Assembly: GCF_003711225.1 (NCBI RefSeq)
Contig: NZ_CP031030.1
Location: 4,712,001 to 4,776,000, forward strand
Source of the DNA: Runella sp. SP2
GTDB taxonomy: Bacteria > Bacteroidota > Bacteroidia > Cytophagales > Spirosomataceae
DNA length: 64,000 nt
Direction: 5' to 3'
The notes beneath the pieces are model-generated. The model saw only the letters and a list, made by a program, of their open reading frames with translations. It was not told the DNA's origin and searched no databases. Numbering within the stretch: position 1 is the stretch's first letter; the number at the start of each line of letters is the position of its first letter. A program made the translations under genes and the position numbers. This document shows positions 1 through 64,000 of the stretch, piece by piece.

Positions 1-49
1 AGCTTCATTGGGAAGTCATTTATTAGATAATTTTTTAATTAACGTACTT

Positions 50-1363
50 TCAATTCATTATTTTTTCTATCTCCTTTAGTTGCTGCTCGCCACACCCACG
101 AGAAAGAATTTTACCAGATTTATCTAATAGTATAAACGTAGGGAAACACCCCACACTCAGCTTCTCTACTAATTTTTCTGGATTCTTTTCATCATTTTTT
201 TCAAATTTATGAACCCAATTCATTTCTTTTTCTTCAATAAATTTCTTGACTTTTTCAATATCTTTATCATGTGCTATACTGATTAATTCAATTTTGTCTT
301 TGTATTTTTGGTAAAACGTTTTAAGTTTTGGTAGTCCAATTATACAAGGGCCGCACCAGGTCCCCCAAAAGTCTAACAATGTGTATTTATTTTTTCGTTT
401 ATTAATATCATACAATTGAATATTTATATCGTAAAATGGAGGTAAAATAATTTGATAACCCGTTCTATATCCTACTTCTACCGTTGAATCACTCCAAATA
501 CGCAATTTTAATGTATCTCCAAATTCAGAAGCTGAAATTATTTTTATTTTTGTATTCTTTTCAAAAACAAATGAATCCCCAATCTTAGGCACTGGCTGAA
601 TAGAAATATTCTTATAGTCAGAAGAATCGCTAAAAATTACATTTTCATTGGAATAATCACCTCCTTTAAAAAAAGTAAAAGGCAAAGTAACAGTATAATA
701 TTTTTCTCCTATATTTATTTTAGAAGTTTTTCTGTCGACAATAGTAAAAAAAACTGTAAGTAGCTCTTTTATTGAATCTCTAATTTGGTAAGATTTATCA
801 AATGGCCTAATTTTTATATTTGATTCTCTGTTGAAAATATTTTTACCATGATAGTATTCATACTTCGCTTTAAATGTCTTTAATGTATCCCAGTTTAATA
901 TTTCTTTTTTTTTATTAATGTCAAAAATTTGAAGTTCATCATCTGCAAAATCTAAATTATTATTACAATCACAAACAACAAATTTTTCCTTTCCTTTTAT
1001 GCCAGAAAATATATAAATACTTTGATTTACATATTTATCTGTCAATTTACTTTCGTCTATTTTATATACTTTTTTTAAAGCAATATAAGTAGAAGAATCT
1101 ATGTCTTTATTTATAATACGAGAATATAAACTCTGCTTTAATTGCATATCAATAACAGACACTGCAAACGTATCCAAGTCATTTAATATCCCCTTGAATT
1201 TTTTAAAAATATCTCTATTCGTTATTAGCCGAGCAGGAGAAGTAAACTTATTCCGATACAAATCACTTTTTGTAACCATTGCAAGAGTAACAGTATCTGC
1301 TTTTTGAGCAAAAATTTTTGTGCTTAAAATTAAAAGCAAAGTAATTATAAATATTTTTTTCAT
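50..1363 (-). CDS. TlpA-like exported thiol-disulfide oxidoreductase
   Basis: This is a 437-residue protein with an N-terminal signal peptide (hydrophobic segment ending IFAQ at about residue 20), so it should act in the periplasm. The C-terminal 130 residues are a thioredoxin fold with the redox motif WCGPC at about residues 336-340 and the cis-proline loop CFPTF near residue 408. The middle 300 residues match no family I can name; members with such an N-terminal extension are common in Bacteroidota. It is transcribed in the same direction as the two Cys-rich peptide genes just upstream, separated by 200 bp that contain a good promoter, so it may be co-regulated rather than strictly co-transcribed. 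Its likely job is reducing or shuffling disulfides, plausibly of the neighbouring peptides; that link is inference. Base composition is clearly more AT-rich than the respiratory genes further on, which suggests acquired DNA. Confidence 0.85.
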   Translation of the reverse strand: MKKIFIITLLLILSTKIFAQKADTVTLAMVTKSDLYRNKFTSPARLITNRDIFKKFKGILNDLDTFAVSVIDMQLKQSLYSRIINKDIDSSTYIALKKVYKIDESKLTDKYVNQSIYIFSGIKGKEKFVVCDCNNNLDFADDELQIFDINKKKEILNWDTLKTFKAKYEYYHGKNIFNRESNIKIRPFDKSYQIRDSIKELLTVFFTIVDRKTSKINIGEKYYTVTLPFTFFKGGDYSNENVIFSDSSDYKNISIQPVPKIGDSFVFEKNTKIKIISASEFGDTLKLRIWSDSTVEVGYRTGYQIILPPFYDINIQLYDINKRKNKYTLLDFWGTWCGPCIIGLPKLKTFYQKYKDKIELISIAHDKDIEKVKKFIEEKEMNWVHKFEKNDEKNPEKLVEKLSVGCFPTFILLDKSGKILSRGCGEQQLKEIEKIMN

Positions 1364-1397
1364 TTTTGGTTTACAATTTTTAACTAAGAAATTATTT

Positions 1398-1429
1398 CAA
1401 ATTTATTTTTTCAAAATACTATAAATCAA
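1398..1429 (-). promoter_or_regulatory. Promoter for the TlpA-like gene
   Basis: Read on the minus strand there is TAAATTTG (1398-1405), a match to the Bacteroidota -7 consensus TAnnTTTG, preceded after 21 bp by TTG (1427-1429). The start codon lies about 35 bp downstream. Motif match only. Confidence 0.45.
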
Positions 1430-1524
1430 TAATTTACAATCAAATAATAACTTGATTTATAAATATTGATTATCTTTGTTTTAGTAATATTAGCAGCTTG
1501 GAATCATAATAGAGCCTAGTTTTT

Positions 1525-1558
1525 ATAGGAGATATACCATTTAATGCATATCTCCTAT
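1525..1558. repeat. Inverted repeat after the peptide genes
   Basis: ATAGGAGATAT (1525-1535) and ATATCTCCTAT (1548-1558) form a perfect 11-bp stem with a 12-nt loop, 5 bp beyond the stop codon of the second peptide gene. On the minus strand it is followed by an A-run rather than a U-run, so it is a weak intrinsic terminator at best. It could instead stabilise the 3' end of the peptide mRNA. Confidence 0.5.
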
Positions 1559-1563
1559 TCTAT

Positions 1564-1803
1564 TTACGCATCACAACCTTTCTCATAGAGTCCACTGTCT
1601 CCACACCCACACCCGATATTATCATCAGCAAAACACCGTACACCCGATTCACATGAGCAGTCAACTTGTAGTCCAGTAGAACTAAGAGGACACGATGCAA
1701 AACATGTATTTGCTGCACCATATCCACCTTTTATACTTTTCATCTGCATTTTATTCAATTCATTTTCAACAAATTGAATAAGGATTTGTTTTAGATTTTT
1801 CAT
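1564..1803 (-). CDS. Cys-rich secreted peptide precursor with double-glycine leader (B)
   Basis: This is a 79-residue precursor. The ATG at 1803 is chosen because it starts a leader of the usual type; the open frame runs further upstream to 1893 but that part overlaps the preceding peptide gene. Residues 1-27 form an amphipathic leader with the motif MQMKSIKGG, ending in Gly-Gly at 26-27, the cleavage signal used by C39 peptidase-containing ABC exporters. The 52-residue core holds eight cysteines, including CSC, CGC and a C-terminal GCDA, an even number that suits four disulfides. The leader closely resembles that of the peptide gene 7 bp upstream, whereas the cores differ strongly. No homologue is recognised by name. 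Its neighbours (VKOR/DsbA fusion, TlpA-like protein) suggest oxidative folding. Toxin, signal or adhesive peptide are all possible. Confidence 0.75.
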   Translation of the reverse strand: MKNLKQILIQFVENELNKMQMKSIKGGYGAANTCFASCPLSSTGLQVDCSCESGVRCFADDNIGCGCGDSGLYEKGCDA

Positions 1804-1810
1804 AATTTTA

Positions 1811-2020
1811 TTATGTTGGTATGCAAAATTTTGTTTCTGTATCTGATTGACATCCACCTCCCAGATCTTCAAAGGTATAACAGCTTGTTCCACTACAACT
1901 TACAGATGGTAAAAGGCCACAATCATTTGTACAACCTGCAGCTTCATACCCTCCTTTAATACCCTTCATTTGTATTTTCGACAGAATACCGTCAGCTAGA
2001 CTAATTAGTATTTTTTTCAT
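1811..2020 (-). CDS. Cys-rich secreted peptide precursor with double-glycine leader (A)
   Basis: This is a 69-residue precursor starting MKKILISLADGIL. The leader ends IQMKGIKGG with Gly-Gly at residues 23-24, followed by YEAAGC. The 45-residue core has six cysteines spaced GC, DC, SC, SC, GC, FC, consistent with three disulfides, and is rich in Gly, Ser and Thr, including a GGG run. The leader is shared with the next gene (QMKxIKGGYxAA), so the same exporter probably processes both. No peptidase-containing ABC exporter lies in this window; it must be encoded elsewhere or beyond the left edge. The tight tandem spacing suggests translational coupling and roughly equal production of the two peptides. 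Confidence 0.75.
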   Translation of the reverse strand: MKKILISLADGILSKIQMKGIKGGYEAAGCTNDCGLLPSVSCSGTSCYTFEDLGGGCQSDTETKFCIPT

Positions 2021-2101
2021 TTTGATTTGTCCTACGGAAACGCCGCATCGTTTTGAAAATTAAACAATTATTTTGTTTACTTGGCCAAGTCACTTTCAGT
2101 A

Positions 2102-2338
2102 TCAATAAGCTATACGTACATAACGATTAAAACCACCTAAGTTATACTTTCAGCTAAATAGACAATCCATTTTCCTTCGAGTTGTTACTGATAATTCAAA
2201 CTCTTCCGATGGATTTCAATCACAAATGGTTATTGTACTTGGTATAGTTTGATTTCGTAATGATTCTACTATTTTATCTATATTTTTTGTACTCTTCCAA
2301 TTAAAAAGTACAATTTTAATGTCGTTTTTCTCATTTTT
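2102..2338 (-). pseudogene. Decayed family 2 glycosyltransferase remnant
   Basis: The 352 bp between the GT1 gene and the peptide genes has no intact gene. One minus-strand frame from 2338 reads IKIVLFNW, then IVESLRNQTIPSTITICD, an in-frame TGA, NPSEEFEL, and after a second TGA, KYNLGGFNRYVRIAY and a third TGA (2102-2104). The order of a beta-strand start, a QT...ICD strand end and an NLGGFxRY segment resembles the N-terminal 80 residues of family 2 glycosyltransferases. There is no start codon in frame and the catalytic half is gone. I read it as the relic of a second glycosyltransferase of this locus. The resemblance is from memory of the family, not a search. Confidence 0.5.
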
Positions 2339-2372
2339 CTATTTTGACAACTAAATTACAACTTACTTATCC

Positions 2373-3668
2373 CTATTTATTTGTCACAGCATCACTTATA
2401 AAATAAGCCTTTATTTGTGAAATTTTGGTACGATAAGCAGAATTGTTGAGAAGATTTTCAATTTTAGCTTTGAGTACTTGAGGAGTTTCATTCCTTAGAT
2501 TGCCCTTGAGTCCCAAGCCATGATAGACTACCCGTGCCGCATTGCCAGGCTGGTCTATTTTTAGATTGAGTGGATAAACCAACATTGGAACTTCGGCAAG
2601 AACACACTCTTTAATACTGTTAAGTCCACCATGCGTTATCATCAAATCACAATGGGGCAATAGCTCCTTTTGAGGTACCCATTCATAAACGCGTAAAGTA
2701 GAGTTACTGGCTTTTAATTTTTGTCCCAACGTACCTGCCGATATGATTAAAAATACATCAGGAAGATTTTTGTGCACCTCTATTACTTTCCTTAAAAAAA
2801 CAATTGCGGCCTGAAAATCAATGGTTTCAAGCGTACCCAACGAGCAAAATACAATACGGTAATTTTGTTTGATGGCTTTTAATTCTTCCCAAAAGGGCCA
2901 TGTACTTCTCTTATTTTCACCAATATTATACCATATATGTCGCTCTCGAGGCAATAGTTTTTTCCACGAATATTCTAATACATTTGGGCAAAGAATCTGC
3001 GTTGAGACTTCGTTCATACCCAAATAGGAAATATTGGCATAGTTGAATAACTTTTTAGGGTCAAGCTTATTTTGACGGGCGATACGTTCCAAAAAATACG
3101 CATCATCCTTACCCAAATAAGCAACTTTAGTAAATAGCCCTTTTGTTCTCTTCGCTGCTTGATATCTCCACCAAAGTAGATTTGCCCAACAACGATATAA
3201 TAAAGAATCCTTAAAAACAGTGTCACAAGTCATGGGCGGAATACCATCGTATTGGCGTACCGAAAGCTTTGTTTGTACCAACTCAACAGAAATACCAAAG
3301 CGTTTCAAGAATACATAATAATAACCCAAGTGTGATTCAATATAAATACAATGAGGCCGTTGTTGTTTAACAATATCCTCAATTGCATGTACTTCTTCCA
3401 AGAATGAACGATAGCGTTTTTTAACAAAAAGAGGATTTAGCCAACTACTCAACAGCACTGCTAACCACACTTTGAGGCTTTTAATATAACTTTCTTTTAC
3501 ATACCTCAAAGGTAGTGTTTCGTAACCCAAACCTTGAGCATAAACTTGTAGGTTGGGGGTAACCGTAACTAGAGTACGATAGCCCTCTTGCTCCAAATAC
3601 TGCCTCAGTCCATTACAGGCATTGTAATGGCTCGAATAAGGTAGGATTATAAAAAGAGCCGTTTTCAT
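2373..3668 (-). CDS. GT1-family (UGT/MGT-like) glycosyltransferase
   Basis: A 431-residue glycosyltransferase of the GT-B fold, the usual length for the macrolide/UDP-glycosyltransferase group. The N-terminal half starts with a hydrophobic strand and a Ser-His-containing loop (YSSHYNACNGL), expected for acceptor binding. The C-terminal half carries the family signature: EWVPQKELLPH near residue 325, then THGGLNSIKE, and a downstream DQPGNAARV segment that contacts the nucleotide sugar. It has no signal peptide, so it should act in the cytoplasm. It lies 29 bp downstream of the C39-like/VKOR/DsbA gene in the same direction, so the two are probably co-transcribed. The context suggests glycosylation of the peptide precursors or a cell-surface acceptor; the acceptor cannot be read from sequence. 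Glycolipid or natural-product glycosylation are alternatives. Confidence 0.85.
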   Translation of the reverse strand: MKTALFIILPYSSHYNACNGLRQYLEQEGYRTLVTVTPNLQVYAQGLGYETLPLRYVKESYIKSLKVWLAVLLSSWLNPLFVKKRYRSFLEEVHAIEDIVKQQRPHCIYIESHLGYYYVFLKRFGISVELVQTKLSVRQYDGIPPMTCDTVFKDSLLYRCWANLLWWRYQAAKRTKGLFTKVAYLGKDDAYFLERIARQNKLDPKKLFNYANISYLGMNEVSTQILCPNVLEYSWKKLLPRERHIWYNIGENKRSTWPFWEELKAIKQNYRIVFCSLGTLETIDFQAAIVFLRKVIEVHKNLPDVFLIISAGTLGQKLKASNSTLRVYEWVPQKELLPHCDLMITHGGLNSIKECVLAEVPMLVYPLNLKIDQPGNAARVVYHGLGLKGNLRNETPQVLKAKIENLLNNSAYRTKISQIKAYFISDAVTNK

Positions 3669-3697
3669 TTTTGTTCGTTTTTTGTTAAACGATTCAT

Positions 3698-5383
3698 TTA
3701 TGTTGATTCGGCCAAATCCGTAGTAAAGTATTGCATAAGATGTGACGCTCCTGTAAGTCCATATAATTCAGGGAGTCTTTTCCCATTCATAAAGAACGTC
3801 GGTGTTCCTTCAATATTAGCCACTTTTGCCCACTTGCAGTGAGCTTCTATTATACTGTCGGGCACAATAGACACATCGGCAAGATACTGTGCCGCCCATG
3901 CGTCGTAGCTTTTTGTAGTTTGGGCGTACCAAGCCGTCATAGCAGCCCCCAAACCCTGCGAGGATACGCCTCCAATGGGTGTTTCAATACCATTTATAGC
4001 TCCTATTTCGGCAATAAATAGGCTTGTCATATGTTTAGCTACTTTTGTCTTACGGCCATCGGGGTCGTGACATACAGCAAAGATAATTTGGGCTTTGAGG
4101 TTTGGATTTTCGGCCAATACCTCCTCCAATTGTGCATGAGCATTGGCACACGGTCCACAATAAGGGTTGGTCACCATCGTAATGGTATGCTCCGCTGCGG
4201 GGTTTCCCAAAACAATCGGCTGTAAATCGGCAGGTATGGGTGGCATTTGTTTTTGCTGCTTGAGCAATGCTTCAAACAACACAGGGTTGTTTTTAAACTT
4301 CCGTAATTCTCGCTGCCATCCGTCAGCTTGTTTTGATTTCAACAGCAATGGTTTGATAATAGGCCAGAGGAGGATAGGAAGCAGAAAAGAAATCCACAGT
4401 CGATAGTCCATAGTCGGCAGTAGCTGTAGGGTGTTTTCTTCCATCATCTCCCAACTTCCAACGGCTACTTCAGCCCAAATCATCACCTGCACCGCCACAC
4501 ACAACGGACACCACTGCTTGGCCACTCGCCACTGGTACCAGATAGACCAAAAAGTGTAAGGTAAAGCCAAGAATGACAAAATGTCGAGGGTAGATTGCAA
4601 AATGTCGAATTGGGTTTCTTTATGCCCCATTACTAACGTTATCCATCCTCCCATAAAGTAAAAAAAGCCTATTTCGCTCCAACCTAACCATGAGGTAATT
4701 TTGGCAGCAGGGGAAGTCAGAATATGGTTACAGTCGGTTTTTTGGTTGATTCGACAAAGAGAATCGGTAAAGTCGTTGGTTTTTCCGTACTGTACTGATA
4801 AGAGCAAGGCAGTCAATATCACCCCAGTGGCTTTCAAGCCCAATAATACCCCTGTAGATACATCAGGACTTTGGAACATTCCTAACGCTGTCAGCATTAT
4901 AAAACCTACCAACACTAATGGCCAGCGGAGGCTTTCGAGTTGTTCTTTTTGGCGTTTTTTGGCATAATCGTTTTCACCTGAGGCTTCGTTGGGCTCGGCA
5001 ATGAACACCACACCCGACCATTTTTTGAGAAACTCTTCGCGGGATTCAGTAAAGCGTTTGCCTTTTTCGTTACGGTAGATGAAGACATCAGCAGTAGCAG
5101 ATTCTATTAGCACAAATGTGCCTCCATTGGTACGCAGGTGCGCTATATAAGGTACCTGCAACAATGCCAACTGTTCGGCATCAATGCGCAGGGCGGCATT
5201 TTCAATGTGATAACGATCGAGGGTATCGCCCAAACTCAACAAACTGGGATAATCGGGATGCTGTTCGAGCGCAGCACGCAAGCTAGTAAGTGTAAGGTTT
5301 GGGTGTAGGTTACGTAGATACCCCCAAGCTACTCCAAGTAAGTTTTCTCGATCGGTAAAAGAGTTTAGTCGTAGAGCCATCAT
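3698..5383 (-). CDS. C39-like / VKOR / DsbA fusion: membrane disulfide-forming enzyme
   Basis: A three-part protein of about 561 residues. Numbers here count from the furthest upstream ATG (5407); I prefer the ATG at 5383 or 5380 because a -7 box overlaps the upstream one. Residues 20-135 resemble a C39 peptidase domain (HPDYPSLLSLGDTLD, then YIAHLRTNGGTFVLI) but lack the catalytic Cys near the start, while the His is present. Residues 160-355 are a vitamin K epoxide reductase domain with several membrane segments, loop cysteines C218 and C226 and the active CPLC at 300-303. Residues 390-560 are a DsbA/thioredoxin domain with CGPC at 417-420 and a cis-Pro GTPTFF. VKOR would reoxidise the DsbA domain with quinone, which then oxidises substrate peptides. 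The dead C39-like domain may hold double-glycine leaders (inference). Confidence 0.9.
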   Translation of the reverse strand: MMALRLNSFTDRENLLGVAWGYLRNLHPNLTLTSLRAALEQHPDYPSLLSLGDTLDRYHIENAALRIDAEQLALLQVPYIAHLRTNGGTFVLIESATADVFIYRNEKGKRFTESREEFLKKWSGVVFIAEPNEASGENDYAKKRQKEQLESLRWPLVLVGFIMLTALGMFQSPDVSTGVLLGLKATGVILTALLLSVQYGKTNDFTDSLCRINQKTDCNHILTSPAAKITSWLGWSEIGFFYFMGGWITLVMGHKETQFDILQSTLDILSFLALPYTFWSIWYQWRVAKQWCPLCVAVQVMIWAEVAVGSWEMMEENTLQLLPTMDYRLWISFLLPILLWPIIKPLLLKSKQADGWQRELRKFKNNPVLFEALLKQQKQMPPIPADLQPIVLGNPAAEHTITMVTNPYCGPCANAHAQLEEVLAENPNLKAQIIFAVCHDPDGRKTKVAKHMTSLFIAEIGAINGIETPIGGVSSQGLGAAMTAWYAQTTKSYDAWAAQYLADVSIVPDSIIEAHCKWAKVANIEGTPTFFMNGKRLPELYGLTGASHLMQYFTTDLAEST

Positions 5384-5404
5384 AACGGAAATGATTTGAT
5401 AGTA

Positions 5405-5412
5405 CAAACATA
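5405..5412 (-). promoter_or_regulatory. -7 promoter element for the VKOR-glycosyltransferase genes
   Basis: The minus strand reads TATGTTTG here, a full match to TAnnTTTG. At the expected -33 position (about 5432) there is no TTG; the first operator half-site TTATCA begins there instead. A transcript would start near 5398, so the gene should begin at 5383/5380, not 5407. Confidence 0.5.
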
Positions 5413-5432
5413 ACTAACCATCTCATACCTTC

Positions 5433-5472
5433 TTATCAGGATTTTTGATAAAATTATCAGTTATTCTGATAA
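5433..5472. promoter_or_regulatory. Tandem operator-like inverted repeats
   Basis: Two copies of TTATCA-N7-TGATAA (5433-5451 and 5454-5472) sit side by side with a 21-bp period, two turns of the helix. Each is a perfect 6-bp dyad, and their inner arms make a third dyad across the centre. They lie directly upstream of the -7 box of the VKOR-fusion gene, where a -33 element would be. The best candidate ligand is the XRE regulator encoded on the other side of the same intergenic region. Confidence 0.6.
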
Positions 5473-5655
5473 AATAAAACTATTCTACCTTGGTAAAATT
5501 ATATTTATAGCCATTTTGACGTATCTTTTCTTCACTTTGTATCGTTTTTTTTACCGTTTGATAAGTTTTTCAACTAAATATCTTATTTACGTTTTTTTTT
5601 AGTTTTATTTGTAATTACAACACTCTACCCTGCAAAAGTAAAATAATAGAACCCA

Positions 5656-5674
5656 CTTATCTATCATAAGATAG
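5656..5674. promoter_or_regulatory. Nested dyads upstream of the XRE gene
   Basis: CTTATCTATCATAAGATAG contains CTTAT/ATAAG and CTATC/GATAG dyads and lies 56 bp before the XRE start codon. It shares the TTATC core with the tandem repeats at 5433-5472, suggesting autoregulation. A minus-strand -7-like TACTTTTG (5633-5640) lies just inside. The rest of the 5408-5729 interval is AT-rich with no gene. Confidence 0.4.
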
Positions 5675-5729
5675 CTGAGGAAGTATGGCTTTGGCAAAAT
5701 CATTAGACCACATCTAATTTTTATACGGT

Positions 5730-6059
5730 ATGAGCATTGGTGAAAAACTACGAAAACGACGTTATGATCTCGGAAAAACGCAAGAATGGGTTGCTTTTGA
5801 GTTGGGTAGTGCCATGAAAGTAAAAGTAAGCCAGCCAACCATCAACAATTGGGAAAACAACAAATCTCACCCCTCACTCTTTCAATTACAGGCATTGGCC
5901 ACAACGCTTCGCACTAGCGTATCCTACTTCATTTCAGAAACAGAAACAGAAACAGAAAAATGGCGTAAGTTAGCTGAAGAATACGCCGAACGCTGCCGAA
6001 TGCTTGAAAAAATGAATGTGATGTTACTAAAAGAAATTGAGCAGCTGCGCGGTGAATAA
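5730..6059 (+). CDS. XRE-family helix-turn-helix regulator
   Basis: A 109-residue cytoplasmic DNA-binding protein. Residues 1-65 are a helix-turn-helix of the Cro/CI type (SIGEKLRKRRYDLGKTQEWVA, then KVSQPTINNWENN). Residues 70-109 form a predicted coiled coil with heptad-like Leu/Met spacing, suitable for dimerisation. The two are joined by ETETETE, encoded by four copies of CAGAAA at 5935-5958. It is divergent from the peptide-maturation genes and separated from them by operator-like dyads, which makes it the likely controller of that locus. A perfect terminator hairpin follows the stop codon. Whether it activates or represses is not readable; the missing -33 box on the target promoter favours activation. 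Confidence 0.85.
   Translation: MSIGEKLRKRRYDLGKTQEWVAFELGSAMKVKVSQPTINNWENNKSHPSLFQLQALATTLRTSVSYFISETETETEKWRKLAEEYAERCRMLEKMNVMLLKEIEQLRGE
5935..5958 (+). repeat. Four in-frame CAGAAA hexanucleotide repeats
   Basis: Four perfect copies of CAGAAA lie inside the XRE gene. Slippage would add or remove two residues (Glu-Thr) without shifting the frame, changing the linker between the DNA-binding domain and the coiled coil. Confidence 0.85.
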
Positions 6060-6074
6060 TACCATCCACTAAAA

Positions 6075-6106
6075 AAAAGCAGAGGCTCTCTCGAACCTCT
6101 GCTTTT
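6075..6106. terminator. Bidirectional intrinsic terminator
   Basis: AAAAGCAGAGG and CCTCTGCTTTT form a perfect 11-bp stem with a 10-nt loop, with A-run before and T-run after. It lies between the convergent XRE gene (plus) and PorE-like gene (minus) and can serve both. Confidence 0.85.
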
Positions 6107-6135
6107 CTAATAACTCACCTTCAAAACATCTATTT

Positions 6136-8520
6136 CTATAAACTCAGGATTTTGATTTCAGTACGGCGGTTTTGTTGGTGCTCTTCTTCGGTACAACCAA
6201 TGCCGTCTTTGCACTTGTTGACGAGTTTGCTTTCACCGTAACCCGCCGCAATAATCCGCTTTGAATTAACGCCTTGTTTTACAATGTAAGCCACCGCCGA
6301 TTTTGCCCGCTGCGTTGAGAGCGTTTTGTTGTATTTGGCCGAGGCACGGCTGTCGGTATGTGACCCAAACTCAATCTTCATTTTCGGGTATTTTTTCATT
6401 AGGTCAACCAACTTATTAAGCTCTACCGTTGCGTCTGAACGAATATCCCATTTGTTGAGGTCATAGTAGATGTTATCAATTTTGATGACATCACCTTTTT
6501 CAAACATCGTAATGTTGGCCTCGGTCGTTTCGCCACCTTTGACTTTGCTACCCATCGTACCCAAGTTATCTTTCATAGCTTCAATCGAGTAATCACAACC
6601 AATAGGCACCTCAAATTTATAGCTTCCGTTTTCGTCCGTCACCGACTCTTGGGTCGAGCCGTCACATTCGTTGTGGAGCAATACTTTTACGCCAGGAATC
6701 GGTTTACGTTCTTTTTGCGTCGTTACCAACCCACGCAACGTAAAGGTCTTAGGCCCCGTATTTTTAGGCTTTGCTTTGTCGAGCGGGATTTCCAATTTTA
6801 CCAGCTCCGAAATATCCAAGTCTTTGGTGGTAAAATTGCGGGTATTGTTCAAATAGCCTTCACTCGACGCTTTAAACACAAAATCAATGTCGCTATCCAA
6901 GCACAAACGAAGGTTTCCTTCGCTGTCGGTTGTCATGGTTTTTGACTCTGGCGCGCTTTCGTCTTTGCTAATGACTTCTACGTCCACGTTGGCCAAGGCG
7001 TTCTTGGTTTCGGCGTCAAATACGTTTACAATAATATCTTGACAAGGGTCTAGCGGCCCCGAACGCTCAAAACGATACAAATCGTCGTCGGCACCACCGT
7101 TGCGGCGGTTACTGCTGAAAAAGCCACTCTTACGCTCACCGTCAGTAATAAGTCCAAAATCGTCTTTGGTTGAGTTGATAGGCTCACCAAGGTTTTTTGG
7201 TTTTTTGGCCATTACGCCTTCGATAAGTTTGGCATAAAACATGTCCAGTCCACCAAGTCCTGCATGACCATCTGAGGAGAAATACAAGTTTCCTTGCTCA
7301 TCGGCAAACGGGAACATTTCGTTGCCTTTGGTGTTTACGGCTGGGCCTAGATTGACGGGCACCGACCAATTGTTATTTTCGTACTTGCTGACGTAAATAT
7401 CGGTTCCACCAAAACCACCTGGCATATCTGATACAAAATACAACAGCTTATCGTCCTTCGACAAAGCAGGATGCCCTACCGAATATTCGTCGCTGTTGAA
7501 GGGCAGTTCTTTGATTTTTCCCCAGTCGCTGCCTGTTTTATCGGCGATGTACAGTTTCAATTTATTCACACCATCTTTACTCGTTTTGTACTTGCCATCC
7601 AAGTAATTATTCCGAGTAAAGAGCATTTTGCTTCCATCTTTAAAGAAAGCCACGGGACCTTCGTGGTATTTTGAGTTGATGGCTTTCCCCATGTTTTGCG
7701 ATTCAATTTTTGCATTTTGGAGGGGATCAGGTTTTCCATTACTCGTTACTTTGAAATTCCCTGGTGTATTCGAGTCGTTGGCTGTTCTTTCGGTATATTC
7801 ATCCGCACCAAGCAAATACACGCCTTTTCCTTTGGCAGCTCTTGCGGTCGTTTCCGAACCACCCACACGGCTTGTTTTAGCGGAGTTGACCACCGACAAA
7901 TCAGGAATTTCGTACAAATCCAAAAACGCGGTTTGGTTCCAACCGTACGTTCGTTTGATGTTTACACCTTCATTTCTTGAAGACACAAACACCAAGCCTT
8001 TTTTATAATAGGTAGGGCTAAATTCTGCTCTATTGGTATTTATATTATCGAGAGACTCAATCTTATAACTTGTTTTATTCTTTTTAAGCTTATTTACGTC
8101 GCCGTAAAGCTTCGTAAATTCTTTGCCACGGTTGTCGTCTTGTTGTGCTTGGCTGTAGCGCTCATACATGTCTTTTGCCTCATCATATTTGCCATTGCTT
8201 GCCAATGCCTGGGCGTAGTACAAATAGCTACTTGCTTGACTTTTAGGAATACTTTTTGTTTCTCCAAACAAAAGTCGATACACACGTTCGGCGTTTTGGG
8301 TATCTCTAATTTGGTGATAGCTATGCCCTAGTTTGACGAGTGTATTTACTTTGGTAGAGTCTTTTAGGTTGTCTTTTAATGACTGCTCATAAAGCTCGAT
8401 AGCCTTTGAATAGGCCATCATTTCGTATTGGCGATTTGCGTGACTCAACGTCGTCTGGGCCTTCACTTCAACACATGCAAGCGCAACTACCAATAGAGTC
8501 GATAAGATAGACGTCTTCAT
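6136..8520 (-). CDS. PorE-like OmpA-family protein (TPR, PD40, CarboxypepD_reg, OmpA_C)
   Basis: About 794 residues from the ATG at 8520, which begins a signal peptide (KTSILSTLLVVALA...EVKAQ). TPR-like helices follow at about 25-130, then a TolB/PD40 propeller at about 150-450 with repeats such as LSKDDKLLYFVSDMPGG and GNLYFSSDGHAGLGG. Two carboxypeptidase-regulatory-like beta-sandwiches come next at about 480-640, then a C-terminal OmpA peptidoglycan-binding domain (GSHTDSRASAKYN, STQRAKSAVAYIV). This order is that of PorE, a T9SS component thought to link the secretion machine to peptidoglycan. It is the last gene of a three-gene unit with porP and the giant adhesin. Many Bacteroidota have several such paralogues, so it may be a dedicated partner for this adhesin rather than the core PorE. 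Confidence 0.88.
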   Translation of the reverse strand: MKTSILSTLLVVALACVEVKAQTTLSHANRQYEMMAYSKAIELYEQSLKDNLKDSTKVNTLVKLGHSYHQIRDTQNAERVYRLLFGETKSIPKSQASSYLYYAQALASNGKYDEAKDMYERYSQAQQDDNRGKEFTKLYGDVNKLKKNKTSYKIESLDNINTNRAEFSPTYYKKGLVFVSSRNEGVNIKRTYGWNQTAFLDLYEIPDLSVVNSAKTSRVGGSETTARAAKGKGVYLLGADEYTERTANDSNTPGNFKVTSNGKPDPLQNAKIESQNMGKAINSKYHEGPVAFFKDGSKMLFTRNNYLDGKYKTSKDGVNKLKLYIADKTGSDWGKIKELPFNSDEYSVGHPALSKDDKLLYFVSDMPGGFGGTDIYVSKYENNNWSVPVNLGPAVNTKGNEMFPFADEQGNLYFSSDGHAGLGGLDMFYAKLIEGVMAKKPKNLGEPINSTKDDFGLITDGERKSGFFSSNRRNGGADDDLYRFERSGPLDPCQDIIVNVFDAETKNALANVDVEVISKDESAPESKTMTTDSEGNLRLCLDSDIDFVFKASSEGYLNNTRNFTTKDLDISELVKLEIPLDKAKPKNTGPKTFTLRGLVTTQKERKPIPGVKVLLHNECDGSTQESVTDENGSYKFEVPIGCDYSIEAMKDNLGTMGSKVKGGETTEANITMFEKGDVIKIDNIYYDLNKWDIRSDATVELNKLVDLMKKYPKMKIEFGSHTDSRASAKYNKTLSTQRAKSAVAYIVKQGVNSKRIIAAGYGESKLVNKCKDGIGCTEEEHQQNRRTEIKILSL

Positions 8521-8622
8521 AATTCCAAAATTTGGGTAAAGAAAAAGGTATATTCCCCTGTTGGCGTTGCAATACCCCTTCATGAAGAATATACCCTTAA
8601 CTAGATTCTAACTAATAAACCC

Positions 8623-9627
8623 TTAGAAATAACGTGGAGTAAGAATCTTACTCTTGCTGAATCCGAATTCGTAACGCAGCATGATTTCGTGGGTTGGGAT
8701 GTTCAAAAACTTACGACTTTGATTGAGGTTGTTACGAGTCCAGTCGTACGAGTATCCCAATCGGAATTGATCAGAAAGCTGAAGCTCAATCATTCCTACG
8801 AGTGCGTCGCCTTTCATGATGCTACCATCAGGAAGTTGCTGAATTTTGCCCGCATAAGTTGAAAAGCGATTGTGACGATACGACACCCCAAAAGCGATAC
8901 GATCGTTGAACCACAAGTTCATGTTTCCATCCAACGATAGGCCCGCGCCATTTACGTAGCGAACCATCATTGAGGGTTTGAGTTTAACCGAGTTACGGCC
9001 TACGACAAACCCACCCATTGCGTACAAGTGACGACGTACTTTCGCACGTTGGTCGTTGTCATAATCATTCAAATTGTTCTCAATCAAATAAGGTACTGAC
9101 ACCCCGAGGTATGAGCGGTCGTTGCTCAGGTAAATACCCGTACCGAAGTTTGGCAGAATTTTCGAGATGTTACTAGCAAAAGCAGGATCGGATAAGTTAT
9201 TTCCTAAATCTGCCTTGGCCAAATCCCAGCGAAAATTCATGGCCCCACCCTGCAAACCTAGTGCCAAAGTTGTACGTTCGCCAACTTTAATTCGGAAAGC
9301 ATAAGAAAGCATCGCACCTGTCCAGTTTTCGAGACCAATTTGGTCGTTGAACAACTGCAAGCCCAACCCTACTCTTTCGCGGTTTACGGGCATATCAATA
9401 CTGAAAGTTGCGGTTTGGGGTGCTCCTGTCATTCCGCCCCATTGGTTACGGTATAGTGCAGTTGCACTTAGCACGTCACGACTCCCAGCATACGCGGGGT
9501 TCAAGGCCATCATGTTAAACATGTACTGCGAGAACAACTTGTCCTGCTGGGCCCAGGTTTTACTGCTGCTAATCAGAGCGATTAGCAGCAGTAAGAACGC
9601 ATACTTTTGTTTGATGAGGTTGATCAT
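8623..9627 (-). CDS. PorP/SprF-family type IX secretion membrane protein
   Basis: 334 residues with a signal peptide ending TWAQ at about residue 26, directly followed by the family hallmark QQDKLFSQYMFNMMALNPAYAGSR. The remainder is an outer-membrane beta-barrel of the PorP/SprF type, ending in alternating hydrophobic strands and a C-terminal aromatic (RYF). SprF-like proteins are needed for secretion and surface attachment of the neighbouring large adhesin with a type B C-terminal domain. The gene starts 5 bp after the adhesin stop codon and is 102 bp upstream of the PorE-like gene, so the three form an operon. Confidence 0.92.
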   Translation of the reverse strand: MINLIKQKYAFLLLLIALISSSKTWAQQDKLFSQYMFNMMALNPAYAGSRDVLSATALYRNQWGGMTGAPQTATFSIDMPVNRERVGLGLQLFNDQIGLENWTGAMLSYAFRIKVGERTTLALGLQGGAMNFRWDLAKADLGNNLSDPAFASNISKILPNFGTGIYLSNDRSYLGVSVPYLIENNLNDYDNDQRAKVRRHLYAMGGFVVGRNSVKLKPSMMVRYVNGAGLSLDGNMNLWFNDRIAFGVSYRHNRFSTYAGKIQQLPDGSIMKGDALVGMIELQLSDQFRLGYSYDWTRNNLNQSRKFLNIPTHEIMLRYEFGFSKSKILTPRYF

Positions 9628-9632
9628 CGTTA

Positions 9633-12600
9633 TTAGCGGTTAATGGTCATAAATCGACTTGACTTCTTAATCTCGCCGCCGTTTTGGTCAATCAGAACTA
9701 CGTTGTAGAAGTAAGTTCCAGCAGGGATGCTCTGATTACTTGTTCCAATACCTACGTTTGATGTACCTTCCCAATCGTTGTTATAATCGTTGTTACGATA
9801 CACCAAATTCATCCAGCGGTTATAGATTTCTAATACAATCTTCGTGCCAGATGGGTGACGAATGACAAATTTATCATTGATACCGTCGCCGTTTGGTGAG
9901 AAACCTTCTGGGATAAACATACCGCCATCCGAAGGAATCACAATTGGAGTAAACTCAGACTCTGCTGCCCCTGTTGGGTCGTTGTCGTTGTTCAAATCTG
10001 GGTTCAGACCGTTTGTTGACAAGTCTGTTACCGTAGTTTGACCAGCGAGGGCCGTTCCAAGAGCACGGTTTTGGTAAGGAGTCAAACGTCCATCCGTTGT
10101 CACATTGATTGTGAAGAACAACGAGTCAGTACGTCCACCTGCCAAACGGCTTTGTTCTGCAATCAAGAGATTAACATCACGAAGACCATCAAAGTCAGGG
10201 TTGATACGTAGTGTGCTTGAATCATTTGCCGTTGGTGTACCAACCAATTGATAGCTTGCGCCAGTCAATGAGCCATATACTTTCGACAATGAGTCAGATA
10301 CCTGAACGTTCGTCAATGTACCCGTTCCGTAGTTTTTAAGGATGATACGGTACGTGATGTTCAAGCTACCGTCGCCTTTGCGCAAGGTATCTTTGATAGA
10401 CATCGCAAGACCGAGCAATCCTTTACCTGGAGTCGAGTTAAGCGATACTGGTGTCGATTCGCTGTTATTACGTGGATCAAGGTCATTGTCAGGGTCAGCA
10501 TTTGAACCTACCGTTGACGTATCCGCCGTTGCAACCCCTGCTTGGGTGAGTGCCGAACCGATCGCAATGTTATTGAACGTTGTTACCGAATCAGGGTTGA
10601 ACAACGATACAATTACTGCAAGGTTGATTTTGCGAGACGCACCTTTTGGCAATGAGCTCAACGAATCTACCAACATGTTTGTAAGAAGCCCTTGACCTGT
10701 GTAGTTAGATTCTACTACGAATCCTTCGTCTGCAGTCACAAGTGGCTTACCAATAATCGCCGCTTTGTTTCCAAATGTAAGACCTAAGTCGTCTTTTACT
10801 TGAACCTTTGCAAGGTCATTTGTACCCAAGTTCGTCACAGTAATTGTGTATGGAATTTTGAAAGTTCCATTTTCGAGCAATACTGGTGAACCTGCTGACT
10901 TAGACAAACCAATCAAAGTACTTGGCAAATCGAAACGTACTGCTGTAGAAGTGCTTGATGGGGCATCCACCACTGTACCTTTGTTTGACACATCAGATAC
11001 TGGTGTTCCGCTTCCATCGCCACTTGCTACTACATTACCAGCAAACGGTCCGTAGTTGCCATTAGGCTTGATATTTACAACTACTGTTATTACGTCCTCA
11101 GCACCTACTGCAAGTGCACTTCCAGTGCCTAAGATGTTCTTATCAGTCGTTCCGTTGTAGTTGGTATTTGGAACCAATGTGCTTCCACTAGCTACTGCTG
11201 GTGCACCTACTACTGTATAAGTAGCTGGTGAAACAATTTGGCTAGTTAAGCTATCCGCAATTGCTACATTCGTAAGTGGCACATTTCCTACGTTTTTAAC
11301 CGTAATCTTGTACGTTACGTCATAGCTTTCATCACTTCCTTCGCCTTTCTTCGTGATTTTATCAACCGCAAGCGCAACACCGATAGCTGGGCTAACTGTA
11401 CCATCGCTTACTACGATACTTACTGAAGATTGGTTGTTTGAAGTAGCTGGGTCAACTTGGTCAGCATACGTAATCAAGGCTTTGTTTGTCACTTGGTTAC
11501 CTGCTTTGATTGCTTTCGCTACGACAGTCAATGTAGCCGAATCTCCCGATGCCAACGTTGCAATGCGTGTTGTAAGTGTACCGTTTGATGCTGTCATTCC
11601 TGAAGTAGAAACCACTTCGAGTTCAGCTGGCATCACGTCACGTACATCCACGTTAGTTGCCGTATGAGGGCCACCGTTTTTCACTACAATTTTATACGTT
11701 ACTTGCTCACCTAAGCTTACCACCGACTTGTTAGCCGTTTTTGCAATGCTTACGTCTGAACGAAGTGTGTCAGTAGCACAGTCAAAGATTTTCACTTCAA
11801 CTGCGGCTGGTGCACTGTAGCATCCATCTTTCTTGTAGTAGATATAGTAAGTTCCAGCTCCAACTGCTTCTGGTGTTCCGACCAAGCAAGTGCAAAGGCG
11901 TTCAGCTGCCGAACGGAATTCCGTGGTGTAGTTTGAACCACCTTCGATCGCTTTTGTCAAATCCACGGTAGTACTTGGGCAAGTATTACGCATGTTTTTC
12001 ACGATTGGCGTTGGTACCGACTTCACTACTACAGTAATGTAAGCGGAGTTCACTGAGCAACAACGTTTAGCGTCCACCAAGGCGTAAGAGTAAGTACCTG
12101 GCTCAGTTACATTCCACTGTCTGATACCATCAGAAGCAGGGAACAACACTTTACCATCCTTAAACCATTTCACTTGGTAGCCTTCTTCGCTTGCTTTCAA
12201 TTTCACGGTGTCGCCTTGGCAGATAGTAATTGTTTGTGGCAATGTATCTGCTTTAAGCGTACCGTTTACGATGATTTGAGGTCTGAATTTGATACCTTCA
12301 AACACCAACTTCAAGTCATCTTTTCCTGCAACACACTTACCATCACCATCAGGATCGTTGGTGGTAAGGGTGAGTATTACGTCACCCTTAATCAAGTCTT
12401 CCAACGATGGATAATAAGTTGCATCAAGTGCAAGAGCGTTGCTGAAACGACCCGTACCGTTTGTTGTCCAAACCGCACTTGTCGCTACCCCACCAATCTT
12501 ACCATTGAGTTTGTATTCAAGAGCCGCGCAGATTGAAGCATCTGCACCTGCATCCGCCGTAGCTGGATTAGTTTCGCATGGCGTTGTTTCGCAAGATGAA

Positions 12601-15600
12601 ATCTGTACGTAAATCGCCACACCGTCGCTATAGCAGCCTGTTGTCGAGCGGAAGAATGCGTAGTAAGTACCTGCTACACCTACTGCCGATGGGGTTTCTA
12701 CCAACGGTGAGCTTGGTGTATTTCCTTTACGGAATTCAAGTACTAGACCCGAACCTGCCGTGTAGTTCTTAACAGCCGTTGCCAAATCAACCGTCTTCAC
12801 TGGGCAAACATTCGCGATGTTTACGACCACTGGAGTTGTTACTTTCGGCGCTACTGAGACGTTCACTGGGTTCGATGCTACACTCTTACAAGCTTCATTG
12901 TTGCAGCAGTATGCTACATAAATGGTGCTTGCCGCTGGAACAATCGTGATTGAACTTCCAATTTGGCCATTTGACCATTGGATGTATCCATTACACTGGC
13001 TCGTTGTTGAGAGCGTTACTGACTCACCGAAGCACAAGCTTGTTTTCGATGCTGTAATCACTGGAGCTTCTGGTTTGCCAACCGTAATTGTGATTGGCGT
13101 AGAAGCCGAGCTAGTACAGTTACCTACTTTGCATGTGGCAGTGTAAGTAGTAGTTGTTTCTGGCGTTACGGTAATTTCGCTACCTGTAGCTCCATTTGAC
13201 CATACTACTGTTCCTTCGCAGCCTGACGCTTTCAAGCTTACTGATTCGCCTTTGCAAATCAATGTATTCGATACCAAGATTGTTGGTGCATATACTTTTG
13301 TAACGACCACAGTCAAGGTATTCGATGCTTCGCTTGTGCAATCACCTTTCTGACATACTGCTGTGTATGTAGTTGTACCTACTGGATTAACAGTGATGCT
13401 GCTTCCTGTTGCACCATTTGACCAGTTGATTGTACCACCTTCACAACCAGTTGCAGTAAGCGATACTGGTGTACCTTCACAAATAACCGCCGCATTTGCA
13501 GCAATCACTGGTGCTGTGCAAGTCTTCACAGTTACTGTTACAGGAACTGATGCCGAGCTTACGCATACGCCAACTTTACATACTGCTGTGTAAGAAGTTG
13601 TTGAAGTTGGTGTTACAACAATGCTTGCTCCCGTCTGACCATTCGACCAAGTGATTTCGCCTTCGCAACCTGTTGCAGTCAACACTGAAGACTCACCTAG
13701 CTTGATGCTTGATGGTGCTGCTGTTACGGTTGGAGGTGTTACTGGAATCACCTTGATGGTGTAATCAGCCGATACTGGGCTTGAACACTCACCTACTTTA
13801 CAGATGGCAGTGTAAGTAGTAGTTACAGCAGGTGTAGCTACGATAGCTGGTCCTGTTTGACCTGTTGACCACTGAACTATACCTGCGCAGTTTTTCACTT
13901 CTAGCGTTACGCTTTCACCTGGGCAGAGTTTGTCAGTGCTACAAATTACCACTGGTTTCTCTGGCGCAGGTACTACTGTTACAGTAGCCGTAGCTGGAGC
14001 GCTTTCACACTTACCTACTTTACAGATTGCTGTGTAAGTAGTTGTCGTTGTTACTACTGGTTCAATGCTAGCGCCAGTAGCTCCTGTGCTCCAAGTGATT
14101 GTTCCACCGCTACATCCTGCTGCTGTCAACGTCACTTTTGTACCCGCACATACTGTTGATGATGGGCTTACAGTGATTGTTGGCGCAGTTGCGTTTTGAC
14201 CTACTGTTACTGTTACGCTTGCTGGTGCGCTGTCGCACTTACCATTTACGCGGCAAGAAACTGTGTAAGTCGTTGTCGTTGCTGGAGATACTGTAATACT
14301 TGCTACACCCGTTGCTCCTGTGCTCCACACATACGTGCCTGAGCATCCTGAAGCTGTGAGTACTGAGCTTTCACCTGCGCAGATGCTTGTGTTAGAAGCA
14401 ACTACGGTTGGTGCTGCACCGGCTGTTGTTACAGTTACCTTCACTTTATTTGATTTAGCACTTTCGCAAGTACCTACTTTACATACCGCTGTGTACTCAG
14501 TTGTAGAGGCAGGGCTTACTACGATTGAGCTTCCAGTCATACCGTTTGACCAAACGATTGTACCTTCACAAGTGCTGCTTGTTGTAAGCGTTGTGCTCTG
14601 ACCTGCGCAAATCAACGTTGGTTCCGCTGCAATTGTTGGTGCAGTTGGGTTACCCACGGTGATTGTCACTGGAGCAGATGGAGCGCTTACGCACTTACCA
14701 ATTGTACAAGTGGCAGTATAAGTAGTTGTAGAAGCTGGTGTCACCACGATGCTTGCACCTGATGCGCCATTTGACCACAATACAGTACCTGTACAACCTG
14801 CTGCTGTCAAGGTTACGCTTGAGCCGTTGCAAACTGTAGGTGCACTAGCCGTCACTGTTGGTGCCGAAATTGGCGTTACAGTAATCACGTAGTCTTTCGA
14901 GCGTGACTTACATCCACCATTGTTACAAACTGCCCAGTAAGCGGTTGTTGTAGATGGTGTTACTACAATCGCTGGACCAGTTTCGCCAGTTGACCATTCT
15001 ACAACTCCCGTGCAGTTTTTCACTTCGAGTGTTACGCTTTCGCCTGGACAAACTTTGTCTGTGCTACAAATAACCTCTGGTGTTGGACCGCCTGGTGTTA
15101 CAGTAATTGTTACACTTGCTTTTGGACTTTCACACTTACCGATTTTGCAATAAGCAGTGTAAGTTGTCGTCGTGCCTGGTGTTACTGTGATTTGAGCGCC
15201 TGTTGCACCTGTGTTCCAGTAAAGTGTACCTGCACAATTAGCAGCTGTCAATACAACTGAGCTTCCAGCACAGATAGTCGTTGAAGGACTAGCTGTGATT
15301 GTTGGCGTCGTTGGTGTATTTACATAAATCGTGATTACGTTTGATGGCACGCTTTCGCAACCATTTTTCTTACATGTTGCCGTGTAAGTAGTAGTAGTTA
15401 CTGGACTAACAGTGATGCTAGAACCTGTTGCGCCATTTGACCACATAATTGTTCCACCTGCACAACCTACTGCATGAATTTCTGTAGCTTCACCTGGACA
15501 GATATTCGTAGTAGCACATGCCAAGATTGGTGGTTCTGGTTTCACGCAATCCACTCTAATCGTTACACTTGACGTGTCATTAGACGTCTTGCTTGGATCG

Positions 15601-18600
15601 TTGTCTGGGCTCTTCACAATCGCCGTGTTAGTAATTGTACCAACCGCGTTGATTGTTGCACGGATTTTCAACGTACGGTTTGCACCATTTGCCAAGTTTC
15701 CGATTGTCCAAACACCAGAAGCAGCATTGTACTCAGCAGCTGGATCTGCACTTACAAACGTCAATGACGCTGGTAATACATCGCTTACTGTTACACTTGT
15801 AGCATTTACTGGACCGTTGTTAGAAGCAACCACGTTGTACGTAATTGTTTGACCAACTGTGTAAGGACCTGCTTCTACTACTGATTTTGCCGCTGCTAAG
15901 TCAGTGAATTTAATACAAGGCTTGATAGTAAGTTTCAACAATGCACCATTGCTGTACTCACCGCATTGAGCTACTTCAAACAAGAAGTACTCGCCTGATG
16001 TACATACTTTCGTTGGATCAGCTACTTGTGTACCAGGTTTGTGGTCAAAAGTAGTGTACCACTCGAAACGTCCACCTTCGGTACGAATTTCACTGTGGAT
16101 GAAGCTAGTCAAGTCAACACACTCGTTAGGACATGTATTTTCGCCCATGCCACCACAAGTTGGTGTTGGAGGAATTGCACATGGCACCTTCACGGTGATA
16201 ACCTCATCATCTTCATCGTCTTCTTTCGGTGTACCTGTACCGTTGCCTGGAGTTGAGTCAGGATCAGGTTGGTCAGACTTGCTTACTTGAGCAAAGTTCT
16301 TGATGGTTCCTGAACCAGTTACTTTTACTACAAACGAAAGCGAAACAGTTGCACCAGAATCAATTTGAGCAATTTTTCCAGTCAATACTGAACCTGTCAA
16401 TGTAAATGCAGCATCACCTGATACGTACTGCAATCCAGATTTCAATGTATCTGTTACTTCTACATTGGTAGCTTTTGACGGCCCACTGTTAGTTACTTTA
16501 ATAGTATAAGTAACGTTATCGTTCTGATTTGGCGTTTTGTTACTAACTGTTTTAGCCAAACTCAAATCAGCTGGACATCTCTTAATGGTTACCTCAGCCA
16601 ACGCACCATTGCTATATACACCACAAGCAGCTACTTCAAACAAATAGTATTTACCAGAAGCACATACTTTTGTTGGATCAGCAACCAATGGGTCAGTTGG
16701 GCGTGGGCCTGTGCGCCACTCAAACTTACCACCAGGCGTACGAATATCGCTCGAAATGTGTGCCATTAAGTTCACACAAACCTCTGGGCAGTCATTCGTA
16801 ATTGTACCTGTACAAGTTGGAGTTGGAGGAATTGGACAAGGTGCCAAGAATACTGGCTCGTCGTCATCATCGTCTTCACCACGGGTGAAGCCGTTGCCTG
16901 GCGTCGAATCCTTATCTTTCACAGTGTTGCCATTTCTATCCTTCGCATCTTTAATCTGTGCGTAGTTCGTTAGGCTTGTTCCTGTGAAGTTTGCATTTAC
17001 GCGTACCGTGATGTCAACCGAAGTAGTTGCACCTGGTGCCAAAGGCCCTGCAATCGCCGTGTTCAACGTCGCAATCTGACCTGCTGCTGTCCAATCTGCA
17101 TCTGCCAACGTCATGCCTACTGGCAATGAATCTGACAATACGATATTCGTCGCTGTCATCGAACCTTCGTTCTTCACTGTCAAGGTAAACGTTACCAAAT
17201 CCCCTGGAGCTACATTCGGGCTTTGACCTGATGCCAATGACTTAGCCAATGCTAGGTCGAACGTTGTTAAACCTGCATCTACTGTCAAATCACTACGTTT
17301 TTCAGGTGTCAATACAATTGGACCTGTTACGCCTGTGATTGGATCTGCATCACTATCTGTTACATCTGAACCAGTGTTTGGACGCAAGCTCAACTGACAT
17401 GTGTCTGGCAAGCTCTTCGTGTCAAACTGTACATAGTATGTTCCTACTGGCAAGTTGCTGAATAAGTACTGACCATTCACACCTGTCAACACTGAATCTC
17501 TCTTCGATACTGGGCCGTTCGCATTGCCTGTCCACAAAATCACCTTCACGTTTTGCACGCCTGGCTCTCCTGCATCCTGCTGACCATTGTCATTGCGATC
17601 TTTCCATACAAAGTCTCCAATGCTTCCAAGTGGTGTCACTTGAATTGGCTCGTCGTCATCATCATCTTCACCACGGGTGAAGCCGTTGCCTGGCGTCGAA
17701 TCCTTATCTTTCACAGTGTTGCCATTTCTATCCTTCGCGTCTTTAATCTGTGCGTAGTTCGTTAGGCTTGTTCCTGTGAAGTTTGCATTTACGCGTACCG
17801 TAATGTCAACCGAAGTAGTTGCACCTGGTGCCAAAGGTCCTGCAATCGCCGTGTTCAACGTCGCAATCTGACCTGCTGCTGTCCAATCTGCATCTGCCAA
17901 CGTCATGCCTACTGGCAATGAATCTGACAATACGATATTCGTCGCTGTCATCGAACCTTCGTTCTTCACTGTCAAAGTAAACGTTACCAAATCCCCTGGC
18001 GTTACATTTGAACTCTGACCCGATGCCAATGACTTCGTCAACGCTAGGTCGAAGTTGGTCAAACCTGCATCTACTGTCAAATCACTACGTTTTTCAGGTG
18101 TCAATACAATTGGACCTGTTACGCCTGTGATTGGATCTGCATCACTATCTGTTACATCTGAACCAGTGTTTGGACGCAAGCTCAACTGACATGTGTCTGG
18201 CAAGCTCTTCGTGTCAAACTGTACATAGTATGTTCCTACTGGCAAGTTGCTGAACAAGTACTGACCATTCACACCTGTCAACACTGAATCTCTCTTCGAT
18301 ACTGGGCCGTTCGCATTGCCTGTCCACAAAATCACCTTCACGTTTTGCACGCCTGGCTCTCCTGCATCCTGCTGACCATTGTCATTGCGATCTTTCCATA
18401 CAAAGTCTCCAATGCTTCCTAGTGGTGTCACTTGAATTGGCTCGTCGTCATCATCGTCTTCACCACGGGTGAAGCCGTTGCCTGGCGTCGAATCCTTATC
18501 TTTCACAGTGTTGCCATTCTTATCTTTCGCATCTTTAATCTGTGCGTAGTTCGTTAGGCTTGTACCTGTGAAGTTTGCATTTACACGTACCGTGATGTCA

Positions 18601-21329
18601 ACCGAAGTAGTTGCACCTGGTGCCAAAGGTCCTGCAATCGCCGTGTTCAACGTCGCAATCTGACCCGCTGCTGTCCAATCTGCATCTGCCAACGTCATGC
18701 CTACTGGCAATGAATCTGATAACATGATATTCGTCGCGGTCATCGAACCTTCGTTCTTCACTGTCAAGGTAAACGTTACCAAATCCCCTGGCGTTACATT
18801 TGAACTCTGACCCGATGCCAATGACTTCGTCAATGCTAGGTCGAACGATGTAACTGCGGCATCAACCGTTGGATTATCTTTATCGATACCACCTTTGGTT
18901 GGATCAATCACGATTGTTGCTGTGCGTCCTGTTACAGGATTAGCATCATTATCTGTTACATCTGAACCTACATTCTGATTCAAACTCAACTGACAAGTAT
19001 CAGGCAAGCTAGTAGGATCGAATACCACTTGATAAGAACCACCTGTTAGGTTAGTGAAGAGATAGTCTCCGCTAATTCCTGTGAAAACCGTATCAATTGG
19101 AGAGAATGTGTTGCCGCTACCTTTATATAATATAACACGCACATTTTTCACTCCTGGTTCGCCGCTGTCTTGCTGACCATTGTCGTTCAAATCTTTCCAT
19201 ACAAAATCGCCGATGCTGCCAAGTGGGCTAAACAATGCAGCGTCAATTGTAGGATTGTCTTTGCTGATACCACCTAAAGCAGGATCAATCTTCACAACTG
19301 GGCTCAAGCCAGATGTTGGATTAAAATCGCTATCTTTAGTATCATCACCACCTTGATCAACTTTCGTACTCAATACACAACCTTCAGGCAAAGTGCTTGT
19401 TACAATCTGAACGATGTAATCACCTTTGACTAAGTTATTAAATGTATAATAACCCATCACTCCTGCGTTCGTTACAGTCACCATTGAATCTAATTTAGAA
19501 ACTGGCTGACCGCTTGTGTTGGCACTCCACAAAATGACTTTAACCCCATTGACTCCTGTTTCAGAAGCATCTTGGATACCATCATTATCTGTGTCTTTCC
19601 AAACATAGTCTCCAATGCTACCCAATAAGTTGCGCAATGCGGCATCAACTGTTGGATTATCCTTGTTAATTCCACCTAACGTTGGGTCAAGTGCAATGAT
19701 TGGGCTAAGTCCTGTCGTTGGGTTAAAGTCGCTGTCTTTGGTATCATCACCTCCTTTATTAGTAGAGTCGCTCAACACACAACCTGCTGGCAACGTACCC
19801 ACCAATACTTTCAATTGATAGTCTCCTTTTGACAAACCTTCAAACGAGTACCAACCAGGATTTCCTCCCGATGGATTGTTTGCGGTAGTAGTTGTATCTA
19901 CTGCTACTAGAGTTCCTCCTTGATTTCTTTGGAATAGAACTACTTTAACACCATTTACACCTGTATTGCCGTCATCTTGAATACCGTTGTTATTGGTATC
20001 CTTCCAAACGTAATCCCCAATACTACCAAGTGGGCTAAACAATGCCCCGTCGATTGTTGGGTTGTCCTTTAATATACCACCTTGTTCTGGATCTAATGTA
20101 ACTACTGCGCTAATACCTGTAGTTGCATTAAAATCATTGTCTTTGGTATCATCACCACCTTGGTTGACTTTAGTACTTAAAATACAACCTGTTGGCAACG
20201 TTGACTTGTCAATTTGAACAACGTAATCACCAGCTACCAATCCCGTGAAACTATAATACCCGCCTTTAGTATTATCGGCAGGGTTTGTCGTTGTCAGGGT
20301 TGAATCAAGTGGTGTTGATGGCACACCATTTACGGCACTCCAAAGAATCACCCGAACGCCGTTTACACCAGCTTCGCCCGAATCTTGAACACCGTTATCA
20401 TTCACATCTTTCCATACAAAATCACCAATACTTCCAAGTGGCCCTGGAATCACGATAATCTCACAACATCCAGTAGCGGGACAAGTATTTACTTGTGCTG
20501 TAAACGCAAAACGTCCCGTACCTGTAATAATTAAGGTATCACCACTTACAGAGGCACTATCAGCAGCAGCACCAGTGACTGGGCCTCTGCCTACTTTTGT
20601 CCACGTTAAGTTTGAATAACCTGGTACAGCGAGGGCAACCGTGTACTCATCGCCTGGATACCACAAAAGCGGCACTGAGAAACAGGCCGTTGCATAATCA
20701 TCTTCCCCTAAAACACTGTTGCCTGGGTCTGAATCAGCATCTTCCTGATTCGCACCCATTGACATCACTTCGGCGATGTTGAAATAAACACCTCGACCAG
20801 TAACTGTTCCTGTTAACTCAAGTTTAACAGAATCTCCAGCACTGATGGTGGGGATATTCCACAACCCTGTTCCAGCGTCGAATGTTGTTCCTGCAGCAGG
20901 AGAGTTTCCAGTGAGGGTAGCACCTCCCGATGGGAAAATGTCCTTCACCACGACAGCCGTAGCAGCGTCTGGTCCGTCGTTTTTGGCGTAGATTGTAAAC
21001 TTGATAGTTTGACCAATGGTAGGTTGAGAAATATCAACCTGTTTGGTAAGTTTGACATCTACAGTTTTTTGTGCTACCTGAGCTACTGCTGAGATAGCAG
21101 TAACTAGCACTAACATAAGCATTCCCATCAAGGACTTAATGGGCTTCAGCATGCGATTTTTCGGGACAGCCGAACCAACATATCCTATTGGTTCATAGCC
21201 TTTTACCTCCTCCTCCGTCAATGGCGGGGAGGTAGATACCCATCGTCTCGACTTTTCGTCGAAACGCGTCCCCAGAACACGCTGCTTATTCTGAGGAGGA
21301 GAAATGGATAACTGACTCATAGTCTGCAA
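9633..21329 (-). CDS. Giant T9SS-secreted repeat adhesin (SprB-like), 3,898 aa
   Basis: A very large surface protein. A hydrophobic signal segment lies at about residues 60-84 (GMLMLVLVTAISAVAQ). Next come a DUF11 repeat and a Cys-containing segment, then six SdrD B-type domains starting LGSIGDFVWKD or LGSIGDYVWKD (about residues 300-1240). Interleaved with or following these are DUF11 domains of the FDLALTKSL type and three RGEDDDDDEP linkers. Then follow further DUF11 domains, twelve Cys-rich Ig-like repeats of about 75 residues (about 1930-2830; WSNGATGSSI, TTTYTAxC), and more DUF11 repeats. The last 95 residues, from FIPEGFSPNGDGINDKF, are the gliding-motility-type (type B) T9SS sorting domain. 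Expected role: cell-surface adhesion or gliding. PorP and PorE-like genes follow directly. The start could be the ATG at 21329, 21320, or 21152 just before the signal segment. Confidence 0.92.
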   Translation of the reverse strand: MQTMSQLSISPPQNKQRVLGTRFDEKSRRWVSTSPPLTEEEVKGYEPIGYVGSAVPKNRMLKPIKSLMGMLMLVLVTAISAVAQVAQKTVDVKLTKQVDISQPTIGQTIKFTIYAKNDGPDAATAVVVKDIFPSGGATLTGNSPAAGTTFDAGTGLWNIPTISAGDSVKLELTGTVTGRGVYFNIAEVMSMGANQEDADSDPGNSVLGEDDYATACFSVPLLWYPGDEYTVALAVPGYSNLTWTKVGRGPVTGAAADSASVSGDTLIITGTGRFAFTAQVNTCPATGCCEIIVIPGPLGSIGDFVWKDVNDNGVQDSGEAGVNGVRVILWSAVNGVPSTPLDSTLTTTNPADNTKGGYYSFTGLVAGDYVVQIDKSTLPTGCILSTKVNQGGDDTKDNDFNATTGISAVVTLDPEQGGILKDNPTIDGALFSPLGSIGDYVWKDTNNNGIQDDGNTGVNGVKVVLFQRNQGGTLVAVDTTTTANNPSGGNPGWYSFEGLSKGDYQLKVLVGTLPAGCVLSDSTNKGGDDTKDSDFNPTTGLSPIIALDPTLGGINKDNPTVDAALRNLLGSIGDYVWKDTDNDGIQDASETGVNGVKVILWSANTSGQPVSKLDSMVTVTNAGVMGYYTFNNLVKGDYIVQIVTSTLPEGCVLSTKVDQGGDDTKDSDFNPTSGLSPVVKIDPALGGISKDNPTIDAALFSPLGSIGDFVWKDLNDNGQQDSGEPGVKNVRVILYKGSGNTFSPIDTVFTGISGDYLFTNLTGGSYQVVFDPTSLPDTCQLSLNQNVGSDVTDNDANPVTGRTATIVIDPTKGGIDKDNPTVDAAVTSFDLALTKSLASGQSSNVTPGDLVTFTLTVKNEGSMTATNIMLSDSLPVGMTLADADWTAAGQIATLNTAIAGPLAPGATTSVDITVRVNANFTGTSLTNYAQIKDAKDKNGNTVKDKDSTPGNGFTRGEDDDDDEPIQVTPLGSIGDFVWKDRNDNGQQDAGEPGVQNVKVILWTGNANGPVSKRDSVLTGVNGQYLFSNLPVGTYYVQFDTKSLPDTCQLSLRPNTGSDVTDSDADPITGVTGPIVLTPEKRSDLTVDAGLTNFDLALTKSLASGQSSNVTPGDLVTFTLTVKNEGSMTATNIVLSDSLPVGMTLADADWTAAGQIATLNTAIAGPLAPGATTSVDITVRVNANFTGTSLTNYAQIKDAKDRNGNTVKDKDSTPGNGFTRGEDDDDDEPIQVTPLGSIGDFVWKDRNDNGQQDAGEPGVQNVKVILWTGNANGPVSKRDSVLTGVNGQYLFSNLPVGTYYVQFDTKSLPDTCQLSLRPNTGSDVTDSDADPITGVTGPIVLTPEKRSDLTVDAGLTTFDLALAKSLASGQSPNVAPGDLVTFTLTVKNEGSMTATNIVLSDSLPVGMTLADADWTAAGQIATLNTAIAGPLAPGATTSVDITVRVNANFTGTSLTNYAQIKDAKDRNGNTVKDKDSTPGNGFTRGEDDDDDEPVFLAPCPIPPTPTCTGTITNDCPEVCVNLMAHISSDIRTPGGKFEWRTGPRPTDPLVADPTKVCASGKYYLFEVAACGVYSNGALAEVTIKRCPADLSLAKTVSNKTPNQNDNVTYTIKVTNSGPSKATNVEVTDTLKSGLQYVSGDAAFTLTGSVLTGKIAQIDSGATVSLSFVVKVTGSGTIKNFAQVSKSDQPDPDSTPGNGTGTPKEDDEDDEVITVKVPCAIPPTPTCGGMGENTCPNECVDLTSFIHSEIRTEGGRFEWYTTFDHKPGTQVADPTKVCTSGEYFLFEVAQCGEYSNGALLKLTIKPCIKFTDLAAAKSVVEAGPYTVGQTITYNVVASNNGPVNATSVTVSDVLPASLTFVSADPAAEYNAASGVWTIGNLANGANRTLKIRATINAVGTITNTAIVKSPDNDPSKTSNDTSSVTIRVDCVKPEPPILACATTNICPGEATEIHAVGCAGGTIMWSNGATGSSITVSPVTTTTYTATCKKNGCESVPSNVITIYVNTPTTPTITASPSTTICAGSSVVLTAANCAGTLYWNTGATGAQITVTPGTTTTYTAYCKIGKCESPKASVTITVTPGGPTPEVICSTDKVCPGESVTLEVKNCTGVVEWSTGETGPAIVVTPSTTTAYWAVCNNGGCKSRSKDYVITVTPISAPTVTASAPTVCNGSSVTLTAAGCTGTVLWSNGASGASIVVTPASTTTYTATCTIGKCVSAPSAPVTITVGNPTAPTIAAEPTLICAGQSTTLTTSSTCEGTIVWSNGMTGSSIVVSPASTTEYTAVCKVGTCESAKSNKVKVTVTTAGAAPTVVASNTSICAGESSVLTASGCSGTYVWSTGATGVASITVSPATTTTYTVSCRVNGKCDSAPASVTVTVGQNATAPTITVSPSSTVCAGTKVTLTAAGCSGGTITWSTGATGASIEPVVTTTTTYTAICKVGKCESAPATATVTVVPAPEKPVVICSTDKLCPGESVTLEVKNCAGIVQWSTGQTGPAIVATPAVTTTYTAICKVGECSSPVSADYTIKVIPVTPPTVTAAPSSIKLGESSVLTATGCEGEITWSNGQTGASIVVTPTSTTSYTAVCKVGVCVSSASVPVTVTVKTCTAPVIAANAAVICEGTPVSLTATGCEGGTINWSNGATGSSITVNPVGTTTYTAVCQKGDCTSEASNTLTVVVTKVYAPTILVSNTLICKGESVSLKASGCEGTVVWSNGATGSEITVTPETTTTYTATCKVGNCTSSASTPITITVGKPEAPVITASKTSLCFGESVTLSTTSQCNGYIQWSNGQIGSSITIVPAASTIYVAYCCNNEACKSVASNPVNVSVAPKVTTPVVVNIANVCPVKTVDLATAVKNYTAGSGLVLEFRKGNTPSSPLVETPSAVGVAGTYYAFFRSTTGCYSDGVAIYVQISSCETTPCETNPATADAGADASICAALEYKLNGKIGGVATSAVWTTNGTGRFSNALALDATYYPSLEDLIKGDVILTLTTNDPDGDGKCVAGKDDLKLVFEGIKFRPQIIVNGTLKADTLPQTITICQGDTVKLKASEEGYQVKWFKDGKVLFPASDGIRQWNVTEPGTYSYALVDAKRCCSVNSAYITVVVKSVPTPIVKNMRNTCPSTTVDLTKAIEGGSNYTTEFRSAAERLCTCLVGTPEAVGAGTYYIYYKKDGCYSAPAAVEVKIFDCATDTLRSDVSIAKTANKSVVSLGEQVTYKIVVKNGGPHTATNVDVRDVMPAELEVVSTSGMTASNGTLTTRIATLASGDSATLTVVAKAIKAGNQVTNKALITYADQVDPATSNNQSSVSIVVSDGTVSPAIGVALAVDKITKKGEGSDESYDVTYKITVKNVGNVPLTNVAIADSLTSQIVSPATYTVVGAPAVASGSTLVPNTNYNGTTDKNILGTGSALAVGAEDVITVVVNIKPNGNYGPFAGNVVASGDGSGTPVSDVSNKGTVVDAPSSTSTAVRFDLPSTLIGLSKSAGSPVLLENGTFKIPYTITVTNLGTNDLAKVQVKDDLGLTFGNKAAIIGKPLVTADEGFVVESNYTGQGLLTNMLVDSLSSLPKGASRKINLAVIVSLFNPDSVTTFNNIAIGSALTQAGVATADTSTVGSNADPDNDLDPRNNSESTPVSLNSTPGKGLLGLAMSIKDTLRKGDGSLNITYRIILKNYGTGTLTNVQVSDSLSKVYGSLTGASYQLVGTPTANDSSTLRINPDFDGLRDVNLLIAEQSRLAGGRTDSLFFTINVTTDGRLTPYQNRALGTALAGQTTVTDLSTNGLNPDLNNDNDPTGAAESEFTPIVIPSDGGMFIPEGFSPNGDGINDKFVIRHPSGTKIVLEIYNRWMNLVYRNNDYNNDWEGTSNVGIGTSNQSIPAGTYFYNVVLIDQNGGEIKKSSRFMTINR
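16855..18849. repeat. 792-bp near-identical tandem repeat inside the adhesin gene
   Basis: Two full units (16855-17646 and 17647-18438) and half of a third (to about 18849) repeat with an exact 792-bp period, 264 codons. Each encodes a DUF11 domain, an RGEDDDDDEP linker and an SdrD B domain. Only scattered single-base differences separate the copies, so the array is recent or kept uniform by recombination. In-frame expansion or loss would change adhesin length. Confidence 0.9.
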
Positions 21330-21389
21330 AATAATTGATTGAAAGTATAAAAATTTTGGGGTATTTACTATTAACTTAATGAAAATACT

Positions 21390-21656
21390 TTAGGGTGGTG
21401 GCGACGCGCCTGGTAAATGGTAGTACTGGTCTATCCTTACAGAATTAACCCATACGGCACCTTGTCCTCCCGCTGAGAGTTTAGGACGGTAAGTCCTCCA
21501 ATCTGTCACTTTATGTCCATTCTCCTTTTTTCTTCTAAAAGTAAGCATCTCTAGGCAAGCCATTGTATTGCCTAAAAAAGTACTCAGAATGCGACTGAAC
21601 CCCACCTGAATGGGATGCGTAGCTAGGTGCTGGACTTTAGTAAATGTTGCACTCAT
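21390..21656 (-). CDS. Possible small hypothetical protein upstream of the adhesin
   Basis: An 88-codon open frame 60 bp upstream of the adhesin start, in the same direction. It has a short hydrophobic patch (ILSTFLGNTMACLEML), then a basic RRKK, and ends in PGASPPP. No family is recognised and no promoter or ribosome site supports it. It could be a small protein, or an untranslated leader of the adhesin mRNA that is open by chance. The rest of the interval 21657-22068 is AT-rich and I see nothing in it. Confidence 0.3.
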   Translation of the reverse strand: MSATFTKVQHLATHPIQVGFSRILSTFLGNTMACLEMLTFRRKKENGHKVTDWRTYRPKLSAGGQGAVWVNSVRIDQYYHLPGASPPP

Positions 21657-22068
21657 CGGTCACGGTGATTATGTGATTTTGGTATATTATAATTAATCAG
21701 AAGTAGGTGACATATCAGTACAATACTGCCGCCAGAAAATAACTCCTCTGAACTAACTACAATTGGGGGTTTATCCCACTCAGAAAGTATCTAAAATTAT
21801 GCCAAAGTCAACAATCACACAGAAGAGTTTTAAATCATAGCAATAAATCACTGTTATACAGGTAGTTAACATTTTAAATTACAAAAAAAGGCCAACATCA
21901 ATACATTAAACTTTTTTAATATATGTTATAATTATTTTAATATTTTGACTATACGCTGAGTTTAGCTAAAACCGTGCCAACAAAACCGCTTTTTTTCTAC
22001 TACAAAATGGCTAAAATGTGCTAATTTGGCTTATTTAGCCATAAAAATATGCCGTTTAAGTACCTCCC

Positions 22069-22113
22069 TATCAACAAAAAAGCCGGGCTTTTTGCCCGGC
22101 TTTTTTGTTGATA
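22069..22113. terminator. Strong intrinsic terminator
   Basis: A perfect 20-bp stem with a T5 loop: a GC core (GCCGGGC/GCCCGGC) flanked by A-runs and T-runs. It lies 12 bp past the stop codon of the TolB/barrel gene on the minus strand and shields the adhesin unit from read-through. Confidence 0.92.
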
Positions 22114-22124
22114 GAATTACTATC

Positions 22125-25100
22125 CTAAAAATCATAACCAAGTGTCAGATAAGGAATCGCTTTGTTCACTTCTCCATTGTCCAGTCCCCATGCGTAGTCG
22201 AACTTAACATAGAAACCAAACAACATCGTTCTTGCTCCTAAACCATATCCGACCATAAAAGGATTACGGAAATTGTTGACAGTAGCACTAAAGAAATCTA
22301 GGCGAACTATCTCGGTATTTAGGCTATTTTGACGATTAAACGGCCATTTTCCCGTCCATGCAGTACCCACATCGGTAAATCCAACAAGTTGGAAATTACG
22401 GAGGAAATTGGACGTAATTGGCCCGCGATAAAAGTACTTCACAAGCGGCATCCGTAGCTCTCCGTTAAAGAGTACATGGGTAGTGCCTGACACTTTATTA
22501 AAATTAAACCCTCTCAAATTTGTAGCCAATTCCACAAAAAATATATCCCTATTATCAATTGGAATCAACGAGCTACTTAGCCCCACTGCCAGCGGATTTA
22601 CCGACCTTCCTTCTTGGTTATTTCCTGTCCAATTTTCCATACCACCCATAACACTTTGTTTAGGTGAACGTCCACCCGAATGGGCAAAGGACAGGCGGGT
22701 TGCAAAAATGAGGTCACGGTGAATTTTTTGATAATGTCGTAAATCAATGGCCAAGCGGTTAAAACCTTTCGTGCCCGAAATTCCGCCAAACCAATCGTAG
22801 CGAACTTTAAAGCGCGTGCCTTCCATCATGTTCATGCCATTGATGCGAGAGTTGTCATACACAAACTCGGCCCTTACTCCCAAATAAGTAGAGGTAACAT
22901 CCGCTGCTGCAATATTACTCACATCCAATAACCGAGACTCAGCAAAGAAAGGAGTCACTGCTACTCTGGCAAAATTATTGAACGGATATGCCGCAGTCAC
23001 AGCCACACGATTGTACCTATACTTCTGGCTTGCGGGTGGTTGTACGTACAAACTTTGTCGATCAACCCGAGCAGTGAAATCAATTCGGTGAGCTAAATTA
23101 CTGTATTCTGCCCAAAGATTATTGGTTCTAAAATTGAGTAACCCCAAGAAGAACCCAGCCTTAACAATATGATTTTCAAGCAAATCGTTCATCGTTAGGG
23201 ATTGCGAAAACCCAAAACCACGGATGGGATCAATTCGCCAATCGGAGGTGGCATCGTTACTGATAAACAAACTTTTATACGTAATAGGGCCTTTGATGGT
23301 AATATTCTCACGTCTTCTATTACGCACGGGTAAGTTGGCAGCACTCGTCACGGCCGTTCCCCTACGTTGACGATACTCAAAGGTTTTTAACACATCCGCA
23401 TCAAACTCATAATTATCCGTATCAACCTCTCCCGAGTCTAGTTGCATTTTACGAGGGTTGGCCATTTGAGCAATCAAATTAGCATCCGCCGCAGGGTTGT
23501 TACGCAGTTCAGTTTTATATACCGACATCCCCGACATACTTTGCATTCGAGGCGTTGGCGCAAAGTCATTTGACAACGGCGACAGTGTTTTTTGGTAGAT
23601 GACTGATTCGTGGTCTTTGGTCCAATTTAAACTTGTAAACGCTCCCGATGTAAGCAAATAATCGTAATCTCGAATATTTTGATTGAAATTGGTAAGGGGT
23701 GTCAATTTCTTTATATCTGACTCATAGCGATACAAATTTGTGATACCTTTATAATCAGACAAGAAATAAAAAGTATTCTCATCTGATGTACGTGGGCTAG
23801 AAATTATACCCAAAGAATCAACAATACGGGATACTGTTTGTGCACGCGGGTTGCCGTCATGAACAAACAATGCCATTTTGTCCTTTACCGTTTTATACGA
23901 GCCTTTGTCTGAAATTAAAAGAGAATCTTTGATTCGGTTAGAAGTAAATACTACTCTTGTTGAAGAACCTGCCACAAAATGAGGCGTTCTGTCGTCGTAT
24001 AGGTCGCTGGTAAGTGGAAGCAAAGAAGCCCTACCTACATTAAACAAATACAAGTCGTTTTGTCCACGGCTATCTGCACTGAGGGCTAATGTTGAGCCAT
24101 CGTTGGAAATATCAAAGTCAGTGACTTGGTTGATGCCCCTAATTTCGCGGCTTAATCGAAGCTTATATTTACCTTTTTCTAGGATGTCAAAAATCTCTAA
24201 AAAAACGCGTCCATTTTCTTCCGTAATAATGGCCAACCCATTGTTTCGGCTCCAAGCAACGAGCGGAACACGGCTTAAATATGATTTTTTCTCCAGTGAA
24301 TATTTCCCTTTGAGAATAGTCGTTTTTGCTTTTGTTTCGACATTGATAACCTCTACTGTATATTTCCCCTCTTTGCGATTTGTAACTGCTACATACTGGT
24401 TATCAAGACTTAGTCGCACAGAGTTTGCAAGTCCACCCAGTGGTAAATCCAATTCTTCCCGCCAATCGCCCGTCGGTTCTTTGTTGGTTGCACTCACTGT
24501 CGTGGCCATGTTAGAATAAAAATCGCGCCAATCTTTCAGAAACTTGGTAAACGATACCCCAAGGGTACTGGCCACACTTGTTTGCTCAGTACGAATAATA
24601 CGGGTAAGGTTTAAAATGTTGGAAATATTGTCTTTCCCGTATCGTTCGGCAATGTAGTTCCAGATAGATTGTCCAACAATTGTTGCCTCAGTTCCAGTCA
24701 ATAAAGATGGTTTTTTCATTTGGCGATTCACAATGGCATCGCGCATGTAATCATCCAATTCGGTACTCCAACCATCCGAAATATAAGCTGCGATTCCCGA
24801 CATAAACCAATCTGGCAAGGTCAGTAAAAGCGAGCTTTGAAGGGCATCTTTGAGGCTTCCGCCGTACAACATATCATATACGACTAGCCTCGACACTTCT
24901 CTAATGAGCTGTTTTTTGAAACTGATTTGGTCGCCCGTAAATGCAATTTCTAGGCGAGATTTAGCCAGATTTAGCTCTGTTTCACTTAAATCGGAACTAT
25001 TGGCCATCCCCATATTGCTCTGCAAAAGCTCTTGAGGAGAATTATATAAGAATATTTTGATGCGGTTATAGAGCGTATAACCCAGCACCTCCGTGATACG

Positions 25101-25334
25101 ATCTATTTCTGACTCCGCATATTGGGCAGCCAAGGTCGCCAAGGGCGTTCCATTTCCGTAGTGGTAAATCTCAAAGTTATTGGTTTTGAGGATTTTCCAA
25201 TCAAATCTCTGGTACTGAACTCGGTTTTTACCAAATTGCTCTTGCGAAGGATAGTTTTGGGCGTGGCCTTGTGCGATTGCTCCACAAAGGATAAATCCAA
25301 TCCAAAAAATCCGAAAAATAGAACACCTTTTCAT
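22125..25334 (-). CDS. Outer-membrane protein: degenerate gluzincin + TolB propeller + surface-antigen barrel
   Basis: 1,069 residues from the ATG at 25334, which starts a signal peptide ending GHAQ. Residues 30-280 resemble the peptidase MA (gluzincin) fold: FEIYHYGNG, then LIREVSRLVVYDMLYGG where HExxH is expected, then LPDWFMSGIAAYISDGW. The zinc-binding histidines are absent, so this part is probably not catalytic. Residues 290-620 are a TolB/PD40 propeller (DFDISNDGSTLALSADSRG; TRVVFTSNR). The last 370 residues resemble a D15/Omp85-type beta-barrel (FVELATNLRGF; FNGELRMPL; VGFTDVGTAW) and end in LGYDF. The family is common in Bacteroidota and usually annotated as TolB-related; its function is unknown to me. 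It lies 44 bp downstream of the FAD oxidoreductase and is followed by a strong terminator. Confidence 0.8.
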   Translation of the reverse strand: MKRCSIFRIFWIGFILCGAIAQGHAQNYPSQEQFGKNRVQYQRFDWKILKTNNFEIYHYGNGTPLATLAAQYAESEIDRITEVLGYTLYNRIKIFLYNSPQELLQSNMGMANSSDLSETELNLAKSRLEIAFTGDQISFKKQLIREVSRLVVYDMLYGGSLKDALQSSLLLTLPDWFMSGIAAYISDGWSTELDDYMRDAIVNRQMKKPSLLTGTEATIVGQSIWNYIAERYGKDNISNILNLTRIIRTEQTSVASTLGVSFTKFLKDWRDFYSNMATTVSATNKEPTGDWREELDLPLGGLANSVRLSLDNQYVAVTNRKEGKYTVEVINVETKAKTTILKGKYSLEKKSYLSRVPLVAWSRNNGLAIITEENGRVFLEIFDILEKGKYKLRLSREIRGINQVTDFDISNDGSTLALSADSRGQNDLYLFNVGRASLLPLTSDLYDDRTPHFVAGSSTRVVFTSNRIKDSLLISDKGSYKTVKDKMALFVHDGNPRAQTVSRIVDSLGIISSPRTSDENTFYFLSDYKGITNLYRYESDIKKLTPLTNFNQNIRDYDYLLTSGAFTSLNWTKDHESVIYQKTLSPLSNDFAPTPRMQSMSGMSVYKTELRNNPAADANLIAQMANPRKMQLDSGEVDTDNYEFDADVLKTFEYRQRRGTAVTSAANLPVRNRRRENITIKGPITYKSLFISNDATSDWRIDPIRGFGFSQSLTMNDLLENHIVKAGFFLGLLNFRTNNLWAEYSNLAHRIDFTARVDRQSLYVQPPASQKYRYNRVAVTAAYPFNNFARVAVTPFFAESRLLDVSNIAAADVTSTYLGVRAEFVYDNSRINGMNMMEGTRFKVRYDWFGGISGTKGFNRLAIDLRHYQKIHRDLIFATRLSFAHSGGRSPKQSVMGGMENWTGNNQEGRSVNPLAVGLSSSLIPIDNRDIFFVELATNLRGFNFNKVSGTTHVLFNGELRMPLVKYFYRGPITSNFLRNFQLVGFTDVGTAWTGKWPFNRQNSLNTEIVRLDFFSATVNNFRNPFMVGYGLGARTMLFGFYVKFDYAWGLDNGEVNKAIPYLTLGYDF

Positions 25335-25378
25335 AGAATCGAAACTGTTGTCTGCCAATAACTTTCAGGGTGAGTCAA

Positions 25379-26458
25379 TTATTGACTTGATTTAGAACGA
25401 AAATATAACGAAAAAACGCGCGTAATATTCACCTCTGGGTCCAATTCTTCACCTAATTCTAAAAAATTCACAAATTGGGATGCAAAAAAGGGAGCGAGTG
25501 TTACGCCTTTTGTTCCAAGCCCGTTGAAAATCCCCAATTGAGGATACTCTGGATGTATCCCTACCAAGGGCCGACGGTCTTTGGTGGAAGGACGAATCCC
25601 GACTTGCTGCTCAAGAATGGTATATGGTTTTTTGAAATAAACACCTATCTTATCTATTAGAAACTGTCGAGCGTCCTCAGTTGTTTCCCAATTCAAATCA
25701 TGCCAAGTATAAGTCGCGCCAAATCGACATTTTCCTTTGTTGTCGATGGGCAAAATAAACGTTCCTTGGTTCACAATTTCTTCAACCGAGTAGCCTTCAA
25801 CTTGCGTGATTAGCGTCTGTCCTTTTACAGGATTGAACGGCAGCCAATTAAAAAATGGATTCTGAAGCGCTTCATAGCCTTCACAAAATAGTATTTTTTT
25901 TACCTCCCACTCTTTATAATTTACACTATTTTCCTGAAAAACAATACTTTCGTAATCGAAATTTTCAACCAAATATTGACTTTTTTCAACAAAATACGCT
26001 TTTATTTTTTCTAGCATCTCAGGACAATCGACCCAGCCCGAATGCGTAATTTGGAGACCTCCGTACTGATTTTCGATAAATGGGGCAAATTTTTCATCAT
26101 TTGTTTCTGCAGCTACGTACTTCGCCAAGTTGGGATCGGCGGTTTGAGCCAAATACGTATTTTGTTCTTCAATGGAGCGAAACGGGCGATATACATCACA
26201 CAAGTGTACGAACTCCGTTTGGAGCGCTTCTTCCATTTCTTGATAAAATGTACGTGCATACGGAAAAATCTCCTCGACCTTCCAAGTACGTGCTAATTTC
26301 TTCCCCGTAATCGGATTAAAGATTCCTCCTGAAACTTTAGACGCCGTTGGCAAATCGGCGCTTGACATAATCACCACTCGGTAGCCTCTCCGCTCCAACG
26401 TCCAAGCCAAGACCGAACCAGCTATCCCCTGTCCTACAATTAAGTAATCGGCTTTCAT
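25379..26458 (-). CDS. FAD-dependent oxidoreductase (DAO family)
   Basis: 359 residues. The N-terminus has the dinucleotide-binding motif GQGIAGSVLAWTLERRGY and the FAD-contacting SGGIFNPITGKK segment. The C-terminal part has GIRPSTKDRRPLVG and GLGTKGVTLAPF, as in D-amino-acid oxidase, glycine oxidase and MnmC C-terminal domains. The substrate cannot be told: a small amine or amino acid oxidase or a tRNA-modification-like enzyme is possible. No signal peptide is present, so it should be cytoplasmic. The ATG overlaps the stop region of cmk by 4 bp (26455-26458), indicating translational coupling. Confidence 0.85.
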   Translation of the reverse strand: MKADYLIVGQGIAGSVLAWTLERRGYRVVIMSSADLPTASKVSGGIFNPITGKKLARTWKVEEIFPYARTFYQEMEEALQTEFVHLCDVYRPFRSIEEQNTYLAQTADPNLAKYVAAETNDEKFAPFIENQYGGLQITHSGWVDCPEMLEKIKAYFVEKSQYLVENFDYESIVFQENSVNYKEWEVKKILFCEGYEALQNPFFNWLPFNPVKGQTLITQVEGYSVEEIVNQGTFILPIDNKGKCRFGATYTWHDLNWETTEDARQFLIDKIGVYFKKPYTILEQQVGIRPSTKDRRPLVGIHPEYPQLGIFNGLGTKGVTLAPFFASQFVNFLELGEELDPEVNITRVFSLYFRSKSSQ

Positions 26459-27162
26459 GAAGCATTTCTTCTTTTTCGCATCGAACGGCTTATGCGTTCA
26501 TCCGCCAATTGTGTTACCAAATCTATTTGTTCGTCAAGCGTCATAAACGACGTATCAACACTTACGGCATCCGACGCCTGACGAAGTGGGCTATCGCTTC
26601 GCGTGGTATCAATGTGGTCCCGTTTTTTTATATTTTGAAGAATGTCATCAAGGTCTAACATTTCTCCCTTGGCCAATAATTCAATTTGACGACGCTCTGC
26701 CCTGATTTCGGGCTCGGCGGTCATAAATACTTTCAGCTCAGCATCAGGAAAAACCACGGTGCCTATGTCACGCCCATCCATGACCACACCACGGGCTTTA
26801 CCCATTCGTTGCTGCTGGGCCACCATCGCACGGCGTACATCTGACACCGCACTTACTTCACTTACCCAATTGGCAATGTACAACTTACGAATTTCGTCTT
26901 CCACATTCAAGCCATTCAGATAAGTTTCATTGCGGCCTGTTTCGGGGTTTCGTCTAAAATCTATTTTGATATTTTCCAGTGCTTTGGCAACTTCCTTAGG
27001 GTTAGTCAATGAGACATGATGCGTCATAAAATAAAGCGTAACGGCGCGGTACATCGCCCCCGTATCAATGTACGCATAGCCCAGATAGGCGGCTACCCCT
27101 TTGGCTGTGGTGCTTTTTCCGCAGCTTGAATAGCCGTCAACAGCAATAATAATTTTTGGCAT
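26455..27162 (-). CDS. cmk: (d)CMP kinase (cytidylate kinase)
   Basis: 235 residues, the usual length for the short-form enzyme, which phosphorylates CMP and dCMP with ATP for nucleotide supply. The P-loop is DGYSSCGKSTTAKG at residues 9-22. The CMP-binding part has YIDTGAMYRAVTLY and VVMDGRDIGTVVFPDAELK, and the lid region carries RDHIDTTRSDSPLRQA. It is the first gene of a cmk, FAD-oxidoreductase and probably TolB/barrel transcription unit. Its start lies at the edge of a 313-bp intergenic region shared with the divergent outer-membrane barrel gene. Confidence 0.96.
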   Translation of the reverse strand: MPKIIIAVDGYSSCGKSTTAKGVAAYLGYAYIDTGAMYRAVTLYFMTHHVSLTNPKEVAKALENIKIDFRRNPETGRNETYLNGLNVEDEIRKLYIANWVSEVSAVSDVRRAMVAQQQRMGKARGVVMDGRDIGTVVFPDAELKVFMTAEPEIRAERRQIELLAKGEMLDLDDILQNIKKRDHIDTTRSDSPLRQASDAVSVDTSFMTLDEQIDLVTQLADERISRSMRKRRNAS

Positions 27163-27371
27163 GAAACAAGTTAATATAGTTGTGGCAAAGATACGCAGAA
27201 TGCCCTATCCCACTCCACCGTTTTGTGCTAAAATGAATTTTGTCAGTTTCCTTTTCTTTTCATCGGTACATTTTTGGGTGTATAGCCTAATTTTCTGTAC
27301 ATTAAAATTACAAAAGTCATTGTATTTACGTATTTCATTTTTGTACATTTACGTTATCTGCTCGGTAAAAA

Positions 27372-27416
27372 GCATAAAAAAATACCGAATAATAATTTTC
27401 GGTATCCTATTTATGC
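27372..27416. repeat. Hairpin in the leader region of the outer-membrane barrel gene
   Basis: Outer arms GCATAAA (27372-27378) and TTTATGC (27410-27416) enclose inner arms ATACCGAA (27382-27389) and TTCGGTAT (27398-27405). It ends 59 bp before the ATG at 27476. It may be an mRNA leader structure or an operator. The remainder of 27163-27475 holds nothing else I can support; an open frame through it continues into the barrel gene but shows no protein-like features. Confidence 0.4.
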
Positions 27417-27475
27417 AAGCAAACTTTTTTTGTGTTTTCTTTGAAGCGTTTTACAACCATAAATTACAATTTACC

Positions 27476-28003
27476 ATGAAAAAGGTGTTATTATCTTCAT
27501 TATTGGCACTCACAGCCTTCTTTTGTGCCTCCACATCTTCACTAGCCCAATTCTCAAAAGGTGATAAGAAAGTCAACATTGGCGTTGGCCTTGGTTCTAT
27601 CGGTGCCAACGCATCAGTAGAATACGGTATCATGGACGACCTCGGCGTAGGTTTGTTTGCTTCTTATGAACGCCCTAACACTGGTTTAGTGGGTGCTGCG
27701 CTAGGAGTGCGTTACAGCTATAACGAAATCAACATTGGCCCGCGTGCTGCGTATCACTTGAATCGCGTTCTTAACATGAAAGACGAAAAATTTGATCTTT
27801 ACGTAGCTGGTGGAGTTCTTTACCGCCACGTTACTTATCCCTATGACTACTGGTATGGCAGTGGCGTTGACTCGTCATATGGTTCTATTCGATTGTTGGC
27901 CCGTGTAGGTGCTGGCTTCCAATTTACGAATAATCTATCTGGTTTTGCTGAATTGGGCTCGGGTGGTTCATGGCTTCAAGCAGGTATTTCGTTTAAATTC
28001 TAA
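27476..28003 (+). CDS. Small outer-membrane beta-barrel protein
   Basis: 175 residues from the ATG at 27476, which begins a clear signal peptide (KKVLLSSLLALTAFF...SSLAQ). The frame is open 315 bp further upstream, but that part is AT-rich and the signal peptide would be internal, so I reject the longer form. The mature part alternates short amphipathic strands rich in Gly and Tyr (VNIGVGLGSIGANASVEYG; LGVGLFASYERP; LSGFAELGSGGSWLQAGISFKF) and ends in an aromatic, as outer-membrane barrels do. No specific function is recognised. It is followed by the TM2 protein gene after 84 bp, which has its own promoter. Confidence 0.75.
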   Translation: MKKVLLSSLLALTAFFCASTSSLAQFSKGDKKVNIGVGLGSIGANASVEYGIMDDLGVGLFASYERPNTGLVGAALGVRYSYNEINIGPRAAYHLNRVLNMKDEKFDLYVAGGVLYRHVTYPYDYWYGSGVDSSYGSIRLLARVGAGFQFTNNLSGFAELGSGGSWLQAGISFKF

Positions 28004-28020
28004 AAAAACTAGCTTTCCCA

Positions 28021-28051
28021 TTTGTTGATTACGTCGCAAAGGTTAATTTTG
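28021..28051 (+). promoter_or_regulatory. Promoter of the TM2 protein gene
   Basis: TTTG (28021-28024), 19 bp spacer, TAATTTTG (28044-28051): a full match to the Bacteroidota consensus. It places the transcript start near 28058 and supports the ATG at 28088 as the true start. Confidence 0.6.
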
Positions 28052-28087
28052 GGACGTAATCGAAACTTAAAACCTCAAAGTAATTTT

Positions 28088-28531
28088 ATGAAAAAACTAT
28101 TTGCACTTGTTTTTTGCTTTGCTGTACTACTTGTTACAAAAAGCCACGCTACTACTGCTGAGTATTATGTTGACGCAGTTTCTGTTGAACAAACGCTTAA
28201 CTCAGGCGATCAATTGGACGTAGCGAACGTTGAACAAGCTGCCACAGCGCTTGAAAGCCTTATGGGTCAAGGAAACGAAATGACTAAAGTAATGGCAGGT
28301 GACAAAAAACCAGTTGTTGCATTTATTTTGGCATGGGTAGTTGGTTTCTTAGGTATCCACCGTGCTTACCTTGGAACTGCTGGTGGTGTTATCGTTGGAT
28401 ACATCCTTACCTGTGGTGGTTTGGGTATTGTTGCTTTGATTGACTGGATTGTTCTTCTTTTAGAAGTAATCGAAGAGAAGAATTTTGATAAGTACGTCAA
28501 CAATAAGAAGTTCTTCATGTTTGCCAACTAA
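28088..28531 (+). CDS. TM2 domain-containing membrane protein
   Basis: 147 residues. The signal peptide (KKLFALVFCFAVLLVTKSHA) is followed by a 55-residue acidic stretch and then a TM2 domain: VAFILAWVVGFLGIHRAYLG, GGVIVGYILTCGGLGIVALIDWIVLL. Two membrane helices with the short Gly-rich turn and the DW motif are the hallmark of TM2. The molecular role of this group is not established. The ATG at 28088 fits the promoter and the signal peptide; an open extension to 28022 is rejected. The downstream terminator is shared with the convergent gene. Confidence 0.85.
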   Translation: MKKLFALVFCFAVLLVTKSHATTAEYYVDAVSVEQTLNSGDQLDVANVEQAATALESLMGQGNEMTKVMAGDKKPVVAFILAWVVGFLGIHRAYLGTAGGVIVGYILTCGGLGIVALIDWIVLLLEVIEEKNFDKYVNNKKFFMFAN

Positions 28532-28552
28532 GCAACTCCAGAACAAGTTAAC

Positions 28553-28587
28553 AAAAAAGGGAAGTGAGCTACTCACTTCCCTTTTTT
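28553..28587. terminator. Terminator hairpin overlapping the convergent gene's stop codon
   Basis: AAAAAAGGGAAGTGAG and CTCACTTCCCTTTTTT form a perfect 16-bp stem with a 3-nt loop, CTA. The loop (28569-28571) is the TAG stop codon of the minus-strand gene, so half of the hairpin is coding sequence (last residues KKGSE). Confidence 0.9.
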
Positions 28588-29441
28588 GTTTCTGCCCCAA
28601 TCACCACCGTTCGTATTCGCTGGTTATTAGCGGCTTTTCGCTTTTTATTGGTTGTTTCTGCCATGATGGCCGCCCTGCGTCCTCCTCCAAAATAAAACGT
28701 TTGAAACATTCCTGCACCCGTAAAAAAGCCAATAAAATAATACTTGTGCCAGACATGATACACCCCAAATCCGAGGGCAATGGCTTGTAAGCCTAACGAA
28801 ACGATTCCTTCCTTGGGGTAGCCTGCATACACCTGCCCCAGCCCTGGCATCAAGAACGACAGCAATTGGGCTTTATCTGGATTCTTAGGCTTTTTCTTCA
28901 GAAACTTATACAACTCGTCCGCATTTATGTTTAAGCCCTTACGCGTGGCATATTGCTGAAATACGGCCTTAGACTCCGTCCACCGCTCTAGTTCGTTCAA
29001 CGTGAAGATTTCTACCACCTGTAATGACTCCGAAAGAAGCGAATCTTGGGTATAAAATTTGGTTTGTTGCAGCAGTCCATACGTTTCGTTGTAGTGCTGG
29101 GCCAAATACCCGCACAAAATAGTTTCATACCGCATCCGAAAAGCGACGGAATTATCTAGTTCACTCAAATCAAAACGTTGGGCGGTTTGCCAAGCATCTT
29201 CAAAACTTCGTTGTGATTTTTGCGCCTGAATCTTTTGAGAAAGCAATTGATTATACGTTCGTCGAAGTGAATCTTCCGACAAGGTTGTTTGGGTCAATTC
29301 AAAAATTTGTTTCTCATACAACACCGCCGCCAGCCCATAGTTTTGTTGGGCCATCAGACTATCAGGCGATTGCGTAACGCCTTCCCTACTGATTAAACAC
29401 AGTACGAATAGGAATTTGCATATTGAATAGAATCTGTTCAT
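28569..29441 (-). CDS. Exported/membrane protein with C-terminal PGxGQxYAG domain
   Basis: 290 residues. An N-terminal signal peptide (FYSICKFLFVLCLISREG) is followed by about 170 residues of helical, TPR-like sequence. The C-terminal part has two or three membrane segments starting at LLSFLMPGLGQVYAGYPKEG. That motif is shared with the next gene upstream (IPGSGKIYAGKTGQG) and resembles TM2/DUF5683-type membrane modules. The start codon lies 56 bp inside the upstream gene; because the signal peptide begins there, the overlap looks real. Last gene of the lolA-like, yidD-like unit. Function unknown; the pair may act together in the envelope. Confidence 0.75.
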   Translation of the reverse strand: MNRFYSICKFLFVLCLISREGVTQSPDSLMAQQNYGLAAVLYEKQIFELTQTTLSEDSLRRTYNQLLSQKIQAQKSQRSFEDAWQTAQRFDLSELDNSVAFRMRYETILCGYLAQHYNETYGLLQQTKFYTQDSLLSESLQVVEIFTLNELERWTESKAVFQQYATRKGLNINADELYKFLKKKPKNPDKAQLLSFLMPGLGQVYAGYPKEGIVSLGLQAIALGFGVYHVWHKYYFIGFFTGAGMFQTFYFGGGRRAAIMAETTNKKRKAANNQRIRTVVIGAETKKGSE

Positions 29442-30228
29442 TCACCTTATCATTAAATTCTTGTCGTCTTATATGCACGCTTAACGCACTTCCCCACACA
29501 TTGCCCACGTAGAAGAAAGAAAACAATCCTCCATAAATCAAAAAGCGAGGACTTTTCCAACCATCGCGGCGATATGCTTCGTAGGCTTGCACCCCTAGCG
29601 CCACATTTTGAATGAATGTGATAATTCCCTGACCCGTTTTTCCAGCGTATATTTTCCCACTTCCAGGAATCACCACCGACATCATACCTGCCACCCATGG
29701 AGACTTGCGTCGATGTGTCCGAATCTGACGGTAGTTTTTTTCAAGGTTATCTTCTTCTTGACTAAACGCAAAATAATGCCCTGTGAAAGACTTTTGACGC
29801 CTTACAAAGCCTGCTGTATCTCTTTTCAGCAATTCAACCCCCGCCAGTTGGAAATTTTGCAAAGCAATAAACAACGAATCTTTGGGTACAAAATCTGTCA
29901 ATGCCGCTTGTGCTTTGTCATAACGTTTTAAAAACGTATGCCCAATCCCTTCCAAAAAGCGGGCTTTTTCAAAATGGGGATGTATGACAGGAAGCTGACG
30001 AAAGCAAGAAATAGCGGAATCAAGTTGAAGCTGATTGTAATACGCCAGACCCCGATAGTAGGGAAACGCTTTTCGGTATTTTGTCCAGTTGAGGACATCA
30101 TTATACGCTTTTTTTTCCAGCAAATATTCCAAAAAAAGAGAATCCGACGATTGGGTTTGCTGCGCTCTCGTTGGCAAGCCTAGCCCTATTACCATCCCAA
30201 TACATATCCATTCTTTCAAATACCTCAT
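29386..30228 (-). CDS. Exported/membrane protein with TPR-like region and PGxGKxYAG domain
   Basis: 280 residues with a signal peptide (ICIGMVIGLGLPTRAQ), then TPR-like helices (RGLAYYNQLQLDSAISCFRQL; RFLEGIGHTFLKRYDKAQAAL), a basic stretch THRRKS, and a C-terminal membrane module from VVIPGSGKIYAGKTGQGIITF with two or three hydrophobic segments. It is a divergent paralogue of the gene it overlaps downstream (56 bp), and its own start overlaps the end of the yidD-like gene by 4 bp. Such overlaps imply tightly coupled translation of three envelope proteins. No function is known to me. Confidence 0.75.
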   Translation of the reverse strand: MRYLKEWICIGMVIGLGLPTRAQQTQSSDSLFLEYLLEKKAYNDVLNWTKYRKAFPYYRGLAYYNQLQLDSAISCFRQLPVIHPHFEKARFLEGIGHTFLKRYDKAQAALTDFVPKDSLFIALQNFQLAGVELLKRDTAGFVRRQKSFTGHYFAFSQEEDNLEKNYRQIRTHRRKSPWVAGMMSVVIPGSGKIYAGKTGQGIITFIQNVALGVQAYEAYRRDGWKSPRFLIYGGLFSFFYVGNVWGSALSVHIRRQEFNDKVNEQILFNMQIPIRTVFNQ

Positions 30229-30683
30229 GGAGTCTTTTTGGGGGTTATCCGATACATGGCGGGCGTATCCACCACTTTCCCTGTCTGCATATTGATTCGG
30301 AGCAATTCAATGCTTGTGGCAGCCACACGGTTGCAGCGTGAAATTCGGTCGGCAGTGAGGGCAATTCCTTTAAAAATACCAAATTCTTGTATCGCTACCC
30401 TACTAAAACGCGAGCAGGATAATTCATAAAGACAATCAGCCGAGATTTGGGGTGAAATTACTTTTTGATAGCCTGTCAATGCGCCATTTAGCAACCAATA
30501 AACAGGATTATAACGCAAGAAAGGGGATTGCTTGGGCTTTTCTACCTTCCCAAACGAAACTGTTGGCGCCGATCCAGATTCAGCCAGCAGCTCTAGGTCT
30601 GACACCTGCGCCCTCAATTGGCCCATCGTACAGGCCAACAGCAGCATTCCACACAGGAGTATATTTCTGTTCTTGTCAGCCAT
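30225..30683 (-). CDS. YidD-like protein with signal peptide
   Basis: 152 residues. Residues 65-130 carry the YidD signature: GYQKVISPQISADCLYELSC, then SRFSRVAIQEFG, KGIALTADRISRCN, with the conserved cysteines. Classic YidD is about 75-85 residues, sits on the cytoplasmic side of the membrane and assists YidC insertion. This version has a signal peptide (ILLCGMLLLACTMGQLRAQ), a 40-residue spacer and a C-terminal extension (MYRITPKKTP), so it should be exported. That topology implies a different job from canonical YidD. It is embedded between a LolA-like gene and two PGxGxxYAG membrane proteins, with an ATGA overlap to the next gene. Confidence 0.8.
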   Translation of the reverse strand: MADKNRNILLCGMLLLACTMGQLRAQVSDLELLAESGSAPTVSFGKVEKPKQSPFLRYNPVYWLLNGALTGYQKVISPQISADCLYELSCSRFSRVAIQEFGIFKGIALTADRISRCNRVAATSIELLRINMQTGKVVDTPAMYRITPKKTP

Positions 30684-30692
30684 CCAACAACG

Positions 30693-31400
30693 TTATTTGA
30701 GAATCTTAGCGTTAGCAGGAATCACAAAATCAAGCAAGGTTGAGGTTACTTGCTCATTGATTTTTAATGCGCCATAGGCAGTTTTGGTGATAATTGAATC
30801 CTTGGCGGTTACGTAGTCAATCTGCGTGATTGTCTGCGGAAAGTCAACGCTTCCTAGTTTTGTATATTCGTAGTAATAGACCTTTTTTATCGTCCGTTCG
30901 GAGGGATCTATGTATTTCATAAAAATTGGATTCTGACCTTTGTGTACCAATTCAACGCGTTTGATACTCTTTGCCATTGGCGTAGGCGATTTCCAAGTCG
31001 AAATCATTAGGCCATCTTCAAACTTTGTTTGGCTCAACGAAAACCCCATACTCGACAACCCCAAATCCGCTTTTCTGTTATGTAAAAAATAGAAAAACTG
31101 GGTTGTTTCGGTACTGTAAGTCGCATTTTGCTGCTGCAATACCGTATTTTTAGTGGGGTCAAAAACCTTAATTTCGCCGTTGGAGTTGTTAAAGACGTAC
31201 AATTCAGCAGGTTTAGGAAAAAGCGTAACCATCCGCCCAGAAGTTGCATAACACAGTTCAGCACGGGTATTGATGGTTTTTCCTTTATGGGCCGTGCGCA
31301 TTGTCATCGTTGCACTAACTTTACGTACGTTTTGAGCAATAAGCTGATTTACAACGAAAAACGCTACAAATAATTTCCAATAACTCACTGGGATACTCAT
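30693..31400 (-). CDS. LolA-like periplasmic outer-membrane lipoprotein carrier
   Basis: 235 residues with a signal peptide (KLFVAFFVVNQLIAQ). The mature part follows the LolA/LolB-like half-barrel pattern of long antiparallel strands (VRKVSATMTMRTAHKG; RMVTLFPKPAELYVFN; EIKVFDPTKNTVLQQ) and ends with DFVIPANAKILK, like LolA family C-termini. LolA carries lipoproteins across the periplasm. Sequence similarity is weak by eye, so this may be a specialised LolA-like carrier working with the YidD-like and PGxGxxYAG proteins downstream (9 bp gap to the next gene). It sits 23 bp after prmC. Confidence 0.7.
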   Translation of the reverse strand: MSIPVSYWKLFVAFFVVNQLIAQNVRKVSATMTMRTAHKGKTINTRAELCYATSGRMVTLFPKPAELYVFNNSNGEIKVFDPTKNTVLQQQNATYSTETTQFFYFLHNRKADLGLSSMGFSLSQTKFEDGLMISTWKSPTPMAKSIKRVELVHKGQNPIFMKYIDPSERTIKKVYYYEYTKLGSVDFPQTITQIDYVTAKDSIITKTAYGALKINEQVTSTLLDFVIPANAKILK

Positions 31401-31423
31401 TTTTAAACAGAAACCGATGTGTA

Positions 31424-32302
31424 TTACAGACCCTCTATCGACAGCTTTGCTTTTACGATGCGGTCTTTTCCGTACATATCCTGAATGACATCAACCTTGA
31501 CAAAGCCTTTTTCTAAGAAAAGTTGCTTGGTTGCTTGTCCAAAATGTTCGTTGATTTCGACGTAGCAAGCGCCCGTTTTTTTCAAGTGTTTGAGGCAAAA
31601 ATCAGCGATGGCACGATAGAAAAGTAACGGATCGGTATCTTCCACAAACAACGCCAAATGCGGCTCAAAACGCAATACATTGGGCTCCATGCTCGACTGT
31701 TCGGAATAAGTCACGTAGGGCGGATTACTCACCACACAATCAAACTCACCCGCAAAAGTGTCTTCTCTTAAAATATCATATTTTTCAAACGTTGCTTCTG
31801 ACAACAGACGGTGGGCATTTTCTTGCGCAATCGCCAAGGCATCTTCCGACACATCCCAACCCCACACTTTGGCAAATGACATAAATCGGTCGAGAGCAAT
31901 CGCAATACAGCCACTTCCTGTGCCAATATCAACAATTTTAACGGGGTTTTCCTCCCAATAACAGTCCTTCACAATCAACCGCACCAATTCTTCCGTTTCT
32001 GGACGAGGAATAAGCACCGAAGGCGATACTTTAAACTCCAAATTGCAGAAATATGTCGAACCGATGATGTGTTGTACTGGCTCACTTTGGTTCAAGCGTT
32101 TGACAATGGTATCCCAATCAGGCTGAGAAGCATTAGCGGGAATAGGTTTATCAACAAGCACATCCACGTTGCGAAGCCGTAGAAAATGCTCCATCAACAT
32201 AAATGCCATGGCCCTTGCTTCTTTGTGAGGATAAGAAGTGATATTTTGAACGATATAATCAAAAAGAGGTTTAGCAGAGGAATACATAGAGCTTTTCGAC
32301 AC
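31424..32302 (-). CDS. prmC: Release factor glutamine methyltransferase
   Basis: 292 residues, family-typical length. PrmC methylates the Gln of the GGQ motif in release factors RF1 and RF2 with S-adenosylmethionine. The N-terminal helical domain binds the release factor. The Rossmann domain has IVDIGTGSGCIAIALDR (SAM-binding motif I) and the catalytic NPPY in FDCVVSNPPYVTYSE. A second possible ATG lies five codons in. It follows the small CAMCKG protein by 9 bp and precedes the LolA-like gene, so it sits at the end of the long respiratory run. Confidence 0.95.
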   Translation of the reverse strand: MSKSSMYSSAKPLFDYIVQNITSYPHKEARAMAFMLMEHFLRLRNVDVLVDKPIPANASQPDWDTIVKRLNQSEPVQHIIGSTYFCNLEFKVSPSVLIPRPETEELVRLIVKDCYWEENPVKIVDIGTGSGCIAIALDRFMSFAKVWGWDVSEDALAIAQENAHRLLSEATFEKYDILREDTFAGEFDCVVSNPPYVTYSEQSSMEPNVLRFEPHLALFVEDTDPLLFYRAIADFCLKHLKKTGACYVEINEHFGQATKQLFLEKGFVKVDVIQDMYGKDRIVKAKLSIEGL

Positions 32303-32311
32303 GTGTTGGTT

Positions 32312-32590
32312 TTATTTAAGCACTTCGCGCATACGTGCCTGTAGCGCCATTTTTTGTTCTAAGGCTTTACGACTATTTCGATACCACAAATAAGCAATCA
32401 CAGCCACTGTTAGATAGGGAAAAACAAACAGATAAGCAATGCCAATGTTGATACCATTCCCAATCACGTTTTTTCCTGTGCTCATATTGGTTTCAACCGC
32501 CCCTTTACACATGGCGCATTGGGCAAACGCCCCGTCAGTGCTTACCACCAACACGAGCATCACCAATAAAAGAATACCATACTTTTTCAT
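32312..32590 (-). CDS. Small membrane protein with CAMCKG motif
   Basis: 92 residues: a signal peptide ending FAQ, immediately followed by CAMCKGAVETNM, then one membrane helix (IAYLFVFPYLTVAVIAYLWY) and a basic cytoplasmic tail. The N-terminal CxxC placed right after cleavage could bind copper or act in thiol exchange. It is 21 bp downstream of the DUF420 gene and part of the oxidase run, which suggests a role in copper delivery or assembly. Similar small proteins accompany Bacteroidota oxidase clusters, but I know no assigned function. Confidence 0.7.
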   Translation of the reverse strand: MKKYGILLLVMLVLVVSTDGAFAQCAMCKGAVETNMSTGKNVIGNGINIGIAYLFVFPYLTVAVIAYLWYRNSRKALEQKMALQARMREVLK

Positions 32591-32611
32591 AGTGTTGTTG
32601 ATTTATATCGG

Positions 32612-33154
32612 TTATTGATAGTAAGGAGAAATCATTAAATAAACGATTACCCCCGTTATACTGACATAGAGCCAAATAGGAAACGCCCATTTGACGGCTT
32701 TCTTGTGCAGGTCGATTTGATTGCTAAATGCATAATATACTGCACGTAGCACAAACCACACAACCCCAATTGAAAGCGTAATATGTGTAACAAGCAAAAA
32801 ATAATAAATTGGACGAATGATTCCTTCGCCTCCGAAGGCAGTAGATTCGTTCGATAAATGATACAAGACGTAGCTCACCAAGAAAAGTGCCCCTAAACAA
32901 AATGAGATAGTCATCATAACGCGATGCGCGGCGATATTTTTACGCTTGATGAAATAAAAACCCGCAAGTAACGACACGCTTGTCAGAGAATTAATCACAC
33001 CATTGACGTGAGGTAGTGTTTTTGTCCACTCACCCAAGTTTACTTTAGGAATACTCGGATTCAACAAAATAGCGACGACAACTGGAATCGCAACCGCGAT
33101 TATGTTGATCCACTGGTTAAATTTTTTGTTTTGCTGAACTGTGATTGTTGACAT
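32612..33154 (-). CDS. DUF420 membrane protein (CtaM-like)
   Basis: 180 residues with five predicted membrane segments (INIIAVAIPVVVAILL; GVINSLTSVSLLAGFYFI; VMMTISFCLGALFLVSYVLYH; IYYFLLVTHITLSIGVVWFV; AFPIWLYVSITGVIVYLMI). Conserved histidines fall in or near the helices, including AAHRVMM, VLYHLSN, THITLS and LHKKAVKW. This pattern is DUF420, whose Firmicutes member CtaM is needed for maturation of heme-copper oxidases. It lies 2 bp downstream of the SCO-like gene. A role in oxidase assembly is the natural reading. Confidence 0.85.
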   Translation of the reverse strand: MSTITVQQNKKFNQWINIIAVAIPVVVAILLNPSIPKVNLGEWTKTLPHVNGVINSLTSVSLLAGFYFIKRKNIAAHRVMMTISFCLGALFLVSYVLYHLSNESTAFGGEGIIRPIYYFLLVTHITLSIGVVWFVLRAVYYAFSNQIDLHKKAVKWAFPIWLYVSITGVIVYLMISPYYQ

Positions 33155-33156
33155 AC

Positions 33157-33675
33157 TTATTTTTCCTTTTTTTGATAAATATCTAACAGTACGCTTATTT
33201 CAGTTACTAAACGTTCTACATCTTTCTCGTCTTTACCATTATAAAAGCCCCGGATGTAGCCCTGTTTATCCACTAATACCAACTGTTCGTTGTAAGGAAT
33301 GGTTTGTTTTGATTTCTCATTTTTTAAATTACCAAGCTTGTACGTATCTATCAGTTTTTCGGGAGTTCCTTTCTCCACACTAAAGCTTGCTTCTTTGTCA
33401 AATAGCTTTTTTGCCCTATCAAAATGCTGTCTTACCACTGCATCACTATCTGGATTAAAGAATCCAGCAACCTTGATTGACCCTTGGACAGCCGATGGAA
33501 CCTGATAAAAAACCGTATCCTTTCCGTTTAAAATTGGCTTTCCAGCCGCATCAACTGCGGGGACAAAATAGGGTAGCTCAAAGTGATTTTCACCAAAGCT
33601 ATGTAAGAATAAAACAATGAAAGCCGGTAATGCCAACACCAAGGTCAGCATTCCGGCTTTTATATACTTTTGCAT
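33157..33675 (-). CDS. SCO1/SenC-like protein lacking the copper ligands
   Basis: 172 residues: one N-terminal membrane anchor (MLTLVLALPAFIVLFLHSF) and a thioredoxin-like domain with the SCO framework (VAGFFNPDSDAVVRQHFDRA; EQLVLVDKQGYIRGFYNGKDEKDVERL). In copper-binding SCO proteins the first segment carries CxxxC and a later DHS supplies His. Here the CxxxC position reads NPDSD and the His position reads PYNEQ, and there is no Cys in the mature domain. It therefore cannot bind copper in the usual way or do dithiol chemistry. Position between subunit IV and DUF420 genes still argues for a role in oxidase assembly, perhaps as a structural partner. Confidence 0.75.
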   Translation of the reverse strand: MQKYIKAGMLTLVLALPAFIVLFLHSFGENHFELPYFVPAVDAAGKPILNGKDTVFYQVPSAVQGSIKVAGFFNPDSDAVVRQHFDRAKKLFDKEASFSVEKGTPEKLIDTYKLGNLKNEKSKQTIPYNEQLVLVDKQGYIRGFYNGKDEKDVERLVTEISVLLDIYQKKEK

Positions 33676-33679
33676 AGTA

Positions 33680-33994
33680 CTATCTCAAATCAAAAATAGA
33701 ACCGCCTTCTGTCATTAATGCTATTAGCAACCAAACGACGAAAATACAAGGAAGCAAAGCTGCCCAAATCAACGACTTTACTTCGTGTTTAAGGTGCATA
33801 AATTCCCCAACGATATAGAATGCCTTAACAATCGTCATTCCAACGAAAATAGATGTTTTCAACGTGCCAGCCTCCAATGTGAATGCAATCAAGAACTCTA
33901 GAGCTGTAAGGATGAGTAGAATCCAAAATGTGCGCCAAATTGCTTTGCGTTGTTCTGCGCCAGCGTTTTCGTCGTGTTCGTGAACGTGTGCCAT
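33680..33994 (-). CDS. Cytochrome c oxidase subunit IV (prokaryotic type)
   Basis: 104 residues: a His-rich N-terminus (MAHVHEHDENAG), then three membrane helices (FWILLILTALEFLIAFTL; SIFVGMTIVKAFYIVGEFMHL; LIWAALLPCIFVVWLLIALM). The EFLIA and KAFYIVGEFMHLKHE motifs match prokaryotic subunit IV (COX4_pro), a non-catalytic oxidase subunit in the inner membrane. Gap of 4 bp to the SCO-like gene downstream. Confidence 0.88.
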   Translation of the reverse strand: MAHVHEHDENAGAEQRKAIWRTFWILLILTALEFLIAFTLEAGTLKTSIFVGMTIVKAFYIVGEFMHLKHEVKSLIWAALLPCIFVVWLLIALMTEGGSIFDLR

Positions 33995-34059
33995 ATTTTT
34001 TCTTAATTAAAGGAGATTAGAAATTAGGTAGTAGGAAATAAAGCCTTCCCAACAGCATT

Positions 34060-34821
34060 TTATACCAAGTAAAAGAATGTAAATACGAATACCCACACCA
34101 AGTCAACAAAGTGCCAGTAAAGACCTACTTTTTCTACCATTTCATACGAACCACGGCGATCATAAAAACCAGTTGATGCTCTGTAGAAAATCAAGTAGTT
34201 AAGCACTACCCCTGAGAATACGTGTGTTCCATGGAATCCAGTAATGAAGAAGAATAAATCAGCAAAAGCTGGAGGACCATATTGGTTTTCGGTCAAATTG
34301 GCACCAAAAACAGTTCTTGTTACCCATGAACCATCTACCAATTCTTTAATCACAGTTCCATTATCTGTACCGTGAATAAAGTGCGTCCACTCCCATGCTT
34401 GACAACCCAAGAAAGTTGCCCCACCAAGGATTGTCCACAACATATATTTTTCAACACCCGCGCGATCCATACGATGTCCAGCTTCAACTGCAAGTACCAT
34501 TGTAACCGAACTAAGGATCAAAATGAAGGTCATAATCCCTACAAAAACGAGAGGAGCATGAAGACCGTGCATAAATGGCAGGGCATCAAATACCTTTTCA
34601 GGAATTGGCCAGTAGGCTGGTGATGAAACAAAATCAGCGACCTTACCCGCATAAGCAGGATAACTGAAGCGAACTAAGCCATAAGAAACCAACAAGGCCG
34701 AGAAAGTAAATGTATCTGATACTAAAAAGAACCACATCATCAACTTCCCGTAGCTAGCCTTCATGGGCTCAACTCCACCTAGCCATACATTTTTCACATT
34801 CGGTTGTGCAGTAGCAGCCAT
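34060..34821 (-). CDS. Cytochrome c oxidase subunit III (copy 1, long form)
   Basis: 253 residues, seven predicted helices. The family motifs are present: LMMWFFLVSDTFTFSALLVSY at the start, FHGTHVFSGVVLNYLIF, and the C-terminal GLYWHFVDLVWVFVFTFFYLV. It has an insertion between helices compared with the second subunit III gene upstream, including a loop around PEKVFDALPFMHGLH. Subunit III stabilises the catalytic core. Two adjacent subunit III-like genes are usual in Bacteroidota oxidase clusters. Confidence 0.92.
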   Translation of the reverse strand: MAATAQPNVKNVWLGGVEPMKASYGKLMMWFFLVSDTFTFSALLVSYGLVRFSYPAYAGKVADFVSSPAYWPIPEKVFDALPFMHGLHAPLVFVGIMTFILILSSVTMVLAVEAGHRMDRAGVEKYMLWTILGGATFLGCQAWEWTHFIHGTDNGTVIKELVDGSWVTRTVFGANLTENQYGPPAFADLFFFITGFHGTHVFSGVVLNYLIFYRASTGFYDRRGSYEMVEKVGLYWHFVDLVWVFVFTFFYLV

Positions 34822-34863
34822 CGTTATTCTATTAAAAATTCAGGTTTTAAGTAAAATGTTTAA

Positions 34864-35448
34864 TCAACGGAAATACAAAAGAAATGCAAATAAATAAAGC
34901 CAGAGAATGTCAAGAAAATGCCAATATGTCGTACAAATCTCAATTCTTCTCAAGTTTTTTGCGTGAACTTTTAGGCGCATTGCTGAGATAAAAGTAACAC
35001 ACAACACAATCAGACCTGTTACCAAGTGAACACCGTGGAGAAGCGTAAAAACGTAAAAGAACGAACCTGAGGGATTACCAACGAAATAAATGTTTTGGGC
35101 CACCAAGTCTTTCCATCCTTCTACTTGCATCCACAAAAACGCCAGTCCAAGCACAAAAGTAATAGAAATTGCGATTTTGAGCGTATTGAAATTGTCTTTT
35201 TTTGCAGCTAAATATGCCCAGTGCATGGCAATGCTGCTAATAATCAAGACAACAGAACTATACCAAAAAATTTGAGGGACCTCAAATTCAACCCAATTTC
35301 CTTCTGCTCTACGCACCAAATAGGCACTTGTCTGCGAGGCAAAAAGCATGATAATTGTTACGATAAACCCCCACAAGATAAACTTCTTGGGATCCATCGA
35401 CAAGGTTTCTGGCGCTTCCTCTATCCTTAGTTTTTCAACCTTTGCCAT
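34864..35448 (-). CDS. Cytochrome c oxidase subunit III (copy 2, short form)
   Basis: 194 residues with five helices: FILWGFIVTIIMLFASQTSAYLV, IFWYSSVVLIISSIAMHWAYL, IAISITFVLGLAFLWMQVEGW, FYVFTLLHGVHLVTGLIVL and TTYWHFLDILWLYLFAFLLYF. The ending is the subunit III signature. It is a divergent paralogue of the neighbouring long copy, lacking its first two helices' extension. It follows ctaB after a 42-bp gap. Both copies probably belong to the same oxidase. Confidence 0.92.
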   Translation of the reverse strand: MAKVEKLRIEEAPETLSMDPKKFILWGFIVTIIMLFASQTSAYLVRRAEGNWVEFEVPQIFWYSSVVLIISSIAMHWAYLAAKKDNFNTLKIAISITFVLGLAFLWMQVEGWKDLVAQNIYFVGNPSGSFFYVFTLLHGVHLVTGLIVLCVTFISAMRLKVHAKNLRRIEICTTYWHFLDILWLYLFAFLLYFR

Positions 35449-35490
35449 AGTTTTAAAAATTGTTTTAAGTAATTACTTAGTTCTCAACAA

Positions 35491-36366
35491 CTAAGCCTTA
35501 TCCAACAAATAAGCGATTTGTACAATGGGCAAATACGCAAATGAGCCAAACATAAGCTGCAAAGCAGTTTTATCTGAGCACTTTCGCATCAAATGAAACG
35601 TTTGTGCCAAAAACAACACTCCAAACAGCATAGCGACCAGCGCTGAGTTAATTCCTGTCATTCCAAGCTCGTACGGCAGCCACCCTACTGGCAAAAGGAA
35701 TAAAGTATAAATCATCATTTGAATCGCCGTATTTAGGTCTTTTCCTCCTTTTGAAGGTAAAAGATTAAAGCCTGCTTTTTTATAATCTTCATCCAATACC
35801 CAAGCAATGGCCCAGAAATGTGGGAATTGCCAGAAAAATTGAATCGCAAACAAAATACCTGGTTCTAGTCCAAAGTGATTTGTGGCAGCTACCCAGCCAA
35901 TCATTGGCGGAAATGCCCCAGGAATGGCTCCTACAAAAACCGCTATCGTTCCCACACGTTTGAGAGGTGTGTAAACAAACCCATATAAAACTGTGGAAAG
36001 GATGGCTAAAGCACAGGCCCTTACATTGAACTCCATCAAAAATATGAACGTCGCAAAAGCGAATAAGGCTAAGGCAAAAATAGTAGCTTCATTCACCGAA
36101 ACACGGCCACTAGGAAGTGGTCGATTTTGGGTTCTTTTCATCAATTTATCCAAATCTTTCTCAATGATTTGGTTGATGATATTTGCCGCACCTGTGATTG
36201 AAAAAGCCGCCAAAATAAAAAGTAATAAGCTAGGCCAGTTTACCTTTTCGACCGCTAGGCTATATCCAAACGCCCCCGAAAAAGCCACTAGCCACGCCAA
36301 GCGAAGTTTCATCAACTCCAAATAGGTGCGCACTTTTTCAAAAAATAAATTGATTGCCAATGTCAT
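35491..36366 (-). CDS. ctaB: Heme O synthase (protoheme IX farnesyltransferase)
   Basis: 291 residues, family-typical length, with eight to nine membrane helices. This UbiA-type prenyltransferase adds a farnesyl group to heme B to give heme O, the first step towards heme A. The first Asp-rich motif is NIINQIIEKDLDKLMKRTQ followed by NRPLPSGRV; the second is in FWAIAWVLDEDYKKAGFNLLP. It lies 2 bp downstream of ctaA, which performs the next step. Confidence 0.96.
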   Translation of the reverse strand: MTLAINLFFEKVRTYLELMKLRLAWLVAFSGAFGYSLAVEKVNWPSLLLFILAAFSITGAANIINQIIEKDLDKLMKRTQNRPLPSGRVSVNEATIFALALFAFATFIFLMEFNVRACALAILSTVLYGFVYTPLKRVGTIAVFVGAIPGAFPPMIGWVAATNHFGLEPGILFAIQFFWQFPHFWAIAWVLDEDYKKAGFNLLPSKGGKDLNTAIQMMIYTLFLLPVGWLPYELGMTGINSALVAMLFGVLFLAQTFHLMRKCSDKTALQLMFGSFAYLPIVQIAYLLDKA

Positions 36367-36368
36367 TG

Positions 36369-37391
36369 TTAGGCGTTAATATTTTCAGTAGTGAATAATT
36401 GTCTTTTGTTGAAGACTACTTCGGCATTAATTAACAACAAAAGAACAAACTGTAATCCCAGTGCAATCGTAGCGAGTGTCAAGTGAAGAGGTTGCGCAAA
36501 TGCAGGGACTGACCAATATGCCATGATAATCCCAGTGGCTATTTCAATAATGACCATCACCAACAACGCCAGCGTCAACTTATAAATGATACCGCTTTGA
36601 GAGGTCGCTTTTCGTAGCCAATAAAGTAAGCCTACATGCAACCCAAAAAGCAAAATTGAGTAAGAACGGTGAATATAAAACTTCACGCCCAAATGCTCTA
36701 TCCACTGATTTCTGCCAGCTTCTCCAAGTTCTTTTATCGCCACATCCATTACTTCTCTCACTTGTGTTCCTAGTAAGACCTGTACAAGTGATAAAATCAA
36801 TGTCCAAATAAGCCACTTGTTTATGAACGTTTTCTTTTTGATTTCAGCGAGTTGAACATCCCCAACATACGACCTTGCCATGGTATAAATCAATACAAAT
36901 ACGATGACAATAGCCAGCAACATGTGCAAAGTGACCATAACAGGAGCAAGCTCCGAAGATACCACTTTTGCACCCAACCAACCTTGAAACCCTACTAGCA
37001 AAAATGCCAGTAAGCTCATGTAAAAAATCGGTCGATCGCGTTTAAGAAAAGGAATTGAAGCGAGAAGAGTAGCAAAAATTAAGAGTCCTGTAAATACCCC
37101 AAAAAGCCGATTAAGGTATTCTGTCCAGGTCTTAAATACATTAAATTCTACCTCTCCTTTTAATTTGGCACCAAAAATTTCTTGGTAGTTGGCAGGTAGT
37201 TCAGAAACTTCTGTTGGAGGAACCCATGAGCCAAAACATTTTGGCCAATCGGGACAACCCATCCCAGAGCCAGTACTTCTAACAATCCCGCCGATTACAA
37301 TCAAAACATAAACGACAACTACTGTTAGAAGTGCTAGCTTCTGAAATAAGCGATTAATTGTATCAGAATTAGTGTGACGCAAACTGGTCAT
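36369..37391 (-). CDS. ctaA: Heme A synthase (COX15/CtaA family)
   Basis: About 340 residues with eight membrane helices. The first extracytoplasmic loop carries the paired cysteines GMGCPDWPKCFGSWVPP seen in CtaA. Likely heme-ligand histidines lie in VTLHMLLAIVIV, IHRSYSILLFGLHVG and LHLTLATIALG. It converts heme O to heme A. The start at 37391 (MTSLRHTN) is chosen; another ATG lies at 37409. Either way the start overlaps the end of coxA by 23 bp or more, showing coupled expression. Confidence 0.93.
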   Translation of the reverse strand: MTSLRHTNSDTINRLFQKLALLTVVVVYVLIVIGGIVRSTGSGMGCPDWPKCFGSWVPPTEVSELPANYQEIFGAKLKGEVEFNVFKTWTEYLNRLFGVFTGLLIFATLLASIPFLKRDRPIFYMSLLAFLLVGFQGWLGAKVVSSELAPVMVTLHMLLAIVIVFVLIYTMARSYVGDVQLAEIKKKTFINKWLIWTLILSLVQVLLGTQVREVMDVAIKELGEAGRNQWIEHLGVKFYIHRSYSILLFGLHVGLLYWLRKATSQSGIIYKLTLALLVMVIIEIATGIIMAYWSVPAFAQPLHLTLATIALGLQFVLLLLINAEVVFNKRQLFTTENINA

Positions 37392-39246
37392 TATAATTTT
37401 GAGCCTCAATTTCTTTTTCCTGCGCTATATACTCATTCTCATGCGGGAAGTTAGATTCGAGCGTTTGAGAGTGAGGAATATTTTGAGGAATAAAATCAAC
37501 GTCAGATCCTGGCTTGCTATAATCGTATGGCCAACGATATACGGCAGGGATTTCTCCTACCCAGTTTCCGTGACCTACGTTTACTGGTGTTGTCCACTCC
37601 AAAGTATTTGAATTCCAAGGGTTTTGAGGTGCTACTTTACCTTTAAACATGCTGTAGAAGAAATTCCAAAGGAATATAAACTGAGCAAAGAAAGTAAAGA
37701 TAGCAGCTATCGAAACAAACATGTTCAAATCAGTGAACGACTTACCAAAGTCAAAGCTTGTGAATTGGTAATAACGACGTGGGAAACCTGCAATACCAAT
37801 GTAGTGCATTGGCATAAACACTAAATATACTCCAGCAAAAGTAAGCCAGAAGTGAATTTGACCAAGTGTGCTGTTAAGCATACGGCCAAACATTTTTGGA
37901 TACCAGTGGTAAATACCTGCGAAGAATCCGAAAGCCGAAGCCGCACCCATTACGATGTGAAAGTGTGCTACCACAAAATAGGTATCGTGCAATTGAATAT
38001 CTAGTGCCGAGTTTCCAAGAATGATACCTGTCAAACCACCTGACACGAACAACGATACCAGACCGATTGAGAACAACATACCTGGCGTAAAGACGATGTT
38101 TCCGCGCCACAAAGTTGTGATGTAGTTAAACGCTTTTACCGCCGAAGGAACCGCAATAATCAACGTCAAGAACATAAAGATTGAGCCCAAGAATGGATTC
38201 ATACCCGTTACGAACATGTGGTGCGCCCATACGATAAAGGCAAGGAATGCAATCGCCATGATTGAGGCAATCATCGCACGGTAACCAAAGATTGGCTTAC
38301 GGGCATTCGTTGCAATTACTTCTGATGTGATACCAAGGGCTGGCAACAATACGATATATACTTCTGGGTGTCCTAAGAACCAGAACAAGTGTTGGAACAA
38401 GATTGGACTACCACCAACGTTTGGCAAAGCTTCGCCATTGATATAAATTTCTGACAGATAGAAGCTTGTTCCGAAATGACGGTCAAAAATCAACAATAAG
38501 GCTGCTGAAAGCAATACAGGGAAAGAGATAATTCCCAATACAGCCGTGATTAAGAATGCCCAAATTGTCAATGGAAGACGCGTGAAAGTCATACCACGTG
38601 TACGAAGGTTGATTACGGTTGTAACATAGTTCAAACTTCCCAACAATGAAGACATGATGAAAATCGCCATACTTGATAACCAGAGTGTCATCCCCATTTC
38701 AGAACCCATGTGGGCTTGTGGTAATGCACTTAGCGGCGGATAAATCACCCAACCACCTGCTGCTGGCCCTGTTTCAAGGAAGATTGAGATAAACATCAAT
38801 AAACCTGAAACAAAGAATAACCAAAACGAAAGCATGTTCAAAAACCCTGATGCCATATCACGAGCTCCAACTTGCAATGGAATCAAGAAGTTACTGAAAG
38901 TTCCACTCAAACCTGCCGTCAATACAAAGAATACCATGATGGTACCGTGCATGGTTACAAGGGCAAGGTAAAAGTTAGGGTCTAATGCGCCTGTTTCAGT
39001 AATCCAGCCACCTAGAAATGGTTTTAACCAGCTCAAGTTTGCCCCAGGAAACCCTAGTTGCAAACGGAAGATAACCGACATAGCAGCTCCAATGATAGCC
39101 CAAAAAATACCAGTTATCATGTACTGTTTGGCTATCACTTTGTGATCTTCAGAGAAGATATATTGGCGCCAGAAGTTTAACTCGTGGTGCTCATGTTCAT
39201 CGTGAGAGTGGACATCATGTCCCAAGTTAGCCTCTACTACTGACAT
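37369..39246 (-). CDS. coxA: Cytochrome c oxidase subunit I
   Basis: 625 residues from the ATG at 39246 (MSVVEANLG); the frame extends 48 bp upstream without support. It starts with a His-rich cytoplasmic segment (HDVHSHDEHEHHELNFW), then twelve helices. Heme and CuB ligands are visible: TMHGTIMVFFVL, HPEVYIVLLPALG (Cys-free H-P-E-V-Y with the cross-linked His and Tyr), WAHHMFVTGM and TYFVVAHFHIVMGA. The HPEVY motif marks the A family of heme-copper oxidases. This is the oxygen-reducing, proton-pumping subunit. It lies downstream of coxB and overlaps ctaA. Confidence 0.98.
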   Translation of the reverse strand: MSVVEANLGHDVHSHDEHEHHELNFWRQYIFSEDHKVIAKQYMITGIFWAIIGAAMSVIFRLQLGFPGANLSWLKPFLGGWITETGALDPNFYLALVTMHGTIMVFFVLTAGLSGTFSNFLIPLQVGARDMASGFLNMLSFWLFFVSGLLMFISIFLETGPAAGGWVIYPPLSALPQAHMGSEMGMTLWLSSMAIFIMSSLLGSLNYVTTVINLRTRGMTFTRLPLTIWAFLITAVLGIISFPVLLSAALLLIFDRHFGTSFYLSEIYINGEALPNVGGSPILFQHLFWFLGHPEVYIVLLPALGITSEVIATNARKPIFGYRAMIASIMAIAFLAFIVWAHHMFVTGMNPFLGSIFMFLTLIIAVPSAVKAFNYITTLWRGNIVFTPGMLFSIGLVSLFVSGGLTGIILGNSALDIQLHDTYFVVAHFHIVMGAASAFGFFAGIYHWYPKMFGRMLNSTLGQIHFWLTFAGVYLVFMPMHYIGIAGFPRRYYQFTSFDFGKSFTDLNMFVSIAAIFTFFAQFIFLWNFFYSMFKGKVAPQNPWNSNTLEWTTPVNVGHGNWVGEIPAVYRWPYDYSKPGSDVDFIPQNIPHSQTLESNFPHENEYIAQEKEIEAQNYNDQFASH

Positions 39247-39277
39247 TTTTATTTTGATTTTAAAGTTATAATTTCTA

Positions 39278-40387
39278 TTAACGCATCGATGCACTTGCGG
39301 CCGCAGCCGAACCTGTAGAAGCAGTGGTACTGTCAGTTTCTTCTACGTAAGGAGCATAATTCATTGCCTTTGCACGCAATTTTTCTGGGATTTTAGAGAT
39401 AAACTTAGGGTTCGCCTCCAAAATAGTCGATAGCAAAGGTTTTTGTTGTTGTTTCCAAGCATCAGCAGAAGCCTTGTCTTCAACAATCAGGCGCAAGCGC
39501 ATTGCAAAGTGACCACGTCCACATACCTCAGTACATGCAATTTCGTAGTCGAAATTAGGGTTGTTTAACTCTGCCCGCATTTGCTCCGTTGACTTATCAG
39601 GAATAAACCAAAATTTCGTTGGCATACCAGGAACTGCGTCCATTTTGACACGCATGTGAGGAATATACACACTGTGCAAAACGTCACGAGCTCGGATTTT
39701 CAACAAAACAGGCTTACCTACTTCCACGTGCATTTCACTTGGATTGATAAAATCATCCATTGATGCTTCGTCTGAATAATCAACGCCCATTTCGTTATCT
39801 GAAGTGATTAACTTGTAGTTATAAGCTCCAAGCTTATTATCCTGAACACCTCCATAACGAACAATCCAACCAAACTGTTTTCCCATAATTTCAACTACCT
39901 GTGAATCAGCGGGAGCATCGGCCATAATTTTGGTCCACGTACGGAACCCTAAAAATACCAAAGATGCCATGATTACCGCAGGAATCGCAGTCCAAATCAA
40001 CTCCAACTTGTGGTTTTCAGGGTAAAAAGTAGCTTTATAGCCTTTTTTGTACTGATATTTCCAAGAGAAGAAGAAAAGCAAAAAGTTTACAATAAAAAAT
40101 GCAATCGTTAATAAACCCATATCAAGCCAAAATTGGCTATCCGTTTCCCGACCATGTGGGGAAGATGCCTCTGGTAAAAAAGCATCCTGCGAAGCGAGGT
40201 AAGACCATACCATTGCTACTGAACCTGCCACCAAAAACACCATCCAAAGTGCTGCATTGACTTTGTTATTTGGTACAGGAGCTTCACTGTCTGATTGAGT
40301 ACTACCCATTACCTTTTGCAATTTTGCTGCCACGGCAATTGCAATTCCAAGCAGCACAACCAGTAGTAATCCAACTAAATAAATCAT
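39278..40387 (-). CDS. coxB: Cytochrome c oxidase subunit II (CuA)
   Basis: 369 residues. An N-terminal helix and an extra segment precede the usual two-helix hairpin (WLDMGLLTIAFFIVNFLLFF; LIWTAIPAVIMASLVFLGF). The periplasmic cupredoxin domain has the CuA ligands: DVLHSVYIPHMRVKMD for the first His, then CTEVCGRGHFAM for the two Cys, Glu, His and Met. A low-complexity Thr/Ala/Ser tail ends the protein; there is no fused heme domain, so an external cytochrome c donor or the act complex must feed it. It is 66 bp downstream of actF. Confidence 0.96.
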   Translation of the reverse strand: MIYLVGLLLVVLLGIAIAVAAKLQKVMGSTQSDSEAPVPNNKVNAALWMVFLVAGSVAMVWSYLASQDAFLPEASSPHGRETDSQFWLDMGLLTIAFFIVNFLLFFFSWKYQYKKGYKATFYPENHKLELIWTAIPAVIMASLVFLGFRTWTKIMADAPADSQVVEIMGKQFGWIVRYGGVQDNKLGAYNYKLITSDNEMGVDYSDEASMDDFINPSEMHVEVGKPVLLKIRARDVLHSVYIPHMRVKMDAVPGMPTKFWFIPDKSTEQMRAELNNPNFDYEIACTEVCGRGHFAMRLRLIVEDKASADAWKQQQKPLLSTILEANPKFISKIPEKLRAKAMNYAPYVEETDSTTASTGSAAAASASMR

Positions 40388-40453
40388 TGTTATTATGTCG
40401 TTTTATATTGATTTAGAGATTTTGCTAGTTAAGACAAAATCAATTTCTACAAA

Positions 40454-41770
40454 TTACGCAACATCGTGGTGTAGAGACTCCTCTAACATTGGATGGTTGC
40501 GAGGGATTAGATTGCCTTTCGTCAACTGAGTTGAAACTGACCAAATAAACGCACAAGCAAACAATAAAATAAAGCCAAACTCAACAGGCCCAAAACCAGC
40601 ATGTTCACCTACTGTACCTGGCATAATGTTGGTATAAAAATCAAAGTAGTGACCCACAATAATTGACCAACAAGCAATTTTCAAAATCAATGGCGTACGC
40701 TTCGAATCCCTTGTCATTAAAACTAGGAAAGGGGTAACAAAGTTTAAGAAAAGATTGATAAAAAATGGTGCTTTGAAAATACCACCGTAGCCGCTAAAAC
40801 GCTCACGATAATAAATAGCTTCTTCTGGAAGGTTAGCGTAATAAATAAGCAAAAATTGCGCAAACCAAACGTATGTCCAGAAAATCGAGAAGGCAAAACA
40901 GAATTTACCTAAGTCATGTAAGTGGCTTTCGTTTACTGCTTTCAAATACCCACGCTCTTTCAACATAACAATTGTAAGCGTCATTGTTGCCAAACCTGCT
41001 ACGTGCCAACTGGCGAGTGTGTACCAGCCAAACATGGTTGAGAACCAGTGAGTATCGATTGCCATCACAAAATCCCAAGCAGAAGTAGATGAAGTTACAC
41101 CAAAAACTAGCAAGAACGCCGTTCCGAATTTGATGGCTTTTTCGTAATTCTCAGTTCCACCAATTTCGTCTTCTTGAAGCGACAAATTTCTCAATACTTT
41201 CCACAAACCATACCACAAACCGAAATACAATACGAGGCGAATGAAATAAAATGGTTTGTTCAAAAATCCTTTTTTACCTGCGATGATTGCATCGTAGTGT
41301 GGACTATTTGGATCCATAATCCCTTCGTGCATCCAGTGGAATAATTTATCTCCAAAGCCTACAGCAAGCACCAAAATAATAATGGCTGGTACTGGCAAAA
41401 AAGCAGGCATTGCCTCTGGAATTCTTCTAAATACAGCCGACCACCCCGCCTGAGCAAGGTTATTGTAAGCTAGGAAGAATAAGCCAATGACAGAAATACC
41501 AGCAAAATAGACACTATTTACCCAAAGGTTAGAAATAATACGTTGTGTCCAGTGGTAAGCGTGTTCGGCATGGTCGTGTGCATGTTCAGCAGCATGACCT
41601 GCAGCTCCATGAGCTTCGTGCCCATGTCCACCACCTTGAGATAACATATATGCTCCGATCAATACCAGCGCAGCGCCAATACCCATCCCAATGAGCAAAT
41701 TGCGTTTTGATTCGGCGGTAAATTCAAATTGTTCTTCGACAGAAACAACTTCGTGATGATGTGCGCCCAT
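40454..41770 (-). CDS. actF: Alternative complex III subunit ActF (NrfD-like quinol-binding membrane subunit 2)
   Basis: 438 residues with about ten membrane helices. Near the N-terminus, after the first helix, is a loop very rich in His (GGHGHEAHGAAGHAAEHAHD). Helices such as FYFIRLVLYFGLWYGLWKVL and FCFAFSIFWTYVWFAQFLLIYYANLPEE match the ActF/PsrC-like second quinol subunit of alternative complex III. It is separated from actE by 104 bp containing a 16-bp hairpin. It works with ActC in quinol oxidation and proton handling. Confidence 0.92.
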   Translation of the reverse strand: MGAHHHEVVSVEEQFEFTAESKRNLLIGMGIGAALVLIGAYMLSQGGGHGHEAHGAAGHAAEHAHDHAEHAYHWTQRIISNLWVNSVYFAGISVIGLFFLAYNNLAQAGWSAVFRRIPEAMPAFLPVPAIIILVLAVGFGDKLFHWMHEGIMDPNSPHYDAIIAGKKGFLNKPFYFIRLVLYFGLWYGLWKVLRNLSLQEDEIGGTENYEKAIKFGTAFLLVFGVTSSTSAWDFVMAIDTHWFSTMFGWYTLASWHVAGLATMTLTIVMLKERGYLKAVNESHLHDLGKFCFAFSIFWTYVWFAQFLLIYYANLPEEAIYYRERFSGYGGIFKAPFFINLFLNFVTPFLVLMTRDSKRTPLILKIACWSIIVGHYFDFYTNIMPGTVGEHAGFGPVEFGFILLFACAFIWSVSTQLTKGNLIPRNHPMLEESLHHDVA

Positions 41771-41807
41771 TATAAATCTTTATCTTTAAGTTGTTGTTGG
41801 TTATCGC

Positions 41808-41850
41808 AGCGGCGAACCGCTAACTTGTTCGTAATTAGCGGTTTGCCGCT
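41808..41850. repeat. Hairpin between actE and actF
   Basis: AGCGGCGAACCGCTAA (41808-41823) and TTAGCGGTTTGCCGCT (41835-41850) pair over 16 bp with one G-T pair and an 11-nt loop. No U-run follows on the minus strand, so it is not a classical terminator. It may be an RNA processing or stability element that sets the actF/cox level relative to actA-E. Confidence 0.7.
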
Positions 41851-41874
41851 TCGGTTTATTACAGTAACTTAGTA

Positions 41875-42471
41875 CTAGCCTTTCTGTAATTTATGAATAT
41901 AGTGAGCAATTTTCCAACGCTCTTCGGGAGTCACTTGTGAACCATGTGCCCACATGCGGCCTTTTCCGTGCGTGATCACGTGGAAAATATGTCCATCATT
42001 CATATTTAGGTAAGCATCCGCTTTGTAATTAGGTACCCCTTTGTACATGTCAGCTACTGGGCCGTCTCCTGCACCTGTTTCACCATGGCAGTGTTGGCAA
42101 TATCTTCCATAAAGTGCTTTTCCTTCTGCAAGTGTTTTTGCAGTATTTGGAACGGGATTTTTCAAAACGGCTTCCGCAGTAGCGAGTTCATCTTTACCGA
42201 TGTGGTAAATCATCAAGTCCACGCTTGAGCTGTCAAATTGAGTTTTGTAGTTACGGCGAGATACCGTTCCTGCCACAGGCTCACGCATGTTTTTACCATC
42301 AGCATTGATGGGATTTTTCTCAATTTGGGTATATGGCTCATAACCAACAGAGTTATACATGTTAGGAGCATATTCTAAACCTGCATCATCGTGACCACGT
42401 TGGCAAGAACTCAAAGCAGCGACGACAGCAAACGTACCAGCAATTAATGTATTAATTCTTTTCATCTTCAT
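41875..42471 (-). CDS. actE: Alternative complex III subunit ActE (monoheme cytochrome c lipoprotein)
   Basis: 198 residues. A lipobox LSSC puts the acylated Cys at residue 23, so the protein is membrane-anchored on the periplasmic side. One heme motif, CQHCH, follows GRYCQHCHGETGAGDG, with a likely Met ligand late in the domain (KGRMWAHGSQVTPEERW). It is the mobile or exit cytochrome of the Act complex, passing electrons to cytochrome c or directly to the oxidase. Starts 9 bp after actD. Confidence 0.93.
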   Translation of the reverse strand: MKMKRINTLIAGTFAVVAALSSCQRGHDDAGLEYAPNMYNSVGYEPYTQIEKNPINADGKNMREPVAGTVSRRNYKTQFDSSSVDLMIYHIGKDELATAEAVLKNPVPNTAKTLAEGKALYGRYCQHCHGETGAGDGPVADMYKGVPNYKADAYLNMNDGHIFHVITHGKGRMWAHGSQVTPEERWKIAHYIHKLQKG

Positions 42472-42480
42472 TTAAAAACA

Positions 42481-43008
42481 TTAAACCTGTTTAACACTCA
42501 CCTCTTCTGCTCCTGAAGCTTTTACCAAACTAGCGATTTCAGCTTCTGACATTTTGTTTTTGCTTAGGTCAATCGCCATCACAAATTTATTGTCAGTACA
42601 ACGTGGGTCAAACAAAAGTGGCTCAACGGTTGGCCCTAATCCATTTGACAAGAAAAAGGTAATTGTCATACCAAAAGCCGTAAAAAGTACCGTAAGCTCA
42701 AACATAATTGGAATGTAGTTTGGAAAAGAAAGGGGATCCTTTCCACCAATAACCATCGGCCAATCGATTCCCATTGTCCAAGTAGTCAACGTAATTGCGC
42801 ACAAAAACCCAGTCAAACCAAAGCAAAATGCCGCAATACCGATACGAGTCCGTGGGTGGCCAATTGCTATGTCCATTCCGTGAATAGCAAAAGGTGAATA
42901 CACTTCGTAGATTTTCACCCCAGCGCTTTTAATTTTATTTACTGCGGCGAGTGCAACGTCATCATCGTCATAAACACCTACCAAAAACTTCTTATTTGCG
43001 TCCGTCAT
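42481..43008 (-). CDS. actD: Alternative complex III subunit ActD (DUF3341)
   Basis: About 175 residues from the ATG at 43008 (MTDANKKFLVGVYDDDD); another ATG is at 43038. The N-terminal part resembles a small ferredoxin-like fold (VYDDDDVALAAVNKIKSAGVKI, VYSPFAIHGMD), followed by two helices (GIAAFCFGLTGFLCAITLTTW; IPIMFELTVLFTAFGMTITFFL). The tail reads LLFDPRCTDNKFVMAID. This is DUF3341, the ActD membrane-peripheral subunit found next to the NrfD-type ActC. It has no cofactor motifs. Confidence 0.93.
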   Translation of the reverse strand: MTDANKKFLVGVYDDDDVALAAVNKIKSAGVKIYEVYSPFAIHGMDIAIGHPRTRIGIAAFCFGLTGFLCAITLTTWTMGIDWPMVIGGKDPLSFPNYIPIMFELTVLFTAFGMTITFFLSNGLGPTVEPLLFDPRCTDNKFVMAIDLSKNKMSEAEIASLVKASGAEEVSVKQV

Positions 43009-43058
43009 TGTTGTCTCAATTATTTTTTGAAAACTCAATTTTAACTTCCCTTACTCTC

Positions 43059-44486
43059 TTATTCTGCATCTTTTTTGTAGGCAGGAGAAGCTAATCTGTC
43101 TGCTTTAGAAACGCCTGCGATTTTTTTGGGCAATTGCTCAGAAGTTGTCCGCAATACACCCTTCACCTCTGCCATGTTGATTACTGGCAAATACTTAGAG
43201 AACAATAAGAAAAGAGTGCCAAACAAACCAAATGAGAAGATATAGTCACCGATGTCAAACATTGTTGGTGAAAACATTGCCCAGCTCGACGGAATATAGT
43301 CGCGGTGAAGTGACGTCACAATAATTACGAAACGCTCAAACCACATACCGATGTTTACAATGACGGAAATGAAGAACGTCCATTTAACACTACGACGAAG
43401 TGAACGTGACCAGAAGAGCTGTGGAGAGATTACGTTACACGTCATCATCGCCCAGTATGCCCACCAGTATGGTCCCGTAGCACGGTTGATAAATGCGTAG
43501 CTTTCGTACTCAACGCCTGAATACCAAGCGATAAAGAACTCAGTCAAATACGCTACCCCCACAATCGAACCTGTCAACGTGATGATTTTGTTCATCATTT
43601 CGATGTGCTCAAATGTGATATAATCTTCCAACTTATACACGACACGAGCGATAAGCATCAAGTTTTGCACCATGGCAAAACCAGAGAAAATCGCACCTGC
43701 AACGAAGTAAGGAGGGAAGATGGTCGTGTGCCAACCAGGAATAACCGAGGTTGCAAAGTCCATGGATACAATCGTGTGTACTGAAAGTACGAGTGGTGTT
43801 GACAAACCAGCCAAGATTAAGCTGATGTACTCATAACGTGCCCAAGTTTTGGCTGAACCATTCCAGCCCATTGCCAATGTACCGTAAATAAATTTAGATA
43901 CTTTGTTTTGAGCGCGGTCACGGATAGTAGCCAAATCAGGCACAAGACCTACATACCAGAACAAACAAGATACTGAAAAATACGTTGAAATCGCGAATAC
44001 GTCCCAAACCAATGGAGAGTTGAAGTTAACCCACAATGATCCGAATGTATTTGGCAAAGGCAAAGCCCAGTGCGCCATCCACGGACGCCCCATGTGCATC
44101 AAGATGAACGAAGCCGCACAAATAACGGCGAAAATCGTCATAGCTTCGGCAGCACGGTTGATAGAAGTTCTCCATTTTTGACGGAACAACAACAAGATTG
44201 CGGAGATAAGTGTACCAGCGTGACCGATACCTACCCACCATACGAAGTTGGTAATGTCCCATGCCCAACCTACTGTTTTATTAAGGCCCCAAACGCCCAA
44301 ACCTTCCCACCAAGTCCAGAAGAGACAGCAAGTACCATACAGTAAAACCACAACAGAAATGGCAAATGCTATTTTCCACTCTTTGGTTGGTTTACCTTCC
44401 ACCTGCTTGCAGATATCCTCTGTTACGTCAGCGTACGTCTTGCCGCCTGTTACAAGAGGGGTTCTTACGGGTGAAGTAACGTGCAT
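43059..44486 (-). CDS. actC: Alternative complex III subunit ActC (NrfD/PsrC-type quinol-binding)
   Basis: 475 residues with about ten membrane helices of the NrfD/PsrC family. Typical segments are [47 protein letters not shown] and [35 protein letters not shown] (each seen in parts). It provides the main quinol oxidation site and proton pathway of alternative complex III. The gene follows actB after 110 bp that hold two small hairpins. Confidence 0.95.
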
Positions 44487-44544
44487 ATTTTTAAGAGTTA
44501 ATAGTTATTTTATTGATTTTTCTCTATGTACTTTGACAAAATAG

Positions 44545-44588
44545 CTCGACTATTTTATCGAGAGCCACTGCTCCGAAAAGCAGTGGCT
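44545..44588. repeat. Two adjacent hairpins between actB and actC
   Basis: AGCCACTGCT/AGCAGTGGCT (44563-44588, 6-nt loop) and CTCGA/TCGAG (44545-44562, 8-nt loop) lie side by side, just after the actB stop codon on the minus strand. The first is GC-rich and stable. Without a clean U-run they look more like a processing or partial-attenuation site than a full terminator. Confidence 0.6.
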
Positions 44589-44596
44589 TTGATTTA

Positions 44597-47500
44597 TTAG
44601 TGACCTCCGTGCTCAGCATGTTGGTGCCCTTCGTGAGCCGCAGCTTTAGAAGCATCAACATCTTTATTACGAATCTTAGTCAAGTAAGAAATCTGCGGTT
44701 TAACGTTGATTTCATCCAACATTTGGAATGCACGTCCTTCTTTCTCTTCTGCCAACAACTTAGAGATACGGCTGCTTGGATCATTCATATCACCAAACAC
44801 AATCGCTTCTGTTGGGCATGATTGCGAACATGCTACTTCAATTTCTCCGTCAATTGGACGACGACGCTCTTTCTTCGCATTCAACTTACCTTCTTGGATA
44901 CGTTGCACACACATTGAGCATTTTTCAATAACCCCGCGCGAACGTACAGTTACGTCTGGGTTGATGACCATTTTACCAAGGTCGTTATTGAAGTGATAAT
45001 CGAATTTATCGTTATCGAAGTACTTAAACCAGTTGAAGCGACGTACTTTGTATGGGCAGTTGTTTGCACAATAACGTGTACCTACGCAACGGTTATAAGC
45101 CATTTGGTTCAAACCTTCTGTGCTGTGGGTTGTGGCCAATACTGGACAAACTGTCTCACAAGGAGCGTTTCCACAGTGCTGACACATCAACGGCTGGAAT
45201 GTCACTTCTGGGTTTTCAGAGGCAACTTCTAAACCACTCAAATCATCCACTGGTGCATCGCTGCTGTAATAGCGGTCGATACGAATCCAGTGCATTTCGC
45301 GGCGGTTGATTACTTCTTGGCGACCAACCACAGCAACGTTATTTTCTGCTTGGCAGCTAATTACGCACGCACCACAACCTGTACATGAGTTAAGGTCAAT
45401 CGCCAATCCCCATGAGTGATTTGGTTTTTCGTAACCGTTCCACAACGAGATTTCTCCTGGCGCTTTCACACCTTCTGAAGTAACGACGTGCGGGAAGTAA
45501 CGACCTGCTTTGCTATCTTTTTGATACTCAGAAAGACGCGCTTCTTGAAGCACTGACTTACGCGCCATTACGGTGTCGTGGGTCTGTGTTTGAGCAACTT
45601 TGTGCGTATCGCCAGTTTTAGTTAGGGTACCTTCACCTGCACTAAAGCTAACAGCTCCACCTTTCAGTTGAGCCAGAGGATATACATTTACCCCCACACC
45701 GTTTCCTGCTTTCCCAGCCTTCTCGCGACCGTAACCAATCGCAATTGCGACGGTTCCGTTAGCTTGACCTGGCTGAATTACAACTGGTAATTCGACAGAT
45801 TTACCTTTTACTTCTACCTTAACAACGTCATCTTGCGCGATTCCTAGTTCTTTTGCTGTTTTTTGCGAAACACATGCGTAATTATCCCAGCAAGCTTTTG
45901 TGATTGGATCTGGGAACTCTTGCAACCAAGGGTTGTTGGCTAATGCCCCTGTTCCAATTCCTACCTTTTCATAAAGAACCACTTCAAGGCCAGAAGCATT
46001 TGCTTTGTATGAGCCGTTGATTGCAGCGACTGCGGCTTCTACACCTGCCACTGTTCCAGCACCACTAGCTGCTACCGCTCCTTTTTCATAAACACCGTCA
46101 TGCAATGCTTTTGTCCAAGCATTTTCAAAATCTGCTCCACCAATTACATTAACTTTCCAGTAGTTACGCAAATAAGCGTAAAAGTCAGCATTCAAACCAG
46201 CCCATTTCAATAAGCTTGATTGTGCTTGGCGCGTTTTGTAAATCAGTGAAATAGCAGGTTGTTGCAAGCTGTAAAATCCAGCAACTGGTTGTGCATCACC
46301 CCAGCTCTCTAAATAATGAGGAGCAGGTGCGATGTATTTACAAAGTGAAGATGTTTCATCGGCACGATCTGCAAATGAAACCGAAAGCGCTACTTTAGAA
46401 AGTCCTTCTTTCAATTCAGCTCCACGTGGATGATCATAGACAGGGTTGCAACCGTAGAAAATAACGGCGCTTACTGAACCACCTTTCACTTCATCGATCA
46501 ACGCGTTCATGGCAGCATCATCTCCCTGACGGAAGTATGCTGGGGTGCCCAAATCAATCGTGGCACCATACGAACCAAGTGTTTGGTTAATGGCATTTAC
46601 TACAACTTGAACACTCGCATCGTTTGAGCCAGATACGACCAACGAAGCCCCTTGAGCAGCTTTTAATTCCTTAGCTGCTTTATCAAGCATTTTGTCAACT
46701 TCAGCACCTAAAGAAGCGCTTCCGCTGCCAGTAATCTTATTGTATAATGCCAACGCTACAAGACCTTCTTGTGAAGGTTTGATTGTTGTGCGATAGTCAG
46801 CGTTTGAACCAGTAAGTGACAATGTTGTCTCAAACTGGAAGTGACGTGACATTGATTTATTTCCGCCTTTTGCGCTGCTTATTTTACGGCCTTTGGCATA
46901 CTGGGTTGAGAACGCGTCTGGGGCAACCCAAGTACCTAAAAAGTCGCAACTTAAACCTACAATTACTTTCGCTTTACTAAAATCATACGATGGTAATATT
47001 GCTTTACCAAAAGAATCCGCATTAGCTTTAATTAAGCCAGAAGCTGAATTTACATCGTAAGAAATGTGCTTTGTTGTAGGATATTTTGCTGCAAAGTCGC
47101 CGATAACAGCTTTTGTTGAAGGGCTTAAAATAGTAGAAGAAACGATACGAATCTGTCCGCCTTTTGCCAATTGAGCCGAAATTTCTTTGTCAATCACATC
47201 CCAGTCAGCATCAGCATCCCCTTTTTTAGGGCCTTTCAATTTTTCAATATCGTATAACGCCAACAAAGAGGCATGTGCACGAGCACTAACCCCTCCTTTG
47301 CTTACACTCGATTGTTTGTTCCCTTCAATTTTGACTGGACGTCCTTCACGAGTTTTTACTAGAATACTAGCATAATCTCCGCCCTCAGCGTACGTCGATG
47401 CGTACCAATCTGCGATAGTTGGGAAGGTATCTACTGGCTTGTTGAGATAAGGAACAGCTTTTCTTATGGGAGCTTCACACGCGGCCAACGACACGGCAGC

Positions 47501-47686
47501 AACGCCAAATCCCAGCACTTTTAAGAAATCGCGACGGTCTGAACCAATACCATCGACGATGCTCTTGTTTTCACTGGAATTGGTGGGTTCAAAGCTACCA
47601 AATTCGTTGTGGGCGTTTTTTACAAAAGTCTCATCATTCCGAAGCTCCTCTAGTCCTTTCCAATACCTCTTCGTTTGGTTTTCCAT
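44597..47686 (-). CDS. actB: Alternative complex III subunit ActB (molybdopterin-like plus Fe-S protein)
   Basis: 1,029 residues. A Tat motif RRDFLK at residues 51-56 precedes a hydrophobic stretch ending LAAC (Cys 70), which looks like a lipobox, so it is probably Tat-exported and lipid-anchored. Residues 75-730 resemble molybdopterin oxidoreductases; in ActB this part is known to lack the cofactor. The C-terminal part is a ferredoxin-like domain with four Cys clusters: CTGCGACVISC, CQHCGNAPCETVC, CANNCPYKVRRF and CSMCVQRIQEGK, matching the three [4Fe-4S] and one [3Fe-4S] centres of ActB. It ends in a His-rich tail (AHEGHQHAEHGGH). It passes electrons from ActC quinol sites to the hemes of ActA. 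Confidence 0.96.
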   Translation of the reverse strand: MENQTKRYWKGLEELRNDETFVKNAHNEFGSFEPTNSSENKSIVDGIGSDRRDFLKVLGFGVAAVSLAACEAPIRKAVPYLNKPVDTFPTIADWYASTYAEGGDYASILVKTREGRPVKIEGNKQSSVSKGGVSARAHASLLALYDIEKLKGPKKGDADADWDVIDKEISAQLAKGGQIRIVSSTILSPSTKAVIGDFAAKYPTTKHISYDVNSASGLIKANADSFGKAILPSYDFSKAKVIVGLSCDFLGTWVAPDAFSTQYAKGRKISSAKGGNKSMSRHFQFETTLSLTGSNADYRTTIKPSQEGLVALALYNKITGSGSASLGAEVDKMLDKAAKELKAAQGASLVVSGSNDASVQVVVNAINQTLGSYGATIDLGTPAYFRQGDDAAMNALIDEVKGGSVSAVIFYGCNPVYDHPRGAELKEGLSKVALSVSFADRADETSSLCKYIAPAPHYLESWGDAQPVAGFYSLQQPAISLIYKTRQAQSSLLKWAGLNADFYAYLRNYWKVNVIGGADFENAWTKALHDGVYEKGAVAASGAGTVAGVEAAVAAINGSYKANASGLEVVLYEKVGIGTGALANNPWLQEFPDPITKACWDNYACVSQKTAKELGIAQDDVVKVEVKGKSVELPVVIQPGQANGTVAIAIGYGREKAGKAGNGVGVNVYPLAQLKGGAVSFSAGEGTLTKTGDTHKVAQTQTHDTVMARKSVLQEARLSEYQKDSKAGRYFPHVVTSEGVKAPGEISLWNGYEKPNHSWGLAIDLNSCTGCGACVISCQAENNVAVVGRQEVINRREMHWIRIDRYYSSDAPVDDLSGLEVASENPEVTFQPLMCQHCGNAPCETVCPVLATTHSTEGLNQMAYNRCVGTRYCANNCPYKVRRFNWFKYFDNDKFDYHFNNDLGKMVINPDVTVRSRGVIEKCSMCVQRIQEGKLNAKKERRRPIDGEIEVACSQSCPTEAIVFGDMNDPSSRISKLLAEEKEGRAFQMLDEINVKPQISYLTKIRNKDVDASKAAAHEGHQHAEHGGH

Positions 47687-47728
47687 ATATTTATGAATGT
47701 AGATTCTGGATTCTTATATTTTCTAGTT

Positions 47729-48955
47729 CTAGTAGTGACACTTTGAACATTCCAAACCGCCAATATCAGCCACTTTCAATGGCTTATCGCTCTTCTCAGC
47801 ATGAAGCTGAACTAGCTTGTCATAATAGGCGTTTTCTTTTGTATTAACGTCTGTCTTACGGTGACAGTCGATACACCAACCCATTGTCAAGGTCGAACGT
47901 TGTTGAACAACCTCCATTGTTTGGATTTCACCGTGGCACTGCTGACACTGAAGACCACCCACGTTTACGTGTTGGGCGTGGTTAAAATACGCCAAGTCAG
48001 GTAAGTTGTGAACACGTACCCACTGGATTGGCTTGTTTTCCTCGATGGCCGAGTAAATTTTTTGAATTTCTGGAGATTCTTTTTTGATAACTCCGTGGCA
48101 GTTCATACAAATGTTTGCCGAAGGAATTGTCGCAGACTTACCACGGTTAACTCCTGTGTGGCAGTAGTTACAGTCAATCTTATATTGACCTGCGTGCAAT
48201 TTGTGTGAGAATGCGATTGGCTGCTTTGGAGCGTACCCTTGTTGAATACCTACACCATACAAACCATCAAGGGTCGCTTTTGTCACCATTAATACAAAGA
48301 ACCACACTGTTGCACTGCGGATAGCTGAGTTTTTGCTCATGGCCACTAAACCATTGCGCAATTTGTCTCCAAATGAACCACCATCACTCGCACCCACTTC
48401 TCCACTCACTGCTTTTGACAGGATAGAGACAATGGCCAACAATACGCCAAGCACCAGCAACATCACCAATAACAATGCTACTAAGATGTACGTAAACAAA
48501 TCAGACGACTCAGCTGCTGCTCCACCCGCTGCCGCAGTAGCGCCCGCAGCCGCAGGAGCTGCCGCTACTGCTGTATTTGCTTTTTCGATGTAGGCTAAGA
48601 TGTCTTTTACCTCCGTCTCACCAAAGGCTGGGAAGGCCGTCATTTGTGCTTTGTTAAACTTGTTGTACAAAGCGACTGCATATTCATCTCCTGATTGGAT
48701 CACTCCGTTAGGGTTTTTAACCCACTTAACAAGCCAAGCTAAGTCCCTACGTTTCTGAATGTCTTTCAATCCTGGCCCGACGACTACTTCGTCTTTTGCT
48801 GAGTGACAAGCTTTACAGTTGTTATTAAATAGTGATTCGCCATTGGCTGCATCACCATCTTGAGCTACTGCACTGAATCCTACAGTAGTCAACATTGCTA
48901 CTACTAATAGCCGACTGATGTTGCGCATTTTTTTGAAAAATAAACTACTCTTCAT
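47729..48955 (-). CDS. actA: Alternative complex III subunit ActA (fused monoheme + pentaheme cytochrome c)
   Basis: About 408 residues from the ATG at 48955. ATGs at 48979 and 48928 are also possible; the last begins a neat signal peptide ending SAVAQ. Six heme motifs are present: CKACH in an N-terminal monoheme domain, then, after an Ala-rich linker and a membrane helix (FTYILVALLLVMLLVLGVLL), CNYCH, CMNCH, CQQCH, CIDCH and CSKCH in the pentaheme domain. A second hydrophobic segment precedes the pentaheme part. ActA is the electron-transfer cytochrome of alternative complex III. It is the first gene of the act/cox run, with a strong promoter upstream. Confidence 0.95.
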   Translation of the reverse strand: MKSSLFFKKMRNISRLLVVAMLTTVGFSAVAQDGDAANGESLFNNNCKACHSAKDEVVVGPGLKDIQKRRDLAWLVKWVKNPNGVIQSGDEYAVALYNKFNKAQMTAFPAFGETEVKDILAYIEKANTAVAAAPAAAGATAAAGGAAAESSDLFTYILVALLLVMLLVLGVLLAIVSILSKAVSGEVGASDGGSFGDKLRNGLVAMSKNSAIRSATVWFFVLMVTKATLDGLYGVGIQQGYAPKQPIAFSHKLHAGQYKIDCNYCHTGVNRGKSATIPSANICMNCHGVIKKESPEIQKIYSAIEENKPIQWVRVHNLPDLAYFNHAQHVNVGGLQCQQCHGEIQTMEVVQQRSTLTMGWCIDCHRKTDVNTKENAYYDKLVQLHAEKSDKPLKVADIGGLECSKCHY

Positions 48956-48996
48956 TCGTGTATGAATTAACAAAAACATGATACTTCTTGACCCTA

Positions 48997-49028
48997 CAAA
49001 AGTAATGCACTAATAGATACGTGCCAAA
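48997..49028 (-). promoter_or_regulatory. Promoter of the act/cox gene run
   Basis: On the minus strand TTTG (49025-49028), 20 bp spacer, TACTTTTG (48997-49004), a full consensus match. The predicted transcript start is near 48990, so the actA start at 48955 or 48928 is more likely than 48979. Confidence 0.6.
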
Positions 49029-49148
49029 GTATTTCTATTCTTAATTTGCAATAATTTAATTATTTAGACTTCTTCTAATTAAAGAAGAAAGCCTACCTAA
49101 AACCTAATTTTATTCTGTATTTCAGGCAAAATAGGTAGAATTAAAAAC

Positions 49149-49199
49149 AAAAATACCATTCAGCTTGTGAAATGGTTATCATAGCTGAATGGTATTTTT
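49149..49199. terminator. Intrinsic terminator after tRNA-Cys
   Basis: AAAAATACCATTCAGCT and AGCTGAATGGTATTTTT form a perfect 17-bp stem with a 17-nt loop and a U-rich continuation on the minus strand. It ends the rpsA/tRNA-Cys transcript and insulates the act/cox promoter. Confidence 0.85.
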
Positions 49200-49221
49200 T
49201 TTAGAAATATGTATTTTAGTG

Positions 49222-49292
49222 AGGTCCCGAGCGGATTCGAACCGCTGTACGAGCTTTTGCAGAGCTCTGCCTAGCCACTCGGCCACAGGACC
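49222..49292 (-). tRNA. tRNA-Cys (anticodon GCA)
   Basis: The minus strand folds as a standard 71-nt cloverleaf. Acceptor GGTCCTG pairs with CGGGACC (one G-T pair), the anticodon stem GAGCT/AGCTC encloses the loop CTGCAAA with anticodon GCA, and the T arm is AGCGG-TTCGAAT-CCGCT. The discriminator base is U, the identity element expected for tRNA-Cys. CCA is not encoded. Confidence 0.97.
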
Positions 49293-49403
49293 AAAAACAC
49301 TTGGATAATTTGTTAGACAAATACTAAACTTTGGTTAGAAGCACTAGCTAAATCACTAACTCATATCCAAGTGCAAATATAGCGTTTTATTTTGAATAAT
49401 TCA

Positions 49404-51221
49404 CTATTCTGCGTCTGTTTCGTTTGAAATTTTCTTAGAAGTAGTCGATTTTTTCTTTTTTTCGCCTTCTTCTAATTGTTCTTTCAATGCCGAAAGCGCC
49501 TCAAGATCACCTAGTGTAGCTTTCTCCGCGTCTTTTGCTTTTTCAACTTTAGCAGGTTTCGCTTTTTCTTCTACTTTAGGCTCTTCTTTCTCTTGCCAAG
49601 TTTTAGCGTGAGAAAGAACGATGCGTTTTTCTTCTTTCAAGAACTCAGTTACTTTGAAATCAAGAGACTCACCTACTTCAGCAACTGAACCATCTTCTTT
49701 GGCAAGGTTTTTCAACACTGCAACTCCTTCGATACCGTAAGGCAATTCGAGCGTAGCTACTTTGTCACCTTTACCAACGACAGTACACTTGTGAACTGAA
49801 CCTACTGCGAATACTGATTCAAAAGTATCCCATGGGTTTTCTTCAAGGTGTTTGTGGCTCAAAGACAAGCGACGGTTTTCAGCGTCTAGTTCAAGTACCA
49901 TTACTTCAAGTTCTTCGCCAACTTTGATGAAATCACTTGGGTGCTTGATTTTCTTTGTCCATGAAAGGTCAGATACGTGAACTAGACCGTCGATACCTTC
50001 TTCCAATTCAAGGAAAAGACCAAAGTTAGTCAAGTTGCGAACTACACCTTTGTGTTTTGAACCAACGGCGTATTTCTCGATAATTTCTTGACGTGTCCAA
50101 GGATCAGCAGTCAATTGTTTTAAGCCAAGAGACATTTTGCGCTCGTTGCGATCCAATGTCAATACAACTGCTTCTACTTCGTCACCAATTTTCAAGAAAT
50201 CTTGTGGGTTACGTAGGTGTTGTGACCACGACATTTCTGAAACGTGAATCAAACCTTCTACGCCTGGCATGATTTCAAGGAAAGCACCGTAGTCAGCTAC
50301 GTTTACTACTTTACCTTTTACTTTCGAGCCAACTTCAACTTCGGCCGCAAGAGCTTCCCAAGGATGAGGCTGGAGTTGCTTCATACCAAGTGAAATACGC
50401 TTCTTGTCTTCGTCGAAGTCAAGTACTACTACGTTGATTTTTTGGTCAAGGCTCAACAAATCCGATGGATCGTTGATACGTCCCCAAGAAATATCTGTAA
50501 TGTGCAACAATCCGTCAACACCACCCAAGTCGATGAACACACCGAACTTAGTCATGTTCTTAATTACACCCTCAAGTACTTGACCGCGCTCAAGGTTTGT
50601 AAGAATAAGTTGACGTTGTGCTTCGAGGTCTTTCTCGATAAGAACTTTGTGAGATACGACCACGTTGTTGTTAGCGTGATTGATTTTCACAACTTTCACT
50701 TCCATTTTCTTACCTACGAAGACATCGAAGTCACGAATTGGCTTAACGTCAATTTGTGAACCTGGCAAGAAGGCTTCAATACCGTAGATATCCACGATAA
50801 GACCACCTTTTGTACGACGCTTCACAAAACCATCGATAACCAAATCCTCGTCGAATGACTTCTGGATATTATCCCAAGCTGTAATAACGCGTGCTTTTTT
50901 GCGAGAAAGAACCAACTGACCGTTAGGGTCTTCTTGGTTTTCAATATATACTTCAATTTCGTCGCCGATTTTCAAATCCGACAAATCGCGGAATTCTGAA
51001 CGCGGTACGATACCGTCCGATTTTGAACCGATGTTCAAAATCACTTCGCGGTCATTCATACCGACCACGACACCTTTAACTACTTCTTTTTCGGCGACGG
51101 GTGCAAGAGTCCCGTTAATCAATTGTTCTAGCTGGGCTTTTTCAGCTACTGAATAACCGCTACCAAAGCCACGGTTATCAATTCTATCCCAATCAAAATC
51201 AGCTAATTGAGCTTTACTCAT
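49404..51221 (-). CDS. rpsA: 30S ribosomal protein S1
   Basis: 605 residues with six S1 RNA-binding domains; examples are KGVVVGMNDREVILNIGSKSDG, VLEGVIKNMTKFGVFIDLGGVDG, VKGKVVNVADYGAFLEIMPGVEG and KGVVRNLTNFGLFLELEEGIDG (read in parts). An N-terminal 50 residues and a Lys/Glu-rich C-terminal tail flank them, as in Bacteroidota S1. It brings mRNA to the 30S subunit; in this phylum, which largely lacks Shine-Dalgarno use, S1 is thought to matter especially for initiation. A consensus promoter and a small leader hairpin lie upstream. Confidence 0.97.
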   Translation of the reverse strand: MSKAQLADFDWDRIDNRGFGSGYSVAEKAQLEQLINGTLAPVAEKEVVKGVVVGMNDREVILNIGSKSDGIVPRSEFRDLSDLKIGDEIEVYIENQEDPNGQLVLSRKKARVITAWDNIQKSFDEDLVIDGFVKRRTKGGLIVDIYGIEAFLPGSQIDVKPIRDFDVFVGKKMEVKVVKINHANNNVVVSHKVLIEKDLEAQRQLILTNLERGQVLEGVIKNMTKFGVFIDLGGVDGLLHITDISWGRINDPSDLLSLDQKINVVVLDFDEDKKRISLGMKQLQPHPWEALAAEVEVGSKVKGKVVNVADYGAFLEIMPGVEGLIHVSEMSWSQHLRNPQDFLKIGDEVEAVVLTLDRNERKMSLGLKQLTADPWTRQEIIEKYAVGSKHKGVVRNLTNFGLFLELEEGIDGLVHVSDLSWTKKIKHPSDFIKVGEELEVMVLELDAENRRLSLSHKHLEENPWDTFESVFAVGSVHKCTVVGKGDKVATLELPYGIEGVAVLKNLAKEDGSVAEVGESLDFKVTEFLKEEKRIVLSHAKTWQEKEEPKVEEKAKPAKVEKAKDAEKATLGDLEALSALKEQLEEGEKKKKSTTSKKISNETDAE

Positions 51222-51250
51222 GATAATTTTTAAAATTGCCTTTTATACAT

Positions 51251-51272
51251 CAACCTATCGGCATTTAGGTTG
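51251..51272. promoter_or_regulatory. Hairpin in the rpsA mRNA leader
   Basis: CAACCTA and TAGGTTG form a 7-bp stem with an 8-nt loop about 30 bp before the rpsA start codon. S1 controls its own translation in other bacteria; whether this element takes part is unknown. Confidence 0.35.
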
Positions 51273-51314
51273 AAATTTGGTGAAACAAACGCCCGCCTTT
51301 TGCAAAACGGAGTG

Positions 51315-51345
51315 CAAAGGTAGATGTTTTCCAAAAAAAATGCAA
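51315..51345 (-). promoter_or_regulatory. rpsA promoter
   Basis: Minus-strand TTG (51343-51345), 20 bp spacer, TACCTTTG (51315-51322). A full consensus match about 95 bp before the start codon, lying just past the end of the HNH gene. Confidence 0.6.
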
Positions 51346-51348
51346 TTT

Positions 51349-51861
51349 TTAATACACCTTTTCTCTCTTTGTTAAGAAAGGCATCCATGATTCCTCTACA
51401 GCCCCTGAATAATCGCGCAGAAATAGCACAAATGAAGGTTTAAATGGTCGATGACGCATGGGCATGGAAGCCTCTTCGGGGGTGCAATCGCCTTTTTTGG
51501 CATTACAGCGCTTACAGGCAGTAGCAAGATTTTCCCAGCTTGTACGCCCTCCTCTTGATTTTGGCATGACATGGTCTAACGTAAGGTCTTCCGTCGAACT
51601 ACAATACACACACCGATGCCCATCTCGTTTGAAAATATTTTGTCGCGTAAGCATGACGCCTTTGTAGGGAAGATTAATGTAGCGGTTCAGGCGAATCACT
51701 GTTGGCAGCGGAAATGAAGTGCTTACAGTATGTAATTGAAATGCCGAAGACGCAGCAACCAATTCGGCCTTATCTAAATAGACGAGTAAAAAGGCTTTAG
51801 GAACCGAACAAATGCCTAAAGCAGAGTAATCTTGATTCAAAATTAAGACTTTCCTACCCAT
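51349..51861 (-). CDS. HNH endonuclease
   Basis: About 170 residues from the ATG at 51861 (MGRKVLILNQDYSALGI), which matches the usual start of this family; another ATG lies ten codons upstream. The N-terminal 70 residues form a conserved non-catalytic part. The HNH core spans about 85-140: CVYC, DLTLDHVMPKSRGGRTSWENL, CKRC, with two zinc-binding CxxC pairs and the catalytic DH...N. The family is widespread in Bacteroidota and Actinobacteria chromosomes, usually not linked to mobile DNA, and its target is unknown. A housekeeping or repair role is more likely than a restriction system here. Confidence 0.88.
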   Translation of the reverse strand: MGRKVLILNQDYSALGICSVPKAFLLVYLDKAELVAASSAFQLHTVSTSFPLPTVIRLNRYINLPYKGVMLTRQNIFKRDGHRCVYCSSTEDLTLDHVMPKSRGGRTSWENLATACKRCNAKKGDCTPEEASMPMRHRPFKPSFVLFLRDYSGAVEESWMPFLTKREKVY

Positions 51862-51999
51862 ACCGACACTAAGTTTTTGAGGTTTTTGCAATGTACAAAA
51901 TTATAAGGTAATAACCTCTCACTCAGTCAATATCTTAACACAATCTTCTTACAAGAAAATTTTTCAGCTTGACTTTGGAACAAAAATATAAACACCTAT

Positions 52000-52028
52000 T
52001 GTTTACTAAACAGTGTTCAGTATATTTG
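52000..52028 (+). promoter_or_regulatory. tetR promoter with embedded operator
   Basis: TTG (51999-52001), 19 bp spacer, TATATTTG (52021-52028): a perfect consensus promoter. The spacer is filled by TGTTTACTAAACA (52000-52012, a perfect 6-bp dyad) and GTGTTCAG. The same 21-bp block recurs inverted at 52713-52733, so this is a convincing operator for the TetR protein itself. Confidence 0.75.
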
Positions 52029-52057
52029 TAGTATTAAACAAACATTTATTCTATTTC

Positions 52058-52675
52058 ATGGGAATATTAGAGCGAAAAGAAAGAGAAAGAGAAGACATGC
52101 GGCGACTCATTTTGAATGCCGCACGGGAGCTTTTTTTGGAGCAAGGATATGAAAAAACAAGTATTCGGAACATCGCAGACGTCATAGAATACAGTCCAGC
52201 CACCATTTATCTATACTATAAAGACAAAAACGAATTATTTTTTGCCCTCCATGAAGAAGCGTTCTTAAAATTGATGGACGAACTCAGTTCGCTACAAACC
52301 ATCCAAGACTCCTTTGCACGCCTGATTGAAATGGGGCATCGTTATATAAAGTTTGCCGTAGAAAATCCTGAGTTATATGACCTTATGTTTATTATGAAGG
52401 CCCCCATTGAAGCCTTAGCCTGTCGCGATGAAGTGTGGGAAGATGGGCTAAAATCGTTCGGATTACTCAAATGGGCAATCCAAGAATGCGTCAACGCGGG
52501 TTATTTTAAAAATACGGATATTGAGGTTTCAGCCATTACTATTTGGTCTTATATGCACGGTTTGGTATCTATTTATTTAAAAAACCGCATGAGCATGTTT
52601 CAAGACAACCAACAATTGCAACGAATGCAGCAATCATTTGTGCTTTTTACCAAAATGATTAAAGAGACTCTTTAA
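52058..52675 (+). CDS. TetR-family transcriptional regulator
   Basis: 205 residues from the ATG at 52058. An upstream in-frame start (52013) lies inside the operator and is rejected. The N-terminal helix-turn-helix is typical (RRLILNAARELFLEQGYEKTS, IRNIADVIEYSPATIYLYYKDK); the C-terminal 140 residues form the ligand-binding and dimerisation region. It precedes the efflux genes in the same direction by 62 bp. Identical operator-like sequences in front of its own gene and of the tolC-like gene indicate that it represses itself and the pump until an inducer binds. Confidence 0.93.
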   Translation: MGILERKEREREDMRRLILNAARELFLEQGYEKTSIRNIADVIEYSPATIYLYYKDKNELFFALHEEAFLKLMDELSSLQTIQDSFARLIEMGHRYIKFAVENPELYDLMFIMKAPIEALACRDEVWEDGLKSFGLLKWAIQECVNAGYFKNTDIEVSAITIWSYMHGLVSIYLKNRMSMFQDNQQLQRMQQSFVLFTKMIKETL

Positions 52676-52712
52676 TTAGCTACTCAATTAGATTCGTTTT
52701 TTTGCTTTTTAT

Positions 52713-52733
52713 CTGAACACTGTTTATTAAATA
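52713..52733. promoter_or_regulatory. Second TetR operator, before the tolC-like gene
   Basis: This 21-bp block matches the inverted block at 52000-52020 at 19 of 21 positions, including CTGAACACTGTTTA. It ends 4 bp before the ATG of the tolC-like gene, where bound repressor would block initiation. Confidence 0.7.
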
Positions 52734-52737
52734 ATAT

Positions 52738-54105
52738 ATGATTAGATTCATCTACCTATGGGTACTGGTTCTTTGTAGTTTAGGAGCAGTCGCCCAACAA
52801 TCGGCCATTTTGGAAGCTTATGTACAAGAAGGGGTGCAAAATAACCTTTCGCTCAAACAAGAAGGACTTGAAATCCAGAAAGTGAATGAAGCCATTGTAC
52901 AGGCAAAATCACTTTTTTACCCTAAAGTAAGTTTCAATCCCACTTACTCCTTGGCCGCAGGTGGGCGTCGGTTGGCGTTTCCTGTTGGGGATTTGTTGAA
53001 CCCCGTATATACGACGCTCAACAAACTCACGCAAACCAATAATTTCCCGCAAGTGGAAAACGTCAATGAACTGTTGGCACCCAACCATTTTCATGACACA
53101 AAACTCAGTTTCCAATATTCCATTTACAACCCTGAAATTCAGTATAATTACTTGATTCAGAAAACGTTATTGTCCGCTCAAGAAGCCCGAAAGCGAGTGG
53201 TTGAAAATGAATTAAAATATACCATCGAAACGGCCTATTTTCAGTATTTACAATCGCAGGAGGCTTTACAGATTTTTGAAAATGCCAAGAAAACCCTACA
53301 AGAGCTTGTACGACTCAACCAAAAGCTTGTTTCCAATAATGTGGTTACCAAAGATGCCGTGGTAGGTGCGGAATATGAGTTGAGCAAACTTGAACAGCAA
53401 GCGATTGTAGCCTCAAAAAACTCAAACGTAGCCAAAGCCTATTTTAATTTTTTGCTCAATCGAGAACTCGGAAGCGACATTAAAGTGGACTCCATGCTTT
53501 TAGCCTCAAATCAAAAGCAATTCGTTACTCCCTCCCCCACTTTAAGTTCCTTGACTAGCTTAGCAACTCAAAATCGTCAAGAATTAAAACAACTTGCTCA
53601 ATCTATTTTAGCTTCGCAAACGGCCATCACTCTTCACGAAAAAGCGGCAAAACGACCCTCCGTTTTCATTGGTGGGAATGCTGGTTTTCAGGGATTTGGC
53701 TATAAATTTTCGGGGCAAGCTTACCTTGTTACTCAAATAGGTTTGCAATGGGATGTATTTAAGGGATACGAGCGAAAATCAAAAATTCAACAGGCTAAGA
53801 TTCAAACGGAGTTGCTAAAAACGAAGCAATCGGAAGTTGAAAAACAGATTGAACTCCAAACGACACAGGCTTATTTTGAGCTTCAAGCCGCCAAAGAATC
53901 AATGAAATCGTTGGCCGACGGTGTTCGTAAAGCCGAGCAGTATTTCAAGGTCATCGACAGTCGCTATCGTAATGGCAATGTTCTTCTAATTGAGTATGTC
54001 AAGGCGCAAAACGAAGTGCTAAATGCTCAATTACAAGAGTCTTTGGCGCAATTCGATATTCTTTCTAAACAAGCTACTCTCAATAAAATCACAGCCGTCA
54101 ACTAA
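52738..54105 (+). CDS. TolC-family outer-membrane efflux protein
   Basis: 455 residues with a signal peptide (FIYLWVLVLCSLGAVAQ). The body has the TolC pattern of two long coiled-coil repeats (KYTIETAYFQYLQSQEALQIFENAKKTL near residue 160 and QTTQAYFELQAAKESMKSLADG near residue 375, each read in parts), with barrel strands rich in aromatics between. It forms the outer-membrane channel for the adaptor and pump encoded next, 15 bp downstream. Repressor-controlled as described for the operator. Confidence 0.92.
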   Translation: MIRFIYLWVLVLCSLGAVAQQSAILEAYVQEGVQNNLSLKQEGLEIQKVNEAIVQAKSLFYPKVSFNPTYSLAAGGRRLAFPVGDLLNPVYTTLNKLTQTNNFPQVENVNELLAPNHFHDTKLSFQYSIYNPEIQYNYLIQKTLLSAQEARKRVVENELKYTIETAYFQYLQSQEALQIFENAKKTLQELVRLNQKLVSNNVVTKDAVVGAEYELSKLEQQAIVASKNSNVAKAYFNFLLNRELGSDIKVDSMLLASNQKQFVTPSPTLSSLTSLATQNRQELKQLAQSILASQTAITLHEKAAKRPSVFIGGNAGFQGFGYKFSGQAYLVTQIGLQWDVFKGYERKSKIQQAKIQTELLKTKQSEVEKQIELQTTQAYFELQAAKESMKSLADGVRKAEQYFKVIDSRYRNGNVLLIEYVKAQNEVLNAQLQESLAQFDILSKQATLNKITAVN

Positions 54106-54120
54106 CATATTTCTCCGACT

Positions 54121-55188
54121 ATGAACTCTTTGTATAACACATTTCGCTTAGTAAGTAGCTCATTACTGTTGAGTTTGCTTCTTATAAGCTGTAATAAAAA
54201 AGATGAAACCCAACAAAAAACGACTGAAACCGATGAGGTTTTAGTCCCTGTTTCACTTACCAAAGTCGATCAAGCAACCCGTTCTGAAAGCATCGTTGCT
54301 TCTGGGTTGGTGGCATCGTCCGAAGAAGCGAGGTTATCGTTTAAAATTGGCGGAATAATCCAAAAAGTCTATGTGACCGAAGGCCAAAAGGTGAGCAAAG
54401 GCCAACTTCTTGCTTCACTCAATACTACTGAAATCGACGCGCAAGTGAATCAGGCCAAATACGGCGTCGAAAAATCTGAGCGTGACTTCAAGCGCGTTGA
54501 AAATATGCTGAAAGATACCGCCGCAACGCTGGAACAAATGCAAAACGTGACAACCGCGCTGGACATTGCCAAGCAAAATCTTCAAATCGCTCAGTTTAAC
54601 CGTTCGTACGCCCAAATCATTTCGCCCATCGACGGCGCAGTTATCAAAAAAATGGGGAACGAGGGTGAATTGACAGGGCCTGGGACACCCATCTTTTACA
54701 TTACTTCCAACCGTCAGGGCGACTGGGTGGTGCGTGTCGGGGTTTCGGACAAAGATTGGGCGCGTTTAAAAGTTGGCGACAAAGCCAATGTTCAGCTTGA
54801 TGCTTATCCCACAGAAGCTTTTGAGGGTCGAATTACCAAACTCGCCCCCGCCGCCGACCCCATGAATAAATTGTACGAAATTGAAGTACGGATTGCTCCC
54901 AAAGGAAAGCGTTTGGCCACAGGGCTTTTTGCCAAAGTTGAATTAAAACCCGTCCAAAGTCGCAGCTATACCGTTGTGCCCCTTGAAGCCATTGTGGAAG
55001 GAAACGGCAAAGAAGCTTTCGTTTACGTTTTGGACGAAACGCGCAAAAAAGTGAAGCGTTTGCCCATACAAATCGGCTTTGTGGACGGCGATAAAGTTTT
55101 GATTACAAATGGCTTAGAAGGAATTTCAGAAGTAATCACTTCGGGTAGCGCATTTCTGACTGAGTCTTCTACCGTGATTGTAAAATAA
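54121..55188 (+). CDS. RND efflux periplasmic adaptor (MFP) lipoprotein
   Basis: 355 residues. A lipobox LISC gives an acylated Cys at residue 24. The HlyD/AcrA order follows: beta-barrel start (EEARLSFKIGGIIQKVYV), a lipoyl half (EGQKVSKGQLLASLNTTE), a helical hairpin, the second lipoyl half (AQIISPIDGAVIKKMGNEGE), then barrel and membrane-proximal domains (GRITKLAPAADPMNKLYEIE). It joins the RND pump to the TolC-like channel. The gene is 44 bp upstream of the pump gene. Confidence 0.95.
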   Translation: MNSLYNTFRLVSSSLLLSLLLISCNKKDETQQKTTETDEVLVPVSLTKVDQATRSESIVASGLVASSEEARLSFKIGGIIQKVYVTEGQKVSKGQLLASLNTTEIDAQVNQAKYGVEKSERDFKRVENMLKDTAATLEQMQNVTTALDIAKQNLQIAQFNRSYAQIISPIDGAVIKKMGNEGELTGPGTPIFYITSNRQGDWVVRVGVSDKDWARLKVGDKANVQLDAYPTEAFEGRITKLAPAADPMNKLYEIEVRIAPKGKRLATGLFAKVELKPVQSRSYTVVPLEAIVEGNGKEAFVYVLDETRKKVKRLPIQIGFVDGDKVLITNGLEGISEVITSGSAFLTESSTVIVK

Positions 55189-55232
55189 CGCATTGATGAA
55201 CACTTTTTAATCACGCAAAGACGCTTAGAACC

Positions 55233-58200
55233 ATGAATTTATCCGAATTTTCCGTCAAAAACTGGCAGTTTATGCTGGTGATGTTTGTGGGAGTGGTTGC
55301 CCTTGGGCTCAACTCACTTTTCACCATGCCTCGCTCCGAAGACCCGACTTTCGAGGCGCCTACCTTTATTATATCGGTGATTTACCCTGGTACTGACCCC
55401 AAAGACATGGAGGAGCTGGTGGTGGATCCCGTTGAAAAACGCCTCAATGAGCTAAAAGACGTTCGCAATATCCGTACAACCATCGACGACGGTTTGGCTG
55501 TTTTTATGTTGGAATACGACTACTCGGTTGACAACGACGAAAAGAAGCAAGAAATCGCTCGTGAAGTCAATTCGATGCGGGGGATTTTGCCCAATGATAT
55601 TTTCGATATTCGCTATTTTCAATTTGACCCTGGTTTGGTCAACATCGTGCAAGTCGCTTTGGTATCGGAAGTCGCTTCGTACAAAGAAATGGCTCAGTAC
55701 TCCGAACGTTTGAGAAAAGTACTTGAGAAAAATAAAGATTTACGCGGGGTAAAAGACTACGGTTTTCCCAAAGAAAACGTTCGGATTTCGCTCAATGTTG
55801 AAAAAATGGCGCAAGAAGGCATTGCGGTCAACCGTGTATTGGGGGCGTTGCAAAGTGAAAACCTCAATATCCCCGCAGGGAGTGTTCAGGAAGGTGCGCG
55901 ACGTTTTAACGTAAAAACCAGCGGTGACTACGAATCTCTTGACCAAATAAGAAATACAGTGGTGGCTACCAATGGCCAAAAAATCATTTACCTCCGCGAC
56001 GTAGCCGACGTTGACTTCAACTACGAAGAAGAAACCAATTTGACCCGACTCAACGGCCGTCGCGCGGTGTTGGTGGTAGCCGCTCAAAAATCAGGCAAGA
56101 ACATTTCGGAAACGGGTAAGAAACTGAATCAAAGCCTCACCGAATTTGAAAAAACGATGCCGAAGCACATCAAAATGGTGAAGTATTTTGACCAATCGGT
56201 GAGTGTTGACCGACGCCTCGAGCGCTTTGCCAAAGACTTCGGCATCGCTATTTTGCTGGTAGCTCTCACTTTGCTACCACTCGGTTTCAGGGCCGCGTTG
56301 GTGGTGATGATTTCGATTCCGCTTTCGTTGGCGATTGGACTTACGGCAGTTAATTATCTGGGATACAGCATCAACCAGTTGAGTGTGGTAGGTTTAATCG
56401 TTGCCTTAGGTATATTGGTTGACGACTCCATTGTGGTGGTAGAAAATATCGAACGTTGGATTCGGGACGGATTTAGCAAACGTGAAGCCGCTATCAAAGC
56501 CACCCGACAAATTACCCTGGCCGTCATTGGTTGTACCGTTACGCTTGTGTTGGCCTTTTTACCTTTGATGTTTTTGCCCGAAGCTTCAGGCGATTTTATT
56601 CGAAGTCTTCCCACCGCTGTCACCATGACCATCATTGCGTCCATGATTGTATCGCTCACGATTGTGCCATTTTTGAGCAGCCGTTTGTTAGAAAATAGCC
56701 ACAACCGCGAGGGTAATATCTTCTTGAGAGCATTGAAAAAAGTGATTTCTGGTTCGTACAGTCGCTTGCTCAACTGGGCATTACGTCATCCCCTGCCTTC
56801 ACTTTTATTTGCGGGCGTCATTTTTGGGGCCTCGTTAATGATTCCAAAACAAATTGGCTTTGCCCTGTTTCCAAAGTCAGAAAAACCCATGTTTAGGGTA
56901 GCGTTTGAAACCCCCGAAGGAAGTAGCCTCAACGAAACTAACCGCGTCGCCCGTTTGGTCGAGAACGAACTGAAGCAAGTCCCTGAGGTCAAGTACTTTT
57001 CAACCAGCGTTGGGCGAGGCAACCCTCGGATGTACTACAACGTCATCGAGCGTTCTGAGGCAAGCAATTATGCGGAGGTATTTGTCCAGCTTCAAGATGA
57101 AATTCACCCACCCCAAAAAGAGAAAATCATTGACAAACTCCGCGAAAAGCTACGTTATATTCCCAATGCCAACGTGGAAGTAGTTGATTTTGAGCAAGGC
57201 CCTAACACCGAAGCGCCTATCGCCATTCGCGTTTTGGGCGACGACCTGGAGCAATTGCGCACGGTTGCGGCAGACGTAGAAAAAATCTTGAAAGACACAC
57301 AAGGCACCATTTACGTAAAAAACCCGCTCACCACTCGTCGAACGGATTTGCGGGTAAAAATCAATAAAGAAAAAGCGGGTCTGTTGGGAATGTCGATTGC
57401 CGATATTAACCGTACGGTTCGTTTGGCCATTGCAGGTTTAAACATCGGAACGTTCAAAGATAGTGACGGCGACGACTACGCCATCAATGTTACGCTTCCA
57501 AAAGGAAAAACCACCACTCCTGATGTTTTAAACAATCTCTATATCAACACATTAATGGGCACTGCTGTTCCCCTTCGCCAAATTGCAGATGTGCAATTTG
57601 AAACCTCAACCAACCAAATTCGCCACTTTGACCGCGACCGTTTTGTGACGATTTCGGCCTTTGTGAAAAGTGGTTTTTTGGTGGACAATGTCTATAACGA
57701 TATTTTGGCCAAACTTGAAAAACATCCTTTCCCAAAAGACTTTAGCTACAAAGCAGCGGGAGAACTCGAAGCCCGTGAAAAATCCTTTGGCGGTCTCGGC
57801 ACCATCATTTTGATTACGGCTTTTGGGTTTTTAGGAGTGTTAATTCTTGAATTTGGCACGTTCAAAAGCTCACTAATCGTACTGTCTGTCATTCCGTTAG
57901 GGATTATTGGGGCTTTTACGATGCTCTGGATTGTAGGCTATCCCCTTTCATTTGTGGCAGTGATTGGTCTCATTGCTTTGATTGGAATCGAAGTAAAAAA
58001 CTCCATTTTGCTGGTGGACTTCACCAATCAACTTCGAGAAGAAGGCAGGCCGTTGTTAGAAGCAATTCAAGAAGCGGGCGAAATACGCTTTGTTCCTATT
58101 GTGCTGACGTCGCTCACGGCCATTGGTGGACTGATTCCGTTGGCCATCGAAGGCAACCCGCTCTATTCGCCGCTGGCTTGGGTATTAATTGGGGGCTTGA

Positions 58201-58280
58201 TTAGCTCAACGCTACTTTCACGGATTGTAACGCCTGTTTTGTATCGTTTAATCCCGCCGAAGGTGGAAGTGAAAGGATAA
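55233..58280 (+). CDS. RND-family efflux pump (inner-membrane permease)
   Basis: 1,015 residues, the usual RND length, with twelve membrane helices and two large periplasmic loops. The proton-relay aspartates are in LVVALGILVDDSIVVVENIE, and the family start reads FMLVMFVGVVALGLNSLFTMPRSEDPTFE. The second half has VVSV-like helix LIVLSVIPLGIIGAFTMLW and IGLIALIGIEVKNSILLVDF. It belongs to the AcrB/MexF-like HAE group rather than the metal (CusA) group, judged by the lack of methionine-rich motifs. The substrate is not readable. Last gene of the TetR-controlled operon. Confidence 0.95.
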   Translation: MNLSEFSVKNWQFMLVMFVGVVALGLNSLFTMPRSEDPTFEAPTFIISVIYPGTDPKDMEELVVDPVEKRLNELKDVRNIRTTIDDGLAVFMLEYDYSVDNDEKKQEIAREVNSMRGILPNDIFDIRYFQFDPGLVNIVQVALVSEVASYKEMAQYSERLRKVLEKNKDLRGVKDYGFPKENVRISLNVEKMAQEGIAVNRVLGALQSENLNIPAGSVQEGARRFNVKTSGDYESLDQIRNTVVATNGQKIIYLRDVADVDFNYEEETNLTRLNGRRAVLVVAAQKSGKNISETGKKLNQSLTEFEKTMPKHIKMVKYFDQSVSVDRRLERFAKDFGIAILLVALTLLPLGFRAALVVMISIPLSLAIGLTAVNYLGYSINQLSVVGLIVALGILVDDSIVVVENIERWIRDGFSKREAAIKATRQITLAVIGCTVTLVLAFLPLMFLPEASGDFIRSLPTAVTMTIIASMIVSLTIVPFLSSRLLENSHNREGNIFLRALKKVISGSYSRLLNWALRHPLPSLLFAGVIFGASLMIPKQIGFALFPKSEKPMFRVAFETPEGSSLNETNRVARLVENELKQVPEVKYFSTSVGRGNPRMYYNVIERSEASNYAEVFVQLQDEIHPPQKEKIIDKLREKLRYIPNANVEVVDFEQGPNTEAPIAIRVLGDDLEQLRTVAADVEKILKDTQGTIYVKNPLTTRRTDLRVKINKEKAGLLGMSIADINRTVRLAIAGLNIGTFKDSDGDDYAINVTLPKGKTTTPDVLNNLYINTLMGTAVPLRQIADVQFETSTNQIRHFDRDRFVTISAFVKSGFLVDNVYNDILAKLEKHPFPKDFSYKAAGELEAREKSFGGLGTIILITAFGFLGVLILEFGTFKSSLIVLSVIPLGIIGAFTMLWIVGYPLSFVAVIGLIALIGIEVKNSILLVDFTNQLREEGRPLLEAIQEAGEIRFVPIVLTSLTAIGGLIPLAIEGNPLYSPLAWVLIGGLISSTLLSRIVTPVLYRLIPPKVEVKG

Positions 58281-58311
58281 GACAAATTAAATATAGAGCG
58301 TGTTTGTCATC

Positions 58312-58352
58312 AACCATGAAAATTGAAAGTTTGATTTTCAATTTTCATGGTT
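58312..58352. terminator. Inverted repeat between convergent genes, probable bidirectional terminator
   Basis: A perfect 17-bp AT-rich stem (arms AACCATGAAAATTGAAA and its complement) with a 7-nt loop, 32 bp after the RND gene and 16 bp before the end of the M20 gene. There is no clear U-run, so termination is plausible but not certain. Confidence 0.55.
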
Positions 58353-58367
58353 AAGAACAAAATCCCC

Positions 58368-59825
58368 CTAACTCCCCTTCACTAATTCAACATAAAAACG
58401 TACCACATTTTTGAAGTCTTCGATGCTGATACGTTCGTTGGTACCGTGCGGACGCTTTAGGTCTTCGTCGTTCATGCGTACGGGCATGAAACGGTATAAG
58501 TTTTTAGAGACATTTTTGTAGTAACGCGCATCCGTAGCCCCAACCACCAAATAAGGCGCTACAATTGACGTGGGAAAACAGGCTTTGATGGTTCGATGAA
58601 GGGCGCGAAAACCTACCGTTGCAGTGTCCGAAACAGGAGAAGGCTCTGAGTCAAACTGTTTGAGTGACTCTATCGTAATTCGCTCGTTTCCAACAACTTT
58701 CTTCACATAATCAATCACTGTTTTGACCGAATCGCCTGGCAAAATCCGAAAATTAATTTTGGCAATGGCTTCTACGGGCAAGACATTGTCTTTCACGCCT
58801 GCATGGATAACCGTCGGGGCAATGCTGGTTCGTACCATGGCATTTCCCGCATTTGTTTTTTCCAAAATGCCAATAATGACCGAGTTTAACAACCAACGAT
58901 TTGCCATCGCCAATTTGGTTGAAAAAGGCATTTCGGGGGCTAAATAATCTTGCATGTACCCTGCTGCGCCTTCCAATCGCGCAGGAAATGGGTGTTTTTG
59001 AAGTTTATCAATCGCCTCCGCAAGCATTCCAATGCTGGTTTGAGCGGGCGGCATGGACGAATGTCCACCGTCGCCCGTAGCGCTTAACTGCAAGGTCGTG
59101 TATCCTTTTTCCGCCACGCCAATCAGCGCAATGGGTTGATTTATTCCCGAAACACCGTCAATTTTTATCACCCCTCCTTCATCCACTACATATTCCAACT
59201 CCACTTTACGACTTTCCAACAAAGCCGCAATTTGCTGCGCGCCGTTTCTTCCCGAAATTTCTTCGTCGTGCCCAAAAGCCAAGTAAAAACTTCTTTCGGG
59301 AGTAAAATTTGACTTTAAAAGGTATTCCACCGCTTCCAGCACGCCCATTACCGTTACTTTATCGTCGAGCGTTCCGCGCCCATACACAAATCCTTCCGCA
59401 ATATCTCCCGCAAAAGGCTGGTGTTTCCACATTTTTTCGGTGCCTTGCACCACAGGAACTACGTCGTAGTGCCCCATCAAAAGGGCAGGTTTTAGGCTGG
59501 TACTTTTCCCTTTCCACTCGTACAACAACCCGTACGTATTGACCCGTTCTAGCTTCAAACGGCTATGTACCAGAGGATAGGTTTTTGCCAAATACCCCAC
59601 AAATTTTTCAAATTGTGTACTGTCCATCAACGACAAATCTTCGTAAGAAACCGTCCGAAACTGAATCGCTTCCGACAAATGGCTTACGACCGAATCGTTA
59701 AGCGTAAGGGCGGGTAGAGGCGCCACTCCTTGCATCTGTTTGGAGCTTAGTCGAAACGTATTAAAAACCAACACAGAAATCAGCACCAAAAGCAACACTG
59801 CGAGCGCAAGCAAAACCTTTTTCAT
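58368..59825 (-). CDS. M20-family metallopeptidase
   Basis: 485 residues with an N-terminal membrane anchor or signal (LLALAVLLLVLISVLVFNTF), so it faces the periplasm. The dizinc site is visible: MGHYDVVPV (first His and Asp), GRGTLDDKVTV (bridging Asp), FGHDEEISGRNG (catalytic Glu), and a late HGTNERIS His. The length and anchor match the PM20D1/CPS1-like carboxypeptidase group, which cleaves peptides or N-acyl amino acids. The dimerisation domain lies at about 235-345. It is downstream of folA by 44 bp; a functional link is not obvious. Confidence 0.9.
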   Translation of the reverse strand: MKKVLLALAVLLLVLISVLVFNTFRLSSKQMQGVAPLPALTLNDSVVSHLSEAIQFRTVSYEDLSLMDSTQFEKFVGYLAKTYPLVHSRLKLERVNTYGLLYEWKGKSTSLKPALLMGHYDVVPVVQGTEKMWKHQPFAGDIAEGFVYGRGTLDDKVTVMGVLEAVEYLLKSNFTPERSFYLAFGHDEEISGRNGAQQIAALLESRKVELEYVVDEGGVIKIDGVSGINQPIALIGVAEKGYTTLQLSATGDGGHSSMPPAQTSIGMLAEAIDKLQKHPFPARLEGAAGYMQDYLAPEMPFSTKLAMANRWLLNSVIIGILEKTNAGNAMVRTSIAPTVIHAGVKDNVLPVEAIAKINFRILPGDSVKTVIDYVKKVVGNERITIESLKQFDSEPSPVSDTATVGFRALHRTIKACFPTSIVAPYLVVGATDARYYKNVSKNLYRFMPVRMNDEDLKRPHGTNERISIEDFKNVVRFYVELVKGS

Positions 59826-59869
59826 GGGGCGTTAGTGGGTAATTAGTTGAGAATAAAGCGTATTGGGCG

Positions 59870-60361
59870 CTATTTACGAACTAATTCCACAAAATCAAAC
59901 GGTACAATATGCTTTTCATCGACGGGATGAGACACCCTACTTACCTCTTCCCATTCGTTGTTAGAAATGGCTTCAAAATACGCATCTCCTTCAAAATCAG
60001 CTTTGACCTCGGTCAAATAAACTTTATCTGCCAAAGGCAGTATTTTACGATAAATCTCCCCGCCACCAATCACAAAAGCCTCATCGGTTTGGGTCTGTTG
60101 CGCCTCTGCGATAGCCTCTTCAATTGAGTGAACAACCACTACACCTTCATGCGCCCATCCTTTACTGCGAGTGATAACAATAGAGGTTCGATTGGGTAAC
60201 GGCTTACCTATGGAGTCAAACGTTTTACGCCCCATGATGATGGGATGACCCGTGGTAAGGCGTTTAAATTGTTTTAAATCATTAGGCAAATGCCAAATCA
60301 GTTGGTTATCGCGCCCAATAACGCCGTTTTGAGCAACGGCTACGATCAAGGAAAGAAGCAT
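59870..60361 (-). CDS. folA: Dihydrofolate reductase
   Basis: 163 residues, standard length. It reduces dihydrofolate with NADPH for one-carbon metabolism. Active-site and binding motifs are clear: SLIVAVAQNGVIGRDNQLIWHLPNDLKQFKRLT with the catalytic Asp in LPNDLK, IIMGRKTFDSIGKPLPNR, and FVIGGGEIYRKILPLAD for NADPH. The gene starts 108 bp from the divergent MscS gene. Confidence 0.97.
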   Translation of the reverse strand: MLLSLIVAVAQNGVIGRDNQLIWHLPNDLKQFKRLTTGHPIIMGRKTFDSIGKPLPNRTSIVITRSKGWAHEGVVVVHSIEEAIAEAQQTQTDEAFVIGGGEIYRKILPLADKVYLTEVKADFEGDAYFEAISNNEWEEVSRVSHPVDEKHIVPFDFVELVRK

Positions 60362-60469
60362 AAGTTCAATTCTGTTAATTCTATATAATTACGCAAATTT
60401 AACGTGACTAATAGAAAGTGAAGTGGTCAAAAGGCAAATTCTCCATTTTACACCAAACATCGTACGACA

Positions 60470-61294
60470 ATGCTAGACTTAACCACTTTTAAAAATCAGC
60501 TCATGGCAGCCATTACGCAGTATGGAGGCAAAGTATTGCTGGCTATCCTTGCCTTCATTATTGGGCGAATGCTCATCGGCACTATCATGCGCTTTTTGAG
60601 CACGCGGATGAACAGTGCAAAAATTGATCGTGATGTTCAGCCTTTTTTACTTTCTCTCACCAGTGTAACATTCAACATCATGTTGTTGCTAAGTTGTGCA
60701 GGTGTCCTGGGCGTTCAAACTACTTCATTTGTCGCTATTTTAGGCGCAGCTGGATTAGCCGTTGGATTAGCCCTTCAGGGTAGTTTGGCCAATTTTGCTG
60801 GTGGCGTAATAATTCTCATTTTTAAACCATTCCGTGTCGGAGATTTAGTTTCTGCTCAAGGCTTCACTGGGCACGTAGAAGCCATTCGTATTTTTGATAC
60901 CGTTTTACTTACGCCCGACAACAAAACCATTACCCTACCTAACGGCGGGCTTTCGACGGGCGCCATTACAAATATTTCTGGCAAAGGTAAAATTCGTGTG
61001 GACATGGTTTTTGCGGCAGGTGCTCCCAATGGGGTTGATAAGATTAGAGCCTCTATTCAAAAAGTTATCGCAAGCTGCCCTAGTGCGCACAAAGACATCG
61101 AACATGATGTTTTGGTAACAAAATTAACCGAAAACGCTATTTTCTTCGACGTTCGCGTTTGGACACACCCAGACCGTTACTGGGATGTTTATTACTTTAT
61201 TCATGAACACATTAGCAAGCAATTTGCAACCGATAGCATTTTAGCGCCTGCTCCTGCCGAGGTTCACGTAGTGATGCAACCTACGAAGGCATAA
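60470..61294 (+). CDS. Small-conductance mechanosensitive channel (MscS family)
   Basis: 274 residues, close to E. coli MscS (286). Three membrane helices are followed by the pore-lining Gly/Ala-rich helix GAAGLAVGLALQGSLANFAGG and the hallmark IIFKPFRVGDLV-like turn (ILIFKPFRVGDLVSAQGFTG), then the beta domain (DTVLLTPDNKTITLPNGGL) and a C-terminal alpha/beta domain. It opens under membrane tension to release solutes during osmotic downshock. A perfect terminator follows. Confidence 0.95.
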   Translation: MLDLTTFKNQLMAAITQYGGKVLLAILAFIIGRMLIGTIMRFLSTRMNSAKIDRDVQPFLLSLTSVTFNIMLLLSCAGVLGVQTTSFVAILGAAGLAVGLALQGSLANFAGGVIILIFKPFRVGDLVSAQGFTGHVEAIRIFDTVLLTPDNKTITLPNGGLSTGAITNISGKGKIRVDMVFAAGAPNGVDKIRASIQKVIASCPSAHKDIEHDVLVTKLTENAIFFDVRVWTHPDRYWDVYYFIHEHISKQFATDSILAPAPAEVHVVMQPTKA

Positions 61295-61314
61295 TTTTAT
61301 CCAAATAAGCCTAA

Positions 61315-61366
61315 AAATAAAAAGTGCGTAACCCTGAATTGCAGATGGGTTACGCACTTTTTATTT
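61315..61366. terminator. Strong bidirectional intrinsic terminator
   Basis: AAATAAAAAGTGCGTAACCC and its complement form a perfect 20-bp stem with a 12-nt loop, GC-rich at the top and A/T-run at the base. It lies between the convergent MscS and propeller/cytochrome genes. Confidence 0.92.
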
Positions 61367-61380
61367 AAAATCTATGTCCG

Positions 61381-63318
61381 CTACGGCTTTGGAGCCGACT
61401 TAGGTGCTAGTGAGTTGATCCAAGCGGCAATTTTCAAGGCCTCTGCTCGAGGTACTTGAGGCATTGGCGCCATTGGCGTGGCATAATCTGGCCAGTTTTG
61501 AGGCTTAGGATTATAAATAAGCTCTACAATTTTTTCGTTTGAATACTTACGTTTTGCCACCTCTGTGTAAGCAGGACCCACTTGGCGTTTGTCAACCGCG
61601 TGGCAAGCCAAACACGTATTTTTGGCCAATAAAGGCTTAACTTCCTCAAATGTTGGTGCTTTACCCGATGCGGTTGTAGTTGCTTTTTTCTCCGTTGCTT
61701 TGGCAGTGGCTGTCGTTGTAGTAGCTGACGATTTTGTACTCATATCAGCGGCTTTCAACTTTTCTCCATCAGGCAAATTATGCAACGTGTAGAAAGCTGT
61801 TGGGTGTACCAACGACCAGTACGACGTAGAAGCACGCACGCCGTCAAGTTTCAATTCGTGGATGTAGTGCTCACGCAAGTTGTCCACCACAATACGCGCT
61901 TTCAAGCCATCTTCCGAGACTTTTACCCCTTTGATGGCACATTTAGCTTCGTTCACCGTCGGGCTTCCATAGACAGGATGGTACTTATAAGTAAAGCTAC
62001 GAACGGCATAAGAAGCTAAGTTTTCAGCCGATTTCTTATCTACTGGAAGGGTAAATTCGACTTCAAAACCATCAGGCATGGCACGAACCGCCTTCATTTC
62101 AAAGGGTGTTTTACCATTCCACACCAAACGCTGCAAACCTTGGTTAGCATCGCCCGACGAGCCCCAACCACGGTTGGTTTCTCCGATGTAAAGTGAACCG
62201 CCATCGTTGGCCCACGCCATACGCAATACCCCCGATTGGAAACCCGAACGGAAGTCAAATGCAGCTCCTTGGTATTCACCTTTTACTTTTTCTAGGAAAA
62301 CGCGCATCACTTTACTTTGTCCTTGGTCACCCACAAAAAGTTGGTTACTAAAAGGCCCGAATTTCCCGCCCGTTTGATCCGCCAAAATCTCAGCATTTGA
62401 GACTCCTAAGATACCATGAGGCAACCACACTGCTGGAAGTTGGGTTTCGGGATATTTTTTCTTCATGTCGGCCAACGTCAAAAACTTCTCATTTTGTACG
62501 TTTTCTGGCTTGATGGCATTTCCATTATTGTCACGCGTTTTACGTGGATCTACCATTGCATATACTTCTTCTTGGGTAATTTTGATGGGCGAGTTAGTAA
62601 GACTGTTAGCCCACTTCAAGCCCGCAGGGTGACCCATAAAAGCACCTTTTTTCACGTGCCAAATACCACCTGAACCCATCCAGTCGCCTTGGTTATCGTC
62701 ATAAAACAACTCACCATCCACCATTCCTAAACCGCAAGGAGAGCGAACGCCCGTTGCCCACGGTTCCATTTGGCCATCAGGCGTAATTTTAAAAATCCAA
62801 CCACGCAACGGGCGGCGGCTTTCGCCAGCCCACCACTCTTCGTCACCAAAAGCGACGTTACCCGATACAAAATACGAGCCGTCAGGGGCGATTTTTGGCC
62901 CAAAGCTGTATTCGTGGTAGTGCGAAGACAACGGCCAAGCGTAGATTGTTTCATAAACATCCGCTTTGCCATCGTGGTCTTTGTCAATCAATTTTGTCAA
63001 TTCTCCACGTTGTGCACAAACCATCGCGCCGTTTTGGTAAACAAGCCCTAAGATTTCGTGTAAGCCAGAGGCAAATTTTTTGTAGTACGGCTTCGAACCA
63101 GTAGGGTTTTCGAGCAACCAAACATCGCCTCGGCGCGTTCCAATGGCCAAACGACCATCAGGAAGGGTGGTCATCCCTCCTACTTCGAGCAATATACCCT
63201 CAGGAACGGGTGGGGTAACAATTTTGTAAAAATCTTCTTCCGAAGGGGACTCCTGCGCAAATGATACGCCTAAACTCAGTAAAAGGGAGGTGATTGTGCA
63301 GATAACTTGTTTTTTCAT
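61381..63318 (-). CDS. Exported beta-propeller (PQQ-dehydrogenase-like) protein with C-terminal cytochrome c domain
   Basis: 645 residues with a signal peptide (QVICTITSLLLSLGVSFAQ). Residues 30-410 look like a six-bladed propeller of the soluble glucose/sorbosone dehydrogenase type (GGMTTLPDGRLAIGTRRGDVW; SFGPKIAPDGSYFVSGN; WATGVRSPCGLGMVDGELFY; LFVGDQGQSKVMRVF). A beta-sandwich follows at about 420-520, then a Thr/Ala/Lys-rich linker, and a monoheme cytochrome c domain near 560-645 with NTCLACHAVDKRQVGP and a probable Met ligand in MAPMPQV. Similar proteins in Bacteroidota and Planctomycetota are thought to oxidise sugars or related compounds, but the substrate and PQQ binding cannot be confirmed here. 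It follows the Uma2-family gene by 2 bp. Confidence 0.8.
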   Translation of the reverse strand: MKKQVICTITSLLLSLGVSFAQESPSEEDFYKIVTPPVPEGILLEVGGMTTLPDGRLAIGTRRGDVWLLENPTGSKPYYKKFASGLHEILGLVYQNGAMVCAQRGELTKLIDKDHDGKADVYETIYAWPLSSHYHEYSFGPKIAPDGSYFVSGNVAFGDEEWWAGESRRPLRGWIFKITPDGQMEPWATGVRSPCGLGMVDGELFYDDNQGDWMGSGGIWHVKKGAFMGHPAGLKWANSLTNSPIKITQEEVYAMVDPRKTRDNNGNAIKPENVQNEKFLTLADMKKKYPETQLPAVWLPHGILGVSNAEILADQTGGKFGPFSNQLFVGDQGQSKVMRVFLEKVKGEYQGAAFDFRSGFQSGVLRMAWANDGGSLYIGETNRGWGSSGDANQGLQRLVWNGKTPFEMKAVRAMPDGFEVEFTLPVDKKSAENLASYAVRSFTYKYHPVYGSPTVNEAKCAIKGVKVSEDGLKARIVVDNLREHYIHELKLDGVRASTSYWSLVHPTAFYTLHNLPDGEKLKAADMSTKSSATTTTATAKATEKKATTTASGKAPTFEEVKPLLAKNTCLACHAVDKRQVGPAYTEVAKRKYSNEKIVELIYNPKPQNWPDYATPMAPMPQVPRAEALKIAAWINSLAPKSAPKP

Positions 63319-63320
63319 TA

Positions 63321-63905
63321 CTACGGTATTTCTAAGATATTGGTCAATACTACTTCAAAATCGACGAGAACGTCGTCGCCTGTTAGGGTTTCACTAAACA
63401 ATTTAGTTTCGATAGCCGCATACGGCCGATAGATGAATGTTCGTTGTTCACTCATGGCTACTAGCCAGCCCAATCGCACGCCATTGTCAATCCATTTTTG
63501 CATTTTTTGTTTCAAATCCTCCAAATTATCCGTGTCAGATTCTAACTCAAGCACAAAATCAGGGGCTAAATACGGAAACGATTTTTTTTCGGCGGTTGAT
63601 AACTCAGCCCAGCGTTCTTTCCGAATCCACGCCACGTCAGGAGCGCGCATGGAGCGATCGGGCAAGAAAAAACCGCCGTTAGAATCAATCACTTTTCCAG
63701 CTTTTGTACGGCGATTCCAAATACCTATTTCAGTATTCAATTCGCTGTTGTTAGAACTGGTTAGCAGATGGGTCGGAGACATATTGATAAAAATTTGTCC
63801 AAACTCGTTACGTTCTACCATCAAATCGGGGTTTGAAAGGCAGAAGTTTACCAATTCATCATCAGTAAATTGCTCGCGAGAAGGAAGATGCAATGGAATC
63901 AGCAT
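63321..63905 (-). CDS. Uma2-family (DUF820) PD-(D/E)XK nuclease
   Basis: 194 residues, family length. The restriction-fold core reads MRAPDVAWIRKERW (catalytic Asp), then APDFVLELESDTDNLEDLKQK with the ExE-type acidic residues, and ends VRLGWLVAMSEQRTFIYRP. Uma2 proteins occur in many copies in cyanobacteria and in several Bacteroidota; no biological target is established. It is 2 bp upstream of the propeller/cytochrome gene and probably co-transcribed with it by chance of arrangement rather than function. Confidence 0.9.
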   Translation of the reverse strand: MLIPLHLPSREQFTDDELVNFCLSNPDLMVERNEFGQIFINMSPTHLLTSSNNSELNTEIGIWNRRTKAGKVIDSNGGFFLPDRSMRAPDVAWIRKERWAELSTAEKKSFPYLAPDFVLELESDTDNLEDLKQKMQKWIDNGVRLGWLVAMSEQRTFIYRPYAAIETKLFSETLTGDDVLVDFEVVLTNILEIP

Positions 63906-63929
63906 GGGTTGCTATCAATTAGGAATCTC

Positions 63930-64000
63930 TCATTCGTTGAGCAAAGATAGAGAATCATTCCCAATTTCAGCCATCCAAGCCTTGAAACAACCACCTTTGG
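63930..64000 (-). CDS. Possible C-terminal fragment of a gene beyond the right edge
   Basis: One minus-strand frame is open from the window edge to a TGA at 63930-63932 and reads GGCFKAWMAEIGNDSLSLLNE, ending 24 bp before the Uma2-family start. The residue mix is protein-like and the spacing suits an operon, but about 23 codons are too few to identify or confirm it. Confidence 0.3.
   Translation of the reverse strand, partial: KGGCFKAWMAEIGNDSLSLLNE

Follow-up and report, generated by a model that had tools for sequence, protein, structure and literature searches.

A gene cassette organised around a membrane protein that joins C39-like, VKOR and DsbA-like domains recurs across many Bacteroidota. 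The evidence tips modestly in favour of a pathway that turns double-glycine (GG) precursors into disulfide-rich, often glycosylated peptides and exports them, with oxidation of the leader-bound precursor in the cytoplasm preceding export. Under this proposal, the C39-like domain, which has lost its catalytic residues, would serve as docking site for the leader, and the DsbA-like domain of the same protein would oxidise the core cysteines in the cytoplasm, with electrons passing through the VKOR cysteines to membrane quinone. A GT1 glycosyltransferase, or elsewhere enzymes of other glycosyltransferase (GT) families, would add sugar to the cytoplasmic precursor, the peptide being the presumed acceptor. 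The C39 exporter and HlyD would then cleave after the GG and export the core, secreted TlpA-like proteins would correct disulfides outside the cell, and the XRE protein would regulate the cassette. The disulfides must outlast the reducing cytoplasm until export, a point that weighs against cytoplasmic oxidation.

Gene content and recurrence of the cassette

The window, that is, the whole stretch of 64,000 nucleotides analysed here, contains six cassette genes, and an exporter gene lies just outside it (Table 1).

Table 1. Cassette genes in the window and the adjoining exporter gene
Feature	Position	Strand	Characteristics
C39-like/VKOR/DsbA fusion	3698-5383	-	Pfam C39, VKOR and Thioredoxin_4 above cut-off
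GT1 (UGT-like) glycosyltransferase	2373-3668	-	Pfam UDPGT 1.1e-14; without signal peptide by eye
Double-glycine peptide 1	1811-2020	-	69 aa; leader ...LSKIQMKGIKGG; core with 6 Cys
Double-glycine peptide 2	1564-1803	-	79 aa; leader ...LNKMQMKSIKGG; core with 8 Cys
TlpA/ResA-like thiol-disulfide protein	50-1363	-	437 aa; WCGPC; signal peptide by eye; Pfam Thioredoxin_8 3.9e-18
Divergent XRE-type regulator	5730-6059	+	HTH_3 2.6e-10
C39 ABC exporter, intact	L002:9809-12115, just outside window		DCG and NHF motifs

Pfam and ORF evidence bears out the gene list of the preliminary description, which comprised the TlpA-like protein, two GG peptides with 6 and 8 core cysteines, GT1, the fusion and the divergent XRE regulator. 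That description also saw no lanthipeptide or radical SAM enzyme, and the outcome was the same in the 16 proteins scanned (6 in the window and 10 neighbouring), which include neither a radical SAM enzyme nor LanB, LanM or LanC. The glycosyltransferase relic it proposed, at 2021-2372, is not supported, the longest likely piece having no significant match to any GT profile or GT gene. The C39 exporter was missing from the list; with both of its motifs kept, it looks active. Also beyond the window edge are HlyD, a TonB-plug protein, two more TlpA-like proteins, an exporter relic, and LicD and cytidylyltransferase genes. The last two were rejected as cassette members, since gene calls from the other scanned loci include no relatives of either.

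Recurrence was assessed in three sets of loci. The fusion family set (n = 61) consists of the window and 60 hand-picked regions, a subset of the matches listed. For the outside set, the scan covered 62 loci, each 12 kb or longer, taken from the best 80 of 298 named Bacteroidota fusion loci; 13 that were members or close relatives of the family set were removed, which left 49. The controls are 40 C39-exporter loci without the fusion, hand-picked among the matches listed, of which 39 carry an exporter label. Family loci encode a C39 exporter in 50 cases, HlyD in 49, GT1 in 36 and TlpA in 31; the corresponding outside counts are 43, 38, 0 and 30. GT1 and TlpA each occur in 2 controls, and the control GT1 count is if anything high because two controls were chosen with a nearby GT1 match already known. 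In 25 of the 61 family loci a divergent XRE gene is found upstream of the fusion, and full-length fusions number 102 in total (54 family, 48 outside). Co-occurrence in related genomes had been set beforehand as the test of the preliminary description, and the proposal passed it, the fusion recurring in the 61 family and 49 outside loci mostly together with a C39 exporter, HlyD and Cys-rich GG peptides. These loci are related by descent, and p-values are descriptive only. The association of TlpA with the fusion (31/61 loci, against 2/40 controls) leaves its role in disulfide correction a guess.

Anatomy and predicted orientation of the fusion

The fusion runs from a C39-like domain (approximately residues 1-130) through an extra transmembrane (TM) helix and a VKOR domain with a loop cysteine pair and a CPLC motif to a DsbA-like domain with CGPC. 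Its AF2 model has a pLDDT of 91.7, and Foldseek relates its domains to the C39 domains of ComA and PCAT1 and to ScsC/DsbA proteins; the full-length PCAT1 rows, with TM scores of about 0.25, are meaningful domain by domain only. No VKOR structure appears among the 50 Foldseek matches listed; the VKOR profile PF07884 scores above cut-off. Catalytic Cys and His are lost from the C39-like domain in 54 of 54 aligned fusions, with Asn replacing the Cys in 45, whereas the 48 exporters in the same alignment all keep the His, and 46 of them the Cys (the other 2 have a gap there). An active peptidase was accordingly rejected, and by its residues the domain is a dead one. The redox cysteines, in contrast, are kept: the VKOR loop pair in 51/54 each, the VKOR CxxC in 53/54 and 54/54, and the DsbA CxxC in 52/54 each. 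The earlier proposal of a leader-binding oxidase is thus well supported by the domain anatomy, docking itself being the presumed step; it now involves a dead C39 part, and oxidation is predicted to take place in the cytoplasm before export.

Six TM helices are predicted, one of which (TM-A) is additional and precedes VKOR TM1; the VKOR profile match begins in the second hydrophobic helix. Lys and Arg in the short flanks number 10.5 on the C39/DsbA side versus 0.78 on the other, and the former is larger in 50 of 50 fusions. As a reference we used 13 canonical Bacteroidota VKORs, derived from 30 loci with a usable ORF in 14, one of which (L229) was itself a fusion; the E-F loop was left out because of the alignment. 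Loop charges are reversed between the two groups, with 1.77 Lys and Arg in the C-D loop of canonical VKORs versus 0.22 in fusions, 0.08 versus 1.74 in the D-E loop, and a net charge of -3.1 versus +1.1 in the Cys loop. All 95 fusions that were scored have a hydrophobic TM-A, and 92 of them a net positive D-E loop; the remaining 7 of the 102 full-length fusions fall outside the motif definition. Six helices and reversed loop charges together lead to a prediction that the C39-like domain, the catalytic loop and the DsbA domain are cytoplasmic, that is, to an inverted VKOR topology based on hydropathy and the positive-inside rule.

The same dedicated cassette might instead oxidise its peptides on the periplasmic side, either while they are exported or afterwards. 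This would require either the usual VKOR orientation with a TM-A that does not span the membrane, which would leave the C39-like domain cytoplasmic but the DsbA domain periplasmic, or a C39-like domain on the outer side of the membrane. Characterised bacterial VKOR-DsbA systems are, as far as is known, active outside the cytoplasm, and the TlpA-like proteins look secreted, but leader removal normally takes place at the cytoplasmic face, and by eye the N-terminal domain of the fusion lacks a signal peptide. Complementation of an E. coli dsbA dsbB mutant by a clostridial VKOR-DsbA (PMC12453122) also favours the periplasm; the charge reversal relative to the 13 canonical VKORs and the consistently hydrophobic TM-A argue the other way. 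On balance periplasmic oxidation seems improbable, though it deserves to be weighed, and we retain the reading of cytoplasmic oxidation.

Precursor peptides and glycosyltransferases

Leaders of C39 substrates carry hydrophobic residues at -4, -7 and -12 (PMC6363468), and both window leaders conform. Our first leader regex itself requires such residues at the first two of these positions and close to -12, and leader percentages obtained from it are partly built in. A motif-free search was based on GG ORFs with at least 4 core cysteines within 5 kb of the fusion, identical cores being counted once. It returned 59 family cores in 47 of 61 loci, with hydrophobic residues at -4 in 57, at -7 in 52 and at -12 in 57, and an even number of cysteines in 59/59. 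In the outside set, 40 of the 49 loci contributed 56 cores (even in 52/56), and in the control set 6 of the 40 loci contributed 6 (even in 3/6); the search found no such Cys-rich peptide in 14 of the 61 family and 9 of the 49 outside loci. The fairer null for evenness is the background of small ORFs with at least 4 cysteines, even in 551 of 827, a 50% binomial being too strong. Regex cores behave similarly: those with at least 4 cysteines are even in 58/58 family and 50/52 outside cases, and those with at least 2 in 60/63 and 51/54, the odd family cores being three with 3 cysteines each. Most of the 58 family regex cores (52/58) lie at most 5 kb from the fusion on the same strand, and one locus (L038) encodes an 8-Cys core similar by eye to that of window peptide 2.

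The NCBIfam families NF047798 ('bacteriocin-like protein'), NF047792 (CCPGW family) and TIGR04149 share a GG leader of the same Bacteroidota type. A peptide from another locus (L182) exceeds the NF047798 cut-off (31.5 vs 23.5 bits), whereas the window peptides fall below it, do not match NF047792, and score 21.9 (peptide 2) and 14.7 bits against the TIGR04149 cut-off of 25. With these scores, and no radical SAM enzyme among the 16 proteins, they were rejected as TIGR04149 radical SAM targets.

The PDB relatives of the window GT1 are UGT202A2 and oleandomycin GT. Among GT1 genes, 30 of 38 lie less than 200 bp from the fusion on the same strand, and GT1 relatives also occur in three genomes (G044, G114 and G018) in which the fusion match is absent or weak. 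GT1 is missing from 25 of the 61 family loci and was found in none of the 49 outside, so a sugar is not universal. Other GT families occur beside or instead of GT1, and appear in 11 of the 49 outside loci; several relatives have GT2 types, and some operons contain three GT genes. Glycosylation, as first proposed, is well supported by a repeated association with glycosyltransferases of several families; among the fusion loci, GT1 was seen in the window's family and other families in the outside set. The sugar would more probably be on Ser, Thr or Tyr than on Cys, because cysteine numbers stay even. Ser/Thr content shows no clear difference between peptides with and without a GT, and a Ser/Thr enrichment in the former was rejected; a Tyr difference (p = 0.02, uncorrected, five residues) is not relied on. 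A DUF6625 protein was also discarded as a glycosyltransferase (model pLDDT 76; top Foldseek matches GT-A-type but weak, at TM about 0.3), and a GT25-like gene gave a chance-level match only in the PDB search.

These glycosyltransferases could serve envelope glycans or self-protection rather than the peptide. The window GT1 has distant relatives, below cut-off, that inactivate macrolides, and the gaps in GT1 distribution point the same way. We nevertheless find this doubtful, as GT1 genes sit close beside the fusion on its strand and further GT families repeatedly occur within the operon, and keep peptide glycosylation as the preferred reading.

Significance and relation to known systems

More tentatively, with belief falling just short of even, these genes may represent a phylum-wide peptide class defined by a leader-docked inverted VKOR-DsbA protein and quinone-driven cytoplasmic disulfides, with diverse GTs often adding sugars afterwards in several steps. 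The fusion could also be a general cellular disulfide oxidase that merely adjoins a bacteriocin-like operon, as the window genome has no DsbB match and the fusion is its only VKOR match. This is decidedly unlikely: the C39-like domain and the gene neighbours recur, and the distribution is patchy (a match at E <= 1e-20 in 56 of 200 family genomes, by hand count) and sometimes multicopy, with three full-length copies in one genome (G049), unlike that of a core enzyme.

Bacterial disulfide formation is taught as extracytoplasmic. If correct, the proposed pathway would be a previously undescribed route, as far as we found, to disulfide-bonded peptides, in which a leader-binding domain and an inward-facing quinone-linked oxidase would explain a disulfide product inside a reducing compartment. 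It would also open to genome mining a large group of Bacteroidota peptides that are rich in disulfides and probably glycosylated. Titles and abstract beginnings among the matches listed, in a search whose coverage excludes most subscription journals, contained no description of the fusion together with GG peptides.

Glycocins, hosted by Firmicutes, are defined as a family by the GT2-type transferases SunS and ThgS, while the window enzyme is a UDPGT/GT1. S-glycosylated glycocins in the strict sense are the least probable identity, to which we give very little credence despite the GG leaders, disulfides, GTs and GT2 types in several relatives, since the window GT is a GT1 and every one of the 43 cores that have 4 or more cysteines in GT-bearing loci (two further cores there have 3) is even, against 7 cysteines in thermoglycocin. 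Six of those 7 are in disulfides and one carries the sugar (PMC12457901). Glycocins (sublancin, glycocin F and thermoglycocin) resemble the cassette in having C39-exported leader peptides, disulfides and sugar, and thioredoxin-like proteins encoded nearby (PMC12457901); they differ in that the latter stand alone, in the odd cysteine count of thermoglycocin, and in that no leader-docked VKOR fusion is seen there.

VKOR-DsbA/Trx fusions from Synechococcus and clostridia share the VKOR core, loop cysteine pair, CxxC and C-terminal thioredoxin-fold domain, but the cassette fusion adds the N-terminal C39-like domain and helix, reversed charges and dedicated peptide genes. An inverted VKOR from Aeropyrum pernix reportedly has a topology that promotes disulfide formation in two compartments; it is archaeal, and we know of no C39-like domain or dedicated substrate associated with it. 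HlyB-type exporters also possess a dead C39 domain (CLD), lacking the catalytic Cys, that recruits the substrate (PMC6363468); there the domain is part of an ABC exporter, whereas in the cassette it is carried by an oxidase.

Gene neighborhood and recurrence of the cassette

In the 7.6 Mb Runella genome that bears the window, the minus-strand genes run from the divergent XRE regulator in the order fusion (the membrane protein joining C39-like, VKOR and DsbA domains), GT1 glycosyltransferase, two double-glycine-leader (GG) peptides, with 6 and 8 cysteines in their cores, and TlpA-like thiol-disulfide protein. Beyond the window edge lie first an exporter relic, a weakly matching ISL3-like transposase remnant (17.1 bits, under the 25.5 cut-off) and LicD and cytidylyltransferase genes, all situated between TlpA and the intact exporter. 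These are followed by the intact C39 ABC exporter, HlyD, a TonB-plug/CarboxypepD protein and two further TlpA-like proteins. Gene calls at the other scanned loci include no relative of either LicD or the cytidylyltransferase. The TlpA-exporter stretch has been invaded in this genome, and expression of the cassette there is therefore uncertain. PorP/SprF-like genes flank the cassette on both sides. Its flanks also include an OmpA-like protein and a repeat protein of 3898 aa, the latter surface-exposed in appearance by eye; the right flank of the cassette is common to two other Runella loci (L041 and L042).

Features located in the window and in fetched loci (L-numbers; L002 reaches left beyond the window edge)
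Feature	Location	Strand	Remark
Cassette	window 50-6059		left end of window
Fusion	window 3698-5383	-	
Decayed exporter 5′ end	L002:12148-14977		directly left of window; range also holds the transposase remnant and the LicD and cytidylyltransferase genes; 56/78 residues of the decayed copy identical to the intact one
PorP/SprF-like genes	window 6136-21329; L002:2603-3541		PorP/SprF-like genes one cluster, named by eye; ranges given for all flanking genes, the OmpA-like and repeat proteins included
Lantibiotic-dehydratase-like proteins	L162:11750-14515; L086:12961-13833		named by eye
DUF6625 proteins	L159:13689-15377		

The preliminary description would have been refuted by a lack of co-occurrence in related genomes; the genes do recur together. 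A search for the fusion across 200 family genomes gave matches in 70 at E ≤ 0.001, 56 of them at E ≤ 1e-20, and 60 hand-picked regions were then fetched. Together with the window, these 61 loci contain a C39 exporter in 50 cases, HlyD in 49, GT1 in 36 and TlpA in 31, versus 2/40 for GT1 and 2/40 for TlpA in hand-picked fusion-less C39-exporter loci of the same family (controls). Among 49 further Bacteroidota fusion loci outside the family (Pedobacter, Mucilaginibacter, Chitinophagaceae and others), the exporter is present in 43 and HlyD in 38. TolC-like genes, in contrast to GT1 and TlpA, are less frequent at fusion loci (6/61) than at fusion-less exporter loci (18/40).

Precursor peptides and glycosyltransferases

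Searching with a leader regular expression that favors the leader type of these peptides returned 73 distinct cores in fusion loci, 58 of them with at least four cysteines, and 53 in controls, five with at least four. Because the expression is biased toward one leader type, the search was repeated with no leader motif, at most 5 kb from the fusion (in controls, from the exporter). Cores with at least four cysteines then numbered 59 in 47/61 family loci, all 59 with an even count; 56 in 40/49 outside loci, 52 of them even; and six in 6/40 controls, three of them even. Background small ORFs with at least four cysteines are even in 551 of 827 cases. At the level of sequence, an even cysteine number is the mark of full pairing. 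Even counts also make a lone S-linked sugar less likely, given that thermoglycocin, which has one, contains 7 cysteines (PMC12457901).

A core subfamily with CCxxC near its end comprises 13/63 peptides, 12 of these in glycosyltransferase-bearing loci; its loci include L043, L057, L061, L064, L070, L071 and L096. In some relatives, proteins that by eye resemble lantibiotic dehydratases are encoded close to the fusion, and some cassettes may thus add further modifications.

At least one of nine glycosyltransferase clusters is present in the same-strand gene run of 39/61 fusion loci versus 1/39 controls, and 19/61 hold two or more. The clusters comprise GT1 (UDPGT), GT2 types, PLOD-type, Gly_transf_sug (GT32), DUF6625 and GT25-like genes. 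The GT25 label is based on Pfam Glyco_transf_25, which scores above its cut-off of 24 in an L150 protein (26.5), below it in an L185 protein (21.1), and is absent in the first GT25-like member scanned. DUF6625 is a weak glycosyltransferase candidate, with a weak Foldseek hint of a GT-A fold; cassettes of Pedobacter, Mucilaginibacter and Ferruginibacter encode such proteins, frequently as tandem copies (L159, L208, L210). The recurrence of GT1 within the family agrees with the proposed decoration. GT1 is found in 0/49 outside loci, and other labelled glycosyltransferases lie within the same-strand run in 11/49. Single-gene Pfam scans add Branch and Glycos_transf_2 matches in L150 and L185, both among those 11.

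Proposed leader docking and predicted topology of the fusion

The AlphaFold2 model of the fusion, built with 50 homologues, has a mean pLDDT of 91.7. In Foldseek, its domains resemble the peptidase domains of ComA and PCAT1 as well as proteins of the ScsC/DsbA type, with no VKOR among the 50 matches listed; Pfam VKOR scores above cut-off, and a profile search finds Synechococcus VKOR (E ~0.002). Aligned with 48 exporters, 54 full-length fusions have Cys in 0/54 at the catalytic Cys position of C39 (Asn in 45) and His in 0/54 at the catalytic His position, and the redox cysteines of the fusion are conserved. In HlyB-type exporters, substrate is recruited by C39 domains that lack activity, and a hydrophobic groove ~20 Å from the active site of a C39 domain accommodates leader residues -4, -7 and -12 (PMC6363468). 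Among the 59 family cores from the motif-free search, the leader is hydrophobic at these positions in 57, 52 and 57 cases, and at -6, -8, -10 and -11 in 0, 1, 0 and 0.

Six helices of membrane length are present in the model. Pfam VKOR aligns from residue 179 in the 561-aa form (residue 172 in the modelled 554-aa form) and Synechococcus VKOR from profile position 173; both starts fall inside the second helix, and the first is therefore additional. With an even helix number, the C39-like domain, Cys loop and DsbA domain lie on one common side. Short flanks on this side hold 10.5 K+R versus 0.78 on the opposite side, the excess appearing in 50/50 sequences; they are also longer (~46 versus 20 residues), and the K+R density ratio is about sixfold. 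For 13 canonical VKORs of the phylum, three loops were compared (C-D, D-E and Cys; the E-F loop did not align), and each shows the opposite charge pattern. Of 95 fusions scored, all 95 have a hydrophobic extra helix, and 92 have a net positive charge in the loop that precedes CxxC. Following the positive-inside rule, the K+R excess predicts that the common side is cytoplasmic. Two-compartment action via topology is reported for Aeropyrum pernix VKOR, as cited in the reference list of PMC12453122.

Proposed maturation route and known systems

Leader docking would deliver the peptide core to the DsbA domain, which would be recharged by quinone through VKOR. Glycosyltransferases with cytoplasmic sugar donors would work in the same compartment as oxidation, and the exporter would afterwards cleave and export the peptide. 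Lin et al. are said to have found in 2015 that the PCAT1 channel is wide enough for small folded proteins. Topology and sugar acceptor are the weakest links of this mechanism.

Our literature search returned no description of a leader-docked fusion maturase among the matches listed. A Bacteroidales RiPP mining study mentions C39 exporters and glycosyltransferases, with VKOR, thioredoxin and disulfide absent from its main text (PMC10352776). Some of the leaders are already labelled bacteriocin-like in curated families, and the peptides are therefore of a known kind. The pathway resembles that of glycocins in its overall working and differs from it in that the glycosyltransferase of the window is not GT2; the new element is apparently the leader-docked, inverted-looking oxidase.
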